Shown piece by piece: positions 1 to 64,000 of a stretch of DNA of 64,000 bases. Where the stretch lies: positions 1 to 64,000 of the forward strand of contig NZ_SMJX01000004.1 of assembly GCF_004348535.1 (NCBI RefSeq), read 5' to 3'. The position numbers and the translations under genes were made by a program. The notes beneath the pieces were generated by a model that made no database searches, was not told where the DNA came from, and was given only the letters and a program-made list of their open reading frames with translations. The stretch is from Actinomadura sp. KC216. GTDB lineage: Bacteria; Actinomycetota; Actinomycetes; Streptosporangiales; Streptosporangiaceae. Every line of letters starts with the position of its first letter. Within the stretch, counting starts at the first letter, position 1.

Positions 1-352
1 GGCCCAGGGTCAGGGGGATGGGGCCGGGCGCGCGATGAGGCGCGGTGTCCGGGGGTGATATTCCGGCGGCCTGCAGCTTGCGGCGGCCCGGCTCGGTGAT
101 CCAGTCGGTCGTCCAGGGCGGGTCGAGGGTGGTGCGGATCTGGACGTCGGTGTACCCGGCCTCGGTCAGGCGAGCGCGGAGGTCGTCGCGCATCGCGTCC
201 AGGGCGGGGCATCCGGTGTAGGTCGGGGTGATCGTCACCTCGACGCGGCCGGACGCCTCGCGGACGTCGCGGAGGACGCCGAGCTCGGCGAGGGTGAGCA
301 TCGGCAGCTCGGGGTCGGTGACCGTTTCGGCGATCGTGCGGGCCGTCACCAT
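1..352 (-). CDS. paaD: PaaD, phenylacetyl-CoA epoxidase accessory subunit (C-terminus outside window)
   Basis: MIP18/DUF59-type protein of the phenylacetyl-CoA 1,2-epoxidase gene set, thought to help mature the oxygenase iron centre. About 117 residues are present. The N-terminus begins MVTARTIAETVTDPELPM and the family motif TYTGCPALDAM is visible. The usual C-terminal Cys-rich zinc-type motif would lie beyond base 1, so the gene is cut by the window edge. The start is an ATG at 352 that overlaps the paaC stop codon by 7 bases, so the two are translationally coupled. It is the last visible gene of the minus-strand paa operon; paaE (the reductase) is not seen and may lie just outside. Confidence 0.88.
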   Translation of the reverse strand, partial: MVTARTIAETVTDPELPMLTLAELGVLRDVREASGRVEVTITPTYTGCPALDAMRDDLRARLTEAGYTDVQIRTTLDPPWTTDWITEPGRRKLQAAGISPPDTAPHRAPGPIPLTLG

Positions 353-1227
353 GTCGCCCCCGGGTGGGCGCGGGCCACGCTTTGCAGCTCGGCCAGCAGG
401 TCGGAGAGGGATGCGGAATGCTCACCGTCCCGGCCGGTTAGGGGCGCGGGTGCGGCCGCGACGGGGGCTGGGCGTTGCAGGGTGGACTTCGTGAGGACCT
501 CGTCCAGGACGGTCTCGAACTCCTCGCGGACACCGGAAGGGTCGACGGCCACGCCTGCGGCGGCCAGCTCGCGCTCAACTTGGTGGGTGCTGAACAGTTC
601 GTCTGTGTGCGGCCAGAGCGTGTTCAGGGCATTCTGAGTGCGCTCATGGGAGAGCGGCGTTCCGTCGCCTAGGCGGATCGTCCAGAGGGCGGCGTGGTCG
701 CGGTGGTAGGCGACCTCCTTGACGCTCTTGGCGGCGATCGCGGCGAGCACCGGGTCGCGGGACGTGGTGAGGCGGTGGAGCACCGCGAGGCGCCAGGTCG
801 CGAAGAGGAGGAGGCGGACGGTGGAATGGGCGAAGTCGCCGTTCGGGAGTTCGGCCAGGACGACGTTGCGGAATTCCTCCGCGTCGCGGAAATAGGCCAG
901 GTCGTCCTCGGTGCGGCCCTCGTTCTCGGCGGTTCCGGCCCGGGAGAGCAGAAGGCGGGCCTGGCCCAGGAGGTCCAGTGCGATGTTCGCTAGGGCGACT
1001 TCCTCTTCCAGCTCGGGGGCGTGGGTGCACCATTCCTGCAAGCGGTGCGACATGATCAGTGCGTCGTCGCCGAGCATCAGGCAGTAGGCGGCCAGAGCCC
1101 GCCGGTCAATGCCCTCCGGGACGGACGTGTCGATACCGGCGAGCGGATCGTGGAAACCGGTGCCGAACGCCCAGCGGGTCTCGTCGTTCTCTTCGGCTAT
1201 CGCGCCGAGCGCGTTGTCGAACGCCAT
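346..1227 (-). CDS. paaC: PaaC, phenylacetyl-CoA epoxidase structural subunit
   Basis: Ferritin-like non-catalytic subunit that pairs with PaaA in the soluble diiron monooxygenase converting phenylacetyl-CoA to its ring 1,2-epoxide. The 293-residue product is somewhat longer than typical PaaC (about 250), with the extra length in an alanine/proline-rich C-terminal part. The segment MLGDDALIMSHRLQEWCTHA followed by an ELEEEVALANIALDLLGQAR helix is typical of the family. It starts 7 bases after the paaB stop and its own stop overlaps the paaD start, so it belongs to one polycistron. Confidence 0.93.
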   Translation of the reverse strand: MAFDNALGAIAEENDETRWAFGTGFHDPLAGIDTSVPEGIDRRALAAYCLMLGDDALIMSHRLQEWCTHAPELEEEVALANIALDLLGQARLLLSRAGTAENEGRTEDDLAYFRDAEEFRNVVLAELPNGDFAHSTVRLLLFATWRLAVLHRLTTSRDPVLAAIAAKSVKEVAYHRDHAALWTIRLGDGTPLSHERTQNALNTLWPHTDELFSTHQVERELAAAGVAVDPSGVREEFETVLDEVLTKSTLQRPAPVAAAPAPLTGRDGEHSASLSDLLAELQSVARAHPGATW

Positions 1228-1234
1228 GGCGGCC

Positions 1235-1522
1235 TCACATGTGCGGGACGTTCTCAGGAATGTCGTAGAACGTCGGATGCCGGTAGACCTTGTCGCCGCT
1301 GGGGGCGAAGAACGGGTCCTTCTCGTCCGGGCTGGACGCGGTGATGTCCCGCGCTTTCACCACCCAGATGCTCACGCCCTCGTTGCGTCTCGTGTAGAGG
1401 TCGCGAGCATTGCGCAAGGCCATCGTGTCGTCGGGGGCGCGCAGCGAACCGACATGGACGTGGTTCAGGCCGCGCTTACCCCGGACGAACACCTCGTACA
1501 GCGGCCAATCCTTTTCCATCAC
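1235..1522 (-). CDS. paaB: PaaB, phenylacetyl-CoA epoxidase subunit
   Basis: Small 95-residue subunit of the multicomponent phenylacetyl-CoA epoxidase; in the known enzyme it bridges PaaAC heterodimers and is needed for activity. Full length for the family (about 95). Recognisable stretches are [20 protein letters not shown] and the [13 protein letters not shown] segment. The start overlaps the paaA stop by 4 bases (ATGA), which fixes the start codon and implies translational coupling with the catalytic subunit. Confidence 0.95.
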
Positions 1523-2544
1523 GCCTCCCTCTCCGCAGCGTGTGCGGCCCTCTTCGCGGCTTCTGCCTTCCCGGCTTCTGCCTTCGCGGCGGCGGCCTTC
1601 GCGGCGGCGGCCTTCGCGGCGGCGGCCTTCGCGGCGTGCGCCTTCGCGGCGTGTGCGGCGGCGGCCTTGCGGACCCAGGCGCCGTCCTCGTGGGCCGCGC
1701 GCCGTACCTCGATGCGTTCGGCGTTGCAGGGGCCGTCGCCGCTGATCACGCGCTTGAGCTCCGACCAGTCGATCTCACCGAAGTCGTGGTGGCCGCGCTC
1801 GTCATTCCAGCGCAGGTCGGGGTCGGGGAGCGTGACGCCGAGCGCCTCCGCCTGCGGGACGGTCATGTCCACGAACCGCTGCCGGAGCTCGTCGTTGGTG
1901 TGCCGTTTGATCTTCCACGCCATGGACTGCGCGGTGTGCGTCGAGTCGGCGTCCGGCGGGCCGAACATCATCAGGGACGGCCACCACCAGCGGTTCACCG
2001 CGTCCTGCACCATCTGGCGTTGCGCGTCCGTGCCGCGCATCAGCGTCATCAGCAGCTCGTAGCCCTGCCGCTGATGGAACGACTCCTCCTTGCAGATCCG
2101 GATCATCGCGCGGGCATAGGGCCCGTAGGAACTGCGGCACAGCGGGACCTGGTTGCAGATCGCGGCGCCGTCCACCAGCCAGCCAATCACCCCGACGTCC
2201 GCAAAAGAAAGCGTGGGGTAGTTGAAGATGGACGAGTACTTCTGCCTGCCGGAGATCAGTTTGGCGGTGAGGTCGGGACGATCGGCGCCGAGCGTTTCGG
2301 CCGCCGAGTAGAGGTAGAGCCCGTGGCCCGCCTCGTCCTGCACCTTGGCCAGCAGGATCGCCTTGCGGCGCAGCGACGGCGCGCGGGTGATCCACTCGCC
2401 TTCCGGCTGCATTCCGATGATCTCGGAGTGGGCGTGCTGGGCGATCTGCCGGATCATCGTCGCCCGGTACGCGTCGGGCATCCAGTCGCGCGGCTCGATG
2501 CGCTGGTCGCGGTCGATCGTCTGCTCGAACTGCTCTTGTGTCAT
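1519..2544 (-). CDS. paaA: PaaA, phenylacetyl-CoA epoxidase catalytic subunit with Ala/Lys repeat tail
   Basis: Catalytic diiron subunit of phenylacetyl-CoA 1,2-epoxidase. Two ExxH iron-ligand motifs are visible: E71/H74 in [13 protein letters not shown] and E153/H156 in [14 protein letters not shown]. The enzymatic part covers about residues 1-290 and ends with the usual [23 protein letters not shown]-type terminus, split here by a long tail of roughly 45 residues made of AAAAK/HAAK units. The tail is encoded by a GC-rich 15-bp tandem repeat (entered separately) and is not part of the characterised enzyme. 341 residues against about 310-330 usual. It begins one base after the paaZ stop. Confidence 0.94.
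1550..1672 (-). repeat. 15-bp tandem repeat encoding the PaaA Ala/Lys tail
   Basis: On the plus strand the unit GCCTTCGCGGCGGCG recurs at 1580-1594, 1595-1609 and 1610-1624 without change, then with variation at 1625-1639 and 1640-1654, with more diverged copies on both sides. Read in the PaaA frame each unit gives AAAAK or HAAKA. The in-frame 15-bp period means copy number could vary without breaking the gene. Confidence 0.9.
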
Positions 2545-2545
2545 G

Positions 2546-4597
2546 TCACACCTCCTCCGGACCCTCCGGCCGCTTGGCGACCAGGGTCAGGACGTCGTAC
2601 TTCGCGACGACGGCGCCGTCCTGCCGGGTGACCTCGGTGTCCCAGCGGACCTCGCCGTAGGCGGCGTCCTCGCGCGGGGTGAGCTGCTTCGCGGTGAGCC
2701 TCACGGTCAGTTCGTCGCCGGGGAAGGTCGGCGCCAGGAAACGCAGGTTCTCCAGCCCGTAATTCGCCAGGACGGGGCCGGGCTCCGGGTCAACGAAAAG
2801 ACCGGCGGCGAAGGAGAGCACGAGGTAGCCGTGCGCGACCCGTCCGCCGAAGAACGGATTCGCCTTCGCCGCTTCCTCGTCCATGTGCGCGTAGAAGGTG
2901 TCGCCGGTGAATTCCGCGAAATGCTCGATGTCGGCGAGCGTGACAGTGCGCGGACCCGCGACGACCGTGTCGCCCACGCGGAGCTCTTCGAGGTGCTTGC
3001 GGAACGGATGCACGTCATCGAGCCGGGTGGACGCGCCTGACGTCCAGCGGCCCGTGATGGCGGACAGCATGGACGGCCCGGCTTGGACGGCGGTGCGCTG
3101 CATGTGGTGCATGACGCCGCGCATTCCGCCCATCTCCTCGCCGCCGCCCGCGCGCCCCGGACCGCCGTGGACGAGCGGCGGCAGCGGTGAGCCGTGCCCG
3201 GTGGACTCGGCGGCGTCCTCCTGGTTCAGGACGAGCAGCCGCCCGTGCCACGGTGCCGCGCCCAGCACCACCCGCCGGGCGAAGGCGGGGTCGGCGGTGA
3301 CGACCGAGCCGACGAGGCTGCCCTGCCCCCGGGCGGCCAGCGCGACCGCCTGCTCGGCGGTGCCGTCGTAGGGGAGCAGCGCGCTGACCGGCCCGAACGC
3401 TTCGACCTCGTGCGGCTCGGCGCGTCCGGGGTCGTCGGCGCGCAGCAGGACGGGCGACATGAACGCGCCGCGCTCGGCGTCGGCGTCCACGACCTCGACG
3501 CGCTCCGGGTCGCCGAAGACGATGCTGCCCGCGTCGAGCAGCGTCTTCAGGCGGCGGCGGACCTCTTCGCGCTGCTCAAGCCCGGCGAGCGCGCCCATCC
3601 GGACGTCCGGGCTGGACGGGTTCCCGATCTTCACGCGTGCCAGCCGTTCGGTCGCCGCCTCGGCGACAGCGTCGAGCTGGGCGGCGGGCACCAGAGCGCG
3701 GCGGATCGCCGTGCATTTCTGGCCCGCCTTCACCGTCATCTCGGTGACGAGCTGCTTCACGAAGAGGTCGAATTCCGGCGTGCCGGGGGCCGCGTCCGGG
3801 CCGAGGACGGAGCAGTTGAGCGAGTCCGCTTCCGCGTTGAAGCGGACGGAGCGCCCGACGATGACCGGGTGGGTGCGCAGCTTGCGGGCGGTCGCAGCGG
3901 AGCCGGTGAAGGCGACCAGGTCCTGCTCGGTGAGATGCTCGAACAGGTCGCCGGCGCTTCCGCAGACGAGCTGGAGCGTCCCCTCCGGCAGGATGCCCGA
4001 CTCGATGATCAGCTCGACGAGGCGGGCGGTCAGGTACGCGGTCTGGCTCGCCGGCTTGACCAGGGTCGGCATCCCCGCCAGGAACGCGGGCGCGAGCTTC
4101 TCCAGCGGGCCCCACATGGGGAAGTTGAACGCGTTGATCTGCACCGCGACGCCGTGCAGCGGGGTGCAGATGTGCCGTCCGGCGAACGTCCCGCCCTTGC
4201 TCAGCGGCTCGACGTCCCCGTCGACCAGGACGGTGTCGTTCGGCAGCTCGCGCTTGGCCTTGCTCGCGTACGACAGCAGCACGCCGATGCCGCCGTCCAC
4301 GTCGATCTTCGAGTCGGCGAGGGTCGCGCCGGTGCGGGCGGACAGCGCGCACAGCTCGTCGCGGTGCTCGCGCAGCTCAAGGCCGAGCCGTTTCAGCAGC
4401 ACGGCACGCTGGTGGAAGGTCAGCTCCCGCAGGGCCGGGCCGCCCACCCGGCGCCCGTGCTCCAGGGCCGCGCCCATGTCGATGCCGGACGACGAGATCC
4501 GCCCGATCTCCGCGCCGGTCACCGCGTCGGCGAGCGGGACGCCCCCGTCCACCGGGACCTGCCAGGCGCCGGACACGTAGCTGGCGAGTGGAGCCAT
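2546..4597 (-). CDS. paaZ: PaaZ, bifunctional ring-opening enzyme (ALDH + MaoC-type hydratase)
   Basis: Opens the oxepin-CoA ring made by PaaABCDE isomerised by PaaG, then oxidises the resulting semialdehyde to 3-oxo-5,6-dehydrosuberyl-CoA. 683 residues, the usual length. Residues 1 to about 530 form an NAD(P)-dependent aldehyde dehydrogenase with the nucleophile C295 ([10 protein letters not shown]); residues about 540-683 form a MaoC/R-hydratase domain with the dyad D566 and H571 (GDTFYAH). I chose ATG 4597 ([19 protein letters not shown]). The frame stays open upstream, but that part is arginine/valine-rich and runs antisense through the tetR gene. It is the first gene of the paa operon, divergent from the TetR regulator. 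Confidence 0.94.
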
Positions 4598-4633
4598 CGG
4601 GCCTCTCCTCCGCGTCGTCGGCCGACCTGAATT

Positions 4634-4651
4634 ACCGACCGTCCGTTCAGT
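4634..4651. promoter_or_regulatory. Candidate TetR (PaaR-like) operator in the paaZ/tetR divergent region
   Basis: The 18-bp imperfect dyad ACCGACCGTCCGTTCAGT (half-sites match 6 of 8 around a 2-bp centre) lies 37 bp upstream of the paaZ start in the only intergenic gap between the operon and its divergent TetR gene. The ACCGACCG half resembles operators of TetR regulators, including the one at 42118. Assignment rests on position and symmetry only. Confidence 0.5.
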
Positions 4652-4702
4652 CAGGATATTACGCCTGACCGGGCCCGTCCAGAAGGCGTCGGCGCTGCGA
4701 TA

Positions 4703-5395
4703 ATGACCGGCGTGGGCAACGAGCGGGACGGGCGCAACGGCCGTGACGAGGGGGACAGGCGTGACGGGCGCAACCCGCCGCCCGACGGGCAGGCGAAGGC
4801 GAGGCGGCGGGGGCGGCCCGGGTACGACAAGGAGTCCCTGCTGCGCGTCGCCGTCAAGGTGTTCAACGAGCGCGGCTACGACGGCACCAGCATGGACGAG
4901 CTGTCCAAGCGCCTCGGCATCAGCAAGTCCGCGATCTACTACCACGTGGCGGGCAAGGACGAGCTTCTCCAGCTCGCCGTCGACCGCGCGCTCGACGGGC
5001 TGTTCGCCGCCGCCGACCAGGCCGGGGCCGTGGAGGGACGCGCGATCGACCGGCTGGAGCACCTCGTCCGGGCGAGCGTCGCCGTCCTCGTCGCGGAGCA
5101 GCCGTTCGTCACCCTGCTGCTACGGGTGCGCGGCAACACCGCGGTGGAGAAGCGGGCGCTGGCCCGCCGCCGGGAGTTCGACCATCTGGTGTCCGGGCTG
5201 GTCGCGCAGGCGGAGGCGGACGGCGACATCCGCCCCGACATCGACCCGGCGATCACGGCCCGGCTGCTGTTCGGGCTCGTCAACTCGCTGATCGAGTGGT
5301 ACCGGCCGCGGCGCGGCGGGGCGGGCGCGGACGAGATCGCCGACGCGCTGTGCAAGGTCGCCTTCGACGGCCTCCGCACCCGACCGCCCGAATAG
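4703..5395 (+). CDS. TetR-family regulator, likely repressor of the paa operon
   Basis: 230 residues. After a charged, low-complexity N-terminus (about 35 residues rich in D, R, G, N) comes the TetR helix-turn-helix, about residues 38-85, reading LLRVAVKVFNERGYDGTSMD and LSKRLGISKSAIYYHVAGKD. The C-terminal half is the usual all-helical ligand-binding domain. Divergent position next to paaZ and the dyad in the shared region suggest it controls the paa operon, in the way PaaR senses phenylacetyl-CoA; the ligand is inferred. The start could also be a later codon, since the first 35 residues are not conserved family sequence. Confidence 0.85.
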   Translation: MTGVGNERDGRNGRDEGDRRDGRNPPPDGQAKARRRGRPGYDKESLLRVAVKVFNERGYDGTSMDELSKRLGISKSAIYYHVAGKDELLQLAVDRALDGLFAAADQAGAVEGRAIDRLEHLVRASVAVLVAEQPFVTLLLRVRGNTAVEKRALARRREFDHLVSGLVAQAEADGDIRPDIDPAITARLLFGLVNSLIEWYRPRRGGAGADEIADALCKVAFDGLRTRPPE

Positions 5396-5425
5396 ACCGA
5401 CCCTCAGAGCCCCTTCTGCCGCGGC

Positions 5426-5623
5426 TCAACCTCCCGTGGCCTGCCGCTGGCGTTCCGGCGTCCAATACTCGGAGACCTCTCCGGGGTCCTGGGTCGAGTG
5501 AACGTACACGCCGTCGCTCGGCTTGGCCGGGTCGTCCGCGCTACCGAGCTTCCAGCCGACGGCGCCCATCACTGCCAGGAGAGCGGCCGCCGACACGGTG
5601 ATGACCGTCTTCTTCTCCATCAC
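5426..5623 (-). CDS. Small membrane-anchored or secreted protein of unknown function
   Basis: 65 residues. A short charged start (MMEKKT) precedes a single hydrophobic segment, about residues 7-24 (VITVSAAALLAVMGAVGWKL), consistent with a signal anchor or uncleaved signal peptide. The rest is a short polar tail ending in SEYWTPERQRQATGG. YWTPER is a motif I associate with N-terminal pro-regions of actinobacterial secreted trypsin-like proteases, but no protease domain follows. It sits between the tetR gene and the dehydrogenase operon with no tight spacing to either. Confidence 0.6.
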   Translation of the reverse strand: MMEKKTVITVSAAALLAVMGAVGWKLGSADDPAKPSDGVYVHSTQDPGEVSEYWTPERQRQATGG

Positions 5624-5711
5624 GGCTCCCTCTGCCTTGTGCGCACCTACACCGTTACACGCGCGGCCTCCCCCTTGTATCCGTATCCGGCATCCGGCAT
5701 CCGGTGTCCGG

Positions 5712-6995
5712 CTAGAGGTTGGTGAGCAACGTTTCGGGGTGCTCCGTGCAGTCGGCGACGAAACGGAGGAAACCGCCCGCCACCGCGCCGTCGCAGACCC
5801 GGTGGTCGAAGGTGAACGACAGTTGCGTCACCTGCCGGGGCCGGACCTTTCCCTTCCACACCCAGGGCTTTTCCGTGACGCGGCCGACGCCCAGCATCGC
5901 CGCCTCGGGGTGGTTGATGATGGGGGTGGAGCCGTCCACGCCGAACACGCCGTAGTTGTTGAGCGTGAACGTGCCGCCGGTGAGGTCGTCCGGGGACAGT
6001 CGGCCCTCGCGCGCCTCGCCCGTCAGCCGCGCGAGCTCCGCGCCCAGCTCGGCCAGGGTCAGCCGCTGCGCGTCGCGGACGACCGGCACCACCAGGCCCC
6101 GGTCGGTCTGCGCCGCGAACCCGAGGTTCACCCCCGGCAGCCGGACGATCTCCTGCCGCTCGTCGTCCACATACGCGTTCAGTTCGGGGAAGCGCCTGAG
6201 CCCGGCCACGCAGATCCGCGCGAACAGGGCCAGCATCCCGACGCGCGCGCCGGGGTCGGCCCGCTGGATCTTCTTCTTGAGCTTGACCAGGCGGGTCGCG
6301 TCGGCGTCGACCCAGGTGGTCGCGTCGGGGATCTCGCGGCGGCTGCGGGACACCCTGTCCGCCATCGTCCGGCGGACGCCCTTCAGCGGGACGCGCACCT
6401 CGCCCGCTTCCGGCTCCTCGGGACGCGCCGCGGCGGCGATCGCGTCCTCGACGTCCTTCCGCAGGACGACGCCGCCCGGGCCGCTCGGGGTCAGCGCCGC
6501 CACGTCGATGCCGTGGTCTTTCGCCAGGCGGCGCACGACCGGGGAGATGACCCGGGGCGTCTCGCCGCTCGACGGTGCCGCCAGCCGCCGGGAACGGCGC
6601 GTCGTGGTGGCCGCCGTTCCGTAGCCGACCAGGACGTTGCCCGACCCGGCCCGTTCCTCCTCCCGGTACCGCTCGGCCGCACCGTTGTGGGGCTCCGACC
6701 CGGTGTCGGGCCCCGACCCGGTGTGGGACGCCGACCCTGTGTGGGGCGCCGATCCGGCAGCGGTCACCGAGATGAGGGGCGCGCCCACGGTCACGACGGA
6801 GCCCGCCTCCGCGTGCAGCTCCGCGACCGTTCCGGCCATCGGGACGGGCACGTCGACCGCCGCCTTCGCGGTCTCCACCTCGACGACGACCTGGTCGACC
6901 GTCACGACGTCGCCGACCGACACCTTCCATTCCAGGACCTCGGCCTCGGTGAGCCCTTCACCCAGGTCGGGAAGCCGAAAGACCGTCCCGCTCAT
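5712..6995 (-). CDS. bkdC: Dihydrolipoamide acyltransferase E2 of branched-chain 2-oxoacid dehydrogenase
   Basis: E2 core that carries the acyl group from E1 to CoA. 427 residues: lipoyl domain 1-80 with the lipoylated K44 (VETAKAAVDV); a flexible linker made of six-residue GS.PHT-type repeats, about residues 80-105; an E3/E1-binding domain (SPVVRRLAKDHGIDVAAL); and a catalytic domain ending with the HRVCDG active-site motif (H398, D402). ATG 6995 is preferred because an AGGAAG ribosome-binding site sits 6 bases upstream. An in-frame ATG at 7049 overlaps the E1beta stop and would add 18 residues encoded by a GC-rich repeat. Branched-chain rather than pyruvate specificity is inferred from the two-subunit E1 and the Lrp regulator. 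Confidence 0.87.
   Translation of the reverse strand: MSGTVFRLPDLGEGLTEAEVLEWKVSVGDVVTVDQVVVEVETAKAAVDVPVPMAGTVAELHAEAGSVVTVGAPLISVTAAGSAPHTGSASHTGSGPDTGSEPHNGAAERYREEERAGSGNVLVGYGTAATTTRRSRRLAAPSSGETPRVISPVVRRLAKDHGIDVAALTPSGPGGVVLRKDVEDAIAAAARPEEPEAGEVRVPLKGVRRTMADRVSRSRREIPDATTWVDADATRLVKLKKKIQRADPGARVGMLALFARICVAGLRRFPELNAYVDDERQEIVRLPGVNLGFAAQTDRGLVVPVVRDAQRLTLAELGAELARLTGEAREGRLSPDDLTGGTFTLNNYGVFGVDGSTPIINHPEAAMLGVGRVTEKPWVWKGKVRPRQVTQLSFTFDHRVCDGAVAGGFLRFVADCTEHPETLLTNL
6677..6757 (-). repeat. 18-bp tandem repeat in the E2 interdomain linker
   Basis: Near-identical 18-bp units begin at 6695, 6713 and 6731 (plus-strand pattern CCGACCCGGTGTSGGRCC), with partial copies on each side. On the coding strand they give the linker units GSAPHT, GSASHT, GSGPDT and GSEPHN. 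The array is in frame, so slippage would change only linker length. Confidence 0.85.
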
Positions 6996-7049
6996 GCCTG
7001 CTTCCTGTGAGGGGGCGACCCCCCGCACCCCCCGGTTCGCTTCGCTCAT
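6996..7049 (-). repeat. GC-rich palindromic junction element between E1beta and E2 genes
   Basis: On the coding strand the element opens with ATGAGCGAAGCGAACC, in which the ATG overlaps the E1beta stop, then continues with GGGGGGTGCGGGGGGTCGCCCCC, which can fold GGGGG against CCCCC, and ends in AGGAAG just before the E2 ATG. It stays open in the E2 frame. A related block lies at 18557-18631 in the ABC transporter operon. Confidence 0.6.
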
Positions 7050-8056
7050 GCCGCACCGCCCACATTCAGGTACCGCGTGTCCGGCTGGTCGTCGCGCTGG
7101 AGGCGGTCCAGGGCGTCGAGGATCCGGTCGACGTCCGGCAGGTGGTGCTGCTCCAGCATCGGCGGCGGGTACGGGATGTCGAACCCGGTCACCCGCAGCA
7201 CCGGCGCGAGCAGGCTGTGGAAGCAGCGCTCCTGCACGCGGGCCGCGATCTCCGCGCCGACGCCCGCGAAACCGGCGGCCTCGGCGACCACGACGCAGCG
7301 GCCCGTCCACCGGACGGACGCGGCGACGGTGGCGTCGTCGAACGGGACGATCGTGCGCAGGTCGATGACCTCAAGGTCCCAGCCCTCGGCCGATGCCGCC
7401 TCGGCGGCCTCCAGCGCGACCGGGACGCCGGGCCCGTAGGCGACGACCGTCGCGTCGGCGCCGGACCGCCGGACGGCGGCGCGGCCGAACGGCTCCGTCC
7501 GCTCCAGGCGCTCGATGTCCGACTTCGACCAGTACAGCTTCTTCGGCTCCATGAACACGACCGGGTCGGGGTCGTCGATCGCCTCCAGCAGCAGCGAGTA
7601 GGCGTCCTCGACCGTCGCGGGTGTGACGACCTTCAAACCCGGCGTGTGCGCGTAATACGCCTCGCTGGAATCGCAATGGTGCTCGACGCCGCCGATCCCG
7701 CCCGCGTACGGGATGCGGATGACCAGCGGCAGCTCGACGCGCCCGCGGGTGCGGTTGCGCATCTTGGCGACGTGCGAGGCGATCTGCTCGAAGGCGGGGT
7801 AGGCGAACGCGTCGAACTGCATCTCCACGACGGGACGGAAGCCGCCCATCGCCATTCCGACGGCGAACCCGACGATGCCCGATTCGGCGAGCGGGGTGTC
7901 GAAGCAGCGGTCGTCGCCGAATTTCGCGGCGAGGCCGTCGGTGATGCGGAAGACGCCGCCGAGCGTGCCGACGTCCTCGCCGAACACCAGGACCCGCTCG
8001 TCGCCGTCGAGGGCGTCCTGCAGAGCCGTGTTGAGGGCCTTGGCCATCGTGATCAT
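7046..8056 (-). CDS. bkdB: 2-oxoacid dehydrogenase E1 beta subunit (branched-chain type)
   Basis: Beta subunit of the thiamine-diphosphate-dependent E1 that decarboxylates branched-chain 2-oxoacids. 336 residues beginning MITMAKALNTALQDALDGDE, with the family segments VFGEDVGTLGGVFRITDGL and TPLAESGIVGFAVGMAMGG, and a C-terminal transketolase C domain (GRCVVVAEAAGFAGVGAEIA). The start is fixed by a 4-base ATGA overlap with the E1alpha stop. The frame is open far upstream, but that stretch is a shadow of E1alpha. It forms one operon with E1alpha and E2; no E3 gene is present nearby. Confidence 0.9.
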   Translation of the reverse strand: MITMAKALNTALQDALDGDERVLVFGEDVGTLGGVFRITDGLAAKFGDDRCFDTPLAESGIVGFAVGMAMGGFRPVVEMQFDAFAYPAFEQIASHVAKMRNRTRGRVELPLVIRIPYAGGIGGVEHHCDSSEAYYAHTPGLKVVTPATVEDAYSLLLEAIDDPDPVVFMEPKKLYWSKSDIERLERTEPFGRAAVRRSGADATVVAYGPGVPVALEAAEAASAEGWDLEVIDLRTIVPFDDATVAASVRWTGRCVVVAEAAGFAGVGAEIAARVQERCFHSLLAPVLRVTGFDIPYPPPMLEQHHLPDVDRILDALDRLQRDDQPDTRYLNVGGAA

Positions 8057-9150
8057 GACGGCGCCCCCTCGGGGTGGAGTTCGGCGCTGAGCAGCGCGCG
8101 CTGCTCGTCGAGCTGCGGGGTCGGGGTGCCGTAGACGTGGTCGAACAGGCCCAGCGGGACGAGGTCGGGGTCGGCGTTCATGCGCGTCCGGAGGTCTTCG
8201 GCGAGCTTGTCGGCGTCGGCGGAGAAGGCCGTCACGTCCTCGTCGGTGAGGTGACCGCGCCGCCGCAGATAACTCTCCAGCCGCGGGATCGGATCGCGTT
8301 GCCGCCATTCCTCCGCCTCCGCCTCCGTCCGGTAGCGGGACGCGTCGTCGGCGTTCGTGTGCGGCTCGATCCGGTACGTGTGCGCCTCGACGAGGAATGG
8401 CCCCTTGCCCGCCCGGGCGTGTTCGACGGCCGCCGACAGAACGGCCAGGACGGCGAGCGGGTCGTTCCCGTCCACCCGCTCGGAGCGCACCCCGTAGCCG
8501 ATTCCCTTGTAGGCGAGGGCGGGCGCGGCGGTCTGGCGCTCCAGCGGCACCGAGATGGCGTACTGGTTGTTCTGGACGAGCACCACAAGCGGCGCCTTGA
8601 ACACGGCGGCGAAGTTGAGCGCCTCGTGGAAATCGCCCTCGCTCGTCGCTCCGTCGCCGACGCAGACGAGCGCGACCCGCCCCGTCCCCTTGCGGCGCTC
8701 CGCGTAGGCGAGGCCCGCCGCGTGGACGGCCTGCGTCGCGAGCGGCGTGCACTGCGGCGCCGTGTGATGGCGCCGGGGGTCGTAGCCGCAGTGCGAGTCG
8801 CCCCTGAGCAGGGACAGCACCTCGACGGGGTCGATGCCGCGCGTCACCAGCGCGACCGATTCCCGGTAGGTGGGGAAGAGCCAGTCGCCGTCGTCCAGGA
8901 CGAGCGCGGCCCCGACCTGGCACGCCTCCTGCCCGTGGCTGGACGGGTAGACGGCCAGCCGCCCCTGCTTGGTCAGCGCGGTCGCCTGCGCGTCGAACCG
9001 CCGCCCGACGACCATCGCCCGATAGGCCCGGCGCAGCAGCTCCGTGCCGGGCACCGGGTAGTTCGTCCGCTTCCGCGCCGCCGCGCCGCTGTCGGTCAGG
9101 AACCGCACGGGCTCCGCCGAGGGAAGCAGCGCCTCCGCCCGACCCGTCAT
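8053..9150 (-). CDS. bkdA: 2-oxoacid dehydrogenase E1 alpha subunit (branched-chain type)
   Basis: Alpha subunit of the heterotetrameric E1. 365 residues. The thiamine-diphosphate motif GDGATSEGDFHEALNFAAVF is clear, as is the segment YRIEPHTNADDASRYR, which matches the branched-chain enzymes (consensus YR.GPHT..DDP.RYR) better than pyruvate dehydrogenase E1. I use ATG 9150, which has GGAGG 8 bases upstream; the frame remains open further but would run into the lrp gene. First gene of the operon, divergent from lrp with a TTGAGA-18-CATATT promoter between. Confidence 0.9.
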   Translation of the reverse strand: MTGRAEALLPSAEPVRFLTDSGAAARKRTNYPVPGTELLRRAYRAMVVGRRFDAQATALTKQGRLAVYPSSHGQEACQVGAALVLDDGDWLFPTYRESVALVTRGIDPVEVLSLLRGDSHCGYDPRRHHTAPQCTPLATQAVHAAGLAYAERRKGTGRVALVCVGDGATSEGDFHEALNFAAVFKAPLVVLVQNNQYAISVPLERQTAAPALAYKGIGYGVRSERVDGNDPLAVLAVLSAAVEHARAGKGPFLVEAHTYRIEPHTNADDASRYRTEAEAEEWRQRDPIPRLESYLRRRGHLTDEDVTAFSADADKLAEDLRTRMNADPDLVPLGLFDHVYGTPTPQLDEQRALLSAELHPEGAPS

Positions 9151-9183
9151 CGACCCCACCTCCGCAACTCCATCGATGCTAAA

Positions 9184-9229
9184 AATATGAACCGATGGGA
9201 ACAGAAGTCTCAATACCCCGTCAGAAGTC
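9184..9229 (-). promoter_or_regulatory. bkd operon promoter and candidate Lrp sites
   Basis: On the minus strand TTGAGA (9213-9208) is followed after 18 bp by CATATT (9189-9184), a good sigma70-like promoter for the dehydrogenase operon. The octamer CAGAAGTC occurs at 9202-9209 and again at 9222-9229, exactly 20 bp (two helical turns) apart. The first copy overlaps the -35 box, as expected for an Lrp-type regulator binding one DNA face. Confidence 0.6.
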
Positions 9230-9259
9230 AGGACACTTGGCCCCGACACGGGAGGTTTG

Positions 9260-9811
9260 ATGGACCAGATGTCTTCCGGGGCGCCACTCCCGCCCGGTCT
9301 GACCGGACGAACGCCCGCCGCCGGAGGGGCCCCCGCCACCCTGGACGACCTCGACCGCGCGATCCTCCGCGAACTGGTCGCCGACGGCCGCCTGTCCATG
9401 CGCGCCCTCGCCGAGCGCGTCAACGTCTCCCGCTCCAACGCCTACACGCGCGTGGAACGCCTGATCTCCGACGAGGTCATCACGGGATTCACCGCCCGGG
9501 TGAACCCGGTTCGCGCCGGGCTCGGCACCGCGGCCTACGTCCTGGTCAACATCGAGCAGAACTCCTGGCGGAAGGTGTCGGCCCAGCTCCAGGTGGTCCC
9601 CGGCATCGAGCACCTGGCCTTCGTCGGTGGCGACGTCGACCTGATCATGCTGGTCCGGACCCCGGACAACGCCTCGCTGCGCGACATCGTCCTGTCCCGC
9701 ATCCATACGGTCGAGGGCGTCCGCTCGACCCGCACCTGGCTGATCTTCGACGAGACCCCGCCCGGGTCGGCGGAGGACGGCGACGAGGACGGTCAGGCGG
9801 CGACCGCGTAG
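9260..9811 (+). CDS. Lrp/AsnC-family regulator, likely regulator of the bkd operon
   Basis: 183 residues. The winged helix-turn-helix occupies about residues 30-85 (TLDDLDRAILRELVADGRLS, LAERVNVSRSNAYTRVERL), followed by the RAM effector domain with TAYVLVNIEQNSWRKV and the VEGVRSTRTWLIFDE end. A disordered, proline/alanine-rich N-terminal extension precedes the DNA-binding domain. ATG 9260 is chosen with GGAGG 4 bases upstream; a TTG one codon earlier is less likely. Divergence from bkdA and paired repeats in the shared promoter support a BkdR-like role responding to branched-chain amino acids or keto acids. Confidence 0.88.
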   Translation: MDQMSSGAPLPPGLTGRTPAAGGAPATLDDLDRAILRELVADGRLSMRALAERVNVSRSNAYTRVERLISDEVITGFTARVNPVRAGLGTAAYVLVNIEQNSWRKVSAQLQVVPGIEHLAFVGGDVDLIMLVRTPDNASLRDIVLSRIHTVEGVRSTRTWLIFDETPPGSAEDGDEDGQAATA

Positions 9812-10410
9812 GCGGCCAGGGTCAGGTAGATGCCGCCGATGGCGTAGCCGTAGCGGTGCGTCGAGCCGGAGCGGCGTCCCAGCCAGCGCCGGGCCGCGCC
9901 ACCCGCGACGGCGTAGCCCGCGTCCAGGACGAGCGCCAGCGCGAAGAACACCGCGCCGAGCACCATCATCTGCGCCCGCGCGCCCGCCGTCCCGGCGTCG
10001 GCGGTGACGAACTGCGGCAGGAACGCCAGGAAGAACAGCGCGACCTTCGGGTTGAGGACGTTGACCACCACGCCGTCCCGGAACACCCGGCGCAGCGGGA
10101 GCGGGTCGGCCCCGCCACCGAGGTCCAGTTCCGAACGCCGCAGGACGGTGCGCGCGGCGAGGTAGAGCAGGTAGCCGACGCCCGCGAACTTCAGGACGTT
10201 GAACGCGACGGGCGAGGCCGCGATGAGCGCCGAGACGCCGAGCACCGCGAACGCGATGTGCGCCAGCGTCCCTGTCTCGACGCCCAGGGCGGAGACAAGG
10301 CCCGCGCGGTATCCCTGGGCCGCGCTGCGGGTCATGATGTAGATCCCGTTCGGGCCGGGGATCACGATGAGCGCGATGGACGCCGCGGCGAAGGCGAGGA
10401 GGGTGTTCAT
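9793..10410 (-). CDS. LysE/RhtB-family amino-acid exporter
   Basis: Integral membrane exporter of 205 residues with about six predicted membrane segments. The family signature VIPGPNGIYIMTRSAAQGYR is at residues 16-36, and NVLNPKVALFFLAFLPQFV marks the second conserved block. Start ATG 10410 gives the standard family length; the upstream open frame is antisense to the MocR gene. The 3' end overlaps the lrp gene tail-to-tail by 19 bp. The gene is divergent from a MocR regulator, a frequent arrangement in which the regulator controls the exporter. Substrate unknown. Confidence 0.9.
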   Translation of the reverse strand: MNTLLAFAAASIALIVIPGPNGIYIMTRSAAQGYRAGLVSALGVETGTLAHIAFAVLGVSALIAASPVAFNVLKFAGVGYLLYLAARTVLRRSELDLGGGADPLPLRRVFRDGVVVNVLNPKVALFFLAFLPQFVTADAGTAGARAQMMVLGAVFFALALVLDAGYAVAGGAARRWLGRRSGSTHRYGYAIGGIYLTLAAYAVAA

Positions 10411-10467
10411 GGCTGTTTCGCTCCCTGGATCGGCCGCCCGCTGCGGCGTTACGGCTAGCCTGACGCC

Positions 10468-11967
10468 ATGAACGCGGGCGAACCCGGGCCAATCGGGCCG
10501 CAGGTGGACCGCTTTCCCGACCCCTCCGGCCGGCCGCGCGAACCGGCCGAGCTGGCGGAGATCCTGGGCGACTGGATGAGCGGGCCCGGGCCGCTGTACC
10601 GGAAGCTCGCCGCCGCCCTCCAGCGGGCGGTGCACGACGGGTCGCTCGAACCCGGCGAGCGGCTGCCGTCCGAGCGCGCCCTGGCGAAGGCGCTGGTCGT
10701 CAGCCGGGCGACGGTGGTGACCGCGTACGACGAGCTGCGCGGGCTCGGGATCGCCGACAGCCGGCGCGGCAGCGGCACCCGGGTGGTGCGGCAGCCGGGC
10801 TCGTCCCGCCCGGGCGCGGACGGCCGCGTCCCCGGCGGACGGGCGGCGTCGATCATCCAACGGTTGATCGACGGCCCTGCCGGCGTGATCTCGTTGCGGC
10901 ACGCCATGGAGGGCGCGGTGCCCGAACTCGGCACGGAACTCGCGGCGCTCCTCGCCGAGGACCTCCCCGCCCTGATGCGGGACACCGGCTATCACCCCAG
11001 CGGGCTGCCCGCGCTGCGGCAGGCCGTGGCCGCCCGCCTCACCGCCGCCGGGCTGCCGACCGCGTCCGAGAACGTGCTGGTCACGACCGGGGTCACCCAG
11101 GCGCTGGCGCTGGCCGCGCAGATGTACCTGCGGCGGCGGTCGGTCGTCGTCGTGGAGGCCCCCGGCTGGCCCGGTTGTTTCGACGTGTTCCGCGCGGCGG
11201 GCGCGCGGCTGGTCGGGGTGCCGATCGACGACGACGGCATCCGCGTCGACGAACTCGCCCGGACGTTCGCCGAGCACCGTCCCGACCTGCTGTACGTCAT
11301 GCCGACCGTCCACAACCCGACCGGCGCCCTCATGTCGGAGGGACGCCGCCGCCGGGTCGCGGAGATCGCCGCCGAGCACCGCGTGCCGGTCCTGGAGGAC
11401 AACGCGTACGACATCGGCGGCGCGTCCCGGCCGCCGCCGATCGCCGCGTACGCGCCGCGGGGCGCCGAGGTCCTGTCCGCGGACTCGCTCGCCAAGTCGG
11501 TGTGGGGCGGGCTGCGCACCGGCTGGGTCCGCGCCCCGGCCGGGACGATCGAGCGGCTCGCCCGCCACAAGGCCCTGGCCGACCTCGGCAGCCCCGTCCT
11601 CGACCAGGCGCTCGCCGCCCGGCTGCTGCCCCGCCTCCCGGAGATCGCGGCGGCGCGCGGCGTCGTCCTGCGCGACCGCCTCGACCACCTCACCGCCCTC
11701 CTGGCCGAGCACCTGCCCGAGTGGCGCTTCCAGCCGCCCGCCGGCGGATCCGCCCTCTGGATCGAGCTGCCCGGACGCGACGCCCGCGCGTTCGCGCAGG
11801 TGGCGCTGCGGTACGGCGTCGAGGTCGTCCCGGGCGCGACCATGGACCCGACCGGCGCGCACGACGGCTACCTGCGGCTGCCGTTCACCTTCCCCGCCGA
11901 CGTCCTCACCGAGGTCGCCGCCCGCCTCACCGCCGCCTGGGCGGACCTCACCGGCCGCCCTGCCTAG
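10468..11967 (+). CDS. MocR-type GntR/aminotransferase-fold regulator
   Basis: 499 residues: an N-terminal GntR winged helix, about residues 40-110 (LYRKLAAALQRAVHDGSLEP, LPSERALAKALVVSRATVVT), and a C-terminal fold-type I aminotransferase domain, about 130-495. The PLP-binding lysine is K343 in DSLAKSVWGGLRTGW, and VMPTVHNPTGALMS and EDNAYDIGG are further cofactor-site landmarks. MocR proteins usually act as PLP- or amino-acid-responsive regulators rather than enzymes. Position, divergent from lysE with 57 bp between starts, makes the exporter its probable target. Confidence 0.9.
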   Translation: MNAGEPGPIGPQVDRFPDPSGRPREPAELAEILGDWMSGPGPLYRKLAAALQRAVHDGSLEPGERLPSERALAKALVVSRATVVTAYDELRGLGIADSRRGSGTRVVRQPGSSRPGADGRVPGGRAASIIQRLIDGPAGVISLRHAMEGAVPELGTELAALLAEDLPALMRDTGYHPSGLPALRQAVAARLTAAGLPTASENVLVTTGVTQALALAAQMYLRRRSVVVVEAPGWPGCFDVFRAAGARLVGVPIDDDGIRVDELARTFAEHRPDLLYVMPTVHNPTGALMSEGRRRRVAEIAAEHRVPVLEDNAYDIGGASRPPPIAAYAPRGAEVLSADSLAKSVWGGLRTGWVRAPAGTIERLARHKALADLGSPVLDQALAARLLPRLPEIAAARGVVLRDRLDHLTALLAEHLPEWRFQPPAGGSALWIELPGRDARAFAQVALRYGVEVVPGATMDPTGAHDGYLRLPFTFPADVLTEVAARLTAAWADLTGRPA

Positions 11968-12040
11968 CCCCTCCCGAAGACCGCGAAGAAAGTTTCTGGT
12001 AGATCGATGAGTTCTCGCGGCGGCGCCGGTCTATCCCGGC

Positions 12041-13555
12041 ATGACGACTACACCGGAACCCCCCGCTGCTAAGACCGACGCGCTTGCGGCGACCTCCGAG
12101 CGCCGCCGCACCCCCGCCGTGATCCGCCTGCTGGTGCTCGCGACGTTCGTGGTCATCCTCAACGAGACCATCATGATCAACGCGATCCCGCGGCTGATGG
12201 CGGACATGAACATCACCGAGCAGGCGGCGCAGTGGCTGTCGACGGCGTTCATGCTGACGATGGCGGCGGTGATCCCGGTGACCGGCTGGTTCCTGCAGCG
12301 GGTGACCACCCGCAGCGCCTACGCCACCGCGATGGGCGTCTTCCTCGCCGGGACCGCGCTCGCCGCGGTCGCGCCGGTCTTCGAGGTGCTGCTGCTGGCG
12401 CGGATCGTCCAGGCGTCCGGCACGGCGGTGATGATGCCGCTGCTGATGACGACCTTGATGACCGTGGTCCCCGAGCGCGACCGCGGCCGGGTGATGGGCA
12501 CCGTGACGATGGCGATCTCGGTCGCCCCGGCGATGGGCCCGGCGGTGTCCGGTTTGATCCTGGAGCTCGGCTCGTGGCGGCTGCTGTTCGCCGCGGTGCT
12601 GCCGATCGCGGCGCTGATCGCCTGGCGCGGGCTCGCGCAGCTGGAGAACGTCGGGGAGCCGCAGCTCAGCACCATCGACTGGTTCAGCGTCGGCGCCGCC
12701 GCCCTCGGGTTCGGCTCGCTGGTGTACGGGCTGAGCAGGCTCGCCGAGGGCGAGAAGCTGGTCCCCGCGTCGATCGTGCTGTTCGGACTGGTCACGATCG
12801 CGGTGTTCGCCGTCCGGCAGCTCCGCCTGCAGCGCCGCGACGTCCCCCTGCTGGACCTGCGCATCCTCCGCCACTCCACCTACGCGCTCTCGCTGCTCCT
12901 CATGTCCCTGGGGTTCATGGCGATGATGGGCTCGATGATCCTGCTCCCGATCTACCTGCAGAACCTGCGCGGCCTCACCCCGCTGGAGACCGGGCTGCTG
13001 GTGATGCCCGGCGGGCTGGCGATGGGCCTGATCGGCCCGGCCGTCGGACGCCTCTTCGACCGCTTCGGCGGCCGCAAGCTGATCATCCCCGGGTCGGCCG
13101 GCATCGTGCTGGCGCTGGCGGGCCTCACCCAGATCTCGACGGCGATGCCGTTCTGGCAGGTGCTCGGCCTGCACGCGCTGCTCATGATCTCGCTGGCGGT
13201 GGCGTTCACCCCGGTGTTCACCCTCGGCCTCGGCGCGCTGCCGGCCCACCTGTACTCGCACGGCAGCTCGATGCTGGCCACGCTCCAGCAGGTCGCGGCG
13301 GCCCTCGGCACCGCGCTGGTGGTGACCGTGATGTCCGGCCGGGCCGGGTCCCGGATCGCGGACGGCGCCGCCCAGGCCGTCGCCCAGCTCGACGGGATGC
13401 GGCTGGCGTTCATCGTCACCGCCGCGCTCGCCGTCGTGATGGTCGGCATCGCGTTCCTGCTGCCCAAGCACGTCACCCCGGCGGACGAGCCCGAGACCCC
13501 CGGCCCCGTCGAGCACCGCACGGCCGACGACCTGGCCCTCGAACCGGTCGGCTGA
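12041..13555 (+). CDS. DHA2-family (14-TM) MFS multidrug transporter
   Basis: 504 residues with about 14 hydrophobic segments. The motif-C-like region is VAPAMGPAVSGLIL, and the region after the first helices, NETIMINAIPRLMADMNI, is typical of EmrB/QacA-type drug:proton antiporters. The N-terminus is a 25-residue polar stretch. No regulator is adjacent, since the upstream MocR gene is co-directional 73 bp away. A strong bidirectional hairpin follows. Substrate cannot be told. Confidence 0.9.
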   Translation: MTTTPEPPAAKTDALAATSERRRTPAVIRLLVLATFVVILNETIMINAIPRLMADMNITEQAAQWLSTAFMLTMAAVIPVTGWFLQRVTTRSAYATAMGVFLAGTALAAVAPVFEVLLLARIVQASGTAVMMPLLMTTLMTVVPERDRGRVMGTVTMAISVAPAMGPAVSGLILELGSWRLLFAAVLPIAALIAWRGLAQLENVGEPQLSTIDWFSVGAAALGFGSLVYGLSRLAEGEKLVPASIVLFGLVTIAVFAVRQLRLQRRDVPLLDLRILRHSTYALSLLLMSLGFMAMMGSMILLPIYLQNLRGLTPLETGLLVMPGGLAMGLIGPAVGRLFDRFGGRKLIIPGSAGIVLALAGLTQISTAMPFWQVLGLHALLMISLAVAFTPVFTLGLGALPAHLYSHGSSMLATLQQVAAALGTALVVTVMSGRAGSRIADGAAQAVAQLDGMRLAFIVTAALAVVMVGIAFLLPKHVTPADEPETPGPVEHRTADDLALEPVG

Positions 13556-13576
13556 GAATCGGAGATCGACAGACCA

Positions 13577-13629
13577 GGCCGCGGGCCCGGTCGTCCGGCC
13601 GAAAGGCCCGGCGGCCGGGCCCGCGGGCC
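13577..13629. terminator. Bidirectional hairpin terminator between MFS and sulfotransferase genes
   Basis: A long GC-rich inverted repeat with a GAAA loop: GGCCGCGGGCCCGG.. pairs with ..CCGGGCCCGCGGGCC over more than 20 bp with a few bulges. It sits in the 81-bp gap between two convergent genes and probably stops transcription from both sides. No U-tract is seen, as is common in actinomycetes. Confidence 0.8.
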
Positions 13630-13636
13630 GTGAAGA

Positions 13637-14683
13637 TCACGCCTTCGGGCGGACGGCCGCCTGGACGAGGTCGACGAGGTTGTAGCCGAGGAGGCCGGCC
13701 ACGTCGGTCAGCCCGGGGGTGCTCAGGAGGGCGTTGGCGTCGGCGGTGTCGAGGCTGCGATGCCAGCGGGTGTCCTCCTTGGGCTTCTCGTCGTTCCAGT
13801 ACGCCCGCGCGGCCCGCACGAACTGCTCCGCCTCCGCGCGCACCTCGCCGTCGAAGCGTTCCATGTGCTTCTCGACCTGCGCCTTGCCCACGTAGGGGAC
13901 GAAGGAGCTCCAGTTGCCGCCGGTGTCATGGAGGACGGAGGCGTCCGGCGCGGCGTTCAGCGGCAGATGCAGGAAGCCGCTCAGGCGCTCCAGCGACCGT
14001 TCGGTGTCGGCCATGTAGTCCTCGTAGCGCATCACCAGCTGCGGCAGGCCGTAGGTGTTGGCGGTGCGGACGGCGTCGACGTAGGTGTCCCGCCAGACGC
14101 TCGCGCCCTGCCACAGCGCCTGGCCCGTCCGGTTCCGGTGGCTGATCGCGTACGCGATCGGGTTCCGCGCCGTGACGATCACGTTCAGCCGGGTGCGGTC
14201 CGCCGGGTCGGCCTGCTGCTGCGCGATGGCGAGCCGCAGCCACGTGACGTACTTGCTCCCGTCGATGACCACCGAGGCGTTCAGCGACCGGGCGAGCCGC
14301 CGGTGCATGCCGAGGATGTCGTCGTAGGTGACGCGGTCGCGGAGCTTCGCGGTGAAGTGGGGGCATTCCTTGCCGAGCACGGAGCAGGGCCCGCAGTTGC
14401 GCGCCGCGGTCTTGTGGCTGAGGCCGGGGAACTGCGTGAGGTTGTTCAGCTCGCCGACGTAGTGGGCGCCCCCGATCCGGGTGGTCATGGCGCGCCCGAT
14501 CAGCGTGGATCCCGAGAACAGGGTCCCGATGACGAACGCGGACGCCGGAGCGGGGGCCGGTGCCTTGGGCCTCCTGGACCGGATGCGCGTGCGCCTGCCC
14601 GCGTGCGCGGGGCTCTCATCGGCGTGCGCGGGACTCTCGCTGGTCTCAGCGCTCACGTTCACGTCCACCGTGCGATCCCCCAT
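13637..14683 (-). CDS. PAPS-dependent sulfotransferase family protein
   Basis: 348 residues. The PAPS-binding P-loop-like motif FVIGTLFSGSTLIGRAM is at about residues 50-66, and a second conserved region reads RTRLNVIVTARNPIAYAISHR, with the RNP segment that binds the 3'-phosphate. Likely transfers sulfate from PAPS to a hydroxyl acceptor that is not evident from context. The N-terminal 45 residues are low complexity and contain a direct duplication (ESPAHADESPAHAG). Start ATG 14683 is the best candidate; an upstream in-frame ATG at 14782 would add 33 residues and run into the importer control region. Confidence 0.8.
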   Translation of the reverse strand: MGDRTVDVNVSAETSESPAHADESPAHAGRRTRIRSRRPKAPAPAPASAFVIGTLFSGSTLIGRAMTTRIGGAHYVGELNNLTQFPGLSHKTAARNCGPCSVLGKECPHFTAKLRDRVTYDDILGMHRRLARSLNASVVIDGSKYVTWLRLAIAQQQADPADRTRLNVIVTARNPIAYAISHRNRTGQALWQGASVWRDTYVDAVRTANTYGLPQLVMRYEDYMADTERSLERLSGFLHLPLNAAPDASVLHDTGGNWSSFVPYVGKAQVEKHMERFDGEVRAEAEQFVRAARAYWNDEKPKEDTRWHRSLDTADANALLSTPGLTDVAGLLGYNLVDLVQAAVRPKA

Positions 14684-14765
14684 CACCCGACAGACCGGAC
14701 CGATACCCGACAGACCGGGCCGATCAAGGTTACCGGACGAAGGATGGACGTCCTTGACTGGCAAG

Positions 14766-14794
14766 CATACGTATGTTCTCATTCATCAGACAAA
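14766..14794 (+). promoter_or_regulatory. Two-part operator motif, importer promoter copy
   Basis: CATACGTA (14766-14773) and TCAGACAAA (14786-14794) are separated by 12 bp. The same two words with the same 12-bp gap occur at 20830-20858, upstream of the gntR gene. The first word forms part of the perfect palindrome CATACGTATG. It lies just downstream of TTGACT (14754-14759), in the spacer of a possible promoter, where a bound repressor would block RNA polymerase. Confidence 0.65.
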
Positions 14795-14834
14795 GTACGA
14801 ACTGGCAGTACGGACCTACCCCCAGGCAGCCCCG

Positions 14835-14895
14835 CGCAGGAACCCTGCGACCACCGATTCCGGGCCCGTCACCTCCGAACGCAGGAACCCTGCGA
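14835..14895. repeat. Two identical 16-bp palindromes in the importer leader
   Basis: CGCAGGAACCCTGCGA occurs at 14835-14850 and again, without change, at 14880-14895, 45 bp apart start to start. Each is an inverted repeat (CGCAGG against CCTGCG around a short AAC/AC centre). They could be operator sites or small leader-RNA hairpins 100-160 bp before the binding-protein start. Confidence 0.75.
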
Positions 14896-14994
14896 GCGAT
14901 CGGGCCCCCGGACGTCCACCCCAGCTGATTCACCGGAGGGCGAGGACCAAGCCCCGTTTCACCAACACCACATTCTGGTTCGGAGGACCCCCAG

Positions 14995-16587
14995 ATGCGG
15001 AAACAGCTCTTCGTTGCGGCTGCCGCAACATTCCTGATGATCGCGAGCGCGTGCAGCGCCGACAACGATGATCCGAACGGCGGCGGCGGTGGCGGCGGGG
15101 GTGCGGCCAAACCGAAGCAGAATGTCGCGTGCCCGCCCTTCGACGAGGCGGCGATCGACAGGAGCGCGACGTTCACCTGGATGTACAGCGTCGCCAACAC
15201 GAGCTTCGACCCGGACAAGATCACCACCAGCAACAGCTGGATGTATCTGTATCCGGTCTACGACACGCTCGTCCGCATCGACGCCAACGGCGAGCCGACG
15301 CCGATGCTGGCGAAGAAATGGGAGATCACCGACGGCGGCAAGAGCCTGACGCTGAATCTCATCGACAACTGGAAATACCACGACGGCACCGCGTTCGACG
15401 CCGCGTCCGTCAAGGCGAACATCGACCGGCACCGGAGCGGGAAGAGCTTCAACAAGCAGGCGCTGAGCGACGTCACGGGGGTCGACGTCGTCGACGCGTC
15501 CACGGTGAAGGTGAACACCAAGAGCGGCGCCGCCCCGCTCATCGGCATCCTCTCCAGCTCGGCGGGGATGATGATGAGCCCGAAGGTGTTCGACGACCCG
15601 GGCCAGGCGAGCAAGCCCACCGGCGGGTCCGGCGCCTTCAAGGTGACCGCCTACGAGCCCAACACCAAGGTCGAGTACACGCCGGTCCCCGGATACTGGG
15701 ACCCGAAGGCCGTCAACGTCGCCAAAATGGTGTTCCTGATCTCCAGCAACGACAATGCGCGGCTGAACGCCACCATCACCGGAACGGCGGACGCCACATT
15801 CCTGCGGTCCAGCATGTACCAGCCGGCCAAGGACGCGAAACTCGCCGTCTGCCAGAAGCCGAGCCTGGCGAGCTTCACCATCGCCGTGAACACCGGAAAG
15901 GCTCCCTTCGACAAGAAGGAAGTGCGCCAGGCGCTGAACTACGCGATCGACCGGAACGCGATCAATGAGCTGCAGGGCGGGTTCTGCCAGCCCGGCGTGC
16001 AGATGTTCCCGAACAACTACTACGCGTCCGACCCGTCGCTCGGTCCCGACGCCTACCCGCACGACCCCGGAAAGGCGAAGGAACTGCTCGCCAAGGCGGG
16101 CGTGACGAACCTTTCGTTCACGCTGGAGACCGACAACCTCGACGCCTACCAGCGGGTCGCGGAGCTCATCCAGGCGAACCTCCAGGAGGTCGGCGTCAAG
16201 ATGACGATCCGTCCCGTCGAGCTGCCCAAGCTGATGGAGGGCTTCTCGGTCAACAAGAACGTCGACGCGATCATGGTGCAGCAGAAGGCGGACGCCGACC
16301 CGAGCATCCAGATCGCCTCGTACTACCTGCCCGACGGGTTCAGCAACCCGGGCGCGTACTCGAACCCGGCGATCACCGACCTCGCCACCAAGGCCAAGGG
16401 CGCCAAGGACCGGAACGCCGCCAAGAGCATCTACCAGCAGCTCTTCAAGGCGGCCCACGACGACGCGGCCCAGCCGATCACGCTGTGCCACCTCAACACG
16501 CCGCTCGCGATGAACAACAAGGTCATGGGCGTCGAGGTCTACGTGGACGGGTCCCGCCAGTTCCGCGGTGTCGCGGTCAAGAAGTGA
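14995..16587 (+). CDS. Family 5 extracellular solute-binding lipoprotein (peptide/nickel type)
   Basis: 530 residues. A Sec lipoprotein signal peptide ends at C20 (MIASAC), followed by a Gly-rich spacer of about eight glycines and the mature SBP_bac_5 fold. Family landmarks are SNSWMYLYPVYDTLVRID, AKKWEITDGGKSLTLNL and VRQALNYAIDRNAI. It should be anchored outside the membrane and deliver its ligand to the permeases encoded directly downstream. Because the linked genes are catabolic, including an amidase and CoA-transferases, the ligand is more likely an amide- or carboxylate-containing nutrient than a general peptide; this is inference. Confidence 0.9.
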   Translation: MRKQLFVAAAATFLMIASACSADNDDPNGGGGGGGGAAKPKQNVACPPFDEAAIDRSATFTWMYSVANTSFDPDKITTSNSWMYLYPVYDTLVRIDANGEPTPMLAKKWEITDGGKSLTLNLIDNWKYHDGTAFDAASVKANIDRHRSGKSFNKQALSDVTGVDVVDASTVKVNTKSGAAPLIGILSSSAGMMMSPKVFDDPGQASKPTGGSGAFKVTAYEPNTKVEYTPVPGYWDPKAVNVAKMVFLISSNDNARLNATITGTADATFLRSSMYQPAKDAKLAVCQKPSLASFTIAVNTGKAPFDKKEVRQALNYAIDRNAINELQGGFCQPGVQMFPNNYYASDPSLGPDAYPHDPGKAKELLAKAGVTNLSFTLETDNLDAYQRVAELIQANLQEVGVKMTIRPVELPKLMEGFSVNKNVDAIMVQQKADADPSIQIASYYLPDGFSNPGAYSNPAITDLATKAKGAKDRNAAKSIYQQLFKAAHDDAAQPITLCHLNTPLAMNNKVMGVEVYVDGSRQFRGVAVKK

Positions 16588-16607
16588 CCACCACTCGCCC
16601 CTAGGCG

Positions 16608-16650
16608 GAGCGGGTTCCAGCCGGAGCACGGGGCCGGCTGGGACCCGCTC
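16608..16650 (+). promoter_or_regulatory. Intercistronic hairpin after the binding-protein gene
   Basis: GAGCGGGTTCCAGCCGG pairs with CCGGCTGGGACCCGCTC, a 17-bp stem with a single mismatch and a 9-bp loop, between the binding-protein stop and the first permease. Such stems usually protect the upstream message or attenuate read-through, giving more binding protein than membrane components. Confidence 0.75.
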
Positions 16651-16671
16651 GAACCAGAACGGAGGATCGGC

Positions 16672-17616
16672 GTGCTGCGGTTGCTGTGCGTGCGACTCCT
16701 GGCGATGATCCCGTTGCTGGTCATCGTCAGCTTCCTGATCTACAGCCTGATCGCGCTGGTGCCGGGCGGTCCGGAGGTGGCGCTGGCCGGGAGCAACCCG
16801 ACGCCCGAGCGGATCCAGGCGATCCGCGAGGAGCTCGGCCTGGACGAGCCGTTCCTGATCCAGTACTGGAACTGGCTGACGGACGTCCTGCACGGCGACC
16901 TCGGCAACTCGTTCGTCGACGACCAGAGCGTCTGGTCGGCGGTCGCCGCCGGGTTCCCGGTGACGCTGTCGCTGGTCGTCATGACGCTGCTCATCGCGGC
17001 CGCGGCGGGGCTGGCGCTCGGCCTGGCCGCGGGCCTGCGCCCCGGCAGCTGGATCGACCGGCTCTCGACCGTCACCGCCAGCGCGTTCATGGCGCTGCCG
17101 TACTTCTGGGTCGGCATGATGCTCGTGCTGGTCTTCGCGATCCAGATGCGGGCGCTTCCGGCCGTCGGCTACGTGCCGTTCGCCGAGAGCCCGCTGGACT
17201 GGTTCAGCCATCTGCTGCTCCCGGCCGTCTCGCTCGCGACCGTCCCGACCGCGGTCGTCGCCCGGCAGACCCGCGCGGCCGTGACCTCGGTGATGCAGGA
17301 GGACTACATCCGGACGGCCAAGGCCAAGGGCCTTCATCCGCGGCGGGTGGCGGTCAAGCACGTGATGAAGAACGCCGCCGTTCCCGTGGTCACGGCGTTC
17401 GGCGTCGAGGCGAACCGGCTGATCGGGGCGACCGTCGTCATCGAGCAGCTGTTCGCGCTGCCCGGGGTCGGGAAGCTCGCGTACTTCTCGGTGTTCTCCC
17501 GGGACTTCCCGATGGTGCAGGGCATCCTGCTGATCACCGCCGTGCTGATCATGCTGGTCAACCTCGCGGTCGACCTGTCGTACGGCTACTTCAATCCGAA
17601 GGTCAAAGTGTCATGA
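16672..17616 (+). CDS. ABC importer permease, DppB type
   Basis: 314 residues with about six membrane segments. The first reads LLCVRLLAMIPLLVIVSFLI, and the EAA-loop region is RTAKAKGLHPRRVAVKHVMKN, which contacts the ATPase. It starts at GTG 16672, preceded by GGAGG, and its stop overlaps the next permease start by 4 bases (ATGA). It forms the membrane pore together with the DppC-type permease. Part of the five-gene importer that precedes the GntR-controlled catabolic genes. Confidence 0.9.
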   Translation: MLRLLCVRLLAMIPLLVIVSFLIYSLIALVPGGPEVALAGSNPTPERIQAIREELGLDEPFLIQYWNWLTDVLHGDLGNSFVDDQSVWSAVAAGFPVTLSLVVMTLLIAAAAGLALGLAAGLRPGSWIDRLSTVTASAFMALPYFWVGMMLVLVFAIQMRALPAVGYVPFAESPLDWFSHLLLPAVSLATVPTAVVARQTRAAVTSVMQEDYIRTAKAKGLHPRRVAVKHVMKNAAVPVVTAFGVEANRLIGATVVIEQLFALPGVGKLAYFSVFSRDFPMVQGILLITAVLIMLVNLAVDLSYGYFNPKVKVS

Positions 17617-18557
17617 CCCAAAGTGACAGCGTCGACCTCCGCAAGACGGCCACCGAATCGGCCACCGCACCGGCCACCGTGCCGGTCGAGGACGGCGCCG
17701 ACCTCGTCGGGCACGTCTCCCGCGGGCGCGCCACCCTGCGCCGGTTCCGCGCCAACAAGTCGGCCGTCATCGGCGCCGGGCTGCTGCTCCTGATCATCGT
17801 CGTGACCGCGGCGGCCCCGCTCATCGCCCCCTACGGGCAGGCGGAGGTCAACATCAGCGACCGGCTGTCCGGGCCGACCGGGGAACACTGGCTCGGCACC
17901 GACGCGCTGGGACGCGACACGCTGAGCCGCCTCATGTACGGCGGGCGCGTGTCGCTCGCGGCGGCCGGGCTCGCCGTCCTGATCGCGACGCTCATCGGCC
18001 TGCCGCTCGGGCTCATCGGCGGCTACTTCGGCGGGATCGTCGACTGGTTCCTGGACCGGGCCGCGGACGTGCTCATGTCGTTCCCCGCGATCGTCCTGAC
18101 CATCGCGATCATCGCGGCGGTCGGGCCGGGGCTCACCACCGCGATGGTGTCCCTGGGCATCGTGTACGCGCCGCGCATGTACCGCGTGGTCCGCGGCAGC
18201 ACGATCGAGGTCCGGCGCGAGGTCTACATCGAGGCGTCGACCAGCATCGGGACGCCGAGCCTGATGATCCTGCGGAGGCGGGTCCTGCCGAACATCCTGC
18301 CGGCGACGCTCGTGCAGCTGTCGTTCCTGCTCGCGTCCGCGCTGCTGGCCGAGGTGACCGTCAGCCTGCTGGGCCTCGGCGCGCTGCCGCCGACGGCGAG
18401 CTGGGGCAGCATGCTCGGGCAGGCGTTCCAGGAGATGCGCAGCCAGCCGTCGCTCGCCGTCTATCCCGGGATCGCGATCGCGATCGCGACGCTGTGCTTC
18501 AACCTTGTCGGCGACGGCCTCCGCGACGCCTTCGGCCGCGAGACGAGGAAGGCCTGA
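17613..18557 (+). CDS. ABC importer permease, DppC type
   Basis: 314 residues. The N-terminal 45 residues are cytosolic and Thr/Ala-rich, then comes the OppC N-terminal helix (LRRFRANKSAVIGAGLLLLI) and the GTDALGRDTLSRLMYGGRVS signature of DppC-like permeases; the EAA loop is IEASTSIGTPSLMILRRRVL. ATG 17613 is fixed by overlap with the DppB-type stop. Pairs with the upstream permease. Its own stop overlaps an ATG that opens the GC-rich junction element before the first ATPase. Confidence 0.9.
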   Translation: MTQSDSVDLRKTATESATAPATVPVEDGADLVGHVSRGRATLRRFRANKSAVIGAGLLLLIIVVTAAAPLIAPYGQAEVNISDRLSGPTGEHWLGTDALGRDTLSRLMYGGRVSLAAAGLAVLIATLIGLPLGLIGGYFGGIVDWFLDRAADVLMSFPAIVLTIAIIAAVGPGLTTAMVSLGIVYAPRMYRVVRGSTIEVRREVYIEASTSIGTPSLMILRRRVLPNILPATLVQLSFLLASALLAEVTVSLLGLGALPPTASWGSMLGQAFQEMRSQPSLAVYPGIAIAIATLCFNLVGDGLRDAFGRETRKA

Positions 18558-18631
18558 TGACCGGAGCGAAGCGAGGATCTTCGGGCCTTCCCCCTCGGGG
18601 GCCTGGGGGGCGTTCCCCAGAAAGGCAGGGC
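18557..18631 (+). repeat. GC-rich palindromic junction element before the first ATPase gene
   Basis: The block opens with ATGACCGGAGCGAAGCGAGG, in which the ATG overlaps the permease stop, continues through CCCCCTCGGGGG and CTGGGGGGCGTTCCCCAG (both self-complementary), and ends in AAAGGCAGGGC just before ATG 18632. It remains open in the ATPase frame (25 codons). Architecture and the GAGCGAAGCGA core match the element at 6996-7049. Confidence 0.6.
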
Positions 18632-19642
18632 ATGAGCATGGGGAAGAGCGAAGGCGACCGGCTGTTGCAGATCGAGGATCTGCACGTCGACTTCCTGACC
18701 GATCGCGGGTGGACGAACGTCGTCGCGGGCGTGTCCTTCGACGTCGGGCCAGGCGAGATCGTGGGCCTGGTCGGCGAGTCGGGGTCGGGCAAGAGCGTCA
18801 CGAGCCTGTCGGTGCTGCGGCTGCTCCCGGACGGGTACGCGCGCACCCCGTCCGGCCGGATCCTCTACCAGGGCCGCGACCTGATCGGCATGCCCGCGCG
18901 GGCGCTGCGCGACATCCGCGGCAACGAGATTTCGATGATCTTCCAGGAGCCGATGACGAGCCTGAACCCGGCGTTCACCATCGGCGACCAGATCGCCGAG
19001 GTGTACCGGCGGCACAAGGGCGGCTCGCGGCGCGCCGCGTTCGCCCGCGCGGCGGAGATGCTCGACCTCGTCGGGATCCCGGACGCGGGCAGCCGCGTCA
19101 AGGACTACCCGCACGAGTTCTCCGGCGGGATGCGGCAGCGGGCCATGATCGCGATGGCGCTGGCCTGCGAGCCGAAGCTGCTCATCGCGGACGAGCCCGC
19201 CACCGCCCTCGACGTGACCGTCCAGGCGCAGATCGTCGCGCTGCTCTCGCGGCTCCGCGACGAGACCGGCTGCGGCATCCTCTTCATCACCCACGACCTC
19301 GGGCTCGTCGTCGAGCTGGCCGACCGGGTCGTCGTGATGTACGCGGGCGAGGTGGTGGAGACCGCGGACGCGCTCGACCTCTACAACGCGCCGAAGCATC
19401 CGTACACGGCGGGGCTGCTGAGCGCCATGCCGCATCTCGGGGTTCGCGGGAAGGAGCTGCCGACGATCCCCGGCCGCACCCCCGAGCCGTGGCGGATGCC
19501 GGAGGGCTGCAGGTTCAGCCCCAGGTGCGGGTACACGAGCGACGAATGCGTGGCCGCGCCGCCCGCGCTCCGGATCGTCGAGGCAGGCCGCAGCGCCCGC
19601 TGCTGCCGAACCGAGCAGTTGCGTTTGGTGGGTTCCCCATGA
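18632..19642 (+). CDS. ABC importer ATPase, DppD type
   Basis: 336 residues. Walker A GESGSGKS at about residue 50, signature motif [15 protein letters not shown], Walker [10 protein letters not shown] and the switch His in FITHDLG are all present. The C-terminal oligopeptide/dipeptide-transporter domain contains [10 protein letters not shown] and DECVAAPP, with the cysteines that bind an iron-sulfur cluster in some homologues. I use ATG 18632 (MSMGKSEGD); an in-frame ATG at 18557 would add 25 Gly/Arg/Pro residues encoded by the junction element. The stop overlaps the next ATPase start. Confidence 0.9.
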
Positions 19643-20760
19643 GCATCAAGAAGGTCAGTGCGGACGCGCCGGGGACGACCTCTGAGCCGGGGGTCGAGTC
19701 CGAGCCGGTGACGGCGTCCGAGCCGGGTTCCGCGTCCGCGGGCGGGCCGCTTGTGGACGTCCGCGACGTCAGCGTCGTGTTCCGGAAGAAGCGGACGCTG
19801 GCGGCGGCGCGGCAGGTGCGCGCGGTCAACGACGTCACCTTCCACATCGACCAGGGCGAGACGTTCGGGCTGGTCGGCGAGTCGGGGTCGGGGAAGTCGA
19901 CGACCGGGCGGGCGCTGCTGAAGCTGGTGCCGACGGTGAGCGGGTCCATCAGGGTGGCCGGGCATGACGTCACGTCCCTGCGCGGCAGTGCCCTGCGCAA
20001 GGCGCGGCGCAGCATGCAGATGGTGTTCCAGGACCCGTACTCGTCGCTGGACCCGTCGTCCACGGTGGCGGCGAGCATCGCCGAGCCGCTCGTCGTCCAC
20101 GAGAAGCTGTCGGCGAAGGCGGCGCGCAGCCGGGTGCACGAGCTGATCGAGATGGTCGGGCTCCGCGCGAGCTACGCCGACCGGTACCCGTACGAGTTCT
20201 CGGGCGGGCAGCGGCAGCGGCTCGCGATCGCGCGGGCGATCGCGCTGAACCCGCGGTTCGTCGTCTGCGACGAGGCCGTGTCCGCGCTGGACGTCTCCAC
20301 CCAGAACCAGGTCATCAACCTGCTGGAGAGGCTGCGGTCGGAGTTCAAGCTGACGTACCTTTTCATCGCGCACGACCTGGCGATCGTCCGGCACATCTCG
20401 CACCGGGTCGGGGTCATGTACCTCGGCCGGATCGTGGAGACCGGCCCGGCGGAGCGGGTCTACGGCGCGCCGGCGCATCCGTACACCCAGGCGCTGCTGT
20501 CGGCGATCCCCGACCCGCGCCGGGAGTCGGAGCGGATCGTCCTGGAGGGGGATCTCCCGGACCCGGCGAAGCCGCCGGTGGGGTGCCCGTTCCAGACGCG
20601 GTGCAGGTTCGTCATGGACGTCTGCAGGCAGCGGATGCCCGAGCACACCGCGGTCGAGGGCGGCGGGGAGGTCGCGTGCCATCTGCAGACGAGCGGCCCC
20701 ACGCTGGCGGGCTCGCCGCTGCACGATCTCGCGCCGACCCGTGTCGCGGCGGCGCCATGA
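19639..20760 (+). CDS. ABC importer ATPase, DppF type
   Basis: 373 residues. About 35 N-terminal residues are low complexity (repeated SEPG/SEPV units). The ATPase core has Walker [12 protein letters not shown], the FSGGQRQRLAIARAI signature, VVCDEAVSALD and the HDLAIVRH switch, and the C-terminal extension has GCPFQTRCRF and VCRQRMPE cysteines. ATG 19639 overlaps the previous stop by 4 bases. Last gene of the importer operon; a 112-bp gap with the shared operator motif separates it from gntR. Confidence 0.9.
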   Translation: MSIKKVSADAPGTTSEPGVESEPVTASEPGSASAGGPLVDVRDVSVVFRKKRTLAAARQVRAVNDVTFHIDQGETFGLVGESGSGKSTTGRALLKLVPTVSGSIRVAGHDVTSLRGSALRKARRSMQMVFQDPYSSLDPSSTVAASIAEPLVVHEKLSAKAARSRVHELIEMVGLRASYADRYPYEFSGGQRQRLAIARAIALNPRFVVCDEAVSALDVSTQNQVINLLERLRSEFKLTYLFIAHDLAIVRHISHRVGVMYLGRIVETGPAERVYGAPAHPYTQALLSAIPDPRRESERIVLEGDLPDPAKPPVGCPFQTRCRFVMDVCRQRMPEHTAVEGGGEVACHLQTSGPTLAGSPLHDLAPTRVAAAP

Positions 20761-20811
20761 GCGTGTCGCGGTGGTGCCATGAGGGTGCCTTGCCCCGTGA
20801 CCTGACCCACA

Positions 20812-20858
20812 TTGACCGACATATACTGGCAGACGTAATCTGTAGTACGTCAGACAAA
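20812..20858 (+). promoter_or_regulatory. gntR promoter with the second copy of the two-part operator motif
   Basis: TTGACC (20812-20817) and TAATCT (20836-20841), 18 bp apart, form a plausible promoter. CAGACGTA (20830-20837) and TCAGACAAA (20850-20858) repeat the motif found at 14766-14794 with the same 12-bp gap. Inside it GACGTA and TACGTC form an inverted repeat (20832-20851). The overlap with the -10 box fits autorepression by the GntR protein encoded 14 bp downstream. Confidence 0.65.
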
Positions 20859-20872
20859 AGTGAAGGACTGCC

Positions 20873-21550
20873 GTGACCGACCCGAAGCTCGACCTGACGA
20901 TCGACCGCCCCGCCGAATCCGTCCCGGAGATGGTCGTGCGGCGTATTCGCGACGCGATCGCCGCGGGCCTGCTCCCGCCCGGTCGTCAGCTCACCGAGCG
21001 CGAACTCGTCGAACTGACCGGCGTGAGCCGGACGTCCGTGCGGGAGGCCATGCGGCACCTGCAGACCCTGGGGCTCGTGGAGCCGTCGCCGAGCCGCGGC
21101 GTCCGCGTGGCGAGGCTCGGCAGCGACGAGGTACGGGAGATCTACGAGGTCCGCGACGCGCTGGAGCCCGCCGCGGCGGAGCTGTTCGTCCTGCGCGCGA
21201 CCGACGAGGAGGTCGCCGCGCTCGTGGAGAAGGTCCAGCCGCGCGACTCCGGCGACAAGCGGCTCCAGGCCATATACGAGTTCGACGAACTGCTCCTCGC
21301 GGGCGCCCGCAACTCGCTGCTGAAGTCGATGCTGGAGCCCCTGCACACGCGCATCCACGCGCTGCGCAGCCTTTCGGTGACCATTCCCGGCCGGCATGAG
21401 GCGTCCGCGCGGGAATACCTCGAACTCGCCGAGGCGATCGCCGCCCGCTCGCCCGAGCGCGCGGCCGAGGCGGCGCACCGCCATGTCCGGGCGGCCGCGA
21501 AGGCGGCCCTTGAAGCTGTGGAAATCCTCGAGAAGAAGCACCCGAAGTAA
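20873..21550 (+). CDS. GntR-family regulator, FadR (FCD) subfamily
   Basis: 225 residues from a GTG start with AAGGA 6 bases upstream. The winged helix is at about residues 18-85 (RIRDAIAAGLLPPGRQLTER, ELTGVSRTSVREAMRHLQTL), and the FCD helical effector domain follows, with the metal-type ligands partly visible (DEVREIYEVRDALEP, EFDELLLAGARN, HRHVRAAAKAALE). FCD regulators typically sense carboxylic acids or acyl-CoAs. Located between the importer genes and the catabolic genes, with the same operator motif upstream of both transcription units, it is the probable master switch of the 14.8-34.0 kb system. Confidence 0.88.
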   Translation: MTDPKLDLTIDRPAESVPEMVVRRIRDAIAAGLLPPGRQLTERELVELTGVSRTSVREAMRHLQTLGLVEPSPSRGVRVARLGSDEVREIYEVRDALEPAAAELFVLRATDEEVAALVEKVQPRDSGDKRLQAIYEFDELLLAGARNSLLKSMLEPLHTRIHALRSLSVTIPGRHEASAREYLELAEAIAARSPERAAEAAHRHVRAAAKAALEAVEILEKKHPK

Positions 21551-21610
21551 AAGCACAACTCCGGTGGCCGCCCAGGGCCACGTCGGCACGAGTACGAGGG
21601 TGATATCGCC

Positions 21611-22741
21611 ATGGCCATGAAGGATGTGGCAATCGTCGGCGTCGGTTCGTCGGACTTCCGGCGGCTTTACGCGGACAAGAGCCAGCCCAACGATGTGTAC
21701 CAACTCGCCGCAGAGGCGTTCAGGGACGCCCTGGACGACTGCGGCGCCACTCAACAGGACATCGACGGACTCCTCTGCATCAACATCAAGTACGGCCAGT
21801 TCGGAGAGACGGCCGGGGTCACCGGGCCGGGGTTCGTCCACGACCTGGAAGGCACCGGACGGATGGCCGGCGTCGCCCTGCAGGAGGCATGCGCCCTCGT
21901 CCGCTCGGGAATGGCGGACATGGTCGCCTGCGTGTACGCGACGAACGGCAGGACGGCGGGCACGAAATACGGCGGCGGGGACGCCGATCCGGCGGGCGCC
22001 TACGACGCCATGTACGGAATGACGTCCACGGGCGCCTACGTGTCGATGATGTACCAGCGGTACCGCGCCATGTACGGGGCACCGGACGACGCGCTGGCCC
22101 CGCTCGCCATCAACAATCGCGCGAACGGCGCCCGCAACCCGATCGCGGTGTTCCAGAAGGAGATCGACCGCGACGAGTACCTCTCGTCGCGGTACATCGC
22201 CGAGCCGCTGCGCAAGCTGGACTACTGCATCATCAACGACGGCGCCGTTGTGTTCATCGTGACGTCCGCCGACCGGGCCCGCGACATGCGGAAGAAACCC
22301 GTCCTGGTGGCGGGCACGGCCGGCCGCGCCGAGCTGAGCCGCAGCTACATCAGCCCCGACTTCTACTTCGAGACGAGCGCGGCCGTGGCCGACCGGCTCT
22401 ACCGGGAGACGGGAATCGGCCCGGACCAGATCGACTGCATGCAGGTGTACGACAACTTCCTCCCGACCATTCTCTTCACGCTGGAGGGTTTCGGTCACGC
22501 GCCTCGCGGCGGGTCCTGGGAATGGATCCGCGACGGATGGATCGAGCTCGGCGGGAAACGCCCGATGAACACCTCGGGCGGCCATACGAGCGAGAGCTAC
22601 ATGCAGGGCTTCGCGTTCCATGTGGAAGCGGTACGGCAACTGCGCGGCGAAGCCGGTGACCGGCAGGTCGAGAACTGCAGGACCGTGCAGTACATGTGCG
22701 TCTCGCCCATCGTGACATCGCACATCTTCGTGGCCGACTAG
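21611..22741 (+). CDS. Thiolase-fold protein, Ltp2-like candidate aldolase (pair 1)
   Basis: 376 residues of the SCP-x/lipid-transfer branch of the thiolase superfamily. The usual nucleophilic Cys position is occupied by E80 in HDLEGTGRMAG, and the SCP-x motif LHDCF is replaced by VYDNF (Y280). The C-terminal substrate-site region reads NTSGGHTSESYMQGF. Cys loss and His-to-Tyr change are features I know from Ltp2, the steroid side-chain aldolase that works in complex with a DUF35 protein; a DUF35 gene follows after 14 bp. I therefore infer retro-aldol or related C-C chemistry on a 3-hydroxyacyl-CoA rather than thiolysis. An alternative is acyl transfer as in PhlC. Confidence 0.75.
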   Translation: MAMKDVAIVGVGSSDFRRLYADKSQPNDVYQLAAEAFRDALDDCGATQQDIDGLLCINIKYGQFGETAGVTGPGFVHDLEGTGRMAGVALQEACALVRSGMADMVACVYATNGRTAGTKYGGGDADPAGAYDAMYGMTSTGAYVSMMYQRYRAMYGAPDDALAPLAINNRANGARNPIAVFQKEIDRDEYLSSRYIAEPLRKLDYCIINDGAVVFIVTSADRARDMRKKPVLVAGTAGRAELSRSYISPDFYFETSAAVADRLYRETGIGPDQIDCMQVYDNFLPTILFTLEGFGHAPRGGSWEWIRDGWIELGGKRPMNTSGGHTSESYMQGFAFHVEAVRQLRGEAGDRQVENCRTVQYMCVSPIVTSHIFVAD

Positions 22742-22755
22742 AAGGGGGCAAGCCG

Positions 22756-23184
22756 ATGGACGTCGCGGCCTACGCGAAACTCTTGCCGGACATCACCCCG
22801 CGCAACAAGCCGTTCTGGGACGGCTGCGAAGCCGGCGAGCTCCGCCTCCAGAAATGCGCGGACTGCGGGCGGCACCGCTTCCCGGACGCCCCCGTGTGCC
22901 CCGAGTGCCTTTCCAGCTCGGCCACCTGGGAGGCCGTCAGCGGAGCCGGAACCATCTGGTCGTGGTGCACGATGCACCAGAAATATTTCGCCGCGTTCGC
23001 CGATGAGGTCCCTTACCGGCTTGTTTATGTGCGGCTGGCCGAGGGTCCGCTCGTGATCAGCGTACTGGCCGACGAACCGACCGAAGAACTGCGCCTCGAC
23101 CAGCCGGTTCACGCGGTGTTCCGGCCGAGTCCCGGCGGGCGGGTCATTCCACAGTTCAGCACCGGCGTTGCCGCAGGGAAGTGA
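22756..23184 (+). CDS. DUF35 Zn-ribbon/OB-fold partner protein (pair 1)
   Basis: 142 residues. An N-terminal helix is followed by a rubredoxin-like zinc ribbon with C-x2-C pairs (KCADCGRHRFPDAPVCPEC) at about residues 35-53 and an OB-fold (VSGAGTIWSWCTMHQKYFA to the end). DUF35 proteins hold acyl-CoA substrates for thiolase-fold partners, as ChsH2 does for Ltp2 and PhlB for PhlC. ATG 22756 gives the expected family start; RBS GAAGGGGG precedes it. Encoded 14 bp downstream of thiolase-fold protein 1, so the two probably form one complex. Confidence 0.85.
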   Translation: MDVAAYAKLLPDITPRNKPFWDGCEAGELRLQKCADCGRHRFPDAPVCPECLSSSATWEAVSGAGTIWSWCTMHQKYFAAFADEVPYRLVYVRLAEGPLVISVLADEPTEELRLDQPVHAVFRPSPGGRVIPQFSTGVAAGK

Positions 23185-23196
23185 GGTTGAACTCCC

Positions 23197-24003
23197 ATGG
23201 ATTCGATCGCTGACCACGACCTCGTCCGGTACGAGGACCTGTCCGACGGCGTCGCGCGCATCACGCTGAACCGTCCCGAGAAACGCAACGCGATGAGCCG
23301 GGCCGCGCGCGCGGCACTGCTGGACGTCCTGGACCGCTGCGACGGCGAGGCCAAGGTGATCATCCTCACCGGAGCCGGGCCGGCCTTCTGCGCGGGCGTC
23401 GACCTCAAGGAGTCCGCCGAGGAGGACATCGACGCCGACCGCCGCGGCGCGGGGCGGCGCACGAGCTGGCTCACCGTCCAGGAGCGCATCCGGCAGCACT
23501 CGGCGATCGTCATCGCCGCCGTCAACGGGTACGCGCTCGGCGGCGGGCTCACCCTCATCAACTCGAGCGATCTCGCCGTCGCCGCCGACGACGCGCCGAT
23601 CGGGATGCCCGAGGTCGGCTTCGGCCTGTATCCCGGGCTCGCGGGCCCGTCCACGCAGCTCAGGCTCGGGGCGAAGCGCGCGGCCTGGATGGTGTTGACC
23701 GCCGACCGGATCACCGGCGCGACGGCGGCGGAATGGGGCCTGGTGAACGCCGCCGTCCCGGCCGCCGAGCTCCAGTCCGCCGCGCTCGACCTCGCGCGGC
23801 GCGTCGCCCGGCACAACGCGGTGACGCTGACGTGGGCGAAGCGCGCCCTCCACGAGATCCCCATGTACATCTCGGACTGGACGAAGGCCCTCGAGTACGG
23901 TGAGGACGTCCGGCACCAGATCACGGCACGCTCGGACGTGCTCGACGACCGCCATGCGACGCACCGGATGGCGGTCGGCCGGACCGGCGACGGCGCGCGA
24001 TGA
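23197..24003 (+). CDS. Enoyl-CoA hydratase/isomerase family protein
   Basis: 268 residues of the crotonase fold. The oxyanion-hole segments are GAGPAFCAGVDLKES (about residues 62-76) and NGYALGGGLTLINS (about 109-122), and the second catalytic region is GMPEVGFGLYPGLAGPSTQL; this loop holds one acidic residue (E in MPEVGFG). It probably hydrates an alpha,beta-unsaturated acyl-CoA to the 3-hydroxyacyl-CoA, which would be the substrate of an adjacent aldolase-like thiolase. The stop overlaps the CoA-transferase start (ATGA). Confidence 0.88.
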   Translation: MDSIADHDLVRYEDLSDGVARITLNRPEKRNAMSRAARAALLDVLDRCDGEAKVIILTGAGPAFCAGVDLKESAEEDIDADRRGAGRRTSWLTVQERIRQHSAIVIAAVNGYALGGGLTLINSSDLAVAADDAPIGMPEVGFGLYPGLAGPSTQLRLGAKRAAWMVLTADRITGATAAEWGLVNAAVPAAELQSAALDLARRVARHNAVTLTWAKRALHEIPMYISDWTKALEYGEDVRHQITARSDVLDDRHATHRMAVGRTGDGAR

Positions 24004-26366
24004 ACCGTCCAGACGCCGCCGCCGGGGGAGCCACGCGAACCGGCAGGGTTCTCCGGGTGGTCGAGCTCGCCGAGGGCGTGGCCGCCCAGGTCTGCGGGCG
24101 GCTGCTCGCCGGCCTCGGCCACACCGTGACCAAATGCGAACCGCCGGGCGGCGACCCGCTCCGCACCCGCGAGCCGGTCGACGCCGGCGGCCTGAGCTAC
24201 ACCTTCGCCGCGCTGAACGCCGACAAGCGGAGCGTTCGGCTCGATCCGTCCACCCCGGAGGGCCGCGACCGCCTGACGGAGCTGCTCGCGGCGGCCGACG
24301 TCCTGATCACCGACGTCGGCCCGCGCAGGTCGGCGGAGACCGGGCTCACCCCGGCCGGCCTGCGCGCCGCCCATCCGCGGCTGGTCGTCGTCGCGATCAC
24401 GCCCTACGGCGCCGGCGACCCGCGCTCTGACGCCTACGGCGACAGCCTGCTCGCCGAGTGCTACGGGGGCCTGGCCGCGATGGTCGGCGAGCCGGACCGG
24501 CGCCCGCTGAGCCTCGGCGGCGAGCAGGTGGCGCACGCCGCCGCGTTCGTGGCCTTCTACGGAGCCATGCTCGCGCTCCGCCGCCCGGGCGGCGATGTCG
24601 TGGACGTCGCGCTCTGCGACGTTGCCGCGTACATCGACTGGAAGAGCGACATCGTCTACACCGAGACCGGCCAGATCCCCGTCCGGACGGGCACGAGCAT
24701 CGGCCGCTGGCGGACGGTCGAGGCCGCGGACGGCTGGATCGGGTTCATCTTCCAGCCGGAGCAGTGGGACAGCGTCGTGAAGCTCGTCGGCGACCCCGCG
24801 CTCGAAGACCCCAGGCTGCGCGGCGACAAGGCGCGCTTCGAGCTGGTCGACTCCTGGTGGCCGGCCGTCGAGCGGTGGGCCGCGCAGCGCACCAAGCGGG
24901 AGATCTACCACGCCGCGCAGCGCCTCGGCCTGCCGTTCGGCTACGGCGCCGACCTGGCCGACCTGGCCGCCGACCCCCAGTACCAGGCCAGGTCGTTCAT
25001 CTCGGACGGCGACGGCGCGACGCTGGCCCCGCTGGTCGGCCTCCCGTGGCGCTTCGGCCCCCCACCGTCCCTGACCGGCGACGACGACGAAGCCGCCGAG
25101 CCCACCCCGCTCCGACCCGTCCCGCCACAACCCGTCCCGCACACGGCGGACGGCCGGGGCAGGGCCCCGCTCGAAGGGTTCGTCGTCCTCGACCTCGGCA
25201 CCATCACGGCGGGGGCCGCCACCGGACGGCTCCTCGCCGACTACGGCGCCACGGTCATCAAGATCGAGGCGAGGGAGCGGCCGGACGCGTTCCGCGTGTG
25301 GCCGGTGCCCGGCGCGGGCGACGCCGAGGTCATGGAGGAGTCGCCGCTCTTCGAGTCGAACAACGCCGGCAAGCTGGGCGTCACGCTCGACCTGAAGACC
25401 GAGGCCGGGCGGGCGGAGATGCGGCGGCTCGTCGCGCGCTCCGACGCGCTGATCGAGAACTTCACCGTCGGCGTCACGCGCCGCCTCGGCATCGACTTCC
25501 CGACGCTGATCGAGGTCAACCCGCGGCTGATCTACCTGTCGCTGTCCAGCCAGGGGCAGTCGGGCCCCGAGTCGGGCACCCGGTCCTACGGCTCCAGCCT
25601 CGACCTGCTGTCCGGCCTCGCGTCGGTCACCGGGTACGCGGGGGAGCGCCCGATGTGGTCGTCGGCCGACATCAACTACCCCGACCAGATCGTCTCCCTC
25701 TTCGGTGCCGGTCTGATCGCGTACTGCGCGGTCCAGGACCTGCGCGGAACGTACCTCGATGTGTCGCAGCGCGAGCTCGTGAGCTGGACGCTCGCCGACC
25801 GCATCATCGAGCATCTCGACACCGGGACCGTTCCGGAGCCGTCCGGCAACCGGCGTCCCGGCAGCACCCCGCACGACGTGTACCGGTGCGACGGCGACGA
25901 CCAGTGGATCGCCATCGCCTGCCGGACGGACGCCGAACGCGCCGCGCTCGCGGCCCTCATCGGCGCCGACCGGATGGCGGGCGAACCGGCCCGCTGGTGG
26001 GAGGAGAACCACCGCGAGGTCGACGCCGCGATCAGTGCCTGGACCCGGCGGCGCCGGAAGGACGCGTGCGTCCGCGAGCTGACCCGGGCCGGGGTACCGT
26101 CCGCGCCGGTCCAGTCCGCCCGCGAACGCGCCGAAGATCCGCATTTCCGGCGCCGCCGGGTCTTCCTCGACGAACCACGCAGGCAGAAGGGCTTCCCGCT
26201 GCGGCTGTTCGGCTACGAGCCGCCGCAGCCCCGCCCGGCCCCGAGCCTCGGCCAGCACGACACAGAGATACGAAACGGCCTCTTGCCAGGCCCAGGGGAC
26301 GCCGGGGACGTGCCCGCCCCGCGCCCCGCCGAGTTGCCGTCCCCGCGTCCGGGAGGATCCCTATGA
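24000..26366 (+). CDS. Tandem-fused class III (CaiB/BaiF) CoA-transferase
   Basis: 788 residues containing two complete CaiB/BaiF domains: about 12-385 (VLRVVELAEGVAAQVCGRLL..) and about 393-765 (FVVLDLGTITAGAATGRLL..), joined by a Pro-rich linker. These enzymes move CoA between carboxylic acids through an aspartyl-CoA intermediate. The second domain keeps the aspartate (D562 in INYPDQIVSLFG); the aligned place in the first domain reads GGEQVAHAAAFV with no Asp, so that half may be structural. Fused doubles are less common than single-domain enzymes of about 400 residues. It probably activates the imported or released acid as a CoA ester. The stop overlaps the next start by 4 bases. Confidence 0.85.
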   Translation: MNRPDAAAGGATRTGRVLRVVELAEGVAAQVCGRLLAGLGHTVTKCEPPGGDPLRTREPVDAGGLSYTFAALNADKRSVRLDPSTPEGRDRLTELLAAADVLITDVGPRRSAETGLTPAGLRAAHPRLVVVAITPYGAGDPRSDAYGDSLLAECYGGLAAMVGEPDRRPLSLGGEQVAHAAAFVAFYGAMLALRRPGGDVVDVALCDVAAYIDWKSDIVYTETGQIPVRTGTSIGRWRTVEAADGWIGFIFQPEQWDSVVKLVGDPALEDPRLRGDKARFELVDSWWPAVERWAAQRTKREIYHAAQRLGLPFGYGADLADLAADPQYQARSFISDGDGATLAPLVGLPWRFGPPPSLTGDDDEAAEPTPLRPVPPQPVPHTADGRGRAPLEGFVVLDLGTITAGAATGRLLADYGATVIKIEARERPDAFRVWPVPGAGDAEVMEESPLFESNNAGKLGVTLDLKTEAGRAEMRRLVARSDALIENFTVGVTRRLGIDFPTLIEVNPRLIYLSLSSQGQSGPESGTRSYGSSLDLLSGLASVTGYAGERPMWSSADINYPDQIVSLFGAGLIAYCAVQDLRGTYLDVSQRELVSWTLADRIIEHLDTGTVPEPSGNRRPGSTPHDVYRCDGDDQWIAIACRTDAERAALAALIGADRMAGEPARWWEENHREVDAAISAWTRRRRKDACVRELTRAGVPSAPVQSARERAEDPHFRRRRVFLDEPRRQKGFPLRLFGYEPPQPRPAPSLGQHDTEIRNGLLPGPGDAGDVPAPRPAELPSPRPGGSL

Positions 26367-27538
26367 ACGCCAACGATGCCGCAGTGATCATCGGTGCCTA
26401 TGAGCATCCAGGCCGCGAGCTGCCGGACAAATCGCTGGCACAGATCCACGCAGAGGTAGCCATCGGGGCCCTCGCAGACGCGGGACTGACCCTCGACGAC
26501 GTAGACGGCTACTTCTGCGGCCACGACGCGCCCGGGTACGGCGGCGGCTGGGTCACGATGGCCGAGTACCTGGGCCTGCGCAACCTCACCTACATGGACT
26601 CGACGGAGAGCGGCGGCGCCTCGCCGATCTACCACGTGTCGCACGCGGCGGCGGCGATCGCGGCCGGGAAGTGCAGCGTCGCGCTGATCACGCTGGCGGG
26701 CAAGCCGCGGACGGGCATCCAGCCGGGCGGCGGCGGCCCGGCCCGCCCGGAGGACGACTTCGAGACCGCGATCTACACCGGCGCCGGCCTGGTGAGCACC
26801 TACGCGCTCGCCGCCCGCCGCCACATGTACGAGTTCGGCACGACGAGCGAGCAACTGGCCGAGATCAAGGTGGCGGCGTCGAAGCACGCGTCCCACAACC
26901 CGAACGCCTTCCTGCAGAAGGTGCTGACGGTCGAGGACGTCGTCAACTCGCCGATGGTCGCCGACCCGCTGCACCGCGCCGACTGCTGCGTGGTCACGGA
27001 CGGCGGCGGCGCCGTGGTCGTCGTCAGCCGCGAGGTCGCCCGCGGCCTGGACCGGCAGGCGGTGAAGATCATGGGGCAGGGCGAGGCGGCGAAACTGACC
27101 AACGGCGGCAAGGTCGACCTCACCTACACGAGCGCGGTGTGGTCCGGGCCGCGGGCGTTCGAGCAAGCCGGAGTTACGCCGCAGGACGTCGACTACGTGT
27201 CGATCTACGACAGCTTCACGATCACCGTCCTGGAGATCCTGGAGGACCTCGGCTTCTGCGCGAAGGGCGAGGGCGGACGCTTCGTCATGGACGGGACGCT
27301 CGTCGCCCCCCACGGCAAGCTCCCGTTCAACACCGACGGCGGCGGGCTGAGCAACAACCATCCGGGCCACCGCGGCGGGATCACCAAGACCATCGAGGCG
27401 GTGCGGCAGCTGCGGGGCGAGGCGAACCAGGGCGTGCAGATCCCCGACTGCGAGATCGCCCTGGTGCACGGCAACGGCGGCGACCTGGGCACCCGGATGC
27501 GCAGCGCCACGATGATCCTTGGGAGGGACGGCGAATGA
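26363..27538 (+). CDS. Thiolase-fold protein, Ltp2-like candidate aldolase (pair 2)
   Basis: 391 residues. The region of the thiolase Cys reads MDSTESGGASPIYH (residues 78-91), without Cys, and the SCP-x LHDCF motif is SIYDSF with Y282, the same His-to-Tyr replacement as pair 1. The C-terminal active-site loop NTDGGGLSNNHPGHRGG is better preserved than in pair 1. The two thiolase-fold proteins differ strongly, so they are not a recent duplication and may act on successive intermediates. A DUF35 gene overlaps the stop by 4 bases. Function as an aldolase is inferred from residue changes and pairing. Confidence 0.75.
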   Translation: MNANDAAVIIGAYEHPGRELPDKSLAQIHAEVAIGALADAGLTLDDVDGYFCGHDAPGYGGGWVTMAEYLGLRNLTYMDSTESGGASPIYHVSHAAAAIAAGKCSVALITLAGKPRTGIQPGGGGPARPEDDFETAIYTGAGLVSTYALAARRHMYEFGTTSEQLAEIKVAASKHASHNPNAFLQKVLTVEDVVNSPMVADPLHRADCCVVTDGGGAVVVVSREVARGLDRQAVKIMGQGEAAKLTNGGKVDLTYTSAVWSGPRAFEQAGVTPQDVDYVSIYDSFTITVLEILEDLGFCAKGEGGRFVMDGTLVAPHGKLPFNTDGGGLSNNHPGHRGGITKTIEAVRQLRGEANQGVQIPDCEIALVHGNGGDLGTRMRSATMILGRDGE

Positions 27539-27981
27539 GCGAGGTACGGAGCCCGGTGCTGCCCGCGACGCCGCCGGTGATCAACCCGGACACCGCGGAG
27601 TTCTGGAAGGCGACCACCGAGGGCACGTTCCTCGGCCGCCGCTGCGACGACTGCGGGTCGGCGATCTGGTACCCGCGGCCGATCTGCCCGTTCTGCCACG
27701 GCTCGAACACGCGGTGGGAGGAGTTCAGCGGGCGCGGCTCCGTCTACTCCTACAGCGTCGTCCACCGGGCCGGGGGCGCGTGGAAGGGCGTCACGCCGTA
27801 CGTCCTCGCCTATGTGGAGCTTGAGGAAGGGCCCCGGGTGATGACCAACATCGTCGACTGCGACGTCGAGAAGGTCGCCATCGGGGACGCGGTGGAAGTG
27901 GTGTTCGAGGACACCGGAAACGGCAGCGCGCTGCCCCGCTTCCGTCCGGTGCAGAGCGCAGAGGAAAAGGGACAGGCATGA
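27535..27981 (+). CDS. DUF35 Zn-ribbon/OB-fold partner protein (pair 2)
   Basis: 148 residues with the DUF35 layout: N-terminal helix (DTAEFWKATTEGTFLGRRC), zinc ribbon CDDCGSAIWYPRPICPFC and OB-fold starting at SGRGSVYSYSVVHRA. ATG 27535 overlaps the thiolase-fold stop, consistent with making the two chains together for a complex. The stop in turn overlaps the CoA-transferase start. Likely presents an acyl-CoA to the thiolase-fold partner. Confidence 0.87.
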   Translation: MSEVRSPVLPATPPVINPDTAEFWKATTEGTFLGRRCDDCGSAIWYPRPICPFCHGSNTRWEEFSGRGSVYSYSVVHRAGGAWKGVTPYVLAYVELEEGPRVMTNIVDCDVEKVAIGDAVEVVFEDTGNGSALPRFRPVQSAEEKGQA

Positions 27982-29369
27982 CCATCAACAAGGTGTACGA
28001 GTCTCCGCTGGCGGCCGTCGCCGACGTCCCGGACGGCGCGAGCGTGTCGATCGCGGGTTTCGGCAAGACCCACAGCTTCCCGACGAGCCTCACCGTCGCC
28101 CTCCGGGAGCAGGGCGCCCGGCAGCTCTGCCTGGTCGCCAACTCGCTCGGCGAGGGCCCCTACCGTTCGATCACCCTCGTGGAGAACCGGCAGGTCAACC
28201 GCCTGATCGTGTCGTTCTCGGCGCGGGCGGGGGAGGCGACGTCGGCGGCCGAGAAGCAGATCGCCGCGGGCGAGATCGAGGTCGAGCTGGTGCCGCAGGG
28301 CACGCTCGTCGAGCGGCTCCGCGCCGGGGGCGCCGGGATCGGCGCGTTCTTCACCCGCACCGCCGTCGGCACCGCGGTCGCGGAAGGCAAGGAAACCCGT
28401 GTGATCAACGGTGTCGAGCACGTCCTGGAAATGGGGCTGAAGGTCGACTACGCGCTGATCCGCGCCGCCCGCGCCGACCGCTTCGGCAACCTGGAGTTCG
28501 ACGGCGTCGGACGCAATTTCATGCCCGCCTTCGCCAAGGGCGCCGAAATCACGATCGCCGAAGTGGACGAGATCGTCGAGGGCGAGCTGGACCCCGAGCG
28601 CATCGGGCTCCCGGGCATCTTCGTGAGCAGGGTCGTCCGCAAGACGGTCGACGTCCCGCACGACTTCCCGGTGGTGCGGGAGGGGCGCGGCGCCGACAGC
28701 GCCCGCACCTACAACGGCAAGCAGGCGCTGACCCGCAAGCAGATGGCGGAGGTCGCGGCCGGGCTCGTGCCGAACGGCAGCTACATGAACCTGGGCCTCG
28801 GAATCCCGACGCTCATCTCCGATTACATTTCGGGGCGCGACATCGTCCTGCATTCGGAGAACGGCGTGCTCGGCTACGGGACGATCGCGTCCCGCGAAGA
28901 CTACGACCCCGAGATATACAACGCGGGCGGCCAGTACGTGCACCTGGAGAAGGGCGCGTCGTTCTTCGAGAGCGTGACGTCGTTCGAGATGGTGCGCGGC
29001 GGCAAGGTCGACTTCGTCGCGCTCGGCGCGTTCCAGGTGGACGCCGACGCCAACCTCGCCAACTGGAGCACCCCGAACATGGTCGGCGGCGGCATCGGCG
29101 GCGCCATGGATCTGGTCGCGGGCGACGTCAACGTGATGGTGCTGATGATGCACTGCGACTCCAAGGGCAACCCGAAGCTCGTCAATTCCTGCGAGTACCC
29201 GCTGACCGGGCTGAACTGCGTCAACATCGTCGTCACCGACCTGTGCGTGCTGCGCCGCGTCGGCGAGGTGTTCAAACTCGAATACGTGGCGCCGGGGTTC
29301 ACGGTCGACGAGGTCGCCGCGCTCACCGAGTTCGAATTCGACGCGTCGGACTTCGAGCCGGCGGCGTAG
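27978..29369 (+). CDS. Fused alpha-beta 3-oxoacid-type CoA-transferase (class I)
   Basis: 463 residues combining both subunits of the SCOT/acetate CoA-transferase family in one chain: A domain about 1-230 (SVSIAGFGKTHSFPTSLTVAL, with GVGT-type segment AFFTRTAVGTAVAEGKE) and B domain about 245-463. The catalytic glutamate is E294 in LHSENGVLGYG. It would move CoA between a short dicarboxylate or acetate and a 3-oxoacid, giving a second CoA-activation or salvage step in the pathway. Overlaps the DUF35 stop by 4 bases and is 8 bp from the amidase start. Confidence 0.88.
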   Translation: MTINKVYESPLAAVADVPDGASVSIAGFGKTHSFPTSLTVALREQGARQLCLVANSLGEGPYRSITLVENRQVNRLIVSFSARAGEATSAAEKQIAAGEIEVELVPQGTLVERLRAGGAGIGAFFTRTAVGTAVAEGKETRVINGVEHVLEMGLKVDYALIRAARADRFGNLEFDGVGRNFMPAFAKGAEITIAEVDEIVEGELDPERIGLPGIFVSRVVRKTVDVPHDFPVVREGRGADSARTYNGKQALTRKQMAEVAAGLVPNGSYMNLGLGIPTLISDYISGRDIVLHSENGVLGYGTIASREDYDPEIYNAGGQYVHLEKGASFFESVTSFEMVRGGKVDFVALGAFQVDADANLANWSTPNMVGGGIGGAMDLVAGDVNVMVLMMHCDSKGNPKLVNSCEYPLTGLNCVNIVVTDLCVLRRVGEVFKLEYVAPGFTVDEVAALTEFEFDASDFEPAA

Positions 29370-29377
29370 AGGCCGCC

Positions 29378-30760
29378 GTGTCGGATCTCGCCGGAATGAC
29401 GGCCGCGGAGCTGGCCGGGGCGTACGCGCGGCGCGACGTGTCGCCGGTGGAGGCGACCCGCGCCGCGCTGGCCGCGATCGAGGAGCGCGACGCCGAGCTG
29501 AACGCGTTCGTCCTGGTCGACGCCGACGCCGCGCTCCGGTCGGCGGCCGAATCGGAGGCCCGCTGGTCGGCCGGGACGCAGCGCGGCCGGGCCGACGGCG
29601 TCCCCACGTCGGTCAAGGACCTCGAACGGACCCGCGGCTGGCCGACGCTCCGCGGAACCTGGCTGGCGGACGAGGCAGGCCCATGGCCGGAGGACTCGCC
29701 GAGCGTGGCCAGGCTCCGCGAGGCGGGCGCGGTCCTGATCGGCAAGACCACGACACCGGAGTTCGGCTGGAAGGGCGTCACGGACTCGGACCGGTTCGGG
29801 ATCACCAGGAACCCGCTGGACCCGGCGCTGACGCCCGGCGGTTCCAGCGGCGGCTCGGCGGCGGCGGTCGCGGCCGGGATGGGCACGTGGTCGGTCGGCA
29901 CGGACGGCGGCGGGTCCGTCCGGGTGCCGGCGGCCTTCACCGGGACGGTCGGCTTCAAGCCGACCGGCGACCTGATCGCGACGTACCCGCCGGGCAGCAA
30001 CGGCCTTCTCTCCCACCGCGGCCCGATCACCCGGACGGTCCTAGACGCCGCCATCATGCTCGACGTGATCGGCCGCCCCGACCCCCGAGACTGGGCCGCG
30101 CTGCCCGCCCGGGACGGCTCGTTCACAGACGGCATCGAAGAAGGCGTCAAGGGCCTGACCATCGGCTACTCGCCCGACCTCGGCTACGGACGCAACGACC
30201 CGGAAGTGGCGTCGCTGGTCGCCGACGCGATCGACGCCCTGGCCGACCTGGGCGCACACGTCACAGAGATCGAGCCGATCTTCGACGATCCCGTAGAGGC
30301 GTTTCAAACACTCTGGTGCGCCGGAGTGGCCCGCACGCTCAAGCCCTACGGCCCGGACGACCTGACCCGGGTAGACCCGGCGCTCCTCGAGTACGCGGAG
30401 AAGGGCCGCGGAATCACCGCCGTCGAATACCTGGACGCGATGGCCGTCTGCGCAAATCTCGGCCTCCAAATGGCGCGGTTCCACGACAAATACGACCTAC
30501 TGGCGACGCCGACCGTCCCATGCGTCGCGTTCCCGGCGGGGCAGAACGGCCCGGCCCCCGAGCAGTCGCAGGTCTGGGCGTCGTGGACGCCCTACACCTA
30601 CCCCTTCAACATGACCAGGCAACCGGCGCTGAGCGTGCCGTGCGGCCGCACGCGTTCCGCCGGGCTCCCGGCCGGGCTCCAGCTGGTGGGTCCCCGCCAC
30701 CAGGACGCCCGCGTGCTCAGGGCGGGACGCGCCTACGAGACGAGAGGACAGCAGGCATGA
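29378..30760 (+). CDS. Amidase-signature family hydrolase
   Basis: 460 residues from GTG 29378 with the Ser-cisSer-Lys triad visible: K80 (TSVKDLERTRG), the cis-Ser in GGSSGGSAAAV (about S156/S157) and the nucleophile S180 in GTDGGGSVRVPAAF. Hydrolyses a carboxamide, releasing a carboxylate and ammonia or an amine. No signal peptide, so it acts in the cytoplasm after import. Placed between the CoA-transferase and the aldehyde dehydrogenase with an ATGA overlap to the latter, it suggests the imported compound or an intermediate contains an amide bond. Confidence 0.88.
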   Translation: MSDLAGMTAAELAGAYARRDVSPVEATRAALAAIEERDAELNAFVLVDADAALRSAAESEARWSAGTQRGRADGVPTSVKDLERTRGWPTLRGTWLADEAGPWPEDSPSVARLREAGAVLIGKTTTPEFGWKGVTDSDRFGITRNPLDPALTPGGSSGGSAAAVAAGMGTWSVGTDGGGSVRVPAAFTGTVGFKPTGDLIATYPPGSNGLLSHRGPITRTVLDAAIMLDVIGRPDPRDWAALPARDGSFTDGIEEGVKGLTIGYSPDLGYGRNDPEVASLVADAIDALADLGAHVTEIEPIFDDPVEAFQTLWCAGVARTLKPYGPDDLTRVDPALLEYAEKGRGITAVEYLDAMAVCANLGLQMARFHDKYDLLATPTVPCVAFPAGQNGPAPEQSQVWASWTPYTYPFNMTRQPALSVPCGRTRSAGLPAGLQLVGPRHQDARVLRAGRAYETRGQQA

Positions 30761-32196
30761 CGGACCTACCCGCGGTCGAGAACCTGATCAACGGGGAATG
30801 GCTGCGCAGCGACCACGAACGCACGGTGCACCACAAGTTCACCGGCGCACCCCTGGCGACGTCGTACGACGCGACGCCCGCCATGGTGACCAACGCCGTG
30901 ACCGTCGCCCGCGCCGCGAGCCGCACCCCCCTCAACCCCCTGCAGCGCTACGAGATCCTCCGCGCGGTCGCCGACCAGATCGCGGCGAACCGCGAGCAGC
31001 TCGCCCTGGACGTGGCCCGCGAGTCCGGGTTCAGCGTGAAGGACTGCCTGGGCGACACCGACCGCGCCGTGCAGACGATGCTGACGTCCGCCGAGGAGGC
31101 GAAGCGGATCGACGGCGAGGTCGTCCCGATCCAGGCCGCGCCCGGGTTCGCGCACCGCCTCGCGTTCACGATCCGCACGCCGGTCGGCGTGGTCGGCGCG
31201 ATCACGCCGTTCAACTCGCCGCTGAACACCGTCGCCCACAAGGTCGGACCGGCGCTCGCGGCCGGGAACGCGGTGATCGTCAAGCCGTCCCCGTTCACAC
31301 CGATCGCCGCCGCCGCGCTCTGCCGGATGCTGCTGGACGCGGGCCTGCCGCCGGGCCTGATCGGCCTGGTGCTCGGCCCGGGCGACCCGGTCGGGCAGGC
31401 CCTCGTGGACGACGAGCGCGTCGACTTCATCACCTTCACCGGCAGCACCGCCGCCGGAAAGGCCATCTCCGCACGCCTCGGCATGCGCCGCGCGACGATG
31501 GAGTGCGGCAACGTGTCCGCGACCATCGTGTGCCGGGACGCCGATGTCCTCTCGGCAGCCCAGCAATGCGCGCGGGGCGCGTTCCGCAAGTCGGGCCAGG
31601 TATGCACGTCCGTACAGCGCCTCTACATCCACACGGACGTCCTGGACGAATTCCTGGGCGAACTGTCCGCCGCCGCATCGAAGCTCGTCCTGGGAGACCC
31701 GGAGGACCCGTCGACCGACATCGGTCCGATGATCAGCGAGGCGGCGGCGAAGCGCGCCGAGGAATGGGTGCACGCCGCCGTCGACCAGGGCGCCCGGATC
31801 GTGACCGGCGGCGACCGGACGGGCCCGATGATGTCCCCGACGATCCTGGTCGACGTGGCGCCCGACGCGCGGCTGCTCTGCGAGGAGGCGTTCGCGCCCG
31901 TCGTCTCCGTCGTCCCCTTCGACGACCTCGACGCCGTGATCGACAAGGTGAACGACACCCCGTACGGCCTCCAGGCGGGCATCTTCACCCGGGACCTCGA
32001 CACCGCCCTCACCGCCGCCAAGACCCTCCGGATGGGCGGCGTCGTGATCAACTCGACGTCGAGCACGCGCGCGGACCTGATGCCGTACGGCGGCGTCAAG
32101 GACAGCGGCTACGGCACCGAAGGCCCCCGCTACGCCATCCGGGACATGACGGAGGAGCGCCTGATCCTGATGGAGCCCGCCGGCGGATCGAGGTAG
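30757..32196 (+). CDS. NAD(P)-dependent aldehyde dehydrogenase
   Basis: 479 residues with the aldehyde dehydrogenase fold. Coenzyme-site ITPFNSPLNTVAHKVGPAL and VKPSPFTP, the FTGSTAAGKAISARL segment, and the catalytic Cys in RKSGQVCTSVQRLYI are present. The general-base region reads MECGNVSATIV, where most members have ELGG; the Glu is kept but LGG is altered, an unusual version. It may oxidise the aldehyde released by the aldolase-like step. Its start overlaps the amidase stop. Confidence 0.87.
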   Translation: MTDLPAVENLINGEWLRSDHERTVHHKFTGAPLATSYDATPAMVTNAVTVARAASRTPLNPLQRYEILRAVADQIAANREQLALDVARESGFSVKDCLGDTDRAVQTMLTSAEEAKRIDGEVVPIQAAPGFAHRLAFTIRTPVGVVGAITPFNSPLNTVAHKVGPALAAGNAVIVKPSPFTPIAAAALCRMLLDAGLPPGLIGLVLGPGDPVGQALVDDERVDFITFTGSTAAGKAISARLGMRRATMECGNVSATIVCRDADVLSAAQQCARGAFRKSGQVCTSVQRLYIHTDVLDEFLGELSAAASKLVLGDPEDPSTDIGPMISEAAAKRAEEWVHAAVDQGARIVTGGDRTGPMMSPTILVDVAPDARLLCEEAFAPVVSVVPFDDLDAVIDKVNDTPYGLQAGIFTRDLDTALTAAKTLRMGGVVINSTSSTRADLMPYGGVKDSGYGTEGPRYAIRDMTEERLILMEPAGGSR

Positions 32197-32207
32197 GGGC
32201 CCGTCCG

Positions 32208-33260
32208 ATGTCGACCGTCCGAATCTCCCCCGACGACCTCCGGGACGCCGCCACCCGCATATTCACCGCGTGCGGCGTCCCCCCGGACGATGCCCGGCTG
32301 GTCGCGGACAGCCTCGTCCAGGCCGACCTGTGGGGACACCAGTCGCACGGCGTGCTGCGCGTGGGCTGGTACGTCGACCGCATCCGGTCGGGCGTCATGT
32401 CCGGCGAGACGAAAACCGAGCTGGTCACCGACCACGGCGCCGTCGCGACCCTCGACGGGCACGACGGCGTCGGCCAGGTGATCACGGCCCGCGCCGCCGA
32501 AGAGGCCATCGACCGGGCGCTGAAACACGGCATCGGCGCCGTCTCCGTGCGGAACTCGAACCATTTCGGGACCGCCGCGTACTTCACCAGAATGGCGCCG
32601 CCACGCGGTTGCATCGGCATCCTGACGACGAATTCGAGCCCCGCCATGGCCCCCTGGGACGGACGCGGCAAACTCGTCGGCAGCAACCCGTGGTCGATAG
32701 CGGCCCCCGTGGACGGTGACCGCCAGATGGTGCTGGACATCGCCAACACCGCCGTAGCCCGAGGGAAGATATACCTGGCCCGCAACAGAGGCGAGGAGAT
32801 CCCGGACGGCTGGGCCGTCAGCGCAGACGGAACCCCGACCCGGCACCCCGAACAGGCCCTCCTCGGCACCGTCCTGCCCATGGCCGCCCACAAGGGATAC
32901 GGCATCTCGGTGATGATGGACGTCCTCTCCGGCGTCCTGAGCGGAAGCGGTTTCGGCTCGGGCGTCAGCGGGCCCTACCAATCCGAGCTGCCGGGCCGGT
33001 CCGGGCACCTGTATCTGGCCCTTAACATTGCCTCGTTCACTCCCGTGCAGGAATTCGAGGAGCGCATGCAGGCCCTGGTCGCGGAACTCAAATCCGGGTC
33101 CCGGCAGGATGCGGAAGAAGTGCGCTACCCCGGCGAACTCGAAACCCTCGCCGAAGCGCGGAACGCGCGAGAGGGCCTGCTCCTCCCCGAACGGACCATC
33201 ACCGACCTGCGCCAGGTAGCCCACGACCTGGGAATCGACGTGCTCATGGAGGACCGATGA
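32208..33260 (+). CDS. Ldh2/MDG2-family malate/lactate/ureidoglycolate-type dehydrogenase
   Basis: 350 residues of the non-Rossmann NAD(P)H 2-hydroxyacid dehydrogenase family. Landmarks are WGHQSHGVLRVGWYV near residue 44, the VRNSNHFGTAAYF block around residue 120 with the catalytic His, and the cofactor region TTNSSPAMAPWDGRGKLVGSNP. It interconverts a 2-hydroxy and a 2-oxo acid or a related alcohol. It follows the aldehyde dehydrogenase by 11 bp and overlaps the metallo-hydrolase start, so it belongs to the same operon. Exact substrate not deducible. Confidence 0.87.
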   Translation: MSTVRISPDDLRDAATRIFTACGVPPDDARLVADSLVQADLWGHQSHGVLRVGWYVDRIRSGVMSGETKTELVTDHGAVATLDGHDGVGQVITARAAEEAIDRALKHGIGAVSVRNSNHFGTAAYFTRMAPPRGCIGILTTNSSPAMAPWDGRGKLVGSNPWSIAAPVDGDRQMVLDIANTAVARGKIYLARNRGEEIPDGWAVSADGTPTRHPEQALLGTVLPMAAHKGYGISVMMDVLSGVLSGSGFGSGVSGPYQSELPGRSGHLYLALNIASFTPVQEFEERMQALVAELKSGSRQDAEEVRYPGELETLAEARNAREGLLLPERTITDLRQVAHDLGIDVLMEDR

Positions 33261-34042
33261 GCATCACCGTCACCCCGATTCGCGTCGGACGGTCGAAGGA
33301 CGTCCCGCTGGCCGCCGCCGTCTACGGCTCGGCCAGCAACGCGACCATCGACATCCACATGTTCATGTTCGTGATCGAGGCCGGCGGCACGCGCATCGTC
33401 GTCGACACCGGGACGCTGGACCCCGAATACGTCCGGCGGCACCACCCGTACGCCTTTGTCCGCACCCCGGAGGAACTGCCCGAGACGGCCCTGCGCGAAT
33501 GCGGCGTCGACCCCGATGACGTCGACTACGTCGTCAACACGCACCTGCACTGGGACCACTGCTCGAACAACAACCTGTTCCAGAACGCGCAGATCCTGGT
33601 GCACCGGCGCGAACTCGAATACGCGATGAACCCGCTGCCGCTGCACGAGCGCGCGTACGAGAAACTGCCGGGCCTCCAGGCGCCGTGGATGTCGGCCTGG
33701 GACCGCATCGAGGCGATATCCCGCGAACAGCAGATCTGCCCGGGCGTCACCGTCGTCCCGCTGCCGGGGCACACTCCCGGTTCCCAAGGCGTCCTCATCG
33801 AATCCGACTCCGGCCGCTACCTGCTCGCGGGCGACGCGATGGGCGTCTACGAGAACTGGAACCCGGAGGACTGGCGAAAGAGCGTCGCGCCGACCATCCA
33901 CACCAACCTCTTCGACTGCTACGAGACCTTCGAGTTCGTCGCCGGCCTCGACTGCGAAGTGATCCCGAGCCACGACCACCGCATCATCGAGAGCCCCCTG
34001 TTCCAGCACATCGTCACGACCGAAACCCAAGCTGCCTCCTGA
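33257..34042 (+). CDS. Metallo-beta-lactamase-fold hydrolase, lactonase-like
   Basis: 261 residues. The zinc motif HLHWDH (H96, H98, D100, H101) is complete, with further ligands in GHTPGS (about H172), GDAM (about D191) and the SHDH end region. The layout and length match N-acyl-homoserine lactonase-type enzymes. In this operon it more probably opens a lactone or hydrolyses a thioester intermediate than quenches signalling; both are open. Last gene of the run that starts at gntR; its start overlaps the dehydrogenase stop. Confidence 0.85.
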   Translation: MSITVTPIRVGRSKDVPLAAAVYGSASNATIDIHMFMFVIEAGGTRIVVDTGTLDPEYVRRHHPYAFVRTPEELPETALRECGVDPDDVDYVVNTHLHWDHCSNNNLFQNAQILVHRRELEYAMNPLPLHERAYEKLPGLQAPWMSAWDRIEAISREQQICPGVTVVPLPGHTPGSQGVLIESDSGRYLLAGDAMGVYENWNPEDWRKSVAPTIHTNLFDCYETFEFVAGLDCEVIPSHDHRIIESPLFQHIVTTETQAAS

Positions 34043-34313
34043 CGCCCCCGCCTAGCGGATTCAGGGGATATTCGCCTTCTCGCAAAAGCTTCGTCGGCAC
34101 CCTCACCCCCAGGACACGAAACCAAGGCCCACCAGCCACACCGTCGCGGATTCGTGTGATCACTTCCTGTGCATTGTCAGGGAGAGGTGCAATTCCCGGA
34201 CGAGCACGGTTTCATTGACGCGCGGCGTTACCTGACGTTGGCCCCGCGCGTCCCGGGTGGCGTCCGCCCATGGCCGGGCCTGTCGACCCGGCGCCGTCCG
34301 GCGGAAGGGCTGA

Positions 34314-35606
34314 TTGGTGGGCGTCGACCACACCAGCGGGACCGAGACCACCGACCAGCCGCAGCCGTCCAGCGAAACCCCGCAGCCACCTCCGGACCGC
34401 CCCGGCACCCCGGGCCGCCCGTCGAGGCAGGAGAGCTGGACCGCCGCCAGCACCCCCACCGAGACCGCCCCACAGGACTCGGACGAAACAACCGACGACA
34501 AGCCCAGCGCGGAGACCCCGGAGCCAGAGGCCGCCCCCGACCGCGAAACGCCAGGCACACCACGCGCCGACTCATGGACACGTGCACGGGAAACACAACA
34601 GGCGGACACAGACGAGCCGCGCACCGAGGACGCGCGAGCCCCGGCCGAACCGGAAGCCGAACAGCCCGCGCCGGGACGGGGACCACGGGCAGAATCGTGG
34701 GCACGCGCGGCCGAACCACAGAGCACACCGGACACCGGGACCTCCGAGACCGACGCCCCCGACCGCCCGGACGGGCAAGAAGCCCAGACCGGCGAACAGG
34801 ACACACCCGCCCAGGAATCGCGCCCCGAAAACGACGACAGGACGGACGACTCCGAGCCCCTACTCCCCGACCGCGACCACGCCACCGAAGACGGCGACGA
34901 GCCCATACCGGGCACCGCCGAGCCCGGCGAACCGCGCACCGAACAACGACCCGAGACCGAGGCGCCGTCCGAGCCCGGCCGCGAGCCCGCCGAGGGCACC
35001 GCACCTGGCGCCGAGCGGGCCCCGGACAGCGGACGGCAGGCCACCGACCACGACGACCCTCGGCCGTCCCCCGAGGATGCGGAAAGACCCGACGAAATCG
35101 CAGACGGCCCCGGCAACGGCCGTGGTAGGAACTCTGAGAACCAGCCCGCGTCCCCGGCATCCGAGGAGACCGAGACCGACCCATTCGCCGGACTCCCGAC
35201 CCGCGCCGACCTCGACCCCGCCAGCGCCGGAGAACTCACCGCCGAACGCGGCGAACCTCTCGCCCCCGTCAACGAGAACCAGGATTGGCGAGAACCCGAG
35301 CCCGAGCGGGATTCGCGTGAGAAGAGACTCTTTCGAGGATTGAATGATGACCTTGAAGAGGCACTCAAGAACGCAAGCAAGTTCAGCCAGAACGCACAGG
35401 ACGCATTCAAGGACAATCCGCCACCGAGTGACCGCTCGACCAGTACCGGGTTCAACAGGGACGAATTTCATCCCGCGACCAATACGGTCGACTATCCAGA
35501 TGTGATCACCGGTGCGGTGGCAACGGTCATGTTCGGGATCGGCCTATTTCACGGCCTCCGCAAAGGTGCCGAAGCAATAAAGAGGAGAAACGATGATCGT
35601 GACTGA
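34314..35606 (+). CDS. Disordered acidic/proline-rich protein with a C-terminal membrane segment
   Basis: 430 residues, unrecognised. Residues 1 to about 330 are almost entirely P, E, D, T, R, S and A and should be disordered. Within them the short motif (E/D)SW(T/A)xA recurs (QESWTAAST, DSWTRARET, ESWARAAEP), evenly spread over the first 150 residues. The C-terminal 90 residues look folded: an amphipathic part (LNDDLEEALKNASKFSQNAQ) and one membrane segment (VITGAVATVMFGIGLFHGL) before a basic end. The start is TTG 34314 or GTG 34317, with GGAAGG upstream. It overlaps the next gene by 14 bp, supporting the plus strand over the long serine-rich antisense frame. Confidence 0.65.
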   Translation: MVGVDHTSGTETTDQPQPSSETPQPPPDRPGTPGRPSRQESWTAASTPTETAPQDSDETTDDKPSAETPEPEAAPDRETPGTPRADSWTRARETQQADTDEPRTEDARAPAEPEAEQPAPGRGPRAESWARAAEPQSTPDTGTSETDAPDRPDGQEAQTGEQDTPAQESRPENDDRTDDSEPLLPDRDHATEDGDEPIPGTAEPGEPRTEQRPETEAPSEPGREPAEGTAPGAERAPDSGRQATDHDDPRPSPEDAERPDEIADGPGNGRGRNSENQPASPASEETETDPFAGLPTRADLDPASAGELTAERGEPLAPVNENQDWREPEPERDSREKRLFRGLNDDLEEALKNASKFSQNAQDAFKDNPPPSDRSTSTGFNRDEFHPATNTVDYPDVITGAVATVMFGIGLFHGLRKGAEAIKRRNDDRD

Positions 35607-36048
35607 CGACCAGGTAGCCGCCTTGCGCGCCCAGCTTGCCGGAGACGTTGACGAGCACCGTCGGCTGTTGAGCCAGTTGGATCCGAAGGCGGCCAACGTC
35701 GGCTACGTCGCCTTGATCACCGCCGCCTTCTTGGAGGCCGTGCGGCGACGCTTCGTCAAGGATGGGAAGCCCGCCGATGATGATGAGATCATCGAGTTCG
35801 TCGCGTCCGTCAGGGAGCGTGGAGAGGACCTGCCCAGGGCGATCGACCCGACGGTGGCCGAAACACTGATCAAGATCGCTCTGGAGAAACTGCCTCCCGA
35901 TGGGCGCGACGACATCAGTGGTGAGGTGTCGAACGGCCACAAGATCGTGCTGCTCGCCGGGCTCACCGCCGACGCCCGGCTCACCCCTGCCGAACTCGAT
36001 GCGTTTCTGGCCAGGGCTCGGGAGTACGTGGAGGAAATGCTCTCGTGA
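35593..36048 (+). CDS. Uncharacterised small protein, paralogue A
   Basis: 151 residues, not recognised, predicted mostly helical with no signal peptide. It starts MIVTDDQVAALRAQLAGDVDE and contains the block VALITAAFLEAVRRRFVKDG, a D/E-rich turn, and IDPTVAETLIKIALEKLP. The same blocks in the same order appear in the next gene, so the two are a diverged tandem duplication. Overlaps the disordered-protein gene by 14 bp and the following gene by 4 bp (ATGA). Base composition is visibly less GC-rich here than in flanking operons, hinting at acquisition. Confidence 0.75.
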   Translation: MIVTDDQVAALRAQLAGDVDEHRRLLSQLDPKAANVGYVALITAAFLEAVRRRFVKDGKPADDDEIIEFVASVRERGEDLPRAIDPTVAETLIKIALEKLPPDGRDDISGEVSNGHKIVLLAGLTADARLTPAELDAFLARAREYVEEMLS

Positions 36049-36533
36049 ACGATTATTCAAGCGTCGTGGTGAGGGACGAGCATGTTGAGGCGCTGCGCCT
36101 GTTCTTGCTGGGCGACCCCGAGTGGCCGAAGGCGCTCAAGGATCCTGAGCGTGAGGGCGACGCCTTCGCACTGATGGTCTACGCGGCGTTCGCGGTCGTG
36201 GTGCGGCGAGAACTTCCACCGACTTTCACGTACCCGCAGATTGTTCGGTACGTCGCTGACCTGAGGACTTCCCGCAACGGAGGTGAGCGGGGAATCGACC
36301 CCCGGGTGACCGAGAACCTAATCCGGGCCGCCCTTGGCGATGCCTCCGTCGATGAGGAGCCAGACCCCGCCCCCGAGATCGTCGCAGCGGGCGAGCTGGC
36401 GGTCTTGGAGGACCTACTTCCTAGGTCAGTCGCCGACGAGGCTGGGCTTGAGGACTTCCTAGGGGAGTCGGCCGCGTTCGCACGGGCATGGCTGACGGCT
36501 CGGCAGGAGAGGGAGCAAGCTTCGGCAGGATGA
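36045..36533 (+). CDS. Uncharacterised small protein, paralogue B
   Basis: 162 residues, unrecognised. It shares with paralogue A the order: RDEHVEALRLFLLGD (A: TDDQVAALRAQLAGD), FALMVYAAFAVVVRREL (A: VALITAAFLEAVRRRF), IVRYVADLRTSRNGGERGIDPRVTENLIRAAL (A: IIEFVASVRERGEDL..IDPTVAETLIKIAL, here shortened) and a C-terminal helix with AxxxLEDFL. Overlapping translation suggests equal production, perhaps of a heteromeric pair with the membrane-anchored protein upstream. Function unknown. Confidence 0.75.
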   Translation: MNDYSSVVVRDEHVEALRLFLLGDPEWPKALKDPEREGDAFALMVYAAFAVVVRRELPPTFTYPQIVRYVADLRTSRNGGERGIDPRVTENLIRAALGDASVDEEPDPAPEIVAAGELAVLEDLLPRSVADEAGLEDFLGESAAFARAWLTARQEREQASAG

Positions 36534-36579
36534 GTCGGCTCCTCCGGCCCCGGTGGGTGGGCGGTGCCTTGGGGGACGG

Positions 36580-36768
36580 TCAGCGGGCGGTGTGCTGCTT
36601 GATCTGCTCCACGAGGCTGGCCAACTGTGCAACGGTCAGGGTGAGGTGGCCACCGCCCGGGTTCTTCGAGTCTCGGACTCCGATGCCTGGCGTAAGCTGT
36701 CCCAGCTCAACGCAGTGTTGGTCGTCCGCCCCGCCGCTGTGGGTGCTCTTACGCCACTGAACGATCAT
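36580..36768 (-). CDS. DUF397 family small protein
   Basis: 62 residues with the DUF397 pattern: QWRKSTHSGGADDQHCVELG at the start, then IGVRDSKNPGGGHLTLT and a C-terminal helix. DUF397 proteins occur almost only in actinobacteria, next to XRE/DUF5753 regulators; the pair resembles toxin-antitoxin-like or developmental modules (WhiJ-type). The start overlaps the regulator stop by 4 bases. It converges on paralogue B. Confidence 0.92.
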   Translation of the reverse strand: MIVQWRKSTHSGGADDQHCVELGQLTPGIGVRDSKNPGGGHLTLTVAQLASLVEQIKQHTAR

Positions 36769-37586
36769 TCGTAGCTCTCCAAGTACCGCTTGATGATCTC
36801 GCGGGAGGCGTCCAAGGAAGCCGCCTTCGCGCCGATGCGATCGAACTTAACCGACAATTCCCGGACCTCGCCAGGAGTCTCGATCAAGCGGCCACCGTTC
36901 TGGGCGCCCGAATATGCGATGTCGCGGCCCTCCAGGCTAAGGACCTGGAGTGATCCGTCAACGCCCAGGTGAGCGCCCGACTTGAAGGGGACGATGCGGA
37001 GGCTGACCTGCGGTAGGTCGGCCATGGCGAGCAGATGCTCCAGCTGCGCCTTCTGCACCTCCGGGCTGCCGGCCTCACGCGCCAGGACGCTCTCATCGAG
37101 GAAGGCCCACATCTCGACGTCGGTTCCCCTCGCGAAGAACGACTTCTTCCTCGCGGCGCGCTCGGCCATCTCCGCCTCGAAGTCCTTGGGAGTGCCGGAC
37201 TGGACGTACGCCCAGGTGTACTCGTCGGTCTGGAGGGCGAGTGGGATGACCTGGCCGTGGTACGTCTTGATCAGGTTCGCCTCCTGCTCGTACTTGACGA
37301 GTTGCTTTCCCCAGTTGGGGTCGTGTGCCATTCGGGCAAACCAGAGCAAGAGCTGAAATAGCAGGCCTGTCCCGTAATACCGGTCGAGCGCCTGCGCGTG
37401 GTCGTCCTGGAGGCGTCGGCGACCCGCTTCGATATTGGAAACACTCCCCCGGGTCACTCCCATGATCTGCCCGCACTGGGTGAGCGAGAGACCCATGGTG
37501 CGGTGCCACGCGCGACCCGGCCGGGGGCAAATGGGTGTGGGCGCGAATGCGGCCGTAGTGGGCTCAGCGCGGTGTGCTGGCGTCAT
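36765..37586 (-). CDS. XRE-type helix-turn-helix regulator with DUF5753 domain
   Basis: 273 residues. The N-terminal HTH lies at about residues 30-65 (LSLTQCGQIMGVTRGSVSNI); DUF5753 covers about 95-270, with YEQEANLIKTYHGQVIPLAL and the LREAGSPEVQKAQLEHLLAM-like helix. The arrangement with DUF397 is the standard actinobacterial pair, in which the small protein modulates the DNA-binding partner. The first 25 residues are Pro/Ala-rich and the true start may be a little downstream. No partner operon is obvious other than the convergent three-gene module at 34.3-36.5 kb. Confidence 0.9.
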   Translation of the reverse strand: MTPAHRAEPTTAAFAPTPICPRPGRAWHRTMGLSLTQCGQIMGVTRGSVSNIEAGRRRLQDDHAQALDRYYGTGLLFQLLLWFARMAHDPNWGKQLVKYEQEANLIKTYHGQVIPLALQTDEYTWAYVQSGTPKDFEAEMAERAARKKSFFARGTDVEMWAFLDESVLAREAGSPEVQKAQLEHLLAMADLPQVSLRIVPFKSGAHLGVDGSLQVLSLEGRDIAYSGAQNGGRLIETPGEVRELSVKFDRIGAKAASLDASREIIKRYLESYE

Positions 37587-37621
37587 GAGGAGGGGACCTG
37601 ATGGCGGCGCGCCCCGAAAGG

Positions 37622-37667
37622 GACGGGCCCCCGGCCCCGCCGAGGTCGGCGGGGCCGGGGGCCCGTC
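37622..37667 (-). terminator. Strong hairpin terminator after the LVIVD gene
   Basis: GACGGGCCCCCGGCCCCGCC pairs with GGCGGGGCCGGGGGCCCGTC, a perfect 20-bp stem with a 6-base loop. It starts 15 bp past the stop of the minus-strand LVIVD gene and lies upstream of the XRE gene, insulating the two. Confidence 0.88.
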
Positions 37668-37681
37668 AGAGTTGTGTCAGG

Positions 37682-39106
37682 TCAGTCGAAGTAGTTCGGC
37701 TGGGACTGGGCGTTTAGGACGTCCAGCCTGACGCGCTTGGCCTTGTCGGTTCGGTAGTCCCGGAGGTCGATGACGTCCAGGCCTCGCTGGATCTCGTTGG
37801 AGTAGATGTAGCCGTTGTAGTAGTACGCCGACCACGTTCCGGCCAGGTACTGGAGATTGTCCGCCCACTGGGGACGGTCCAGCCAGGCGATCTCCTTCGG
37901 GTTGCTGGAGTCGGTGAAGTCCATGACCGAGATGCCGCCCTGGTACCAGGACTGCACCATGATGTCCTTGCCCTTCACCGGGATCAGCGAGCCGTTGTGG
38001 GCTACGCAGTTCTCGTTGGCGGTGTTGTGCCGCGGGATCTTGTAGTAGCTGCGGAACTTCAGCTTGCGGTGCTTGCCCTTCCCGACGATGTCGTAGATGG
38101 CGTTGGCGCCCTTCTCCGGCCCGATCTCCGCGTTGCAGGTGGCCGCGGAGCCGCCGCCCAGCTCGTCGGTGAACACGATCTTCGTGGCGCTGTTGTTGAA
38201 CGTCGCCGAGTGCCAGAACGCGAAGTTGTCGTCGTCGCGCACGCTGGTGATGGTGCGCGGCTTCAGCGGGTCGGAGATGTCGAACAGCACGCCGTCGCCC
38301 ATGCAGGCACCGGCCATCAGGTCACGGTCGGGGTAGGCCGTCAGGTCGTGGCAGCCCGAGGTGGCGCGGGTCTGGTTCGGCCACTGCGTGTCCGGCGGGT
38401 CGCCGGGGTTGCCGCCGTCCGGGAACAGCACCGGCTCGGCCGCGACGTGCGCCGCCTCCGGGTTCCGCAGCGGGACCTTCACGATCGAGATCAGGTCGTG
38501 CGGGGTCTTGCAGTCCGGGTAGGTGTCGTTCGGCGAGTACGAGGACACGTAGATGTAGGCGTTGCGCTTGCTCGGGACGAGCGTGTTGGTGTGCGAGCCG
38601 CACTTGGTCTCGACGGCCTTGACGTACCGCGGGTTGCGGACGTCGCTGATGTCGAAGATCTTGATGCCCTCCCACGCCGACTTCTCGGTCGCGGGCAGCG
38701 GGGTTGACTGGCACGAGTCGTCGCTGCGCGAGCTGTCGGTCGACAGGAACAGCAGGTCCCCGGCGATCGACACGTCGTTCTGCGAGCCCGGGCACTGCAC
38801 GACGGTGACGACCTGCGGCCGCCACGGCTTGCTGATGTCGTAGACGGTGAAGCCCTCGTAGTTGCCGCCGAAGGCGTAGCGGCCCTTGAAGGCCCAGTCC
38901 GACCCGTACGCGTTGGGTGCGGCGAGCGGCCCCTGCTTGGGGATGTTCGCCAGGTGGTGCATGTTCGGGCTCTTGGTGATCTCGTCGTCCGGGGCGCGTC
39001 CCGCCGACGCCGGCGGGACGAGCACGGTGGACATCACCAGGACGATGCCTGTGAGGGTCCCCAAGATGGTTCTGCGTCTTGTGATTCGCTTGGGAGCTGG
39101 CGTCAC
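37682..39106 (-). CDS. Secreted LVIVD-repeat (beta-propeller-like) protein
   Basis: 474 residues from GTG 39106, with AGGAG 6 bases upstream. A twin-Arg-like/Sec signal (KRITRRRTILGTLTGIVLVM to PPASAGRA) is followed by repeats of about 45 residues of the LVIVD type: GFTVYDISKPWRPQVV, GIKIFDISDVRNPRYV, GVLFDISDPLKPRTI, GISVMDFTDSSNPKEI and GLDVIDLRDYR. The protein probably folds as an extracellular propeller. Several Cys pairs (CPGSQND, CQSTPL, CHDL, CNAEIG, CVAH) suggest disulfides. An open stretch upstream to 39214 is not needed. Divergent from a DUF305 lipoprotein; these families are often neighbours in actinobacteria. Confidence 0.85.
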   Translation of the reverse strand: MTPAPKRITRRRTILGTLTGIVLVMSTVLVPPASAGRAPDDEITKSPNMHHLANIPKQGPLAAPNAYGSDWAFKGRYAFGGNYEGFTVYDISKPWRPQVVTVVQCPGSQNDVSIAGDLLFLSTDSSRSDDSCQSTPLPATEKSAWEGIKIFDISDVRNPRYVKAVETKCGSHTNTLVPSKRNAYIYVSSYSPNDTYPDCKTPHDLISIVKVPLRNPEAAHVAAEPVLFPDGGNPGDPPDTQWPNQTRATSGCHDLTAYPDRDLMAGACMGDGVLFDISDPLKPRTITSVRDDDNFAFWHSATFNNSATKIVFTDELGGGSAATCNAEIGPEKGANAIYDIVGKGKHRKLKFRSYYKIPRHNTANENCVAHNGSLIPVKGKDIMVQSWYQGGISVMDFTDSSNPKEIAWLDRPQWADNLQYLAGTWSAYYYNGYIYSNEIQRGLDVIDLRDYRTDKAKRVRLDVLNAQSQPNYFD

Positions 39107-39127
39107 CCTGGACTCCTTTGTCTGCGC

Positions 39128-39145
39128 GGGTCCATCAATGGACCC
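39128..39145. promoter_or_regulatory. Perfect 8-bp inverted repeat in the LVIVD/DUF305 divergent region
   Basis: GGGTCCATCAATGGACCC is a perfect palindrome with a 2-bp centre, 22 bp upstream of the LVIVD GTG. It could be an operator or a leader hairpin for the divergent pair. No regulator gene is adjacent. Confidence 0.5.
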
Positions 39146-39276
39146 GGATCTCCGGAGTATGTGGTGCTTTGGGTTCAATGTATAGGTCTTGACCTGCCTG
39201 GATACAGAAGGCACTTTTGTTTAATCCTGTTCTGCGGATACCGTCCGGGTGCCGGTCTGGACGTGCGGGAGGTTCG

Positions 39277-39918
39277 ATGAGGCACCGGATCGCGGTGGCG
39301 GGCGCGGTGGTGGCGCTGGCCGCCGGCGTCCTGACAGGATGCGGCGGCGGTGACGACGGTGAGCCCGAGGCGGCCCCGTCGCGGACGGTGGTGGTTCCGG
39401 GGCGTCCGGGCGAACCCAACAAGACGCAGGTCGCGGGCCCGCGCACGGTCGCCGCGCCCACTGCGGCCGAGGTCAAGTTCGTGCAGATGATGGTGCCGCA
39501 TCACGCCCAGGCGCTGGAGATGTCGAAGCTGGCGCCGGGCCGGGCGTCCGACAAGCGGGTGCTGTCGCTGGCCTCCCGCATCGACACGGCGCAGAAGGTC
39601 GAGATATCGGCGATGCGGTCGTGGCTGGAACAGAACGCCGAGGCCGTCCTGAAGGCGTCCGGACGGAACCACGGCGGGCACACCGGCATGCCGGGGATGG
39701 CGACACCGGAGCAGGTCAGGCAGCTACGGGACGCGAACGGCGCCGCGTTCGACAAGCTCTATCTGACGTTGATGATCACCCATCACCAGGGCGCGCTCAC
39801 CATGGTGAAGGACGTCCTGGACAGGGGGACCGACGTCACCGTTCAGGAGTTGGCGCGCGACGTCCAGTCCACGCAGATGGCCGAGATCGGCCGCATGCGG
39901 GACCTGCTCTCGGGCTGA
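39277..39918 (+). CDS. DUF305 (ferritin-like) lipoprotein
   Basis: 213 residues. The lipobox LTGC puts the lipidated Cys at residue 22. The DUF305 domain spans about 65-213 with two diagnostic His motifs: VQMMVPHHAQALEMSKLA and LMITHHQGALTMVKDVL, plus a Met/His-rich loop (GRNHGGHTGMPGM). The domain forms a four-helix bundle that may bind metal; related proteins are linked with copper handling, not shown here. GGGAGG precedes ATG 39277. Divergent from the LVIVD gene. Confidence 0.88.
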   Translation: MRHRIAVAGAVVALAAGVLTGCGGGDDGEPEAAPSRTVVVPGRPGEPNKTQVAGPRTVAAPTAAEVKFVQMMVPHHAQALEMSKLAPGRASDKRVLSLASRIDTAQKVEISAMRSWLEQNAEAVLKASGRNHGGHTGMPGMATPEQVRQLRDANGAAFDKLYLTLMITHHQGALTMVKDVLDRGTDVTVQELARDVQSTQMAEIGRMRDLLSG

Positions 39919-40065
39919 CCGGCCGCCGCGACCGCCCGTATTCACAGTGGTGACGGCCGCGCCTTCGCATGCCAGAACATCGTGGACGAGGAACCGGCAG
40001 GACGTCACCGCGGTCGCGGCCTACGCGACGTTCGCCCTCTCCTTCTGCGAACACGGAGGAAACCC

Positions 40066-40477
40066 ATGACCGGCAAGCCCAGTGTTCTGTTCGTCTGCGT
40101 CCACAACGCCGGGCGCTCGCAGATGGCCGCCGCCTATCTGACCCATCTCGCCGGGGACGCGGTCGAGGTCCGCTCCGCCGGGTCGGCGCCCGCCGGCCAG
40201 GTCAACCCCGCCGTCGTCCAGGCGATGGCCGAAGAGGGCATCGACATCTCCGCCGAGATCCCCAAGGTCCTGACCACCGACGCGGTCCGGTCCTCCGACG
40301 TCGTGATCACGATGGGGTGCGGCGACGCCTGCCCCCGTCTTCCCCGGGAAGTGCTACCTGGACTGGCGGCTCGATGACCCGGCCGGGCAGGGGGTGGGCG
40401 CCGTCCGTCCCATCCGCGACGAGATCCGGGGCCGTGTCGAGGCCCTGGTCGCCGAACTTGTGCCTGGGGCTTCCTAG
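40066..40477 (+). pseudogene. arsC: Frameshifted ArsC-type arsenate reductase/LMW phosphatase gene
   Basis: The first 90 codons encode the LMW-PTP-like arsenate reductase with the CX5R loop CVHNAGRSQMA and the MGCGDACP block. Translation then leaves the family sequence and stops at 40377. Removing one base from the C run at 40332-40336 restores VFPGKCYLDWRLDDPAGQG and IRDEIRGRVEALVAEL to a TAG at 40475-40477, giving a full-length (about 136-residue) protein. The gene is therefore either inactivated by a +1 insertion or affected by a homopolymer sequencing error. AGGA precedes ATG 40066. No arsenite exporter or ArsR gene lies nearby. Confidence 0.85.
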
Positions 40478-41316
40478 GCGGACGGACGCGGCATACCGAT
40501 CGGGTTGGGGAACGGCATGTCGCCGCGCTCCGTGACGGTGTGGGTGAGAGGGGCCAGCAGCCGGTAGAGGCCGTCCGGGTCGTTCAGTGCCTTGTAGGGC
40601 GGGGTGGCCAGGGCGTCCGTCCGGTGTTCGATGTCGGCTCGCAAGGCGCGGGCGGTTTCGGTGGCGTCCTCCCCGTTCAGGAGCCCGCGGGCGGTGAGGG
40701 CGGCGGACGCCTCGTCCCAGTCCTCCTGCGTCCATCCGCGGCTCTTGAACACCATCGCCCTCGGGACGTTGCCCATGACCGAGGCCAGGACGTTGGACTC
40801 CAGCCCGTTCAGGCCCTCCGCCGCCAGGAGGGCTACGTGCCCGTCGCCGCGGTGCTCCCGCAGCGTCGTCGCCAGCTGCCAGAGTGCCGCGACGGGGTCG
40901 TCCGGCAGGGGAAGCTCGCGGTTGGCGGCGAACAGGACTCGTCCGGCCCCGTCCGCAGCCTCGATGGCCGGGCGCAGCAGGGGCACCGCCTCGGCCGCCA
41001 CGTCGTCGATCTGCGGTGCGATCCGGCGGAGCGCCTTCGCCGCTGTCGCGGCGCGCATGCGCAGGATGCTCTCGGGGGAGGCGAACGTCCAGGCGTCCGG
41101 CACCGCCCGCCGCACCCGGGCCGGATGGATACCGTAGAAGGACGCCTCGATCACACCGGCGGGGACGGGCCCGAGCGGGGCGCCCCGGCTGCCGAAGTAC
41201 CCCATCCAGTAGCCCTTGAGGCCGGCGTCCTTGTTCCCGTCGACGCACTCGGGCGAGAAGTACGTCACCGTGTGGAGGGGTTCGAGGACCATCCAGAAAT
41301 CACGCGCGATGGACAC
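40474..41316 (-). CDS. SCO6745-family protein of unknown function
   Basis: 280 residues from GTG 41316. The sequence matches the actinobacterial SCO6745/SalK-like family: FWMVLEPLHTVTYFSPEC at the start, GLKGYWMGYFGSRGAPLGPV, then FYGIHPARVRRAVPDAWTFA and a C-terminal helix-turn-helix-like half (SRGWTQEDWDEASAALTARGL). No enzyme activity is established. It sits 30 bp downstream of the TetR gene on the same strand, so the two may be co-transcribed. It converges on arsC with a 4-bp overlap of stops. Confidence 0.78.
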   Translation of the reverse strand: MSIARDFWMVLEPLHTVTYFSPECVDGNKDAGLKGYWMGYFGSRGAPLGPVPAGVIEASFYGIHPARVRRAVPDAWTFASPESILRMRAATAAKALRRIAPQIDDVAAEAVPLLRPAIEAADGAGRVLFAANRELPLPDDPVAALWQLATTLREHRGDGHVALLAAEGLNGLESNVLASVMGNVPRAMVFKSRGWTQEDWDEASAALTARGLLNGEDATETARALRADIEHRTDALATPPYKALNDPDGLYRLLAPLTHTVTERGDMPFPNPIGMPRPSA

Positions 41317-41346
41317 GATGATCCAGATTCCCCGTTCCCGGTGCGA

Positions 41347-42024
41347 TCAACCGGCCGGCTGGGAGTCGGTGCCGGCGCGGAGCCTGGCGACCCGGGCCTC
41401 GCCCAGTGCGGCGATGGCCTCGGCGAGCAGCGTCATCTGGTCGGCGAGGCCGCGGTCGGGCTCGGCCTGCAGCGCGACGAAGGCGCCGTCGAATCCGGCG
41501 ATGCCGAAGTAGTCCAGCTCGTCGGCGACGGCCTGCGCGATCTCCGCGCCCTCGGGGGCGAAGGACGCCGCGATCATCGTGTTCATGTGCGCGCGGCCGT
41601 CCCGGCGCACCTGCTCGATCATGGCGTCCACCTCGGCCTCGGCGGCCTCGGCGCTCATGACGAGGAGCAGGTGCAGGCGCAGGAACTCCGGGCGGGCGAG
41701 GAAGACCTCGCCGGTGCGCTGGAGGTACCAGGTGAGCCGCTCGCGCGGGGTGGCCGCGTCCGGCCCGCCCGCCTGCGCCGCGCGCATCGCCGCGAAGAAG
41801 TCGTAGGCGCCGCGTGCCATGACCGCCGTGAGCAGCCCGGCCTTCGACTGGAAGTGGTGGTAGACCGCGCTCTTGGGCAGGCCGCTCTCCCGGCTCAGCA
41901 CCGCCAGCGAGGTGGCGGCGTAGCCGCGCTCCGCCATGATCCGGGAGGCGACGTCCAAGATCTCCTCCCGGGACCGATGGCCACGACGGTTCCCGCTCTT
42001 CTCTGCCTCCACGGGTTGAAGCAT
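41347..42024 (-). CDS. TetR-family regulator of the meta-cleavage operon
   Basis: 225 residues from ATG 42024. The HTH is at about residues 20-66 (EILDVASRIMAERGYAATSL, LSRESGLPKSAVYHHFQSKA); the ligand-binding part is helical. An upstream extension in the same frame exists but has no family features. The gene is divergent from the flavin hydroxylase operon and a near-perfect dyad overlaps that operon's -10 box, so it is most likely its repressor, with an aromatic substrate or ring-cleavage product as inducer. Confidence 0.87.
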   Translation of the reverse strand: MLQPVEAEKSGNRRGHRSREEILDVASRIMAERGYAATSLAVLSRESGLPKSAVYHHFQSKAGLLTAVMARGAYDFFAAMRAAQAGGPDAATPRERLTWYLQRTGEVFLARPEFLRLHLLLVMSAEAAEAEVDAMIEQVRRDGRAHMNTMIAASFAPEGAEIAQAVADELDYFGIAGFDGAFVALQAEPDRGLADQMTLLAEAIAALGEARVARLRAGTDSQPAG

Positions 42025-42117
42025 AGATGTCCCCGCCTTTACGCCTGCCACCTGCGGTTCTGCAGTGTGGAATTTCCTGGACCCGGCTCGGACGGTCATG
42101 TGAGGGTGGTCACGATC

Positions 42118-42138
42118 GTACCGACCGATCGGTACAAT
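42118..42138. promoter_or_regulatory. TetR operator dyad overlapping the meta-cleavage operon -10 box
   Basis: GTACCGACCGATCGGTAC (42118-42135) is symmetric at 14 of 18 positions (all but two base pairs). TACAAT at 42133-42138 is a good -10 hexamer, 33 bp before ATG 42171, so the dyad covers the -35/-10 spacer. No convincing -35 is present. Confidence 0.7.
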
Positions 42139-42170
42139 ACTGCGATCGGATTCGTTCTTCCGGAGCGCAC

Positions 42171-43790
42171 ATGACCCAGCATTTCGACGCCGACGTCGCG
42201 ATCGTCGGCTACGGCCCCACCGGCGTGACGGCCGCGCTCACGCTCGCCAAGCACGGCGTGTCGGCCCTCGCGTTCGAGCGGGACGCCGACATCTATCCCC
42301 GCGCCCGCGCCGTCACCGTCAACGACTGGACGATGCGGATCTTCCAGAGCCTCGGCATCGACGATCGGATCACCAAGGTGATCGAGCCGCAGCGGGCGCT
42401 GCGCTGGGTGACCTACGACGGCGCCGAGATCATGCGGGTTGAGCATCCGCCGTCGGCGCTGGGCCCCGGGCCCCGCTTCTACAACATCTACCAGCCGGTC
42501 ATGGAGGCCGAGCTCCGCGCCTGTGCCGAGGAGTGCGGCGAGCTGATCGGCGTCCGCTACGGCGTCGAGGTGACCGGGCTGGAGCAGGACGCCACCGGGG
42601 TCACGGTGACGGCGGCGGACCTCGCGACGGGGGAGACGCGGACGGCGCGCGTCCGGTACGTGATCGGCGCGGACGGCGGCGGCAGCGCCACCCGTGCCAT
42701 GATCGGCAGCCGGCTGCTCGGCGACACGATCGACGTGCAGTGGATCGTCATCGACTGCCGCGTCAAGCGCTGGTGGCCCGACCGCGACCTGCTCACGTTC
42801 TGGTCCGACAGGCAGCGTCCGGTGGTCGACATCGCGCTCTCCGCCGGGAACCACCGCTGGGAGATCCCGCTCAAGCCGCACGAGACCGAGGCCGACTTCG
42901 CGACCGAGGACGCCGTCTGGCCGCTGCTCGACGCCATGGGCGTCACCACCGACGACGTCTCGATCCACCAGTGGGCCTTCTACCGCCACCACACCCGGAT
43001 GGCCGACACCTGGCGCGCGGGCCGGATCTTCCTCGCCGGGGACGCCGCCCACCTCATGCCGCCGTGGGCCGGGGCCGGGATGCAGACCGGGATGCGCGAC
43101 GTCCACAACCTGGGCTGGAAGCTCGCCCGCGTCCTCAAGGGCGAACTCGACGAGCGCTGGCTCGACACCTACGAGGCCGAGCGCCGCCCCAACGCCGGGT
43201 TCTACACCGAGCTCGCCGTCCAGCTCGGCCGGGTCATCAAGCAGGAGGCCACCCCGGCGGAGATCGAGGAGATGAACCGGGTCCCGGAGGGCACGGTCAC
43301 GCCGTTCGAGCCGCCGCTGATCGCGCCGCCCGTCCTCGACGCGGGCTGGATCCGCGGCCCGCTCGGGGACGCCAGCATCGTCGGCCGCATGGTCCCGCAA
43401 CCCATCACAGGCGACACGGCGGGCCGGATGGCGCGCCTGGACGACCTGCTCGGCGACGGCTTCGTCCTGCTCGGCGCCGATGTCGACCCGTCCGCCCTGC
43501 TCACGCCCGCCGAGAAGGCGCAGTGGGACGAGCTCGGCGCCCGCTACGTCGCGATCCGGCCCAAGACGGCCTACACGCAAGGACCGGACGAGCTGGTCGA
43601 CCTTGACGAGGTCCTGCTCCCGTGGCTGGCCCGGTACGGGGTCCGCGCCATCGCGGTGCGCCCCGACCGGTTCGTCGCGGCCGCCGACGTCTCCGGCCTC
43701 GCCACCCCCGACCTGCCCGCGTCCGCCGTCGGCGCGGTGCCCGCCCAAAGCTTGGCCGCCACCCCGGCCGTTGAGAGGAGTGCCCGATGA
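42171..43790 (+). CDS. FAD-dependent aromatic hydroxylase, MhpA type
   Basis: 539 residues of the group A flavoprotein monooxygenases. FAD motif GYGPTG (residues 13-18), the DG motif VIGADGGGSATR and the GD motif FLAGDAAHLMPPWAGAGMQ are present; the C-terminal thioredoxin-like domain follows from about residue 430. Similar to 3-(3-hydroxyphenyl)propionate hydroxylase, it would ortho-hydroxylate a phenolic substrate to a catechol with NAD(P)H and O2. First gene of a three-gene TetR-controlled meta-cleavage operon; its stop overlaps the dioxygenase start. Confidence 0.87.
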   Translation: MTQHFDADVAIVGYGPTGVTAALTLAKHGVSALAFERDADIYPRARAVTVNDWTMRIFQSLGIDDRITKVIEPQRALRWVTYDGAEIMRVEHPPSALGPGPRFYNIYQPVMEAELRACAEECGELIGVRYGVEVTGLEQDATGVTVTAADLATGETRTARVRYVIGADGGGSATRAMIGSRLLGDTIDVQWIVIDCRVKRWWPDRDLLTFWSDRQRPVVDIALSAGNHRWEIPLKPHETEADFATEDAVWPLLDAMGVTTDDVSIHQWAFYRHHTRMADTWRAGRIFLAGDAAHLMPPWAGAGMQTGMRDVHNLGWKLARVLKGELDERWLDTYEAERRPNAGFYTELAVQLGRVIKQEATPAEIEEMNRVPEGTVTPFEPPLIAPPVLDAGWIRGPLGDASIVGRMVPQPITGDTAGRMARLDDLLGDGFVLLGADVDPSALLTPAEKAQWDELGARYVAIRPKTAYTQGPDELVDLDEVLLPWLARYGVRAIAVRPDRFVAAADVSGLATPDLPASAVGAVPAQSLAATPAVERSAR

Positions 43791-44710
43791 GTGGAGTCAA
43801 GGAACTGGCGTACGTCGTGTACGAGGTGAGCAGCCTCAGCGACTGGGAGCGCTTCGGTGTCGACCTGATGGGCATGCAGCTCGCGGACAAGACCGCCGAC
43901 AGCATCGCGCTCCGGACGGATGGGAAGGCGTACCGCTGGCTCGTCCGGCAGGGACCCGCCGACGACCTGGCGGCCAGCGGCTACGAGGTCGAGAGCGACG
44001 CCGCGCTGGACGAGATCGCCGGGCGGCTGAAGTCCGCCGGAGCCGAGGCCGCCGAGGGCGACGCCGCGCTCGCCGCGTCCCGCAAGGTCGACCGCATCCT
44101 CGTGACCGCCGACCCGATGGGCAACCGCATCGAGCTCGTCACCGGCTTCGCGGACGCCGACAGCCCGTTCCGCTCGGACGTCCTGCTGGGCGCGTTCGTC
44201 ACCGGCGCCGGAGGGGCGGGCCACCAGGTACTGCTCTCCAAGGGCGTCGCCCGCGAGACCTACCTGGAGTTCTACGAGGGGCTGCTCGGCTTCCGGATCT
44301 CCGACCTCATCGTCGAGGAGGTCGCGCCGGGCGTCGTCGCCGACCTGATCTTCCTGCGCTGCAACCCGCGCCACCACTCCGTCGCGTTCGGGGACATGCC
44401 GCACCCGAAGCGGACCCACCACTTCATGGTCGAGGTCACCGACGTCCGCGACGTCGGCACGGCCTACGACCGCTGCATGGACGCCGGGCAGCCGTTCGAG
44501 ATGACCCTCGGCATGCACCCGAACGACCACATGTTCAGCTTCTACGTCCAGACGCCGTCGGGCTTCAGCGTCGAGTACGGCTGGGGCGGCCTGCTCGTGG
44601 ACGACGACACGTGGGAGGTCAAGACGCTGGACCGCCTGCACAGCTGGGGCCACCGCCCGCCGGAGGTCGTCGCCGGACTGCTCGCCCAGGCGGGAAGGGC
44701 GGAGGGCTGA
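43787..44710 (+). CDS. Extradiol ring-cleavage dioxygenase (type I, VOC fold)
   Basis: 307 residues with two VOC halves; the C-terminal one carries the Fe(II) ligands H146 (GHQVLLS), H211/H212 (THHFMVE) and E263 (VEYGWGG), positions close to BphC. It performs meta-cleavage of the catechol formed by the hydroxylase. The N-terminal half is degenerate, as usual. ATG 43787 overlaps the hydroxylase stop, and the TGA overlaps the hydrolase ATG by one base. Confidence 0.9.
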   Translation: MSGVKELAYVVYEVSSLSDWERFGVDLMGMQLADKTADSIALRTDGKAYRWLVRQGPADDLAASGYEVESDAALDEIAGRLKSAGAEAAEGDAALAASRKVDRILVTADPMGNRIELVTGFADADSPFRSDVLLGAFVTGAGGAGHQVLLSKGVARETYLEFYEGLLGFRISDLIVEEVAPGVVADLIFLRCNPRHHSVAFGDMPHPKRTHHFMVEVTDVRDVGTAYDRCMDAGQPFEMTLGMHPNDHMFSFYVQTPSGFSVEYGWGGLLVDDDTWEVKTLDRLHSWGHRPPEVVAGLLAQAGRAEG

Positions 44711-45555
44711 TGGCGCTGACGCAGGCCGACGCGGCGCGCACCGTCCAGACCAAGGACTGGACGCTCCGCTACTACGAGGCGGGCGAGGGGCACCCGGTCG
44801 TGCTGCTGCACGGCAGCGGCCCCGGCGCGACGGGCTGGAGCAACTTCTCCGGCAACATCGAGGCGCTCGCCGAGCACTTCCACGTGTACGCGGTGGACAT
44901 GCCCGGCTGGGGCGGCTCCGACGCCACCACCGTCGACCGCCTCGACCACGTCGAGGCCGCGATCCAGTTCCTGGACGCCCTCGGCATCGAGAAGGCCGCG
45001 TTCGTCGGCAACTCGATGGGCGGGCAGACCTCGATGCGACTCGCCACCGAGCACCCGGACCGGATCACGCACCTGGTCACCATGGGCCCGCCGGTCGGGC
45101 GGCTGCCGTCCCTCTTCGCCGCGGGCGACGGCCCGTCCGAGGGCCTGAAGATCCTCATCGAGACCTACCGGGACCCGAGCCCCGAGAACATGCGCCACCT
45201 CGTCGAGATCATGTGCTTCGACAAGGCCCGGTTCGCCACCCCGGACCTGTGCAAGGCCCGGTCGGACGCGGCGCTCGCCCGTCCCGAACACCTGCGCAAC
45301 TACGTCGACGGGCTGCCGAAGGGCGCACCGCTCCCGATCTGGGTCAAGCCCGAACTGCTGCCGGACATCAAGGTCCCGACGCTGCTGATCCATGGCCGCG
45401 ACGACCGGGTCGTCCCGTTCGAGAGCTCGCTCTATCTGCTCGCCACCATCCCCGACAGCCGCCTGGTCCTCCTCAACCGCTGCGGCCACTGGGCGATGAT
45501 CGAGCACGCCGACGAGTTCAACCGCCTGGTCACGGACTTCGTCCGCAACACCTGA
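44710..45555 (+). CDS. Meta-cleavage product hydrolase (alpha/beta fold, MhpC/BphD type)
   Basis: 281 residues. Oxyanion-hole HGSGPGATGWSNF, nucleophile S102 in VGNSMGGQTS, the acid in HGRDDRVVPFE and the catalytic His in CGHWAMIEHADEFN make it a C-C bond hydrolase acting on the vinylogous 1,5-diketone produced by the dioxygenase, giving 2-hydroxypentadienoate plus a carboxylic acid. The later enzymes (hydratase, aldolase, acetaldehyde dehydrogenase) are not in this window. Confidence 0.9.
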   Translation: MALTQADAARTVQTKDWTLRYYEAGEGHPVVLLHGSGPGATGWSNFSGNIEALAEHFHVYAVDMPGWGGSDATTVDRLDHVEAAIQFLDALGIEKAAFVGNSMGGQTSMRLATEHPDRITHLVTMGPPVGRLPSLFAAGDGPSEGLKILIETYRDPSPENMRHLVEIMCFDKARFATPDLCKARSDAALARPEHLRNYVDGLPKGAPLPIWVKPELLPDIKVPTLLIHGRDDRVVPFESSLYLLATIPDSRLVLLNRCGHWAMIEHADEFNRLVTDFVRNT

Positions 45556-45639
45556 CCGCCGCTACGGTCGAGGGGTGACGACCGGCCACGAGCCCCTCGA
45601 CCGGCATCGCAGCGGCACGAGTGGTGCGGCGTCGCATTG

Positions 45640-45976
45640 GTGCACCGTCGTTCCGACCTCCCGGATCGACCATCGGGAAGCGTGTTCGGCCTCGGCGGCC
45701 GTTTCGTCACCGACATCGAGGGCTTCTACTGCGCCATCGGTGAGGCGATCAACGGTCCCGGCGGCTATTTCGGCTGGAATCTCGACGCTCTCGCCGACTG
45801 CCTGAGCGGCACCTGGGGGGCCCCGGCCTCCGTTCCGGCTGGTCTGGCACGACTCGGGAACGGCTCGTCGACACCTCGTCGCCGGTTACGACCGCCACAG
45901 GAAAGCACCAGCGGTCACGCTCGACTCCCTCCTCCAACTACTCGCCGAATACAACGTCGACGTCGATCTGCGCTGA
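45640..45976 (+). pseudogene. Frameshifted barstar-family ribonuclease inhibitor gene
   Basis: The N-terminal half is a clear barstar: FVTDIEGFYCAIGEAINGPG followed by GYFGWNLDALADCLSG. After TWG the frame becomes meaningless, but dropping one base from the G run at 45815-45820 gives RPPFRLVWHDSGTARRHL and continues to LLAEYNVDVDLR and a TGA at 45974-45976, the normal barstar end. So there is a +1 homopolymer insertion or error. The start is unclear: GTG 45640 or TTG 45637 in the barstar frame. No barnase-type ribonuclease is encoded nearby, making this an orphan inhibitor. Confidence 0.8.
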
Positions 45977-46008
45977 CATCCCGGGGTGGCGTTCGGGAGG
46001 ATGGCGGG

Positions 46009-46485
46009 ATGTATTGCTTGCAGGCGGTGATCGCCGGGGAGCCTGTGCTTCGGCGGGTGGCTGCGGGCGTGGTCGAGGCGCGCATCGTTTCTGTCGGGCA
46101 GGGGCTTTCGCTCTTGCCGATGACGGACGCGTTCTGCGACGCGGTCACCGTCGTCGGAGCGGCCGAACTTGATGGGTTCTGGAAGGCGCCTGCGGGGTTC
46201 GGGCGCCTGCTTGCGGAGTGCTCGGTGGCGGGGCCGGTGGCCTATGTCGAGGCCGAGTATTTCGGCGGGACGGGGAGCCAAGTCGCGCAGGTCTGGGATG
46301 GCGGAGGGATTGTCCTTGGTCCGGTGCGGGTGGACGAGGGGGAGCGGTGGTCGGAGGCCGGGAGTCCGATATCCCAGGCGCTGCGGCGGCTCGGTGCCGG
46401 CAGGGGCGAGCACTTCGACGAGTTCGACGCGGTCGGGCTCGGGCGGCATCGCGAGACGGGCGGCTGGCTGTCGGTCAGTGAGTGA
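46009..46485 (+). CDS. Conserved actinobacterial protein of unknown function
   Basis: 158 residues, function unknown, no membrane segment. It begins MYCLQAVIAGEPVLRRVAAG and has the blocks QGLSLLPMTDAFCDAV, LDGFWKAPAGFGRLLAEC and YVEAEYFGGTGSQVAQVWDGG, ending in GLGRHRETGGWLSVSE. I recall similar proteins in other actinomycetes. Encoded 32 bp after the barstar-like gene, so it could belong with it as an accessory or immunity-type protein; that is only positional. Its end overlaps the convergent lyase gene by 11 bp. Confidence 0.72.
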   Translation: MYCLQAVIAGEPVLRRVAAGVVEARIVSVGQGLSLLPMTDAFCDAVTVVGAAELDGFWKAPAGFGRLLAECSVAGPVAYVEAEYFGGTGSQVAQVWDGGGIVLGPVRVDEGERWSEAGSPISQALRRLGAGRGEHFDEFDAVGLGRHRETGGWLSVSE

Positions 46486-47743
46486 GGGCGGTTCTCGCTA
46501 TGGCGCGGATCTCGTCGTCGGTGAGGAGGCGTCCTAGCCGGGCTAGTTCTGCGTGGCATTTCTCCGTGATGGACGGGAGCAGGGGCGGGTCTACTTCGAT
46601 GCCCAGGCGATGCAGGGTGGCCGCGATGACGCGTGGGCCGCTCTGGGGTGTCACCGGGATTCGGCGCTCGTTGCCGAACAGGGATGGCTCCACGCAGTTG
46701 TGCATCAGCGGATCTACTTCGGATTCGAGGACGACCCAGTCGCCGCCGCCCCAGCAGAACGCGTCCGGGCCGGTGATGGGCTGGTTGGTCGCCGGTTCGC
46801 GGCCGGTCAGTTCCGCGGCCGTCCGCGACAGTTCTGTCAGTGTGGCGAGGTTGATGCGCGTGTTCACGCCGTAGAGCGCCTCGAAGGCGGCTGCGGTGGC
46901 GGCGAGGTCGGCGTTGCCCGGGCCGCCGCAATAGCCGTTCACCGATGATTCGACGACGGTCGCTCCGGCGCGTGCCGCGCTCACGGCGCAGGCGACGCCG
47001 AGGCCGAATGTGTTGTGCGGGTGGATACCGATTTCCAGGTCCGGTGCGGTTGACGCGGCCGCATGGACGAGGTGTCCGAATGCCTCCGGGCCGAGTGCGC
47101 CTGGCCCGTCGAAGAGGGTGATTTCGTCGGCGCCTGCGGCAGCCATGGCTTTTACGGTTTCGGTGAGTTCCTCTTCTGTCAGGTAGGACACCATTGTGGC
47201 GGCGACGGCGACGCGTAGGCCCTGTGTTCGGGCGTGGGCGACGATCTCGGACGCCTGGCCGACGACCTCCGCCCGGGACGCGGGGACGGATCCCCCGTAG
47301 ATCGCCGCCGCCGGGCCGAACGCGGGCACGGCCACCTGCACGCCGTCGAACCCCAGGTCGCGGGCGAGGTCGACGCCGTCCGCCGCGGACACGAACGGGC
47401 AGTACACGACGCAGCCCGGTTGTTCCTCCCTGACCAGCGCGAGGTCGTCCCGTACGGCCTCGTGCCCGGACCGGGCCGGGGCGGCGAGGACGATCTCCGG
47501 CACACCCGAGCGGGCGAGGAGCCGCAGGAACGCGGTCTTCGCCTCGCGGGTGGCCGTGACGCCGGGCAGCGACTCGATCGCCCGCATGGACGTGTCGCGC
47601 AGCCGGACCCGCTCGGGCATCACGCCGGTCACCGCGGTGTCGCGGTTCGCGGGGGCCACCGACCAGCGACCCGGTTCGTAGGCGCCGGGGGTTCTCGAAC
47701 GGTTGATGTCCGTGCGGAATCTTTCGAGTTGGCCTTCGTCCAC
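46475..47743 (-). CDS. DRE-TIM family lyase/synthase (HMG-CoA lyase or homocitrate-synthase-like)
   Basis: 422 residues from GTG 47743, 2 bp after the aminotransferase stop. The TIM-barrel core starts with RVRLRDTSMRAIESLP (D50 in place of the usual DG.Q context) and has the metal-binding HPHNTFGLGVACAVSA, then NGYCGGPGNADLAATAAAFE. The C-terminal part has a leucine-rich tail. It should make or break a C-C bond next to a carboxylate, a claisen or aldol lyase reaction, on a substrate generated by the operon. Last gene of the four-gene minus operon. The frame is open upstream, but that is antisense-free shadow of the aminotransferase. Confidence 0.82.
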   Translation of the reverse strand: MDEGQLERFRTDINRSRTPGAYEPGRWSVAPANRDTAVTGVMPERVRLRDTSMRAIESLPGVTATREAKTAFLRLLARSGVPEIVLAAPARSGHEAVRDDLALVREEQPGCVVYCPFVSAADGVDLARDLGFDGVQVAVPAFGPAAAIYGGSVPASRAEVVGQASEIVAHARTQGLRVAVAATMVSYLTEEELTETVKAMAAAGADEITLFDGPGALGPEAFGHLVHAAASTAPDLEIGIHPHNTFGLGVACAVSAARAGATVVESSVNGYCGGPGNADLAATAAAFEALYGVNTRINLATLTELSRTAAELTGREPATNQPITGPDAFCWGGGDWVVLESEVDPLMHNCVEPSLFGNERRIPVTPQSGPRVIAATLHRLGIEVDPPLLPSITEKCHAELARLGRLLTDDEIRAIARTALTH

Positions 47744-47745
47744 TG

Positions 47746-49134
47746 CTAGGGGCCCTTCTGGCCCGTGAGCGCGCCGATCGCATCGGCGAACAGCGCGCCG
47801 TGCAGTTCCACGTCGGACTCGGCCGTCATCGGCGACATCAGCGCCGCGCCGCTCATGGCGTTGAGGACGACGCCCCGGTTCGCCAGATACAGCCACAGCG
47901 CGGTGCGTGCCGTGGGACCGACGCGCGGGTAGAGCTGCCCGGCGTTGCGCGGCGGGGACGGGGTAAAGGCGTAGGAGACGCGGCCGCCGAGCCGTCCGAC
48001 GTGCCATGGCAGGCCGTGCTCGGCGATGATCGCCGCGACGTCGCGCTCGTAGCGTTCGGCCAGGCGGCTCATGTGGGCGTAGTTCTTGTCGGTCATGACC
48101 TCGGTGAGCACCGCGCGCATGGCGCGGACGGCCAGCGGCCCGCCCGCCATCGTGCTGCCGAGACCGCCGTCCCCGTGCGCGGTGTAGCGCTCCGCCGCGG
48201 CGGCCACCTCGTCCGACATCCCGTACAGGCCCGCTGGAATACCGCCCGCGATCGACTTGCCCAGCGTGATCAGGTCGGGCTCCAGGCCGAACTCCCGGGT
48301 GCAGCCGCCAGGACCGGCCGGGATCGTCTGCGTCTCGTCGATGATCAGCAGGGTGCCGGTGCGCCGGGTGAGGTCGCGCAGGGCGGCGTGGAAACCCGGC
48401 TCCGGCCGGATCACCGCGCCGCCGTTGGTCATCACCGGTTCGGCGAGCACGGCGGCGACGTCGCGCGGGGCGAGGGCGCGTTCGAGGGCGTCGAGGTCGT
48501 TGAACTCCACGACCTTGGTGGTCTGGCGGACGTCCACGCCGTTGGGGTCGACGCCGGGTTCCGGTACGACGCCGCCGTCCGCCGCCAGGACGACCCCGGC
48601 CTGCTCCAGCGAGCCGTGGTACGCACGGTGGAAGACGAGGATCTTCTGCCGTCCGGTGGTGACGCGGGCGAGCAGCAGGGCGAACCGGTTGGCGTCCGTC
48701 GCGGACACGGTGAACTGCCAGAACGGCAGGCCGAAGCGGCGCGCCAGCTCTTCGGTCACGGCGACGTGGTCCTCGCCCGACCAGAGGGTGACGCTTCCCT
48801 TGTCGAGCTGGTCCCGTATGGCCGCGACGACGGCGGGATGGTCGTGGCCCCAGAGCGCGGCCGTCGCGGCCAACCCGAAGTCGGCGTACTCGTGGCCGTC
48901 GGTGTCGTACAGGCGCGCGCCCACCGCCCGGTCCACCACTAGAGGTACGGGAGGCGGGAACTGGCTGATCCAGTGCTGCGGGGTGCCGTGCAGCTGGGAC
49001 CGGCGCGCCCGCTCGCGCAGCGCCGCCGCCCGTGGCCGCGCCTCGATCCACCTGGCGCGTTCGGCGTCCAGCAGAGCGGCGAGCCGGTCAGGGTCGATTC
49101 CCGGCGGCGCCGTGCTCGGTCGATCGCTCGTCAT
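47746..49134 (-). CDS. Class III PLP-dependent aminotransferase (GSA-mutase-like)
   Basis: 462 residues. The PLP lysine is K293 in LITLGKSIAGGIPAG, with LLIIDETQTIPAG holding the pyridine-N Asp, and VSATDANRFALLLAR replacing the usual GSEA phosphate-binding segment with SATDAN. Resembles glutamate-1-semialdehyde mutase-type enzymes; it may transaminate an omega-amine or 2-oxo acid. In this operon it may handle nitrogen released by the amidase-like DMFase homologue. The start overlaps the DMFase stop by 4 bases. Confidence 0.85.
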   Translation of the reverse strand: MTSDRPSTAPPGIDPDRLAALLDAERARWIEARPRAAALRERARRSQLHGTPQHWISQFPPPVPLVVDRAVGARLYDTDGHEYADFGLAATAALWGHDHPAVVAAIRDQLDKGSVTLWSGEDHVAVTEELARRFGLPFWQFTVSATDANRFALLLARVTTGRQKILVFHRAYHGSLEQAGVVLAADGGVVPEPGVDPNGVDVRQTTKVVEFNDLDALERALAPRDVAAVLAEPVMTNGGAVIRPEPGFHAALRDLTRRTGTLLIIDETQTIPAGPGGCTREFGLEPDLITLGKSIAGGIPAGLYGMSDEVAAAAERYTAHGDGGLGSTMAGGPLAVRAMRAVLTEVMTDKNYAHMSRLAERYERDVAAIIAEHGLPWHVGRLGGRVSYAFTPSPPRNAGQLYPRVGPTARTALWLYLANRGVVLNAMSGAALMSPMTAESDVELHGALFADAIGALTGQKGP

Positions 49135-51341
49135 CGCTCTCCCCGGCTGGTGTCTCGCGGTTCAAATGGTGCTGGGTCTAGGAAGCGGTGCAGGACGTTG
49201 CCCGTCACCTTGGCGACGGGGTTGGCATATCCGTCGACGCCCAGTGCCGTGCACCAGGCGATCGAGCCGGTGCTGAACACCGCGCCGCCGTTCGGGTACT
49301 CGAAGAACGCCAGATCGGCGCGGACGCGCGGCTCGACGGTCCCGCCCAGCCGCGAGTTCGACTGGAACACGTCTTCGACCGCGAGCTGGTAGGCGTCGCT
49401 GAACCCGTCGGCCGTGGCCAGGACGACGGTGTGCGGCGGGGAGCCGAGAGCGGCGTCCACCCGGTCGACCTCCATCCCGGCGGCGCCACCGCTGACCAGC
49501 GCGTCCGCCTCGATGAGGCCGTCCACCCCGGAGAGCGCGAACGCGCCGCGCTCGTCGCCGGAGGCGCGTGGCGCGGGACGGTAGGGACGGCCCTTGCCGC
49601 GTCCGCCCTGCGCGGCGAACCCGACCCCGACGTGCCGCTGCGGCGCGCGGCCCCGGTGCCGCCACAGCCCGCCCGCCTCGCCGGTCGTGCTCAGATGGGT
49701 CTCGCCGGGCGGGACCTCCCAGCCCCTGGTCCCGGTGTGGCCGCGGCGGATCTCGATGATGTGCGGCTGCAGCGGCGACACCCCGGTCACCCAGTAGAAG
49801 CCGTTGCCGCCCAGGTACATCACCCGCCCGCCGCCCGCCAGGTACGCCTCGTGCGCGTCGAGCATCTGCGCCGTGTAGTACTCCGGGTGCGAGCCGGTGA
49901 CGACGACGTCGTACCCGGCCAGCGCGGCCACGCCCTCCGCGTGCAGATCGTCGTCGCAGACCACGTCGTAGCCGATGCCCTCGTGTTCGAGCCAGTCGAG
50001 CAGGCACAGGTCGGCGCTGAGGTTCCACAGCCCGAACGAACTGATGTAGTCCGGCGTCAGGGTGGTGAGCGGACGCAGCCGCGAGGCGTAGTAGCAGCCG
50101 CTGCCGTCGCGGTGGAAGTCGTACAGGCTGCACACCTTGTGGATGGCGGACCACTGGTGCTGCACGGTCGTGGCGTAGTCGAGACCGTCCGGGCCGAGCT
50201 TCTCCAGGTTCGTGTGCGAGTTGGCGTAGGCGAGGTAGGTGAAGGTGGGGAGCAGCACCGCCACCCGCGACGTCGTCGTGCCGCGCGGCGGCCGGACGAA
50301 GAACGGGACGCTCAGGCTCTCGTCCCCGGCCCGCAGGCGGAAGGCGTAGGCGCCGCTGCGCAGGTCGTCCGGCAGGCGCAGGGTGACCCGCGGTTCCCAG
50401 CCCGCGTCGGTGAGGTCGTCGTCGTGGACGTGGATCGCGTCGTACTCGTCCGGGGCGAGCCGGAAGTCGATCTCCCGGCCCGTCCAGTTGGCGCCGGGGA
50501 CGCCGCGGACCGGCGTGTTCACCGCCTCGGCGGTCAGCCCGTGCGGACCGGCGTCGGGCACCGTCACGCCCCCCGCGTCCTGGCCGGGGCGCCAGCGGGC
50601 CAGGACCGGCAGGCCGAGCCGCTCGGGGGCGGCGGTGGCGAGCGCGGCCCCGTCCGCCGTCCCGGCGAAGATCGTCGGACGGTCGATGCGGCCGTTGAAG
50701 CATGCGCCCGCGGCCGTCCCGTCCGCCGACCAGGCGCCGACCTGGAGGGGAATGCCGGTCGCGGCGGCGCCGATCCCGCCGGGCGCCGCCGCCGACGCCC
50801 GCCATGAACCGACCGGCCACTCCGGCACCGGGACCTGGACCAGGGTGACCTCCTGGGGGCCGAAGGAGGCGGCGACGAACGTCCAGCGGCCGGGCGGGAT
50901 CGCGGTGGCGGTGGCGGCGACCGGCTCGGCGCCGCCGCCCGCCCATGCCGCGAGCCGGTCGTCGCCGGTGAGGCCGAGCGCCCAGCCGCGGCGACCGGCG
51001 GCGTCGCGGCGGGCGATGACGGCGCGCGGCTCCCCACCGGCGGGCATCGTCGGCGTGATCCACGCCGTCACGGTGAAGGCGTCGATGTCGAGCGACGGAT
51101 GCGCGGGCGCGCGCAGGTACGAACCGGACCGCAGTGGCTGGACGCGTCCCGCCCGCGTCTCGGACGGTAGGCCGACGTGCTCCTCGCGCACCCCCGGGCC
51201 GCGCGGATCGTCCGCGCCGTGCACGAGCCGCACCAGCTCCACCTGGTAGTCGGACGTGGCGCTCACCATCAGCCGGACCTCGTCGCCCGCCGCGACGCTG
51301 AGCGGATCGACGTAACCGAGCAGCGTGGGCCCGTCCGTCAT
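49131..51341 (-). CDS. N,N-dimethylformamidase large-subunit homologue
   Basis: 736 residues: a LamG-like carbohydrate-binding-type domain (about 70-260, SLDIDAFTVTAWITPTMPAG) followed by the DMFase-beta catalytic region (about 330-736). In characterised DMFase a mononuclear iron is held by Tyr, His and Glu; here GSHPEYYTAQ gives H485 and E487, and a CYYAS segment is a plausible Tyr source. The enzyme hydrolyses small amides. The known enzyme needs a 15-kDa small subunit (DmfA1), which I do not find, so this homologue may act alone or on a different amide or formyl substrate. Overlaps the genes on both sides by 4 bases. Confidence 0.82.
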   Translation of the reverse strand: MTDGPTLLGYVDPLSVAAGDEVRLMVSATSDYQVELVRLVHGADDPRGPGVREEHVGLPSETRAGRVQPLRSGSYLRAPAHPSLDIDAFTVTAWITPTMPAGGEPRAVIARRDAAGRRGWALGLTGDDRLAAWAGGGAEPVAATATAIPPGRWTFVAASFGPQEVTLVQVPVPEWPVGSWRASAAAPGGIGAAATGIPLQVGAWSADGTAAGACFNGRIDRPTIFAGTADGAALATAAPERLGLPVLARWRPGQDAGGVTVPDAGPHGLTAEAVNTPVRGVPGANWTGREIDFRLAPDEYDAIHVHDDDLTDAGWEPRVTLRLPDDLRSGAYAFRLRAGDESLSVPFFVRPPRGTTTSRVAVLLPTFTYLAYANSHTNLEKLGPDGLDYATTVQHQWSAIHKVCSLYDFHRDGSGCYYASRLRPLTTLTPDYISSFGLWNLSADLCLLDWLEHEGIGYDVVCDDDLHAEGVAALAGYDVVVTGSHPEYYTAQMLDAHEAYLAGGGRVMYLGGNGFYWVTGVSPLQPHIIEIRRGHTGTRGWEVPPGETHLSTTGEAGGLWRHRGRAPQRHVGVGFAAQGGRGKGRPYRPAPRASGDERGAFALSGVDGLIEADALVSGGAAGMEVDRVDAALGSPPHTVVLATADGFSDAYQLAVEDVFQSNSRLGGTVEPRVRADLAFFEYPNGGAVFSTGSIAWCTALGVDGYANPVAKVTGNVLHRFLDPAPFEPRDTSRGER

Positions 51342-52309
51342 GAGGGATGGTTCGGCGCGGCGGCCGGCGCGGGCACCAGCTCGCCGAACGCCTCAAGCTG
51401 GTCCATCCGGTCGTACATCGGGTAGAGGACCAGCTCGTCCACTCCCGCGTCGAACAGCTCGCCGAGCCGCTCGGCGCAGTGCTCCGGCGGGCCGAACACG
51501 GCGACCCGGTCGGCCATCCCGGCGGCGTCGTAGACCGGGTTCCCGCCGAACGCGCGGTCGAACGCGGGGATCAGCTTCTGCCGCGCCTTCTCCTCGGTGT
51601 CCTCGACCGCGATGTAGAGGCTCCTGGAGATGGTGAACCCGGCCGGGTCGCGTCCCTGGTCGGCCAGCTCCCGCTTGACGAACTCGAGCTGCCGGAGGAA
51701 GTCGTCCATCGCGGCGGGCGCGGCGCCCGTCCAGCCGTCGGCGATGCGCACGGCGCGCCGCAGGGCGGGCTCGGCGCGCGCCCCGATCCAGATCGGCGGG
51801 CCGGGACGCTGCACCGGGTCCGGCTGCGCCCGGATGCCGGAGAACGAGTACAGCTCACCGTCGTAGCCGGCCTCGGTGCCGCTCCACAGCGCCCGCATCA
51901 CGCCGATGCCCTCGACCAGCCGCCGGACGGGCCGGTCGGTCGGGATCCCCAGCGCGGCGAGCGTCTCCCGGTGGTAGGCGTTGCCGACGCCGACCCCGAC
52001 GATGAGCCGCCCGCCGGACAGCTGGTCGATGGTGGCCAGCTCCCGCGCTTGGACGGCCGGGTTTCGGCGCCCCGAGTACAGCACGCCGATGCCGAGGCGG
52101 AGCCGCTCGGTGACCGCGGCCAGGTAGGACAGCACGTGCAGGCCGTCGAGCGAGAAGTTCGCGGTGCTGAGGGTGTCCTGCGTCCAGATCGCGTCGAACC
52201 CCAGCTCCTCCGCGCGCCGCGCGAACGGCACCAGCAGTTCCGGATCGTTCGGCGCCCCGACGGAGAGCCTGGGACCACCCTGCACGACCCTGTCAGTAAC
52301 GGACTCCAC
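51338..52309 (-). CDS. LLM-class flavin-dependent oxidoreductase (luciferase-like monooxygenase)
   Basis: 323 residues from GTG 52309, the likely start because the family begins here (LSVGAPNDPELLVPFARRAE). The TIM-barrel features are IWTQDTLSTANF, GIGVLYSGRRNPAVQARELA, QLSGGRLIVGVGVGNAYHRE and PGPPIWIGARAEPALRRA. These enzymes use reduced FMN or F420, and the type cannot be told. It may oxygenate or cleave a C-N or C-S bond to start degradation of the imported molecule. First gene of the operon; the promoter is TTGACA-18-CATACT on the minus strand. Confidence 0.87.
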   Translation of the reverse strand: MESVTDRVVQGGPRLSVGAPNDPELLVPFARRAEELGFDAIWTQDTLSTANFSLDGLHVLSYLAAVTERLRLGIGVLYSGRRNPAVQARELATIDQLSGGRLIVGVGVGNAYHRETLAALGIPTDRPVRRLVEGIGVMRALWSGTEAGYDGELYSFSGIRAQPDPVQRPGPPIWIGARAEPALRRAVRIADGWTGAAPAAMDDFLRQLEFVKRELADQGRDPAGFTISRSLYIAVEDTEEKARQKLIPAFDRAFGGNPVYDAAGMADRVAVFGPPEHCAERLGELFDAGVDELVLYPMYDRMDQLEAFGELVPAPAAAPNHPS

Positions 52310-52390
52310 GCCCCACCGCCCCGGCTCTTCGATTCGAGTTCCCGCGTTCCCCGTCGGACCGCTCCCGTCGGACGGTCCCGGAGCGCTCCG

Positions 52391-52502
52391 AGTATGCGAG
52401 CGTTCTGTTGTGGTTGTCAACAGTATCGTCGGCGTCGCCACCAAACACGATGCTCTTTCCATAACCCACCTGTTGACATCAACAACACCGTCGCCGCATT
52501 CT
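52391..52502. promoter_or_regulatory. Divergent promoters with two matching dyads (LLM operon / ABC importer)
   Basis: Minus strand: TTGACA (52420-52415), 18 bp, CATACT (52396-52391). Plus strand: TTGACA (52473-52478), 18 bp, CATTCT (52497-52502). The -35 boxes lie in related dyads: TGTTGTGGTTGTCAACA (52406-52422) and TGTTGACATCAACA (52471-52484, a perfect 6-bp inverted repeat with a 2-bp centre). The reverse complement of the first region matches the second at 16 of 18 bases. A single regulator could bind both and switch both operons; no regulator gene is adjacent. Confidence 0.72.
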
Positions 52503-52520
52503 GCCGGGGACGGCGAGGTG

Positions 52521-53504
52521 ATGACGTTGGCCGAACGTTCCCCCCATGCCCGCTGGCTGTGGCTCGTGCGGCGGCTGCTGCTCGGCGCGGCGGTCGTGCT
52601 CCTGGTGTCGATCCTGGTGTTCTTCGCGACGCAGGTGCTGCCCGGCGACGCGGCCCGCGCGGCGCTCGGCCGCGAGGCGACACCCGACCGGGTCGCCGCG
52701 CTCCGCGCCGAACTCGGGCTCGACAAGCCGGTGGTGCAGCAGTACTTCTCCTGGCTGGGCGGCATCCTCAGCGGTGATCCCGGCCAGTCGCTGGTCACCA
52801 AGGAGCAGGTCAGCACGCTGGTCGGCGACCGGGTACTGAACTCCGCCGTGCTGGTGGTGATCTCGGCGGCGATCGTGGTGCCGCTGTCGGTGCTGGTCGG
52901 CGCGCTGACCGGACGCTGGCGCGACCGCCTCGCCGACCGCGCGATGCTCGTGGTCACCCTCGGGCTCACCGCGCTGCCCGAGTTCATCATCGCGCTGCTG
53001 CTGGTGATCCTGTTCGCGACGTCGGTGTTCCACCTGCTGCCGGGCACGGTGCTGCTCGCGCCGGGAGAGAGCCCGTTCGGCAACATCGAGCAGCTCGTGC
53101 TCCCGGTGGTCGCTCTGGTGCTGGGCGTGCTGCCGTATCTGGCCCGGCTCGTCCGCGGCTCGGTGATCGACGCGTACGAGTCGGAGTACGTGCGGACCGC
53201 GCGGCTCAAGGGCGTCCCGGAACGCGTCGTGCTGCGGCGCCACGTCCTGCCGAACGCGCTCGTCCCGGCGATCCAGGGAACCGCCCTCGCGCTCGCCTAC
53301 CTGACCGGCGGGATCCTCGTCATCGAGCAGGTGTTCAACTATCCGGGCCTCGGCAGCGCCCTGGTGGACGCGGTGAACAACCGCGACGTCCCGGTGATCC
53401 AGCTGATCTGCCTGCTGTTCGCCGCCTGCTACGTGCTCTTCAACCTCCTCGGAGACGTCCTGACCGTGTACGTCACACCCCGGCTGCGGACGGCGGGCGC
53501 ATGA
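52521..53504 (+). CDS. ABC importer permease, DppB type (second system)
   Basis: 327 residues. Six membrane segments, starting LLLGAAVVLLVSILVFFATQ, then the periplasmic loop with LGLDKPVVQQYFSWLGGIL and the EAA loop YVRTARLKGVPERVVLRRHVL. ATG 52521 is preferred; a GTG one codon earlier is possible. The predicted transcript would have a very short leader, since the -10 box ends 18 bp before the start. First gene of the second importer; its stop overlaps the DppC-type start by 4 bases. Confidence 0.88.
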   Translation: MTLAERSPHARWLWLVRRLLLGAAVVLLVSILVFFATQVLPGDAARAALGREATPDRVAALRAELGLDKPVVQQYFSWLGGILSGDPGQSLVTKEQVSTLVGDRVLNSAVLVVISAAIVVPLSVLVGALTGRWRDRLADRAMLVVTLGLTALPEFIIALLLVILFATSVFHLLPGTVLLAPGESPFGNIEQLVLPVVALVLGVLPYLARLVRGSVIDAYESEYVRTARLKGVPERVVLRRHVLPNALVPAIQGTALALAYLTGGILVIEQVFNYPGLGSALVDAVNNRDVPVIQLICLLFAACYVLFNLLGDVLTVYVTPRLRTAGA

Positions 53505-54403
53505 ACACCGCACTGCTGCGCCGCTGCCTGCGCGAACCCCGCATCCGCGTCGGGCTGGTCCTGACCGGGCTCGTGCTCCTGGTCACCTTCGCCGGCCCGT
53601 TCCTCGCGCCGCACGCGCACGACGACATCGTCGGCGCGCCCTACGCGGCCCCGTCGTCCACCGCGCTGCTCGGCACCGACTACCTCGGCGAGGACGTCCT
53701 GTCCCGGGTCCTCGCCGGTGGGCGGAGCATCGTCTGGATCGCGTTCGCCGGGACGCTCGCCGGAGTCGCCGCCGGCGCCGCGATCGGCATGACCGCCGCC
53801 TACAGCGGCGGCGTCCTGGACGAGATCCTCATGCGCGCGATGGACGTCCTCCGCGCGTTCCCGCCCCTCGTCCTCATCCTGCTCCTGGTGGCGATGGCGA
53901 GGGCCAGCACGGCGCTGTTGCCGCTGATCGTGGCCGTCGCGTGGGTGCCGCAGGTCGCGAGGGTGGCGTACGGCGCGTCGAGGGAGGTGGTGTCCAGCGA
54001 GTTCGTCGAGTCGGCGGAGACGCTCGGCGCGCCCCGCCTGCGGATCGTGCGCCGGGAGATCCTGCCGAACGTGATGACCCCGCTGATGGTCGAGTTCGGC
54101 CTCCGGCTCACCTGGTCGATCGGGATCGTCACCGCGATGAGCTTCCTCGGCGTCGGCCTGCAACCGCCCGCCGCCGACTGGGGCCTGATGATCAAGGAGA
54201 ACTACCAGGGCCTGGCGCTCCAGCCGTGGGGCGTGGTGCTGCCGGTGCTGTGCATCGCGGTGTTCACCTTCGGCACCAACCTGATCACCGAGGGCTTCTC
54301 CTGGACGGTGGCCCGCGTCTCGTCCCAGGACGTCTCGTCACCGGACGTCCCGACCCCGGAAGTCCCGACCCCGGAAGTCCCGGCACAGGAAGTGAAGTCA
54401 TGA
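53501..54403 (+). CDS. ABC importer permease, DppC type (second system)
   Basis: 300 residues. The signature LLGTDYLGEDVLSRVLAGGR matches DppC permeases, and the EAA loop is VESAETLGAPRLRIVRREIL. The C-terminus ends in a short cytosolic tail of repeated DVSSPDVPTPEVPTPEVP units (imperfect 15-bp tandem DNA repeats near 54325-54385), unusual for the family. Coupled to both neighbours by ATGA overlaps. Confidence 0.88.
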   Translation: MNTALLRRCLREPRIRVGLVLTGLVLLVTFAGPFLAPHAHDDIVGAPYAAPSSTALLGTDYLGEDVLSRVLAGGRSIVWIAFAGTLAGVAAGAAIGMTAAYSGGVLDEILMRAMDVLRAFPPLVLILLLVAMARASTALLPLIVAVAWVPQVARVAYGASREVVSSEFVESAETLGAPRLRIVRREILPNVMTPLMVEFGLRLTWSIGIVTAMSFLGVGLQPPAADWGLMIKENYQGLALQPWGVVLPVLCIAVFTFGTNLITEGFSWTVARVSSQDVSSPDVPTPEVPTPEVPAQEVKS

Positions 54404-56241
54404 CGGCGGCGGTGACGGTCAAGGGCCTGCGCATCGACCTGGCCGGACGCGGCGGCGTCGACGTCGTCGACTGCGTGGACTTCACGATCGCGGCGGGCGA
54501 GGTGCTCGGCCTGGTCGGCGAGTCCGGGTCGGGCAAGACCACGGTCGGGCTGGCGCTGCTCGGCGACGCCCGGCGCGGCGCGCGCATCGCCGGCGGCAGC
54601 ATGCTGATCGACGGCCAGGACGTCGCGAGCCTCGCCCCCGGCAAGCTCACCGCGCTGCGCGGCAGCACCGTCGCGTACGTGCCGCAGGACCCGTCGATGG
54701 CGCTGAACCCGGCGCTCCGGCTCCGCCGCCAGCTGACCGAGCTGTTCGAGTTCCACCGCCCGGACATGCCCGCCAAGGAGCGGGACGAGCGGATCAGGAC
54801 GACCCTGCGCGAGGTCGGGCTCGACTCCGACGACGCGTTCCTCGACCGCTTCCCCCACCAGCTCTCGGGCGGGCAGCAGCAGCGAGTCACCCTCGCGCTC
54901 GCCTTCCTGCTCCGTCCCCGCGTGATCGTGCTGGACGAGCCCACCACCGGCCTCGACGTCACGACCCAGGCGCGCGTCCTGCAGACGGTGCGCGAGCTGT
55001 GCGCCGAGCACCAGGTTGCGGCGCTGTACGTCACCCACGACATGGCGGTCGTCGCCGAGCTGGCCCACCGGATCATGGTCATGTACGCCGGACGGGTCGT
55101 CGAGGCCGGTTCGAGCGCGCAGATATTCGACCGTCCGGTGCACCCCTACACCCGCGCGCTGCTCGCCGCCGTGCCGGTGGTCTCGGAGCGGCGGGAACTC
55201 GCCGCGATCCCCGGCGACACCCCGCCGCCGGGACGGCGCCCGACCGGCTGCATGTTCCACCCCCGATGCGCGGAGGCGCTGCCGGAGTGCGCGACGACCG
55301 TCCCGGAACCGGTCGAGGTCGGCGGCGGGCACGACGTCCTCTGCATCCGCGCCGAGCACCTCGCGTCCGGCCCGTCCCGCGAGGCCCCTCGCCAGGCCGC
55401 CGCCCGCACCGGCGGCCAGGACGACGTGCTCCTGCGGGTGTCGCACCTGGACGCGTTCCACGGCCGCCGCCAGATCCTCCACGACGTGTCCCTGGAACTG
55501 GCCAGCGGGGAATGCCTCGCCCTCGTCGGCGAGTCCGGCTGCGGCAAGACGACCCTGGCGCGCAGCATCATCGGCCTGCACCGCCGGCACAGCGGCGGCA
55601 TCACGTTCCGGGACGCCGCGATGGCGACCCGGGCACGGGACCGTCCGCTCGAGCAGCGGCGCGCCGTGCAGTACATCTTCCAGAGCCCTTACAACTCGCT
55701 CAACCCGCGCCGCTCGATCGGCGAGACCCTCCGCGAGCCGCTGAAGGTCCTGTTCTCGATGCCGTCGGCGAAGGCCGCGACCACGGTCGCCGAGGCGCTG
55801 GAACGCGTCTCGCTGTCGCCGAGCGTGGCGTCGTCCTACCCCGGCGAGCTCTCCGGCGGGGAACGGCAGCGGGTCGCGATCGCGCGGGCCCTGGTGTGCC
55901 GCCCCGACGTGCTGATCTGCGACGAGATCACCTCCGCCCTCGACGTCTCCGTGCAGGCGTCCATCGTCCGGCTCCTGCGCACGCTGCAGGACGAGGAGGG
56001 CCTGGCGCTGCTGTTCGTGACGCACAACCTCGCGCTGGTCAGGACCATCGCGGACCGCGTCATCGCCATGCGCGCCGGACGGCTCGTCGAGACCGGACAG
56101 GTGGACGACGTGCTCGACCACCCCGATGACCCGTTCACCAAGCAGCTCATCGCGGCCACCCCCGAATTCGGGTCCCCCGAACTCGAGGCGGCGGCGGGCG
56201 GCGTCCCAGCGGAACAACGGTCGCAGGAGGACCGGACATGA
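54400..56241 (+). CDS. Fused DppD-DppF-type double ATPase (second system)
   Basis: 613 residues with two complete ABC domains. First: Walker A GESGSGKTT, LSGGQQQRVTLALAF, VIVLDEPTTGLD, YVTHDMA, then the oligopeptide C-terminal segment GCMFHPRCAEALPEC (about residues 5-325). Second: GESGCGKTTLA, LSGGERQRVAIARAL, VLICDEITSALD, FVTHNLA (about 345-590), lacking that C-terminal cysteine segment. One polypeptide thus supplies the heterodimeric motor, unlike the first importer with separate ATPase genes. Confidence 0.92.
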   Translation: MTAAVTVKGLRIDLAGRGGVDVVDCVDFTIAAGEVLGLVGESGSGKTTVGLALLGDARRGARIAGGSMLIDGQDVASLAPGKLTALRGSTVAYVPQDPSMALNPALRLRRQLTELFEFHRPDMPAKERDERIRTTLREVGLDSDDAFLDRFPHQLSGGQQQRVTLALAFLLRPRVIVLDEPTTGLDVTTQARVLQTVRELCAEHQVAALYVTHDMAVVAELAHRIMVMYAGRVVEAGSSAQIFDRPVHPYTRALLAAVPVVSERRELAAIPGDTPPPGRRPTGCMFHPRCAEALPECATTVPEPVEVGGGHDVLCIRAEHLASGPSREAPRQAAARTGGQDDVLLRVSHLDAFHGRRQILHDVSLELASGECLALVGESGCGKTTLARSIIGLHRRHSGGITFRDAAMATRARDRPLEQRRAVQYIFQSPYNSLNPRRSIGETLREPLKVLFSMPSAKAATTVAEALERVSLSPSVASSYPGELSGGERQRVAIARALVCRPDVLICDEITSALDVSVQASIVRLLRTLQDEEGLALLFVTHNLALVRTIADRVIAMRAGRLVETGQVDDVLDHPDDPFTKQLIAATPEFGSPELEAAAGGVPAEQRSQEDRT

Positions 56242-57866
56242 CCACGCAACCCCCATCAGGTCTCAGCAGACGCGGATTCCTGGGCACGGCGGCCGCGCTC
56301 GGGCTGACCACCGTCGGCGGCGCGGCGCTCGCGGCCTGCGGCGGCGAGCAGGAGAAGCAGGCCGCGGGCAAGCCCCGCCGCGGCGGCCGGCTCACCGTCG
56401 CGACCGGCGGCGCCAAGGGCTCCGACACGCTGGACCCGATGCTGCTCAACAGCGTCCCGGTCAGCTTCATGGCCCGCGTCCTCTACGACCAGCTCGCCGA
56501 CTACAGCAACGAGATGCAGTACCACCTGCAGATGGCCGAGCTGATCGAGCCCAACGCCAAGGGCGACGAGTGGACGATCCGCATCAAGCAGGGCATCGAG
56601 TTCCACAACGGCAAGACCCTCGACGCCGACGACGTGATCTTCACGTTCAAGCGCGCCATCACGCTGCCCGGGTCGGTGATCGTCGGGAAGTTCAAGCCGC
56701 TCGTCGACCTGAACGAGATCAAGAAGCTCGACGGCCGGACGCTGCGGCTGAAGCTGCTGCGGCCCGCCGCCACCTTCCAGAGCACCCTCGCCAGCCCGTT
56801 CAAGATCGTCCCCGTGGACTTCGACCCGCGCAACCCGGTCGGCACCGGCCCGTTCAAGTACAAGAGCTTCACCCCGAACCGGCAGTGGGTCTGCGAACGG
56901 TTCGCCAACTACTGGAACGCCACGGGCCCGTCCCAGCCGAGCGACGCCCCCGCGCCCGCCAACCTGGGCCCCAAGCCCTACCTGGACGAGCTGGTCGTCA
57001 ACGTGATCAACGACGACTCGGCCCGGCTCGACGCGCTGGTGACCGGCCAGGTCGACGCCATCAACCAGCTGCCGTACCCGCAGATCCCGACCATCGAGAA
57101 GAACCCCCGGCTCAAGCTGCTGGAGTCCAAGACCGGGGCGTGGACCGGCATCTACATGAACATGAAGGAGCCGCCGTTCAACGACGTACGGGTGCGGCAG
57201 GCGCTGCGGCTGGCGGTCGACCGGGAGCAGGCGCTCACCGCCACCCTGTCCGGGCACGGCGTGGTGGCCCACGACCTGCCCGAGCCGTTCACCTCCGCGT
57301 ATCCGAAGCAGCTCACCCGCAAGCGCGACGTCGCCAAGGCGAAGCAACTGCTCAAGGAGGCCGGGCAGGAGGGCGTCACGGTCGAACTGGTCACCGGCCC
57401 GGTCTCGACCGAGGCGGTGCCGATGTGCACCGTCCTGGCGCGGAACGCCGCCGAGATCGGCATGAACATCAAGGTCCGGCAGGTCGACACCGCGACGCTG
57501 TTCGGCCCCAATTTCCACAGCTGGAAGTTCTCTGTGGACAAATGGCCGACGCAGGGCAACTACCTGACCCTGATGGCGCTCACCGACCTCAGCGAGACCA
57601 ACTCCCTGACCCACCTGGGCGGCGACGACCTCAACCAGATCCGCTCGCTCTACGAGCAGGCACAGACCACCACCGACCAGGCCAAACAGAATCAGCTCAC
57701 CCAGCAGATCTACCAAATTCAGTTCGAGCGCGGCGGCTGGATCATCCCGTTCTTCGCCAACGTCGAGAACGCGCACACCGTGAAGAACGCGGGCTGGCCC
57801 AAGAACGACTTCTCCGGCCGAACCTTCGGCAACGCCCACTTCGAACAGGTCTACCTGACCGAGTAA
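56238..57866 (+). CDS. Family 5 solute-binding lipoprotein with Tat signal (second system)
   Basis: 542 residues. The twin-arginine motif SRRGFLG (residues 10-16) and lipobox LAAC (C34) indicate Tat export and lipidation. SBP_bac_5 features include LNSVPVSFMARVLYDQLADY, ELIEPNAKGDEWTIRIKQGI and VRVRQALRLAVDREQALTAT. Probably binds a small nitrogen-containing compound degraded by the divergent operon. It ends the importer operon, unlike the first system where the binding protein is first. A hairpin follows. Confidence 0.9.
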   Translation: MTTQPPSGLSRRGFLGTAAALGLTTVGGAALAACGGEQEKQAAGKPRRGGRLTVATGGAKGSDTLDPMLLNSVPVSFMARVLYDQLADYSNEMQYHLQMAELIEPNAKGDEWTIRIKQGIEFHNGKTLDADDVIFTFKRAITLPGSVIVGKFKPLVDLNEIKKLDGRTLRLKLLRPAATFQSTLASPFKIVPVDFDPRNPVGTGPFKYKSFTPNRQWVCERFANYWNATGPSQPSDAPAPANLGPKPYLDELVVNVINDDSARLDALVTGQVDAINQLPYPQIPTIEKNPRLKLLESKTGAWTGIYMNMKEPPFNDVRVRQALRLAVDREQALTATLSGHGVVAHDLPEPFTSAYPKQLTRKRDVAKAKQLLKEAGQEGVTVELVTGPVSTEAVPMCTVLARNAAEIGMNIKVRQVDTATLFGPNFHSWKFSVDKWPTQGNYLTLMALTDLSETNSLTHLGGDDLNQIRSLYEQAQTTTDQAKQNQLTQQIYQIQFERGGWIIPFFANVENAHTVKNAGWPKNDFSGRTFGNAHFEQVYLTE

Positions 57867-57874
57867 CGCAGCCC

Positions 57875-57916
57875 CGCGCCGTGCCCGTCCGCCCGTGAAC
57901 GGACGGGCACGGCGCG
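57875..57916. terminator. Hairpin terminator after the second importer operon
   Basis: CGCGCCGTGCCCGTCCG and CGGACGGGCACGGCGCG form a perfect 17-bp stem with an 8-base loop, 8 bp after the binding-protein stop and 2 bp before the stop of the convergent small membrane-protein gene, so it can serve both. Confidence 0.88.
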
Positions 57917-57917
57917 A

Positions 57918-58151
57918 TCAGCGCTGATGCCACAGCCCGTACAACGTCAGCGAAAGACAGGTGACCGTGATCCCGGCGCCGATGGGAAGCCAGATTTTGG
58001 GAGCGAGCCACACCAAGACGCCCGCCACGAACCCCACGAGGATGCAGACCGCTGCGGCGACCACATGCTGCGGCACGAACACCCCGGGCCCGCGTCCGTC
58101 AGGCAGGGGAGACGGCGACGGCTGGGGGACGTTGTTGGAGGGCTGAGGCAT
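57918..58151 (-). CDS. Small two-TM membrane protein of unknown function
   Basis: 77 residues. A Pro/Ser-rich cytosolic N-terminus of about 27 residues is followed by two membrane segments (VVAAAVCILVGFVAGVLVWL and LPIGAGITVTCLSLTLYGLW) and a two-residue tail after Trp-His. The DNA frame is open further upstream, but the upstream part has no membrane-protein character. Divergent from the HTH-repeat protein gene across the dyad-containing region, so they may be co-regulated. Function unknown. Confidence 0.6.
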   Translation of the reverse strand: MPQPSNNVPQPSPSPLPDGRGPGVFVPQHVVAAAVCILVGFVAGVLVWLAPKIWLPIGAGITVTCLSLTLYGLWHQR

Positions 58152-58203
58152 TTCCTGACGGTCCTTTCGCTGATCGTGCCCTCCAGCAAGCCAGACCCGC
58201 GCG

Positions 58204-58256
58204 GTGTTGCACCACGCCGCAACCGGTGCGGCGCGGGTGTTGCAACAAGCGGCAAC
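58204..58256. promoter_or_regulatory. Two copies of a 20-bp dyad upstream of the HTH-repeat protein gene
   Basis: GTGTTGCACCACGCCGCAAC (58204-58223) and GTGTTGCAACAAGCGGCAAC (58237-58256) match at 17 of 20 positions, consensus GTGTTGCAnCAnGCnGCAAC, 33 bp apart start to start. Each has GTTGC/GCAAC arms. The second extends to a perfect 10-bp inverted repeat (CGGGTGTTGC..GCAACACCCG). Position suggests autoregulatory binding by the downstream HTH protein. Confidence 0.65.
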
Positions 58257-58311
58257 ACCCGAAAGGCAGCGATGAGGTGCTTTCCAGAGCGTAGGCACGG
58301 ACCATGGACCC

Positions 58312-60030
58312 ATGACCGAACTGACCCCTCGGCAGCCGGCCGCCTGTGACACGCCCGGCTTCAAGGCGCTCAGCCCTGACCTTGAGCCCGAGGTCGCGAC
58401 CTGGGTCCGCGAGCTCCGCACGATCTGGACGGCGGCCGGCGTGACGATGAACCGGTTCGCCGGCCGGTACCCCCTGGACAAGGGCACCCTGTCGCGCTAC
58501 CTCAACGGCAAGCGCGTGCCCCGCGACCACTGGTTCCTCAACACGCTGCTGGCGATCCAGGCCGAGCAGGGCAAGGAGGTCTCCCAGGAGGTCCGCGACC
58601 ACCTGACCGGCCTGCATCTGGAGGCGCTGAAGGTCGCCCACCCGCAGCAGTACCAGGTGAGGATGGTCAGCGACGAGCTGGAGCTGGCCCTGGTCGGCCA
58701 GCACGAGGCCGAGCGGTACGTCCGCGCTCTCCAGGAGCAACTGGCCGACCGGATCCGCCAGATCGAGGAGCTCACCGACCAGCACGGCCGGCTGCGCGCG
58801 GCCTGGGATGACGACCGCGCCGCCATGGCGGCCGAGAAGGAGCGGCTGGAGCGGGAGATCGCCGAACTCGAACACCGCTTGCAAATGGCCCAGGAGCGCA
58901 TCGCCCAGACCGAACACCGCTGCCGGCATCTCGAAGACATCCTCAACCGCTTGCAGGACGGAGCCTCCGATGAACGCTTCGATTCCGCTCGCAACAACAC
59001 GGGCTCGGGGAGCCCAGCCGCTTCTGTCGGTGACCTGCCCCTCACCAAACCCGATATCGCGGCGGAAGTGCTGGGGGCATTCAGGAAGGCGGACGCCAGA
59101 CCCCAGGCGCTGGCACTGGCGGCACGGGCCGCCGACGAGGTCAGCGTCACCAGCGACCCCGGTGACGTGACGAGACTGCTGGAGGAACTGCGCGAGCTGG
59201 AAGCCCACGACGCCGCCAAGACATGGGCCGAGCGATCCGTCCCCGTGGTGCGCGTCACCGCCCCGGGCGAAGCGGCGCGATTGCTGGCCGAGCTTCGGCA
59301 GGCCGGTGCGCAGGATCTCGCGTTGGAGCTGGCCGTACGGGTCGTGACCGAGATCAGCCTGACGTCCGACACCGGCGACGTGGCGCAACTGCTGGGGGAA
59401 CTGCGCCGGCTGAATGTCCGGGAGCCCGCCTGGACCTTGGCCAAATGGGCCGCCAGGAGGGTCGACGTCAGCGACTCGTGGAGCGTGGTGCGATTGCTGG
59501 CGGAATTGCGAAGGCTGCACCCGCGGCCCGCTCTGATGCTCGCCGAGCGGGCCATTCCCGACATCAACGTGACCAACGCCTACGACATGGTGCAGATGCT
59601 GCGGGAGCTGCGGGAGCTGCATGCCTGGCCCCTGGCGAAGGCGTTGGCTGAACGAGTCGTTCCAGCGGTCGACATCGCCGGCACGTTCACCATGGCGCAG
59701 ATGCTGCAGGAAGTACGGAAGGTGGACCCGCAACTCGCCCTGGCATTGGCTGAGCGAACAGTTCTGGTTATCGACGGGACCAATCCGTCTGACATTGCGA
59801 TGATGTTGGCGGAACTGCAAGAGACGGGTGCGCACAGCCTGGCCATGGCGTTGGCTGAGCGAGCCGTCCCCATTGTCGACCTCGCCGGTGACGTCGCGGT
59901 GCTGCTGGACGAATTGTGGGCAATAAATGCCCACGGCCAGCGCGAGGACCTGCTCCTGCGCTGCAGGTCCCGTGAGGCGAATACGACCCACTTGGCGGTG
60001 GACGTTCTGGGCAGGGCGGGGCAGGCTTGA
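58312..60030 (+). CDS. HTH / coiled-coil / nine-repeat helical solenoid protein
   Basis: 572 residues. XRE-like helix-turn-helix at about 30-75 (GVTMNRFAGRYPLDKGTLSR); coiled coil about 120-215, rich in heptad E/R/L (RQIEELTDQHGRLRAAWDDD, LEREIAELEHRLQMAQERIA); a short polar linker; then nine repeats of about 35 residues from about 248 to 560, consensus D-x-x-LLxELRxx-x(4)-A-x-LAERAVP-x-VDV. The repeats resemble alpha-alpha solenoids (TPR/HEAT-like) and probably bind another protein. No enzymatic domain. Such HTH-plus-solenoid proteins occur in actinomycetes without a known role. Two dyads precede the gene, fitting a DNA-binding regulator. Confidence 0.78.
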   Translation: MTELTPRQPAACDTPGFKALSPDLEPEVATWVRELRTIWTAAGVTMNRFAGRYPLDKGTLSRYLNGKRVPRDHWFLNTLLAIQAEQGKEVSQEVRDHLTGLHLEALKVAHPQQYQVRMVSDELELALVGQHEAERYVRALQEQLADRIRQIEELTDQHGRLRAAWDDDRAAMAAEKERLEREIAELEHRLQMAQERIAQTEHRCRHLEDILNRLQDGASDERFDSARNNTGSGSPAASVGDLPLTKPDIAAEVLGAFRKADARPQALALAARAADEVSVTSDPGDVTRLLEELRELEAHDAAKTWAERSVPVVRVTAPGEAARLLAELRQAGAQDLALELAVRVVTEISLTSDTGDVAQLLGELRRLNVREPAWTLAKWAARRVDVSDSWSVVRLLAELRRLHPRPALMLAERAIPDINVTNAYDMVQMLRELRELHAWPLAKALAERVVPAVDIAGTFTMAQMLQEVRKVDPQLALALAERTVLVIDGTNPSDIAMMLAELQETGAHSLAMALAERAVPIVDLAGDVAVLLDELWAINAHGQREDLLLRCRSREANTTHLAVDVLGRAGQA

Positions 60031-60034
60031 TCAT

Positions 60035-61522
60035 GTGGTGGCTCCGCCGGGGTCGGTGAAGGCGGCGTCCGTTCGGCTGGATGAGCCTGGCGGGCGGTGG
60101 GTGCTCGTTGTCACCGCTGCCGGGTCTGGGCTTGTGCTGCTTGAGGCGACGGTCGTCAACGTGGCGCTGCCTGCGCTCCAGCGGAACCTGGACGCGTCCA
60201 TGGCGGGACTCCAGTGGACGGTCAACGCGTTCACGCTCACCCTGTCCGCGCTGATCCTGCTTGGCGGCGGCCTGGGCGACCGGTTCGGACGTCGTCGCGT
60301 GTACCTGGTCGGGCTGGTGTGGTTCGCGGCCGCGTCGCTGCTGTGCGGGATGGCGCCGAGCCTGGAGTGGCTGATCGCCGGGCGTGCTCTCCAGGGGATC
60401 GGCGGCGCCATGGTCGTGCCGGGGTCGCTCGCCCTCATCCAGGCGTCGTTCCATCCCGATTATCGGGCGCGGGCGATCGGCTGGTGGTCGGGGATGAGCG
60501 GGATGGCCGGGGCGGCGGGGCCGCTGCTCGGCGGGACGCTGGTGGACGCGGCGGGATGGCGCTGGGTGTTCCTCGTCAACGTCCCGATCGCCGCCGTGCT
60601 GGCCGTCCTGCTGGTCGTCCACGTGCCGGAGAGCCGTCACGACGGGCTGTCCGGGCGGTTCGACGTCGCCGGAGCGGTGCTGGCGGCGCTCGCGCTCGGG
60701 GCGATGAGCCACGCGCTGATCCAGGCCATCGATACCCCTGTCTCGGCGTCGTTCGCCGCCCTGCTCGGGGTGGTGGTCGCGGTGGCGTTCGTGTGGGTCG
60801 AGCGGCGTGCCCGGGACCCGATGCTGCCGCTCGGGCTCTTCGCGTCGCGGCCGTTCAGCGTCGCCAACCTCGCGAGCTTCTTCCTGTACGGCGGGCTTGC
60901 CGGGCTGTTCTTCCTGATGCCGATCCAGTTGCAGGTCACCGCCGGCTACACCACGCTGGCGGCCGGGCTGGCGCTGCTTCCGCTGACCGTCCTGACGCTC
61001 GTACTGTCGGCGCGGGGCGGGGCGCTCACCAAGCGGGCCGGTCCGCGCGTCCCGCTCGCCGCGGGTGCTCTCCTCTGCGGGTTCGCGCTCGTCCTGGCCA
61101 CGCGGGTCGGACGGGACGCGTCCTACCTCACCGACGTGCTCCCCGTCGTCTGCCTCGTCGGGATCGGCATCCCGCTGATCACGCCGCCCATCACCGCGAC
61201 CGTGCTCAGCGCCGTCCCCGACGCGCGCGCCGGGATCGCCAGCGCGGTGGGCAACGGGGTCGCCCGCGCCGCCGGGCTGGTGATCGTCGCCGCGCTGCCG
61301 CTGCTGGCGGGGCTGCCGCAGGACGCCGCGAGCAACCCGGCCGAACTCGACCGCGGCTTCGACGCGGGCATGCTGATCTGCGCGGGGCTGTTCGTCGCCG
61401 GCGGCCTCATCGTCTGGTTCGGCGTGCGCCGCCCGGCCAAGGTGCCGGACGAGCCGATCAGCCGCCACCACTGGACCGGCTGCCCGCAGCTCGCTTCAGG
61501 AGTGGCGGACGCGGATCGGTGA
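60035..61522 (+). CDS. DHA2-family MFS multidrug transporter (second)
   Basis: 495 residues from GTG 60035 (GTG 60056 is an alternative), with about 14 membrane segments. Typical landmarks are LLEATVVNVALPALQRNLDA, the motif-A loop GGLGDRFGRRRVYLVGL, the GALQGIGG-like segment and the motif-C-like GMAGAAGPLLGGTLVD. Related to but clearly different from the exporter at 12041. It starts 5 bp after the HTH-repeat protein stop, which suggests co-transcription, and overlaps the convergent dehydrogenase by 27 bp. Confidence 0.88.
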   Translation: MVAPPGSVKAASVRLDEPGGRWVLVVTAAGSGLVLLEATVVNVALPALQRNLDASMAGLQWTVNAFTLTLSALILLGGGLGDRFGRRRVYLVGLVWFAAASLLCGMAPSLEWLIAGRALQGIGGAMVVPGSLALIQASFHPDYRARAIGWWSGMSGMAGAAGPLLGGTLVDAAGWRWVFLVNVPIAAVLAVLLVVHVPESRHDGLSGRFDVAGAVLAALALGAMSHALIQAIDTPVSASFAALLGVVVAVAFVWVERRARDPMLPLGLFASRPFSVANLASFFLYGGLAGLFFLMPIQLQVTAGYTTLAAGLALLPLTVLTLVLSARGGALTKRAGPRVPLAAGALLCGFALVLATRVGRDASYLTDVLPVVCLVGIGIPLITPPITATVLSAVPDARAGIASAVGNGVARAAGLVIVAALPLLAGLPQDAASNPAELDRGFDAGMLICAGLFVAGGLIVWFGVRRPAKVPDEPISRHHWTGCPQLASGVADADR

Positions 61523-62446
61523 GCCCTTCGTGTAGGCGACGATGTTCTCGACCGCGTCGCTGTACCAGGACGCGTACGTCTCCTCGGTCACGTAGCCGAT
61601 GTGCGGGGTGGCGAGGACGTTGTCGAGGGTGCGCAACGGATGGTCGGCCGGGAGGGGCTCTCGGTCGTACACGTCGAGGGCCGCTCCGGCGATCCAGCGT
61701 TCCCGGCAGGCGCGCAGGAGGGCGTCCTCGTCGCAGATCGGTCCGCGGCTGGTGTTGACCAGCCACGCGTCCGGCTTCATCCGGCGCAACTCCGGCTCGC
61801 CGACCAGCCCGCGGGTGCGGTCCGACAGGACGAGGTGGATCGTCACCACGTCGGACGTGGCGAACAGCTCCTCCTTGCCGACGAGCGCCGCACCGGCTTC
61901 GGCGGCGCGCTCCGCCGTCAGGTTCTGGCTCCAGGCGACCACCCGCATCCCGAACGCGTGGCCCACGGCGGCGACCTGGGAGCCGAGGCGGCCGAGGCCG
62001 AGCACGCCGAGCGTCCGGCCGGTGAGGGAGGTGCCGAGCCTGGTCGTCCAGCCGCCCGCGCGGACGCTCGCCAGCTCGGCGGGCAGCCGCTTCACGGCGG
62101 CGAGGATGAGCGCCCAGGTGAGTTCAGCGGCGGACCCGCCGCCGGCCACCGGGGCGGTGCCGCTGACCGTGATGCCGAGCCCGGCGCAGGCCGCGATGTC
62201 GATCGCCGCGACGCGGTGCCCGGTGACGACGATCAGCCGCAGGTTCGGCAGCCGTTCGAGCACGGTCTTCGGCAGTGCCGTCCTGTCCCGCATGGTGACG
62301 AGCACCTCGTAGGGCTGGAGCGCCGCGACCACCGTCTCCTCGCCGCCGAGCGGCGCGCGGAACACGTCGATCGTGGCGGGGACGGGCGACCAGTCCGCCG
62401 CCCGGAGTGCGACGCCCTGGTAGTCATCGAGGATTGCGACGCGCAT
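61496..62446 (-). CDS. D-isomer-specific 2-hydroxyacid dehydrogenase family protein
   Basis: 316 residues. NAD-binding motif LGVLGLGRLGSQVA, the catalytic Arg (NTSRGPICDEDAL), Glu (YDREPLP region) and His (ATPHIGYVTEETY) are visible. Oxidoreductase acting on a D-2-hydroxy acid or a phosphoglycerate-like compound. AAGGAC lies 7 bases upstream of ATG 62446. It is convergent with the transporter, divergent from the methyltransferase, and seems monocistronic; no pathway is implied. Confidence 0.88.
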   Translation of the reverse strand: MRVAILDDYQGVALRAADWSPVPATIDVFRAPLGGEETVVAALQPYEVLVTMRDRTALPKTVLERLPNLRLIVVTGHRVAAIDIAACAGLGITVSGTAPVAGGGSAAELTWALILAAVKRLPAELASVRAGGWTTRLGTSLTGRTLGVLGLGRLGSQVAAVGHAFGMRVVAWSQNLTAERAAEAGAALVGKEELFATSDVVTIHLVLSDRTRGLVGEPELRRMKPDAWLVNTSRGPICDEDALLRACRERWIAGAALDVYDREPLPADHPLRTLDNVLATPHIGYVTEETYASWYSDAVENIVAYTKGSPIRVRHS

Positions 62447-62512
62447 GAATGTCCTTTCTAGGCTTCTCCCTGAGCATGTCAAACCTTCGGATTAGCGGCA
62501 GGATGGGGCGGT

Positions 62513-63316
62513 ATGGACGACCCTCCGGTTCACCCACCCGAGATCGATTCGACGGTGCCGCACCAGGCCCGCGTCTGGAACTACTTCATCGGCGGCAAGG
62601 ACAACTATCCGGTCGACCGCGAGTTCGCCGAGAACATCCTCCGGGTCTATCCCGGTTTCGAGGAGGTGCCGCGGCACGCGCGGGTGTTCCTCGGACGGGC
62701 CGTCCGGTTCCTGGCGGGCGAGGCCGGGATCCGCCAGTTCCTCGACATCGGCACGGGCCTGCCCACGCACGACAACACCCATGAGGTCGCGCAGCGGGTC
62801 GCCCCCGACAGCCGGATCGTCTACGTCGACAACGACCCGCTCGTCCTCGCGCACGCCCGCGCGCTGCTGACCAGCACCCCCGAGGGGGCCTGCGACTACA
62901 TCGACGCCGACGCCCGCGACCCCGCCGGGATCCTGCGCGCCGCCGCCGCCACGCTCGACTTCGGCCGGCCCGTCGCCCTGATGATCCTGGGTGTGCTGGG
63001 CACGATCGCCGACGACGACGAGGCGCACGCCATCCTCCGCCAGCTGCTCGACGCGCTCCCGTCAGGGAGTTACCTGGCGCTTGAGGACGGCACCAAGACC
63101 ATCCGGCCCGACGACGCGGCGGAGGCCGAACGCGTCCGCGACGAATCCGGCTACGACTACGAGCTGCGCACCCCGGAGCGGATCGCGCGCTTCTTCGACG
63201 GGCTGGAGCTGCTGGAGCCCGGCGTGGTGTCGGTGTCGCGCTGGCGTCCCGAACCCAACCCGTTCGGCGAGGCGCCCGAGGTGGACGCGTTCTGCGGCGT
63301 CGCCCGCAAACCTTAG
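62513..63316 (+). CDS. SAM-dependent methyltransferase, Methyltransf_19 family
   Basis: 267 residues of the actinobacterial family first known as DUF574. The diagnostic N-terminus PHQARVWNYFIGGKDNYPVD, the SAM-binding loop FLDIGTGLPTHDNTHEVAQ and VDNDPLVLAHARALL are clear, and the end region DAFCGVARKP is typical. Many paralogues occur in each genome and substrates are unknown. The final bases overlap the convergent FAD oxidoreductase by 4 bp. Confidence 0.93.
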   Translation: MDDPPVHPPEIDSTVPHQARVWNYFIGGKDNYPVDREFAENILRVYPGFEEVPRHARVFLGRAVRFLAGEAGIRQFLDIGTGLPTHDNTHEVAQRVAPDSRIVYVDNDPLVLAHARALLTSTPEGACDYIDADARDPAGILRAAAATLDFGRPVALMILGVLGTIADDDEAHAILRQLLDALPSGSYLALEDGTKTIRPDDAAEAERVRDESGYDYELRTPERIARFFDGLELLEPGVVSVSRWRPEPNPFGEAPEVDAFCGVARKP

Positions 63317-64000
63317 GAGGCCGCGCGGTCCGCGCGGTCCGGGCGGTAGGGGGCGAGTTCGGGGGCGGCGTGGCCGTGGATCTCCCGGTCGATCAGGACG
63401 GCGAGGTGCGGCCCGAGCGTGATGCCGCTGTGCGTCACGGCGGTGTACAGGCCGGGCCGCTGCGCGCCGATGAGCGGGTACCCGTCGAGGGGCAGCGGGC
63501 GGACGCACCTCCGGATCTCGGCGATCTTCGCCGTGAGGCCGGGAATGAGCGCCCGCGCCCGGGCGAGGAGTTCGTCGCCGACCATCTCCATGAGCGCCAG
63601 GGAGGCCGACTCGTCCACACCGGCGTCCAGCTCGACCGATTCCAGGACGAGGCCGCCGCCCTCCGCCGCACGGACGGACAGGCCGGGTGCGTGGACGAGG
63701 CCGTTGACCACGACGTCCGCGGGGGAGGTGGTGGCGACGAGGCACGGCGCCTCCGAGCCGGGCACGGACGGGTCGACCAGCGGGAGGGCGACACCGGCGG
63801 TCGCCAGAAGCGCGGGACTGTGCCGGCCCGCCGCGCAGATCGTGAGGTCGGCGTCCAGGTCGCGGCCGTCGTCCAGATGCACGCCGATCACGCGGTCGCC
63901 CTCGGTGTTGAGCCGGACCGCGCGGCGACCGGTGATGAGCGCGGCGCCCGCGCGGCATGCGCGTTCCGCCAGTGCCCGTGTGGCGGAGCCTCCGTGCACG
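63313..64000 (-). CDS. FAD-dependent amino-acid oxidase-like protein (DAO family), N-terminus outside window
   Basis: About 229 C-terminal residues are visible. The segment DLDADLTICAAGRHSPALLA, then CVRPLPLDGYPLIGAQRPGL and YTAVTHSGITLGPHLAVLID, match the C-terminal half of DAO/glycine-oxidase-like flavoproteins, in which GITLGP contacts the FAD. The N-terminal GxGxxG Rossmann motif is expected beyond base 64000. Substrate unknown. Confidence 0.82.
   Translation of the reverse strand, partial: VHGGSATRALAERACRAGAALITGRRAVRLNTEGDRVIGVHLDDGRDLDADLTICAAGRHSPALLATAGVALPLVDPSVPGSEAPCLVATTSPADVVVNGLVHAPGLSVRAAEGGGLVLESVELDAGVDESASLALMEMVGDELLARARALIPGLTAKIAEIRRCVRPLPLDGYPLIGAQRPGLYTAVTHSGITLGPHLAVLIDREIHGHAAPELAPYRPDRADRAAS

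What the first reader, a model, noticed from the sequence alone, without database searches (positions are those of the whole stretch)
21611..27981. Two different thiolase-fold/DUF35 pairs that lack the thiolase cysteine and carry Tyr at the LHDCF position
In both thiolase-fold proteins the nucleophilic Cys position is replaced (E80 region in the first, T/E-S-G-G in the second), and the SCP-x His is Tyr (Y280, Y282). Steroid side-chain aldolase Ltp2 with ChsH2-DUF35 shows this type of change. Having two diverged pairs in one operon suggests two successive side-chain cleavages, or cleavage of two different acyl-CoAs, outside the usual steroid gene context.
Basis: partly seen in the sequence, partly recalled or inferred. 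Interest (0 to 1): 0.7.

Follow-up and report, generated by a model that had tools for sequence, protein, structure and literature searches.

The report
Two non-steroid thiolase-fold aldolase pairs
A conserved actinobacterial gene cluster carries two different enzyme pairs that look like thiolases but have lost the thiolase cysteine and most likely split hydroxy-acids attached to coenzyme A the way a steroid-degrading aldolase does, for a food molecule that is not known and is probably not a steroid.

Summary
Both thiolase-fold proteins (THL1, 21611-22741; THL2, 26363-27538) have Gly at the nucleophilic-Cys column and Tyr (Y280, Y282) where thiolases have His, and each is followed at once by a DUF35 partner with a Cys4 zinc motif. 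THL1 keeps both catalytic Tyr of the steroid aldolase Ltp2 (Y280, Y330) and its model matches Ltp2 best (Z 49.2); it also has a clade-conserved Cys363 in the C-terminal active-site loop. THL2 pairs Tyr282 with the thiolase-type His333, a set not found in the three aldolases compared (Ltp2, Sal, IpfD) but shared with the uncharacterised 4u4e. They lie in separate clades, and the genome has an Ltp2 orthologue elsewhere. The two-pair operon is seen in 15 of 31 loci and reads as two modules, each an aldolase pair plus a CoA-transferase; in the stretches seen, each module also occurs without the other. None of the ten operon proteins scanned is a 3-hydroxyacyl-CoA dehydrogenase, which fits hydration and retro-aldol cleavage rather than thiolysis. 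The substrate is unknown. Non-steroid precedent exists (IpfDE, ibuprofen). Verdict: new variant of a known kind; aldolase function is inferred, not shown.

The parts
14995..20760 (+). ABC importer: family-5 solute-binding protein (14995-16587), then two permeases and two ATPases (these four named by eye)
   Evidence: ORFs, solute-binding protein matches; an SBP relative lies within 12 kb of THL1 on the same strand in 16 of 31 loci
20873..21550 (+). GntR-type regulator directly upstream of THL1
   Evidence: relatives beside THL1 in 20 of 31 loci; named by eye, no family search run on it
21611..22741 (+). THL1, thiolase-fold protein, proposed retro-aldolase: G83 at the Cys column, Y280-D-N282-F, E328-S-Y330, C363
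22756..23184 (+). DUF35a, partner of THL1 (ATG start; C34-x2-C37-x10-C48-x2-C51)
   Evidence: a DUF35 gene follows THL1 in 30 of 31 loci, the other cut off
23197..24003 (+). Crotonase-family protein (ECH), proposed hydratase; the first of the two hydratase Glu is Thr, the second is kept
   Evidence: in the four Actinomadura loci that lack it a 71-73% copy sits in a second THL1-type operon
24000..26366 (+). CaiB2, two fused class III CoA-transferase halves; the C half has Asp (NYPDQ), the N half Ala at that column
   Evidence: best solved relative: benzylsuccinate CoA-transferase subunit 9fn0; the halves lie apart on either side of the crotonase in L052 and L055
26363..27538 (+). THL2, thiolase-fold protein, proposed retro-aldolase: G85 at the Cys column, Y282-D-S284-F, H333-P-G, H369
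   Evidence: (NF006010 over cut-off)
27535..27981 (+). DUF35b, partner of THL2 (C37-x2-C40-x10-C51-x2-C54)
27978..29369 (+). 3-oxoacid CoA-transferase (A and B fused) with the SENG Glu (residue 294)
   Evidence: same order THL2-DUF35-CoA-transferase on an Agrobacterium vitis plasmid
29396..30760 (+). Amidase of the signature family (start not fixed; ATG 29396 is one possibility)
   Evidence: (NF004815 over cut-off)
30757..32196 (+). Aldehyde dehydrogenase (nearest models lactaldehyde, phosphonoacetaldehyde, sulfoacetaldehyde DH, all below cut-off)
32208..33260 (+). Ldh_2-family 2-hydroxyacid dehydrogenase
   Evidence: relative of 65% identity or more in 10 of 10 actinobacterial operon genomes searched
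33257..34042 (+). Metallo-beta-lactamase-fold hydrolase, lactonase-like (HLHWDH)
   Evidence: 4-pyridoxolactonase and AHL-lactonase models, far below cut-off

Best explanation
Each thiolase-fold/DUF35 pair is a retro-aldolase complex that cleaves a 3-hydroxyacyl-CoA into an aldehyde or ketone plus acetyl-CoA or propionyl-CoA. In module A the fused CoA-transferase (CaiB2) loads an unsaturated acid with CoA, the crotonase hydrates it, and THL1-DUF35a cleaves it: Tyr280 takes the proton from the beta-hydroxyl, and Tyr330 (or Cys363) protonates the enolate. In module B the 3-oxoacid CoA-transferase loads a second acid and THL2-DUF35b cleaves it with Tyr282 as base and His333 as the likely acid. 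The aldehyde is oxidised by the aldehyde dehydrogenase, and 2-hydroxyacids by the Ldh_2 enzyme; amidase and lactonase unmask carboxylates of an imported compound. Shown here: gene content, order and conservation, residue conservation, clades, predicted fold. Inferred: complex, catalysis, pairing, pathway direction, products. Unknown: the substrate.
For: Gly at the Cys column in 29 THL1-type, 16 operon THL2 and 33 wider THL2 rows, all that were counted, against Cys in two control rows. Both Ltp2 catalytic Tyr in THL1: Y280 and Y330 invariant in 30 chosen THL1-type and Ltp2-like rows. Best fold match of THL1 is Ltp2-ChsH2(DUF35) 6ok1, Z 49.2, rmsd 2.0 over 364; of THL2 Sal-Shy(DUF35) 9myr, Z 50.9, tied with 4u4e 50.1. 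PMC12329534 (parts 1-4 of 7 read): Ltp2 Tyr294/Tyr344, Sal Tyr302/Cys304, Gly at Sal's Cys position. A DUF35 gene follows THL1 in 30 of 31 loci; PMC12502768 (passages) reports DUF35 as indispensable for Ltp2-type activity. A crotonase belongs to module A: four operons without it have a 71-73% copy in a second THL1-type operon. No 3-hydroxyacyl-CoA dehydrogenase among the ten operon proteins scanned. THL2 relatives sit with a DUF35 gene and MaoC hydratases or a CoA-transferase. IpfD, non-steroid and reported to release propionyl-CoA, has the same Gly/Tyr/Tyr set.
Against: No activity data. SCP-2-type thiolases follow close behind in both fold lists (Z about 41-46), so the fold does not decide. 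The Ltp2 His296 place is Asn282 in THL1, and Sal lost activity with Ser or His at its Cys304, the place where THL2 has Ser284. THL2's loop 327-331 has pLDDT under 50. THL1 Cys363 sits where degradative thiolases have their second Cys (recalled), so altered thiolase chemistry is not fully excluded. Several wider THL2 relatives have an SDR directly upstream and two stretches a 3-hydroxyacyl-CoA dehydrogenase, which could feed a Claisen cleavage there. Two of four opened plasmid loci with THL1 relatives show no annotated hydratase but acyl-CoA dehydrogenases. The single-Glu crotonase might not be a plain hydratase.
Confidence: 0.62

Rival explanations
1. THL1 is the only aldolase; THL2 is a different thiolase-superfamily activity (decarboxylase, acyltransferase or Claisen-type C-C hydrolase) using Tyr282/His333.
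For: THL2 keeps the thiolase-type His (H333) and an H369-G-x-G-G loop and lies in a clade apart from the Tyr/Tyr proteins; several relatives have an SDR next door and two stretches a 3-hydroxyacyl-CoA dehydrogenase.
Against: No Cys at the nucleophile column in 49 of 49 rows; best fold match is the aldolase Sal; nine of ten opened plasmid loci have an annotated hydratase in the stretch.
Confidence: 0.2
2. Both pairs work in the synthetic (aldol or Claisen) direction, making rather than degrading a branched acyl-CoA.
For: Aldol reactions are reversible; the PhlABC acyltransferase is in both fold lists.
Against: Importer, CoA-transferases, amidase, lactonase-like, aldehyde and hydroxyacid dehydrogenases and a GntR gene look catabolic; no PhlA-like third subunit among the ten operon proteins scanned.
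Confidence: 0.1
3. A true steroid side-chain operon that has left the steroid cluster.
For: THL1's best solved relative is Ltp2; a CYP125-like P450 lies beside the core module in Cupriavidus.
Against: The genome has an Ltp2 orthologue elsewhere (L070); no MaoC hydratase or acyl-CoA dehydrogenase among the ten operon proteins scanned; a family-5 importer and a class III CoA-transferase are not usual for steroids (recalled).
Confidence: 0.06

Closest known systems
Ltp2-ChsH2(DUF35) steroid aldolase (6ok1)
   Same: Thiolase fold, Gly for Cys, YDxF Tyr, second Tyr (in THL1), DUF35 partner
   Different: THL1 32% and THL2 34% identical; Asn/Ser for His296; THL2 has His for Tyr344; separate DUF35 gene; crotonase and CoA-transferases instead of ChsH1-ChsH2
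Sal-Shy(DUF35) bile-acid aldolase (9myr) and Atf1-ChsH4
   Same: Fold, Gly for Cys, YD motif; Atf1 has a stand-alone DUF35 partner like these (PMC10398937, passages)
   Different: Sal uses Cys304 and its partner a Cys3His zinc finger; here Asn/Ser and Cys4
IpfDE of ibuprofen catabolism (pIBU218)
   Same: Non-steroid thiolase-fold/DUF35 pair with Gly, Tyr (YDAF) and second Tyr; reported to release propionyl-CoA
   Different: 31-33% identical; beside ring-dioxygenase and AMP-binding protein genes; no Cys363
4u4e, uncharacterised thiolase of Sphaerobacter
   Same: THL2: about 50% identical over aligned columns, same Gly/Tyr/Ser/His set
   Different: No function found; another sub-branch of the THL2 superclade
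Bbs toluene pathway (BbsEF, BbsH, BbsAB; outline recalled)
   Same: Class III CoA-transferase of two halves, crotonase, thiolase-fold/DUF35 pair; CaiB2's best solved match is 9fn0
   Different: Here the transferase is fused, no dehydrogenase is among the operon proteins scanned that would make a 3-oxoacyl-CoA, and the cleaving protein has no Cys at the nucleophile column

Membership tests
SCP-2 / degradative thiolase | Nucleophilic Cys | tested here: not met
   Gly in the THL1 and THL2 rows counted, Cys in two control rows
SCP-2 / degradative thiolase | His of the HDxF motif | tested here: not met
   Tyr in both proteins and in 33 of 33 wider THL2 rows not chosen by motif
SCP-2 / degradative thiolase | Catalytic His of the GHPxG motif (THL2 only; THL1 has Tyr330) | tested here: met
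   H333 in 40 of 41 rows, Gln in one
Ltp2 steroid aldolase | Two catalytic Tyr (294 and 344) (THL1; THL2 has only the first) | tested here: met
   THL1 Y280 and Y330
Ltp2 steroid aldolase | His296 oxyanion residue | tested here: not met
   Asn in THL1, Ser in THL2
Ltp2 steroid aldolase | Groups with Ltp2 in the tree | tested here: not met
   Separate clades; own-genome Ltp2 orthologue is L070 (quick trees)
Ltp2 steroid aldolase | Retro-aldol activity on a 3-hydroxyacyl-CoA | not testable with these tools
   Needs purified enzyme
Sal bile-acid aldolase | Cys304 and Cys3His1 zinc finger | tested here: not met
   Asn282/Ser284; C-x2-C-x10-C-x2-C in both DUF35
IpfDE ibuprofen aldolase | Clade with IpfD | tested here: inconclusive
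   IpfD and L066 fall beside the group that holds THL1 with support 75
PhlABC acyltransferase | Third, HMG-CoA-synthase-like subunit | tested here: not met
   None of the ten operon proteins scanned is of that family
NF006010 (PRK08142) thiolase-domain subfamily | Score over curated cut-off | tested here: met
   THL2 605.9 against 462 bits; THL1 139.5, below

The most novel reading that the evidence does not exclude
The operon contains two new catalytic types of thiolase-fold aldolase, a Tyr/Tyr/Cys363 type (THL1 clade, Actinomycetota to Pseudomonadota and Chloroflexota) and a Tyr/His type (THL2, a large family also in haloarchaea and on plasmids), joined in a general CoA-transferase, hydratase, retro-aldolase route that replaces classical beta-oxidation for an unknown, probably branched or lactone-containing natural acid.
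Probability: 0.3. Interest if true: 0.72.

Novelty: new variant of a known kind. Interest (0 to 1): 0.52.

Why it matters
Databases call these proteins thiolases or lipid-transfer proteins. If they are aldolases, many annotated thiolases of soil bacteria and haloarchaea are misnamed, and a short beta-oxidation bypass (no 3-hydroxyacyl-CoA dehydrogenase, no thiolysis) is common outside steroid catabolism. THL2 gives a clean test of whether a Tyr/His active site can do the aldol reaction, a third solution besides Ltp2's Tyr/Tyr and Sal's Tyr/Cys. Aldolases of this fold may also be of use for making steroid or terpenoid synthons.

Tried and rejected
(2) p-hydroxycinnamoyl-CoA hydratase/lyase as function of the crotonase: best PDB match 2vss, but the NCBIfam model gives 175 against a cut-off of 276 bits, and the phenol-binding Tyr75 (recalled) aligns with Ser. 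(3) The LDH2 hit of Cupriavidus (G403:C29, 54%) as part of its core module: it is on a contig of another length than that of L048, and in the 20 kb fetched (L102) no other operon gene was recognised except a 32% aldehyde dehydrogenase. (4) A substrate from NCBIfam names of the aldehyde dehydrogenase, Ldh_2, lactonase-like and solute-binding proteins: all below cut-off. (5) Literature on the operon: searches of open PMC papers gave nothing on it (listings; parts or passages of four papers seen); most subscription papers are not in that library.

Led nowhere: P450, PrpF, MatC and TTT-type neighbours of the core module in other phyla vary too much to name one substrate.

Rows dropped: cut-off and near-identical rows were left out of the trees (107 of 120 rows used; rows of loci L003, L007-L009, L035, L038, L043, L044, L046, L049, L056, L063, L077, L078, L080, L096-L098 and L069_1665 were dropped where present and 8 plasmid rows added). 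The Cys363 count (23 of 23) comes from that thinned set, chosen by the YDN motif. The trees are quick searches with SH-aLRT support only. For one search fourteen of the 31 loci were given (13 genomes); for five. Of 390 plasmid records matching THL2 ten were opened, of 296 matching THL1 four.
Full report
Observation. The window holds two thiolase-fold genes, each followed at once by a DUF35 gene. I call them THL1 (21611-22741) with DUF35a (22756-23184) and THL2 (26363-27538) with DUF35b (27535-27981). Six junctions from the crotonase to the MBL gene are four-base ATG/stop overlaps (24000/24003, 26363/26366, 27535/27538, 27978/27981, 30757/30760, 33257/33260; start codons checked), so these genes are probably one transcript. 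Pfam places both thiolases in Thiolase_C_1/Thiolase_N and both partners in zf-ChsH2/OB_ChsH2_C. THL1 and THL2 are 26% identical.

Active sites. In an alignment with solved relatives the nucleophilic-Cys column is Gly (G83, G85) in 29 of 29 THL1-type, 16 of 16 operon THL2 and 33 of 33 wider THL2 rows, while the thiolase 7yvy and an SCP-x-type gene of the same genome (L068) have Cys. The first two sets were chosen by their YDN or YDS motif, so the Tyr there is partly by construction; the wider set was not. The column of Ltp2's acid Tyr344 is also that of the catalytic His of thiolases; THL1 has Tyr330 there, THL2 His333. So THL1 keeps both catalytic Tyr of Ltp2, with Asn282 for His296, while THL2 is a Tyr/His hybrid with Ser284. 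THL1 also has Cys363, in 23 of 23 clade rows and 4 of 4 second-operon paralogues, and Gly, Ala, Asn or Val in the other rows printed (the typed Ltp2 chain ends before it). It lies in the C-terminal loop where degradative thiolases carry their second Cys (recalled): not the nucleophile place, but a possible acid/base. Roles of Ltp2 and Sal residues are from PMC12329534, parts 1-4 of 7 read.

Fold and tree. AlphaFold2 models: THL1 mean pLDDT 91.4, THL2 84.6 with weak loops at 122-126, 246-248 and 327-331. By VIA-align THL1 is closest to the Ltp2-ChsH2(DUF35) aldolase (Z 49.2, rmsd 2.0, 364 aligned; next 4u4e 46.5), THL2 to the Sal-Shy(DUF35) aldolase (Z 50.9, rmsd 2.4, 374 aligned), tied with 4u4e (50.1); Ltp2 is at 49.6. 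SCP-2-type thiolases follow close behind, so the fold alone does not decide function. Quick trees put THL1 in a clade of its own among Tyr/Tyr proteins and THL2 inside a superclade with 4u4e (support 99); the own-genome Ltp2 orthologue is a third gene, L070.

Conservation of the operon. A scan of one genome per species gave 31 loci. A DUF35 gene follows THL1 in 30 of 31, the last being cut off. Within 12 kb on the same strand the crotonase is found in 21, CaiB2-like genes in 25, GntR in 20, and THL2, DUF35b, the 3-oxoacid CoA-transferase and the amidase in 15 each. Those 15 are from Actinomadura, Amycolatopsis, Spongiactinospora and Pseudonocardia. The core without THL2 in the stretch held occurs in Cupriavidus, Sphingomonas, Rhizobium and a second Pseudonocardia locus; in two Chloroflexota-type MAG loci (L052, L055) the two CaiB halves lie apart on either side of the crotonase. 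In Cupriavidus the core stands with a P450 whose best solved match is an entry named CYP125MRCA, and P450-like ORFs lie near it in L051 and L053 (by eye). Four Actinomadura operons lack the crotonase; all four genomes carry a 71-73% copy in a second operon with its own THL1 (64-65%), DUF35 (52-55%), GntR, CaiB2 (59-61%), amidohydrolase and importer, without a THL2 or DUF35b orthologue in the stretch, whereas the one genome tested with the gene in place has no such copy. This complementarity argues that the crotonase belongs to the pathway. The Ldh_2 gene has a relative of 65% or more in 10 of 10 actinobacterial operon genomes tested.

Module B elsewhere. THL2 relatives of 60-71% identity occur in other Actinomycetes and on plasmids. 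In all ten plasmid loci opened an OB-fold (DUF35) gene follows. Nine of the ten have an annotated enoyl-CoA hydratase or MaoC gene in the stretch; the tenth, Agrobacterium vitis, has THL2-DUF35-3-oxoacid CoA-transferase in the order of the window. Against a simple aldolase reading, an SDR gene stands directly upstream in several, and two stretches hold a 3-hydroxyacyl-CoA dehydrogenase. The haloarchaeal plasmid also has two thiolase/DUF35 pairs within about 5 kb, as has locus L111 within 7 kb, so two pairs side by side are not unique to this operon.

Partners. CaiB2 is two fused class III CoA-transferase halves. Its C half matches the benzylsuccinate CoA-transferase structure 9fn0 best and aligns NYPDQ with NYTDH; the N half has Ala at that Asp column (that this Asp is the catalytic one is recalled). 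The 3-oxoacid CoA-transferase keeps its SENG Glu. The crotonase keeps one of the two hydratase Glu (roles recalled). None of the ten operon proteins scanned by Pfam is a 3-hydroxyacyl-CoA or acyl-CoA dehydrogenase. A CoA-transferase, a hydratase and a C-C cleaving pair are what a route would need that splits an unsaturated acid by hydration and retro-aldol cleavage.

Precedent. IpfDE on the ibuprofen plasmid pIBU218 is a non-steroid pair reported to give propionyl-CoA and isobutylcatechol (PMC11347016, passages). IpfD (L124) has Gly, YDAF and the second Tyr. The same plasmid carries a second set, CaiB, crotonase, OB-fold and lipid-transfer protein, whose thiolase-fold protein is 59% identical to Ltp2. 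Of four plasmid loci opened with THL1 relatives, an OB-fold gene is adjacent in four and a crotonase adjacent to the pair in two; the other two show acyl-CoA dehydrogenases and no annotated hydratase. Stand-alone DUF35 partners are known from Atf1-ChsH4 (PMC10398937, passages).

Judgement. The sequence facts are firm. Aldolase function is well supported for THL1 and likely for THL2; the substrate is unknown. Separate CoA-transferases and separate distribution favour two different acyl-CoA substrates, or two stages of one pathway, over one enzyme duplicated. I score it as a new variant of a known kind.

Noticed in passing
L114-L117 (Actinomadura macra, rubrisoli, litoris, terrae): A second, paralogous operon GntR-THL1'-DUF35-crotonase-amidohydrolase-CaiB2' with its own importer and aldehyde dehydrogenase; in L114 also a 75% copy of the 3-oxoacid CoA-transferase. 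THL1' keeps Gly83, Tyr280, Asn282, Tyr330 and Cys363 in 4 of 4.
   Followed up: partly
L065 (own genome, contig C91): Two more THL2-superclade genes within 10 kb; one (11839-13800, minus) has Gln in place of the His at the H333 column.
   Followed up: no
L118 6537-10155 (plasmid pIBU218): Besides ipfDE the ibuprofen plasmid carries CaiB, crotonase, OB-fold and lipid-transfer protein genes, the same four gene kinds as module A, with a thiolase-fold protein 59% identical to Ltp2.
   Followed up: partly
L123 5337-10565 (Natrinema caseinilyticum plasmid): Two diverged Tyr/His thiolase-fold/DUF35 pairs side by side in a haloarchaeon, with CoA ester lyase and MaoC genes near.
   Followed up: no
L031, L011 (unnamed Actinomycetes): Relatives whose YD motif is replaced by QDP but which keep the second Tyr; possibly another activity.
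   Followed up: no
window 42027-44710: A flavin-hydroxylase-like ORF followed by an ORF that reads like an extradiol ring-cleavage dioxygenase: perhaps an aromatic catabolic cluster; named by eye only.
   Followed up: no
window 56238-57866: Another solute-binding-protein-like ORF outside the operon, with a twin-arginine-like start; named by eye only.
   Followed up: no
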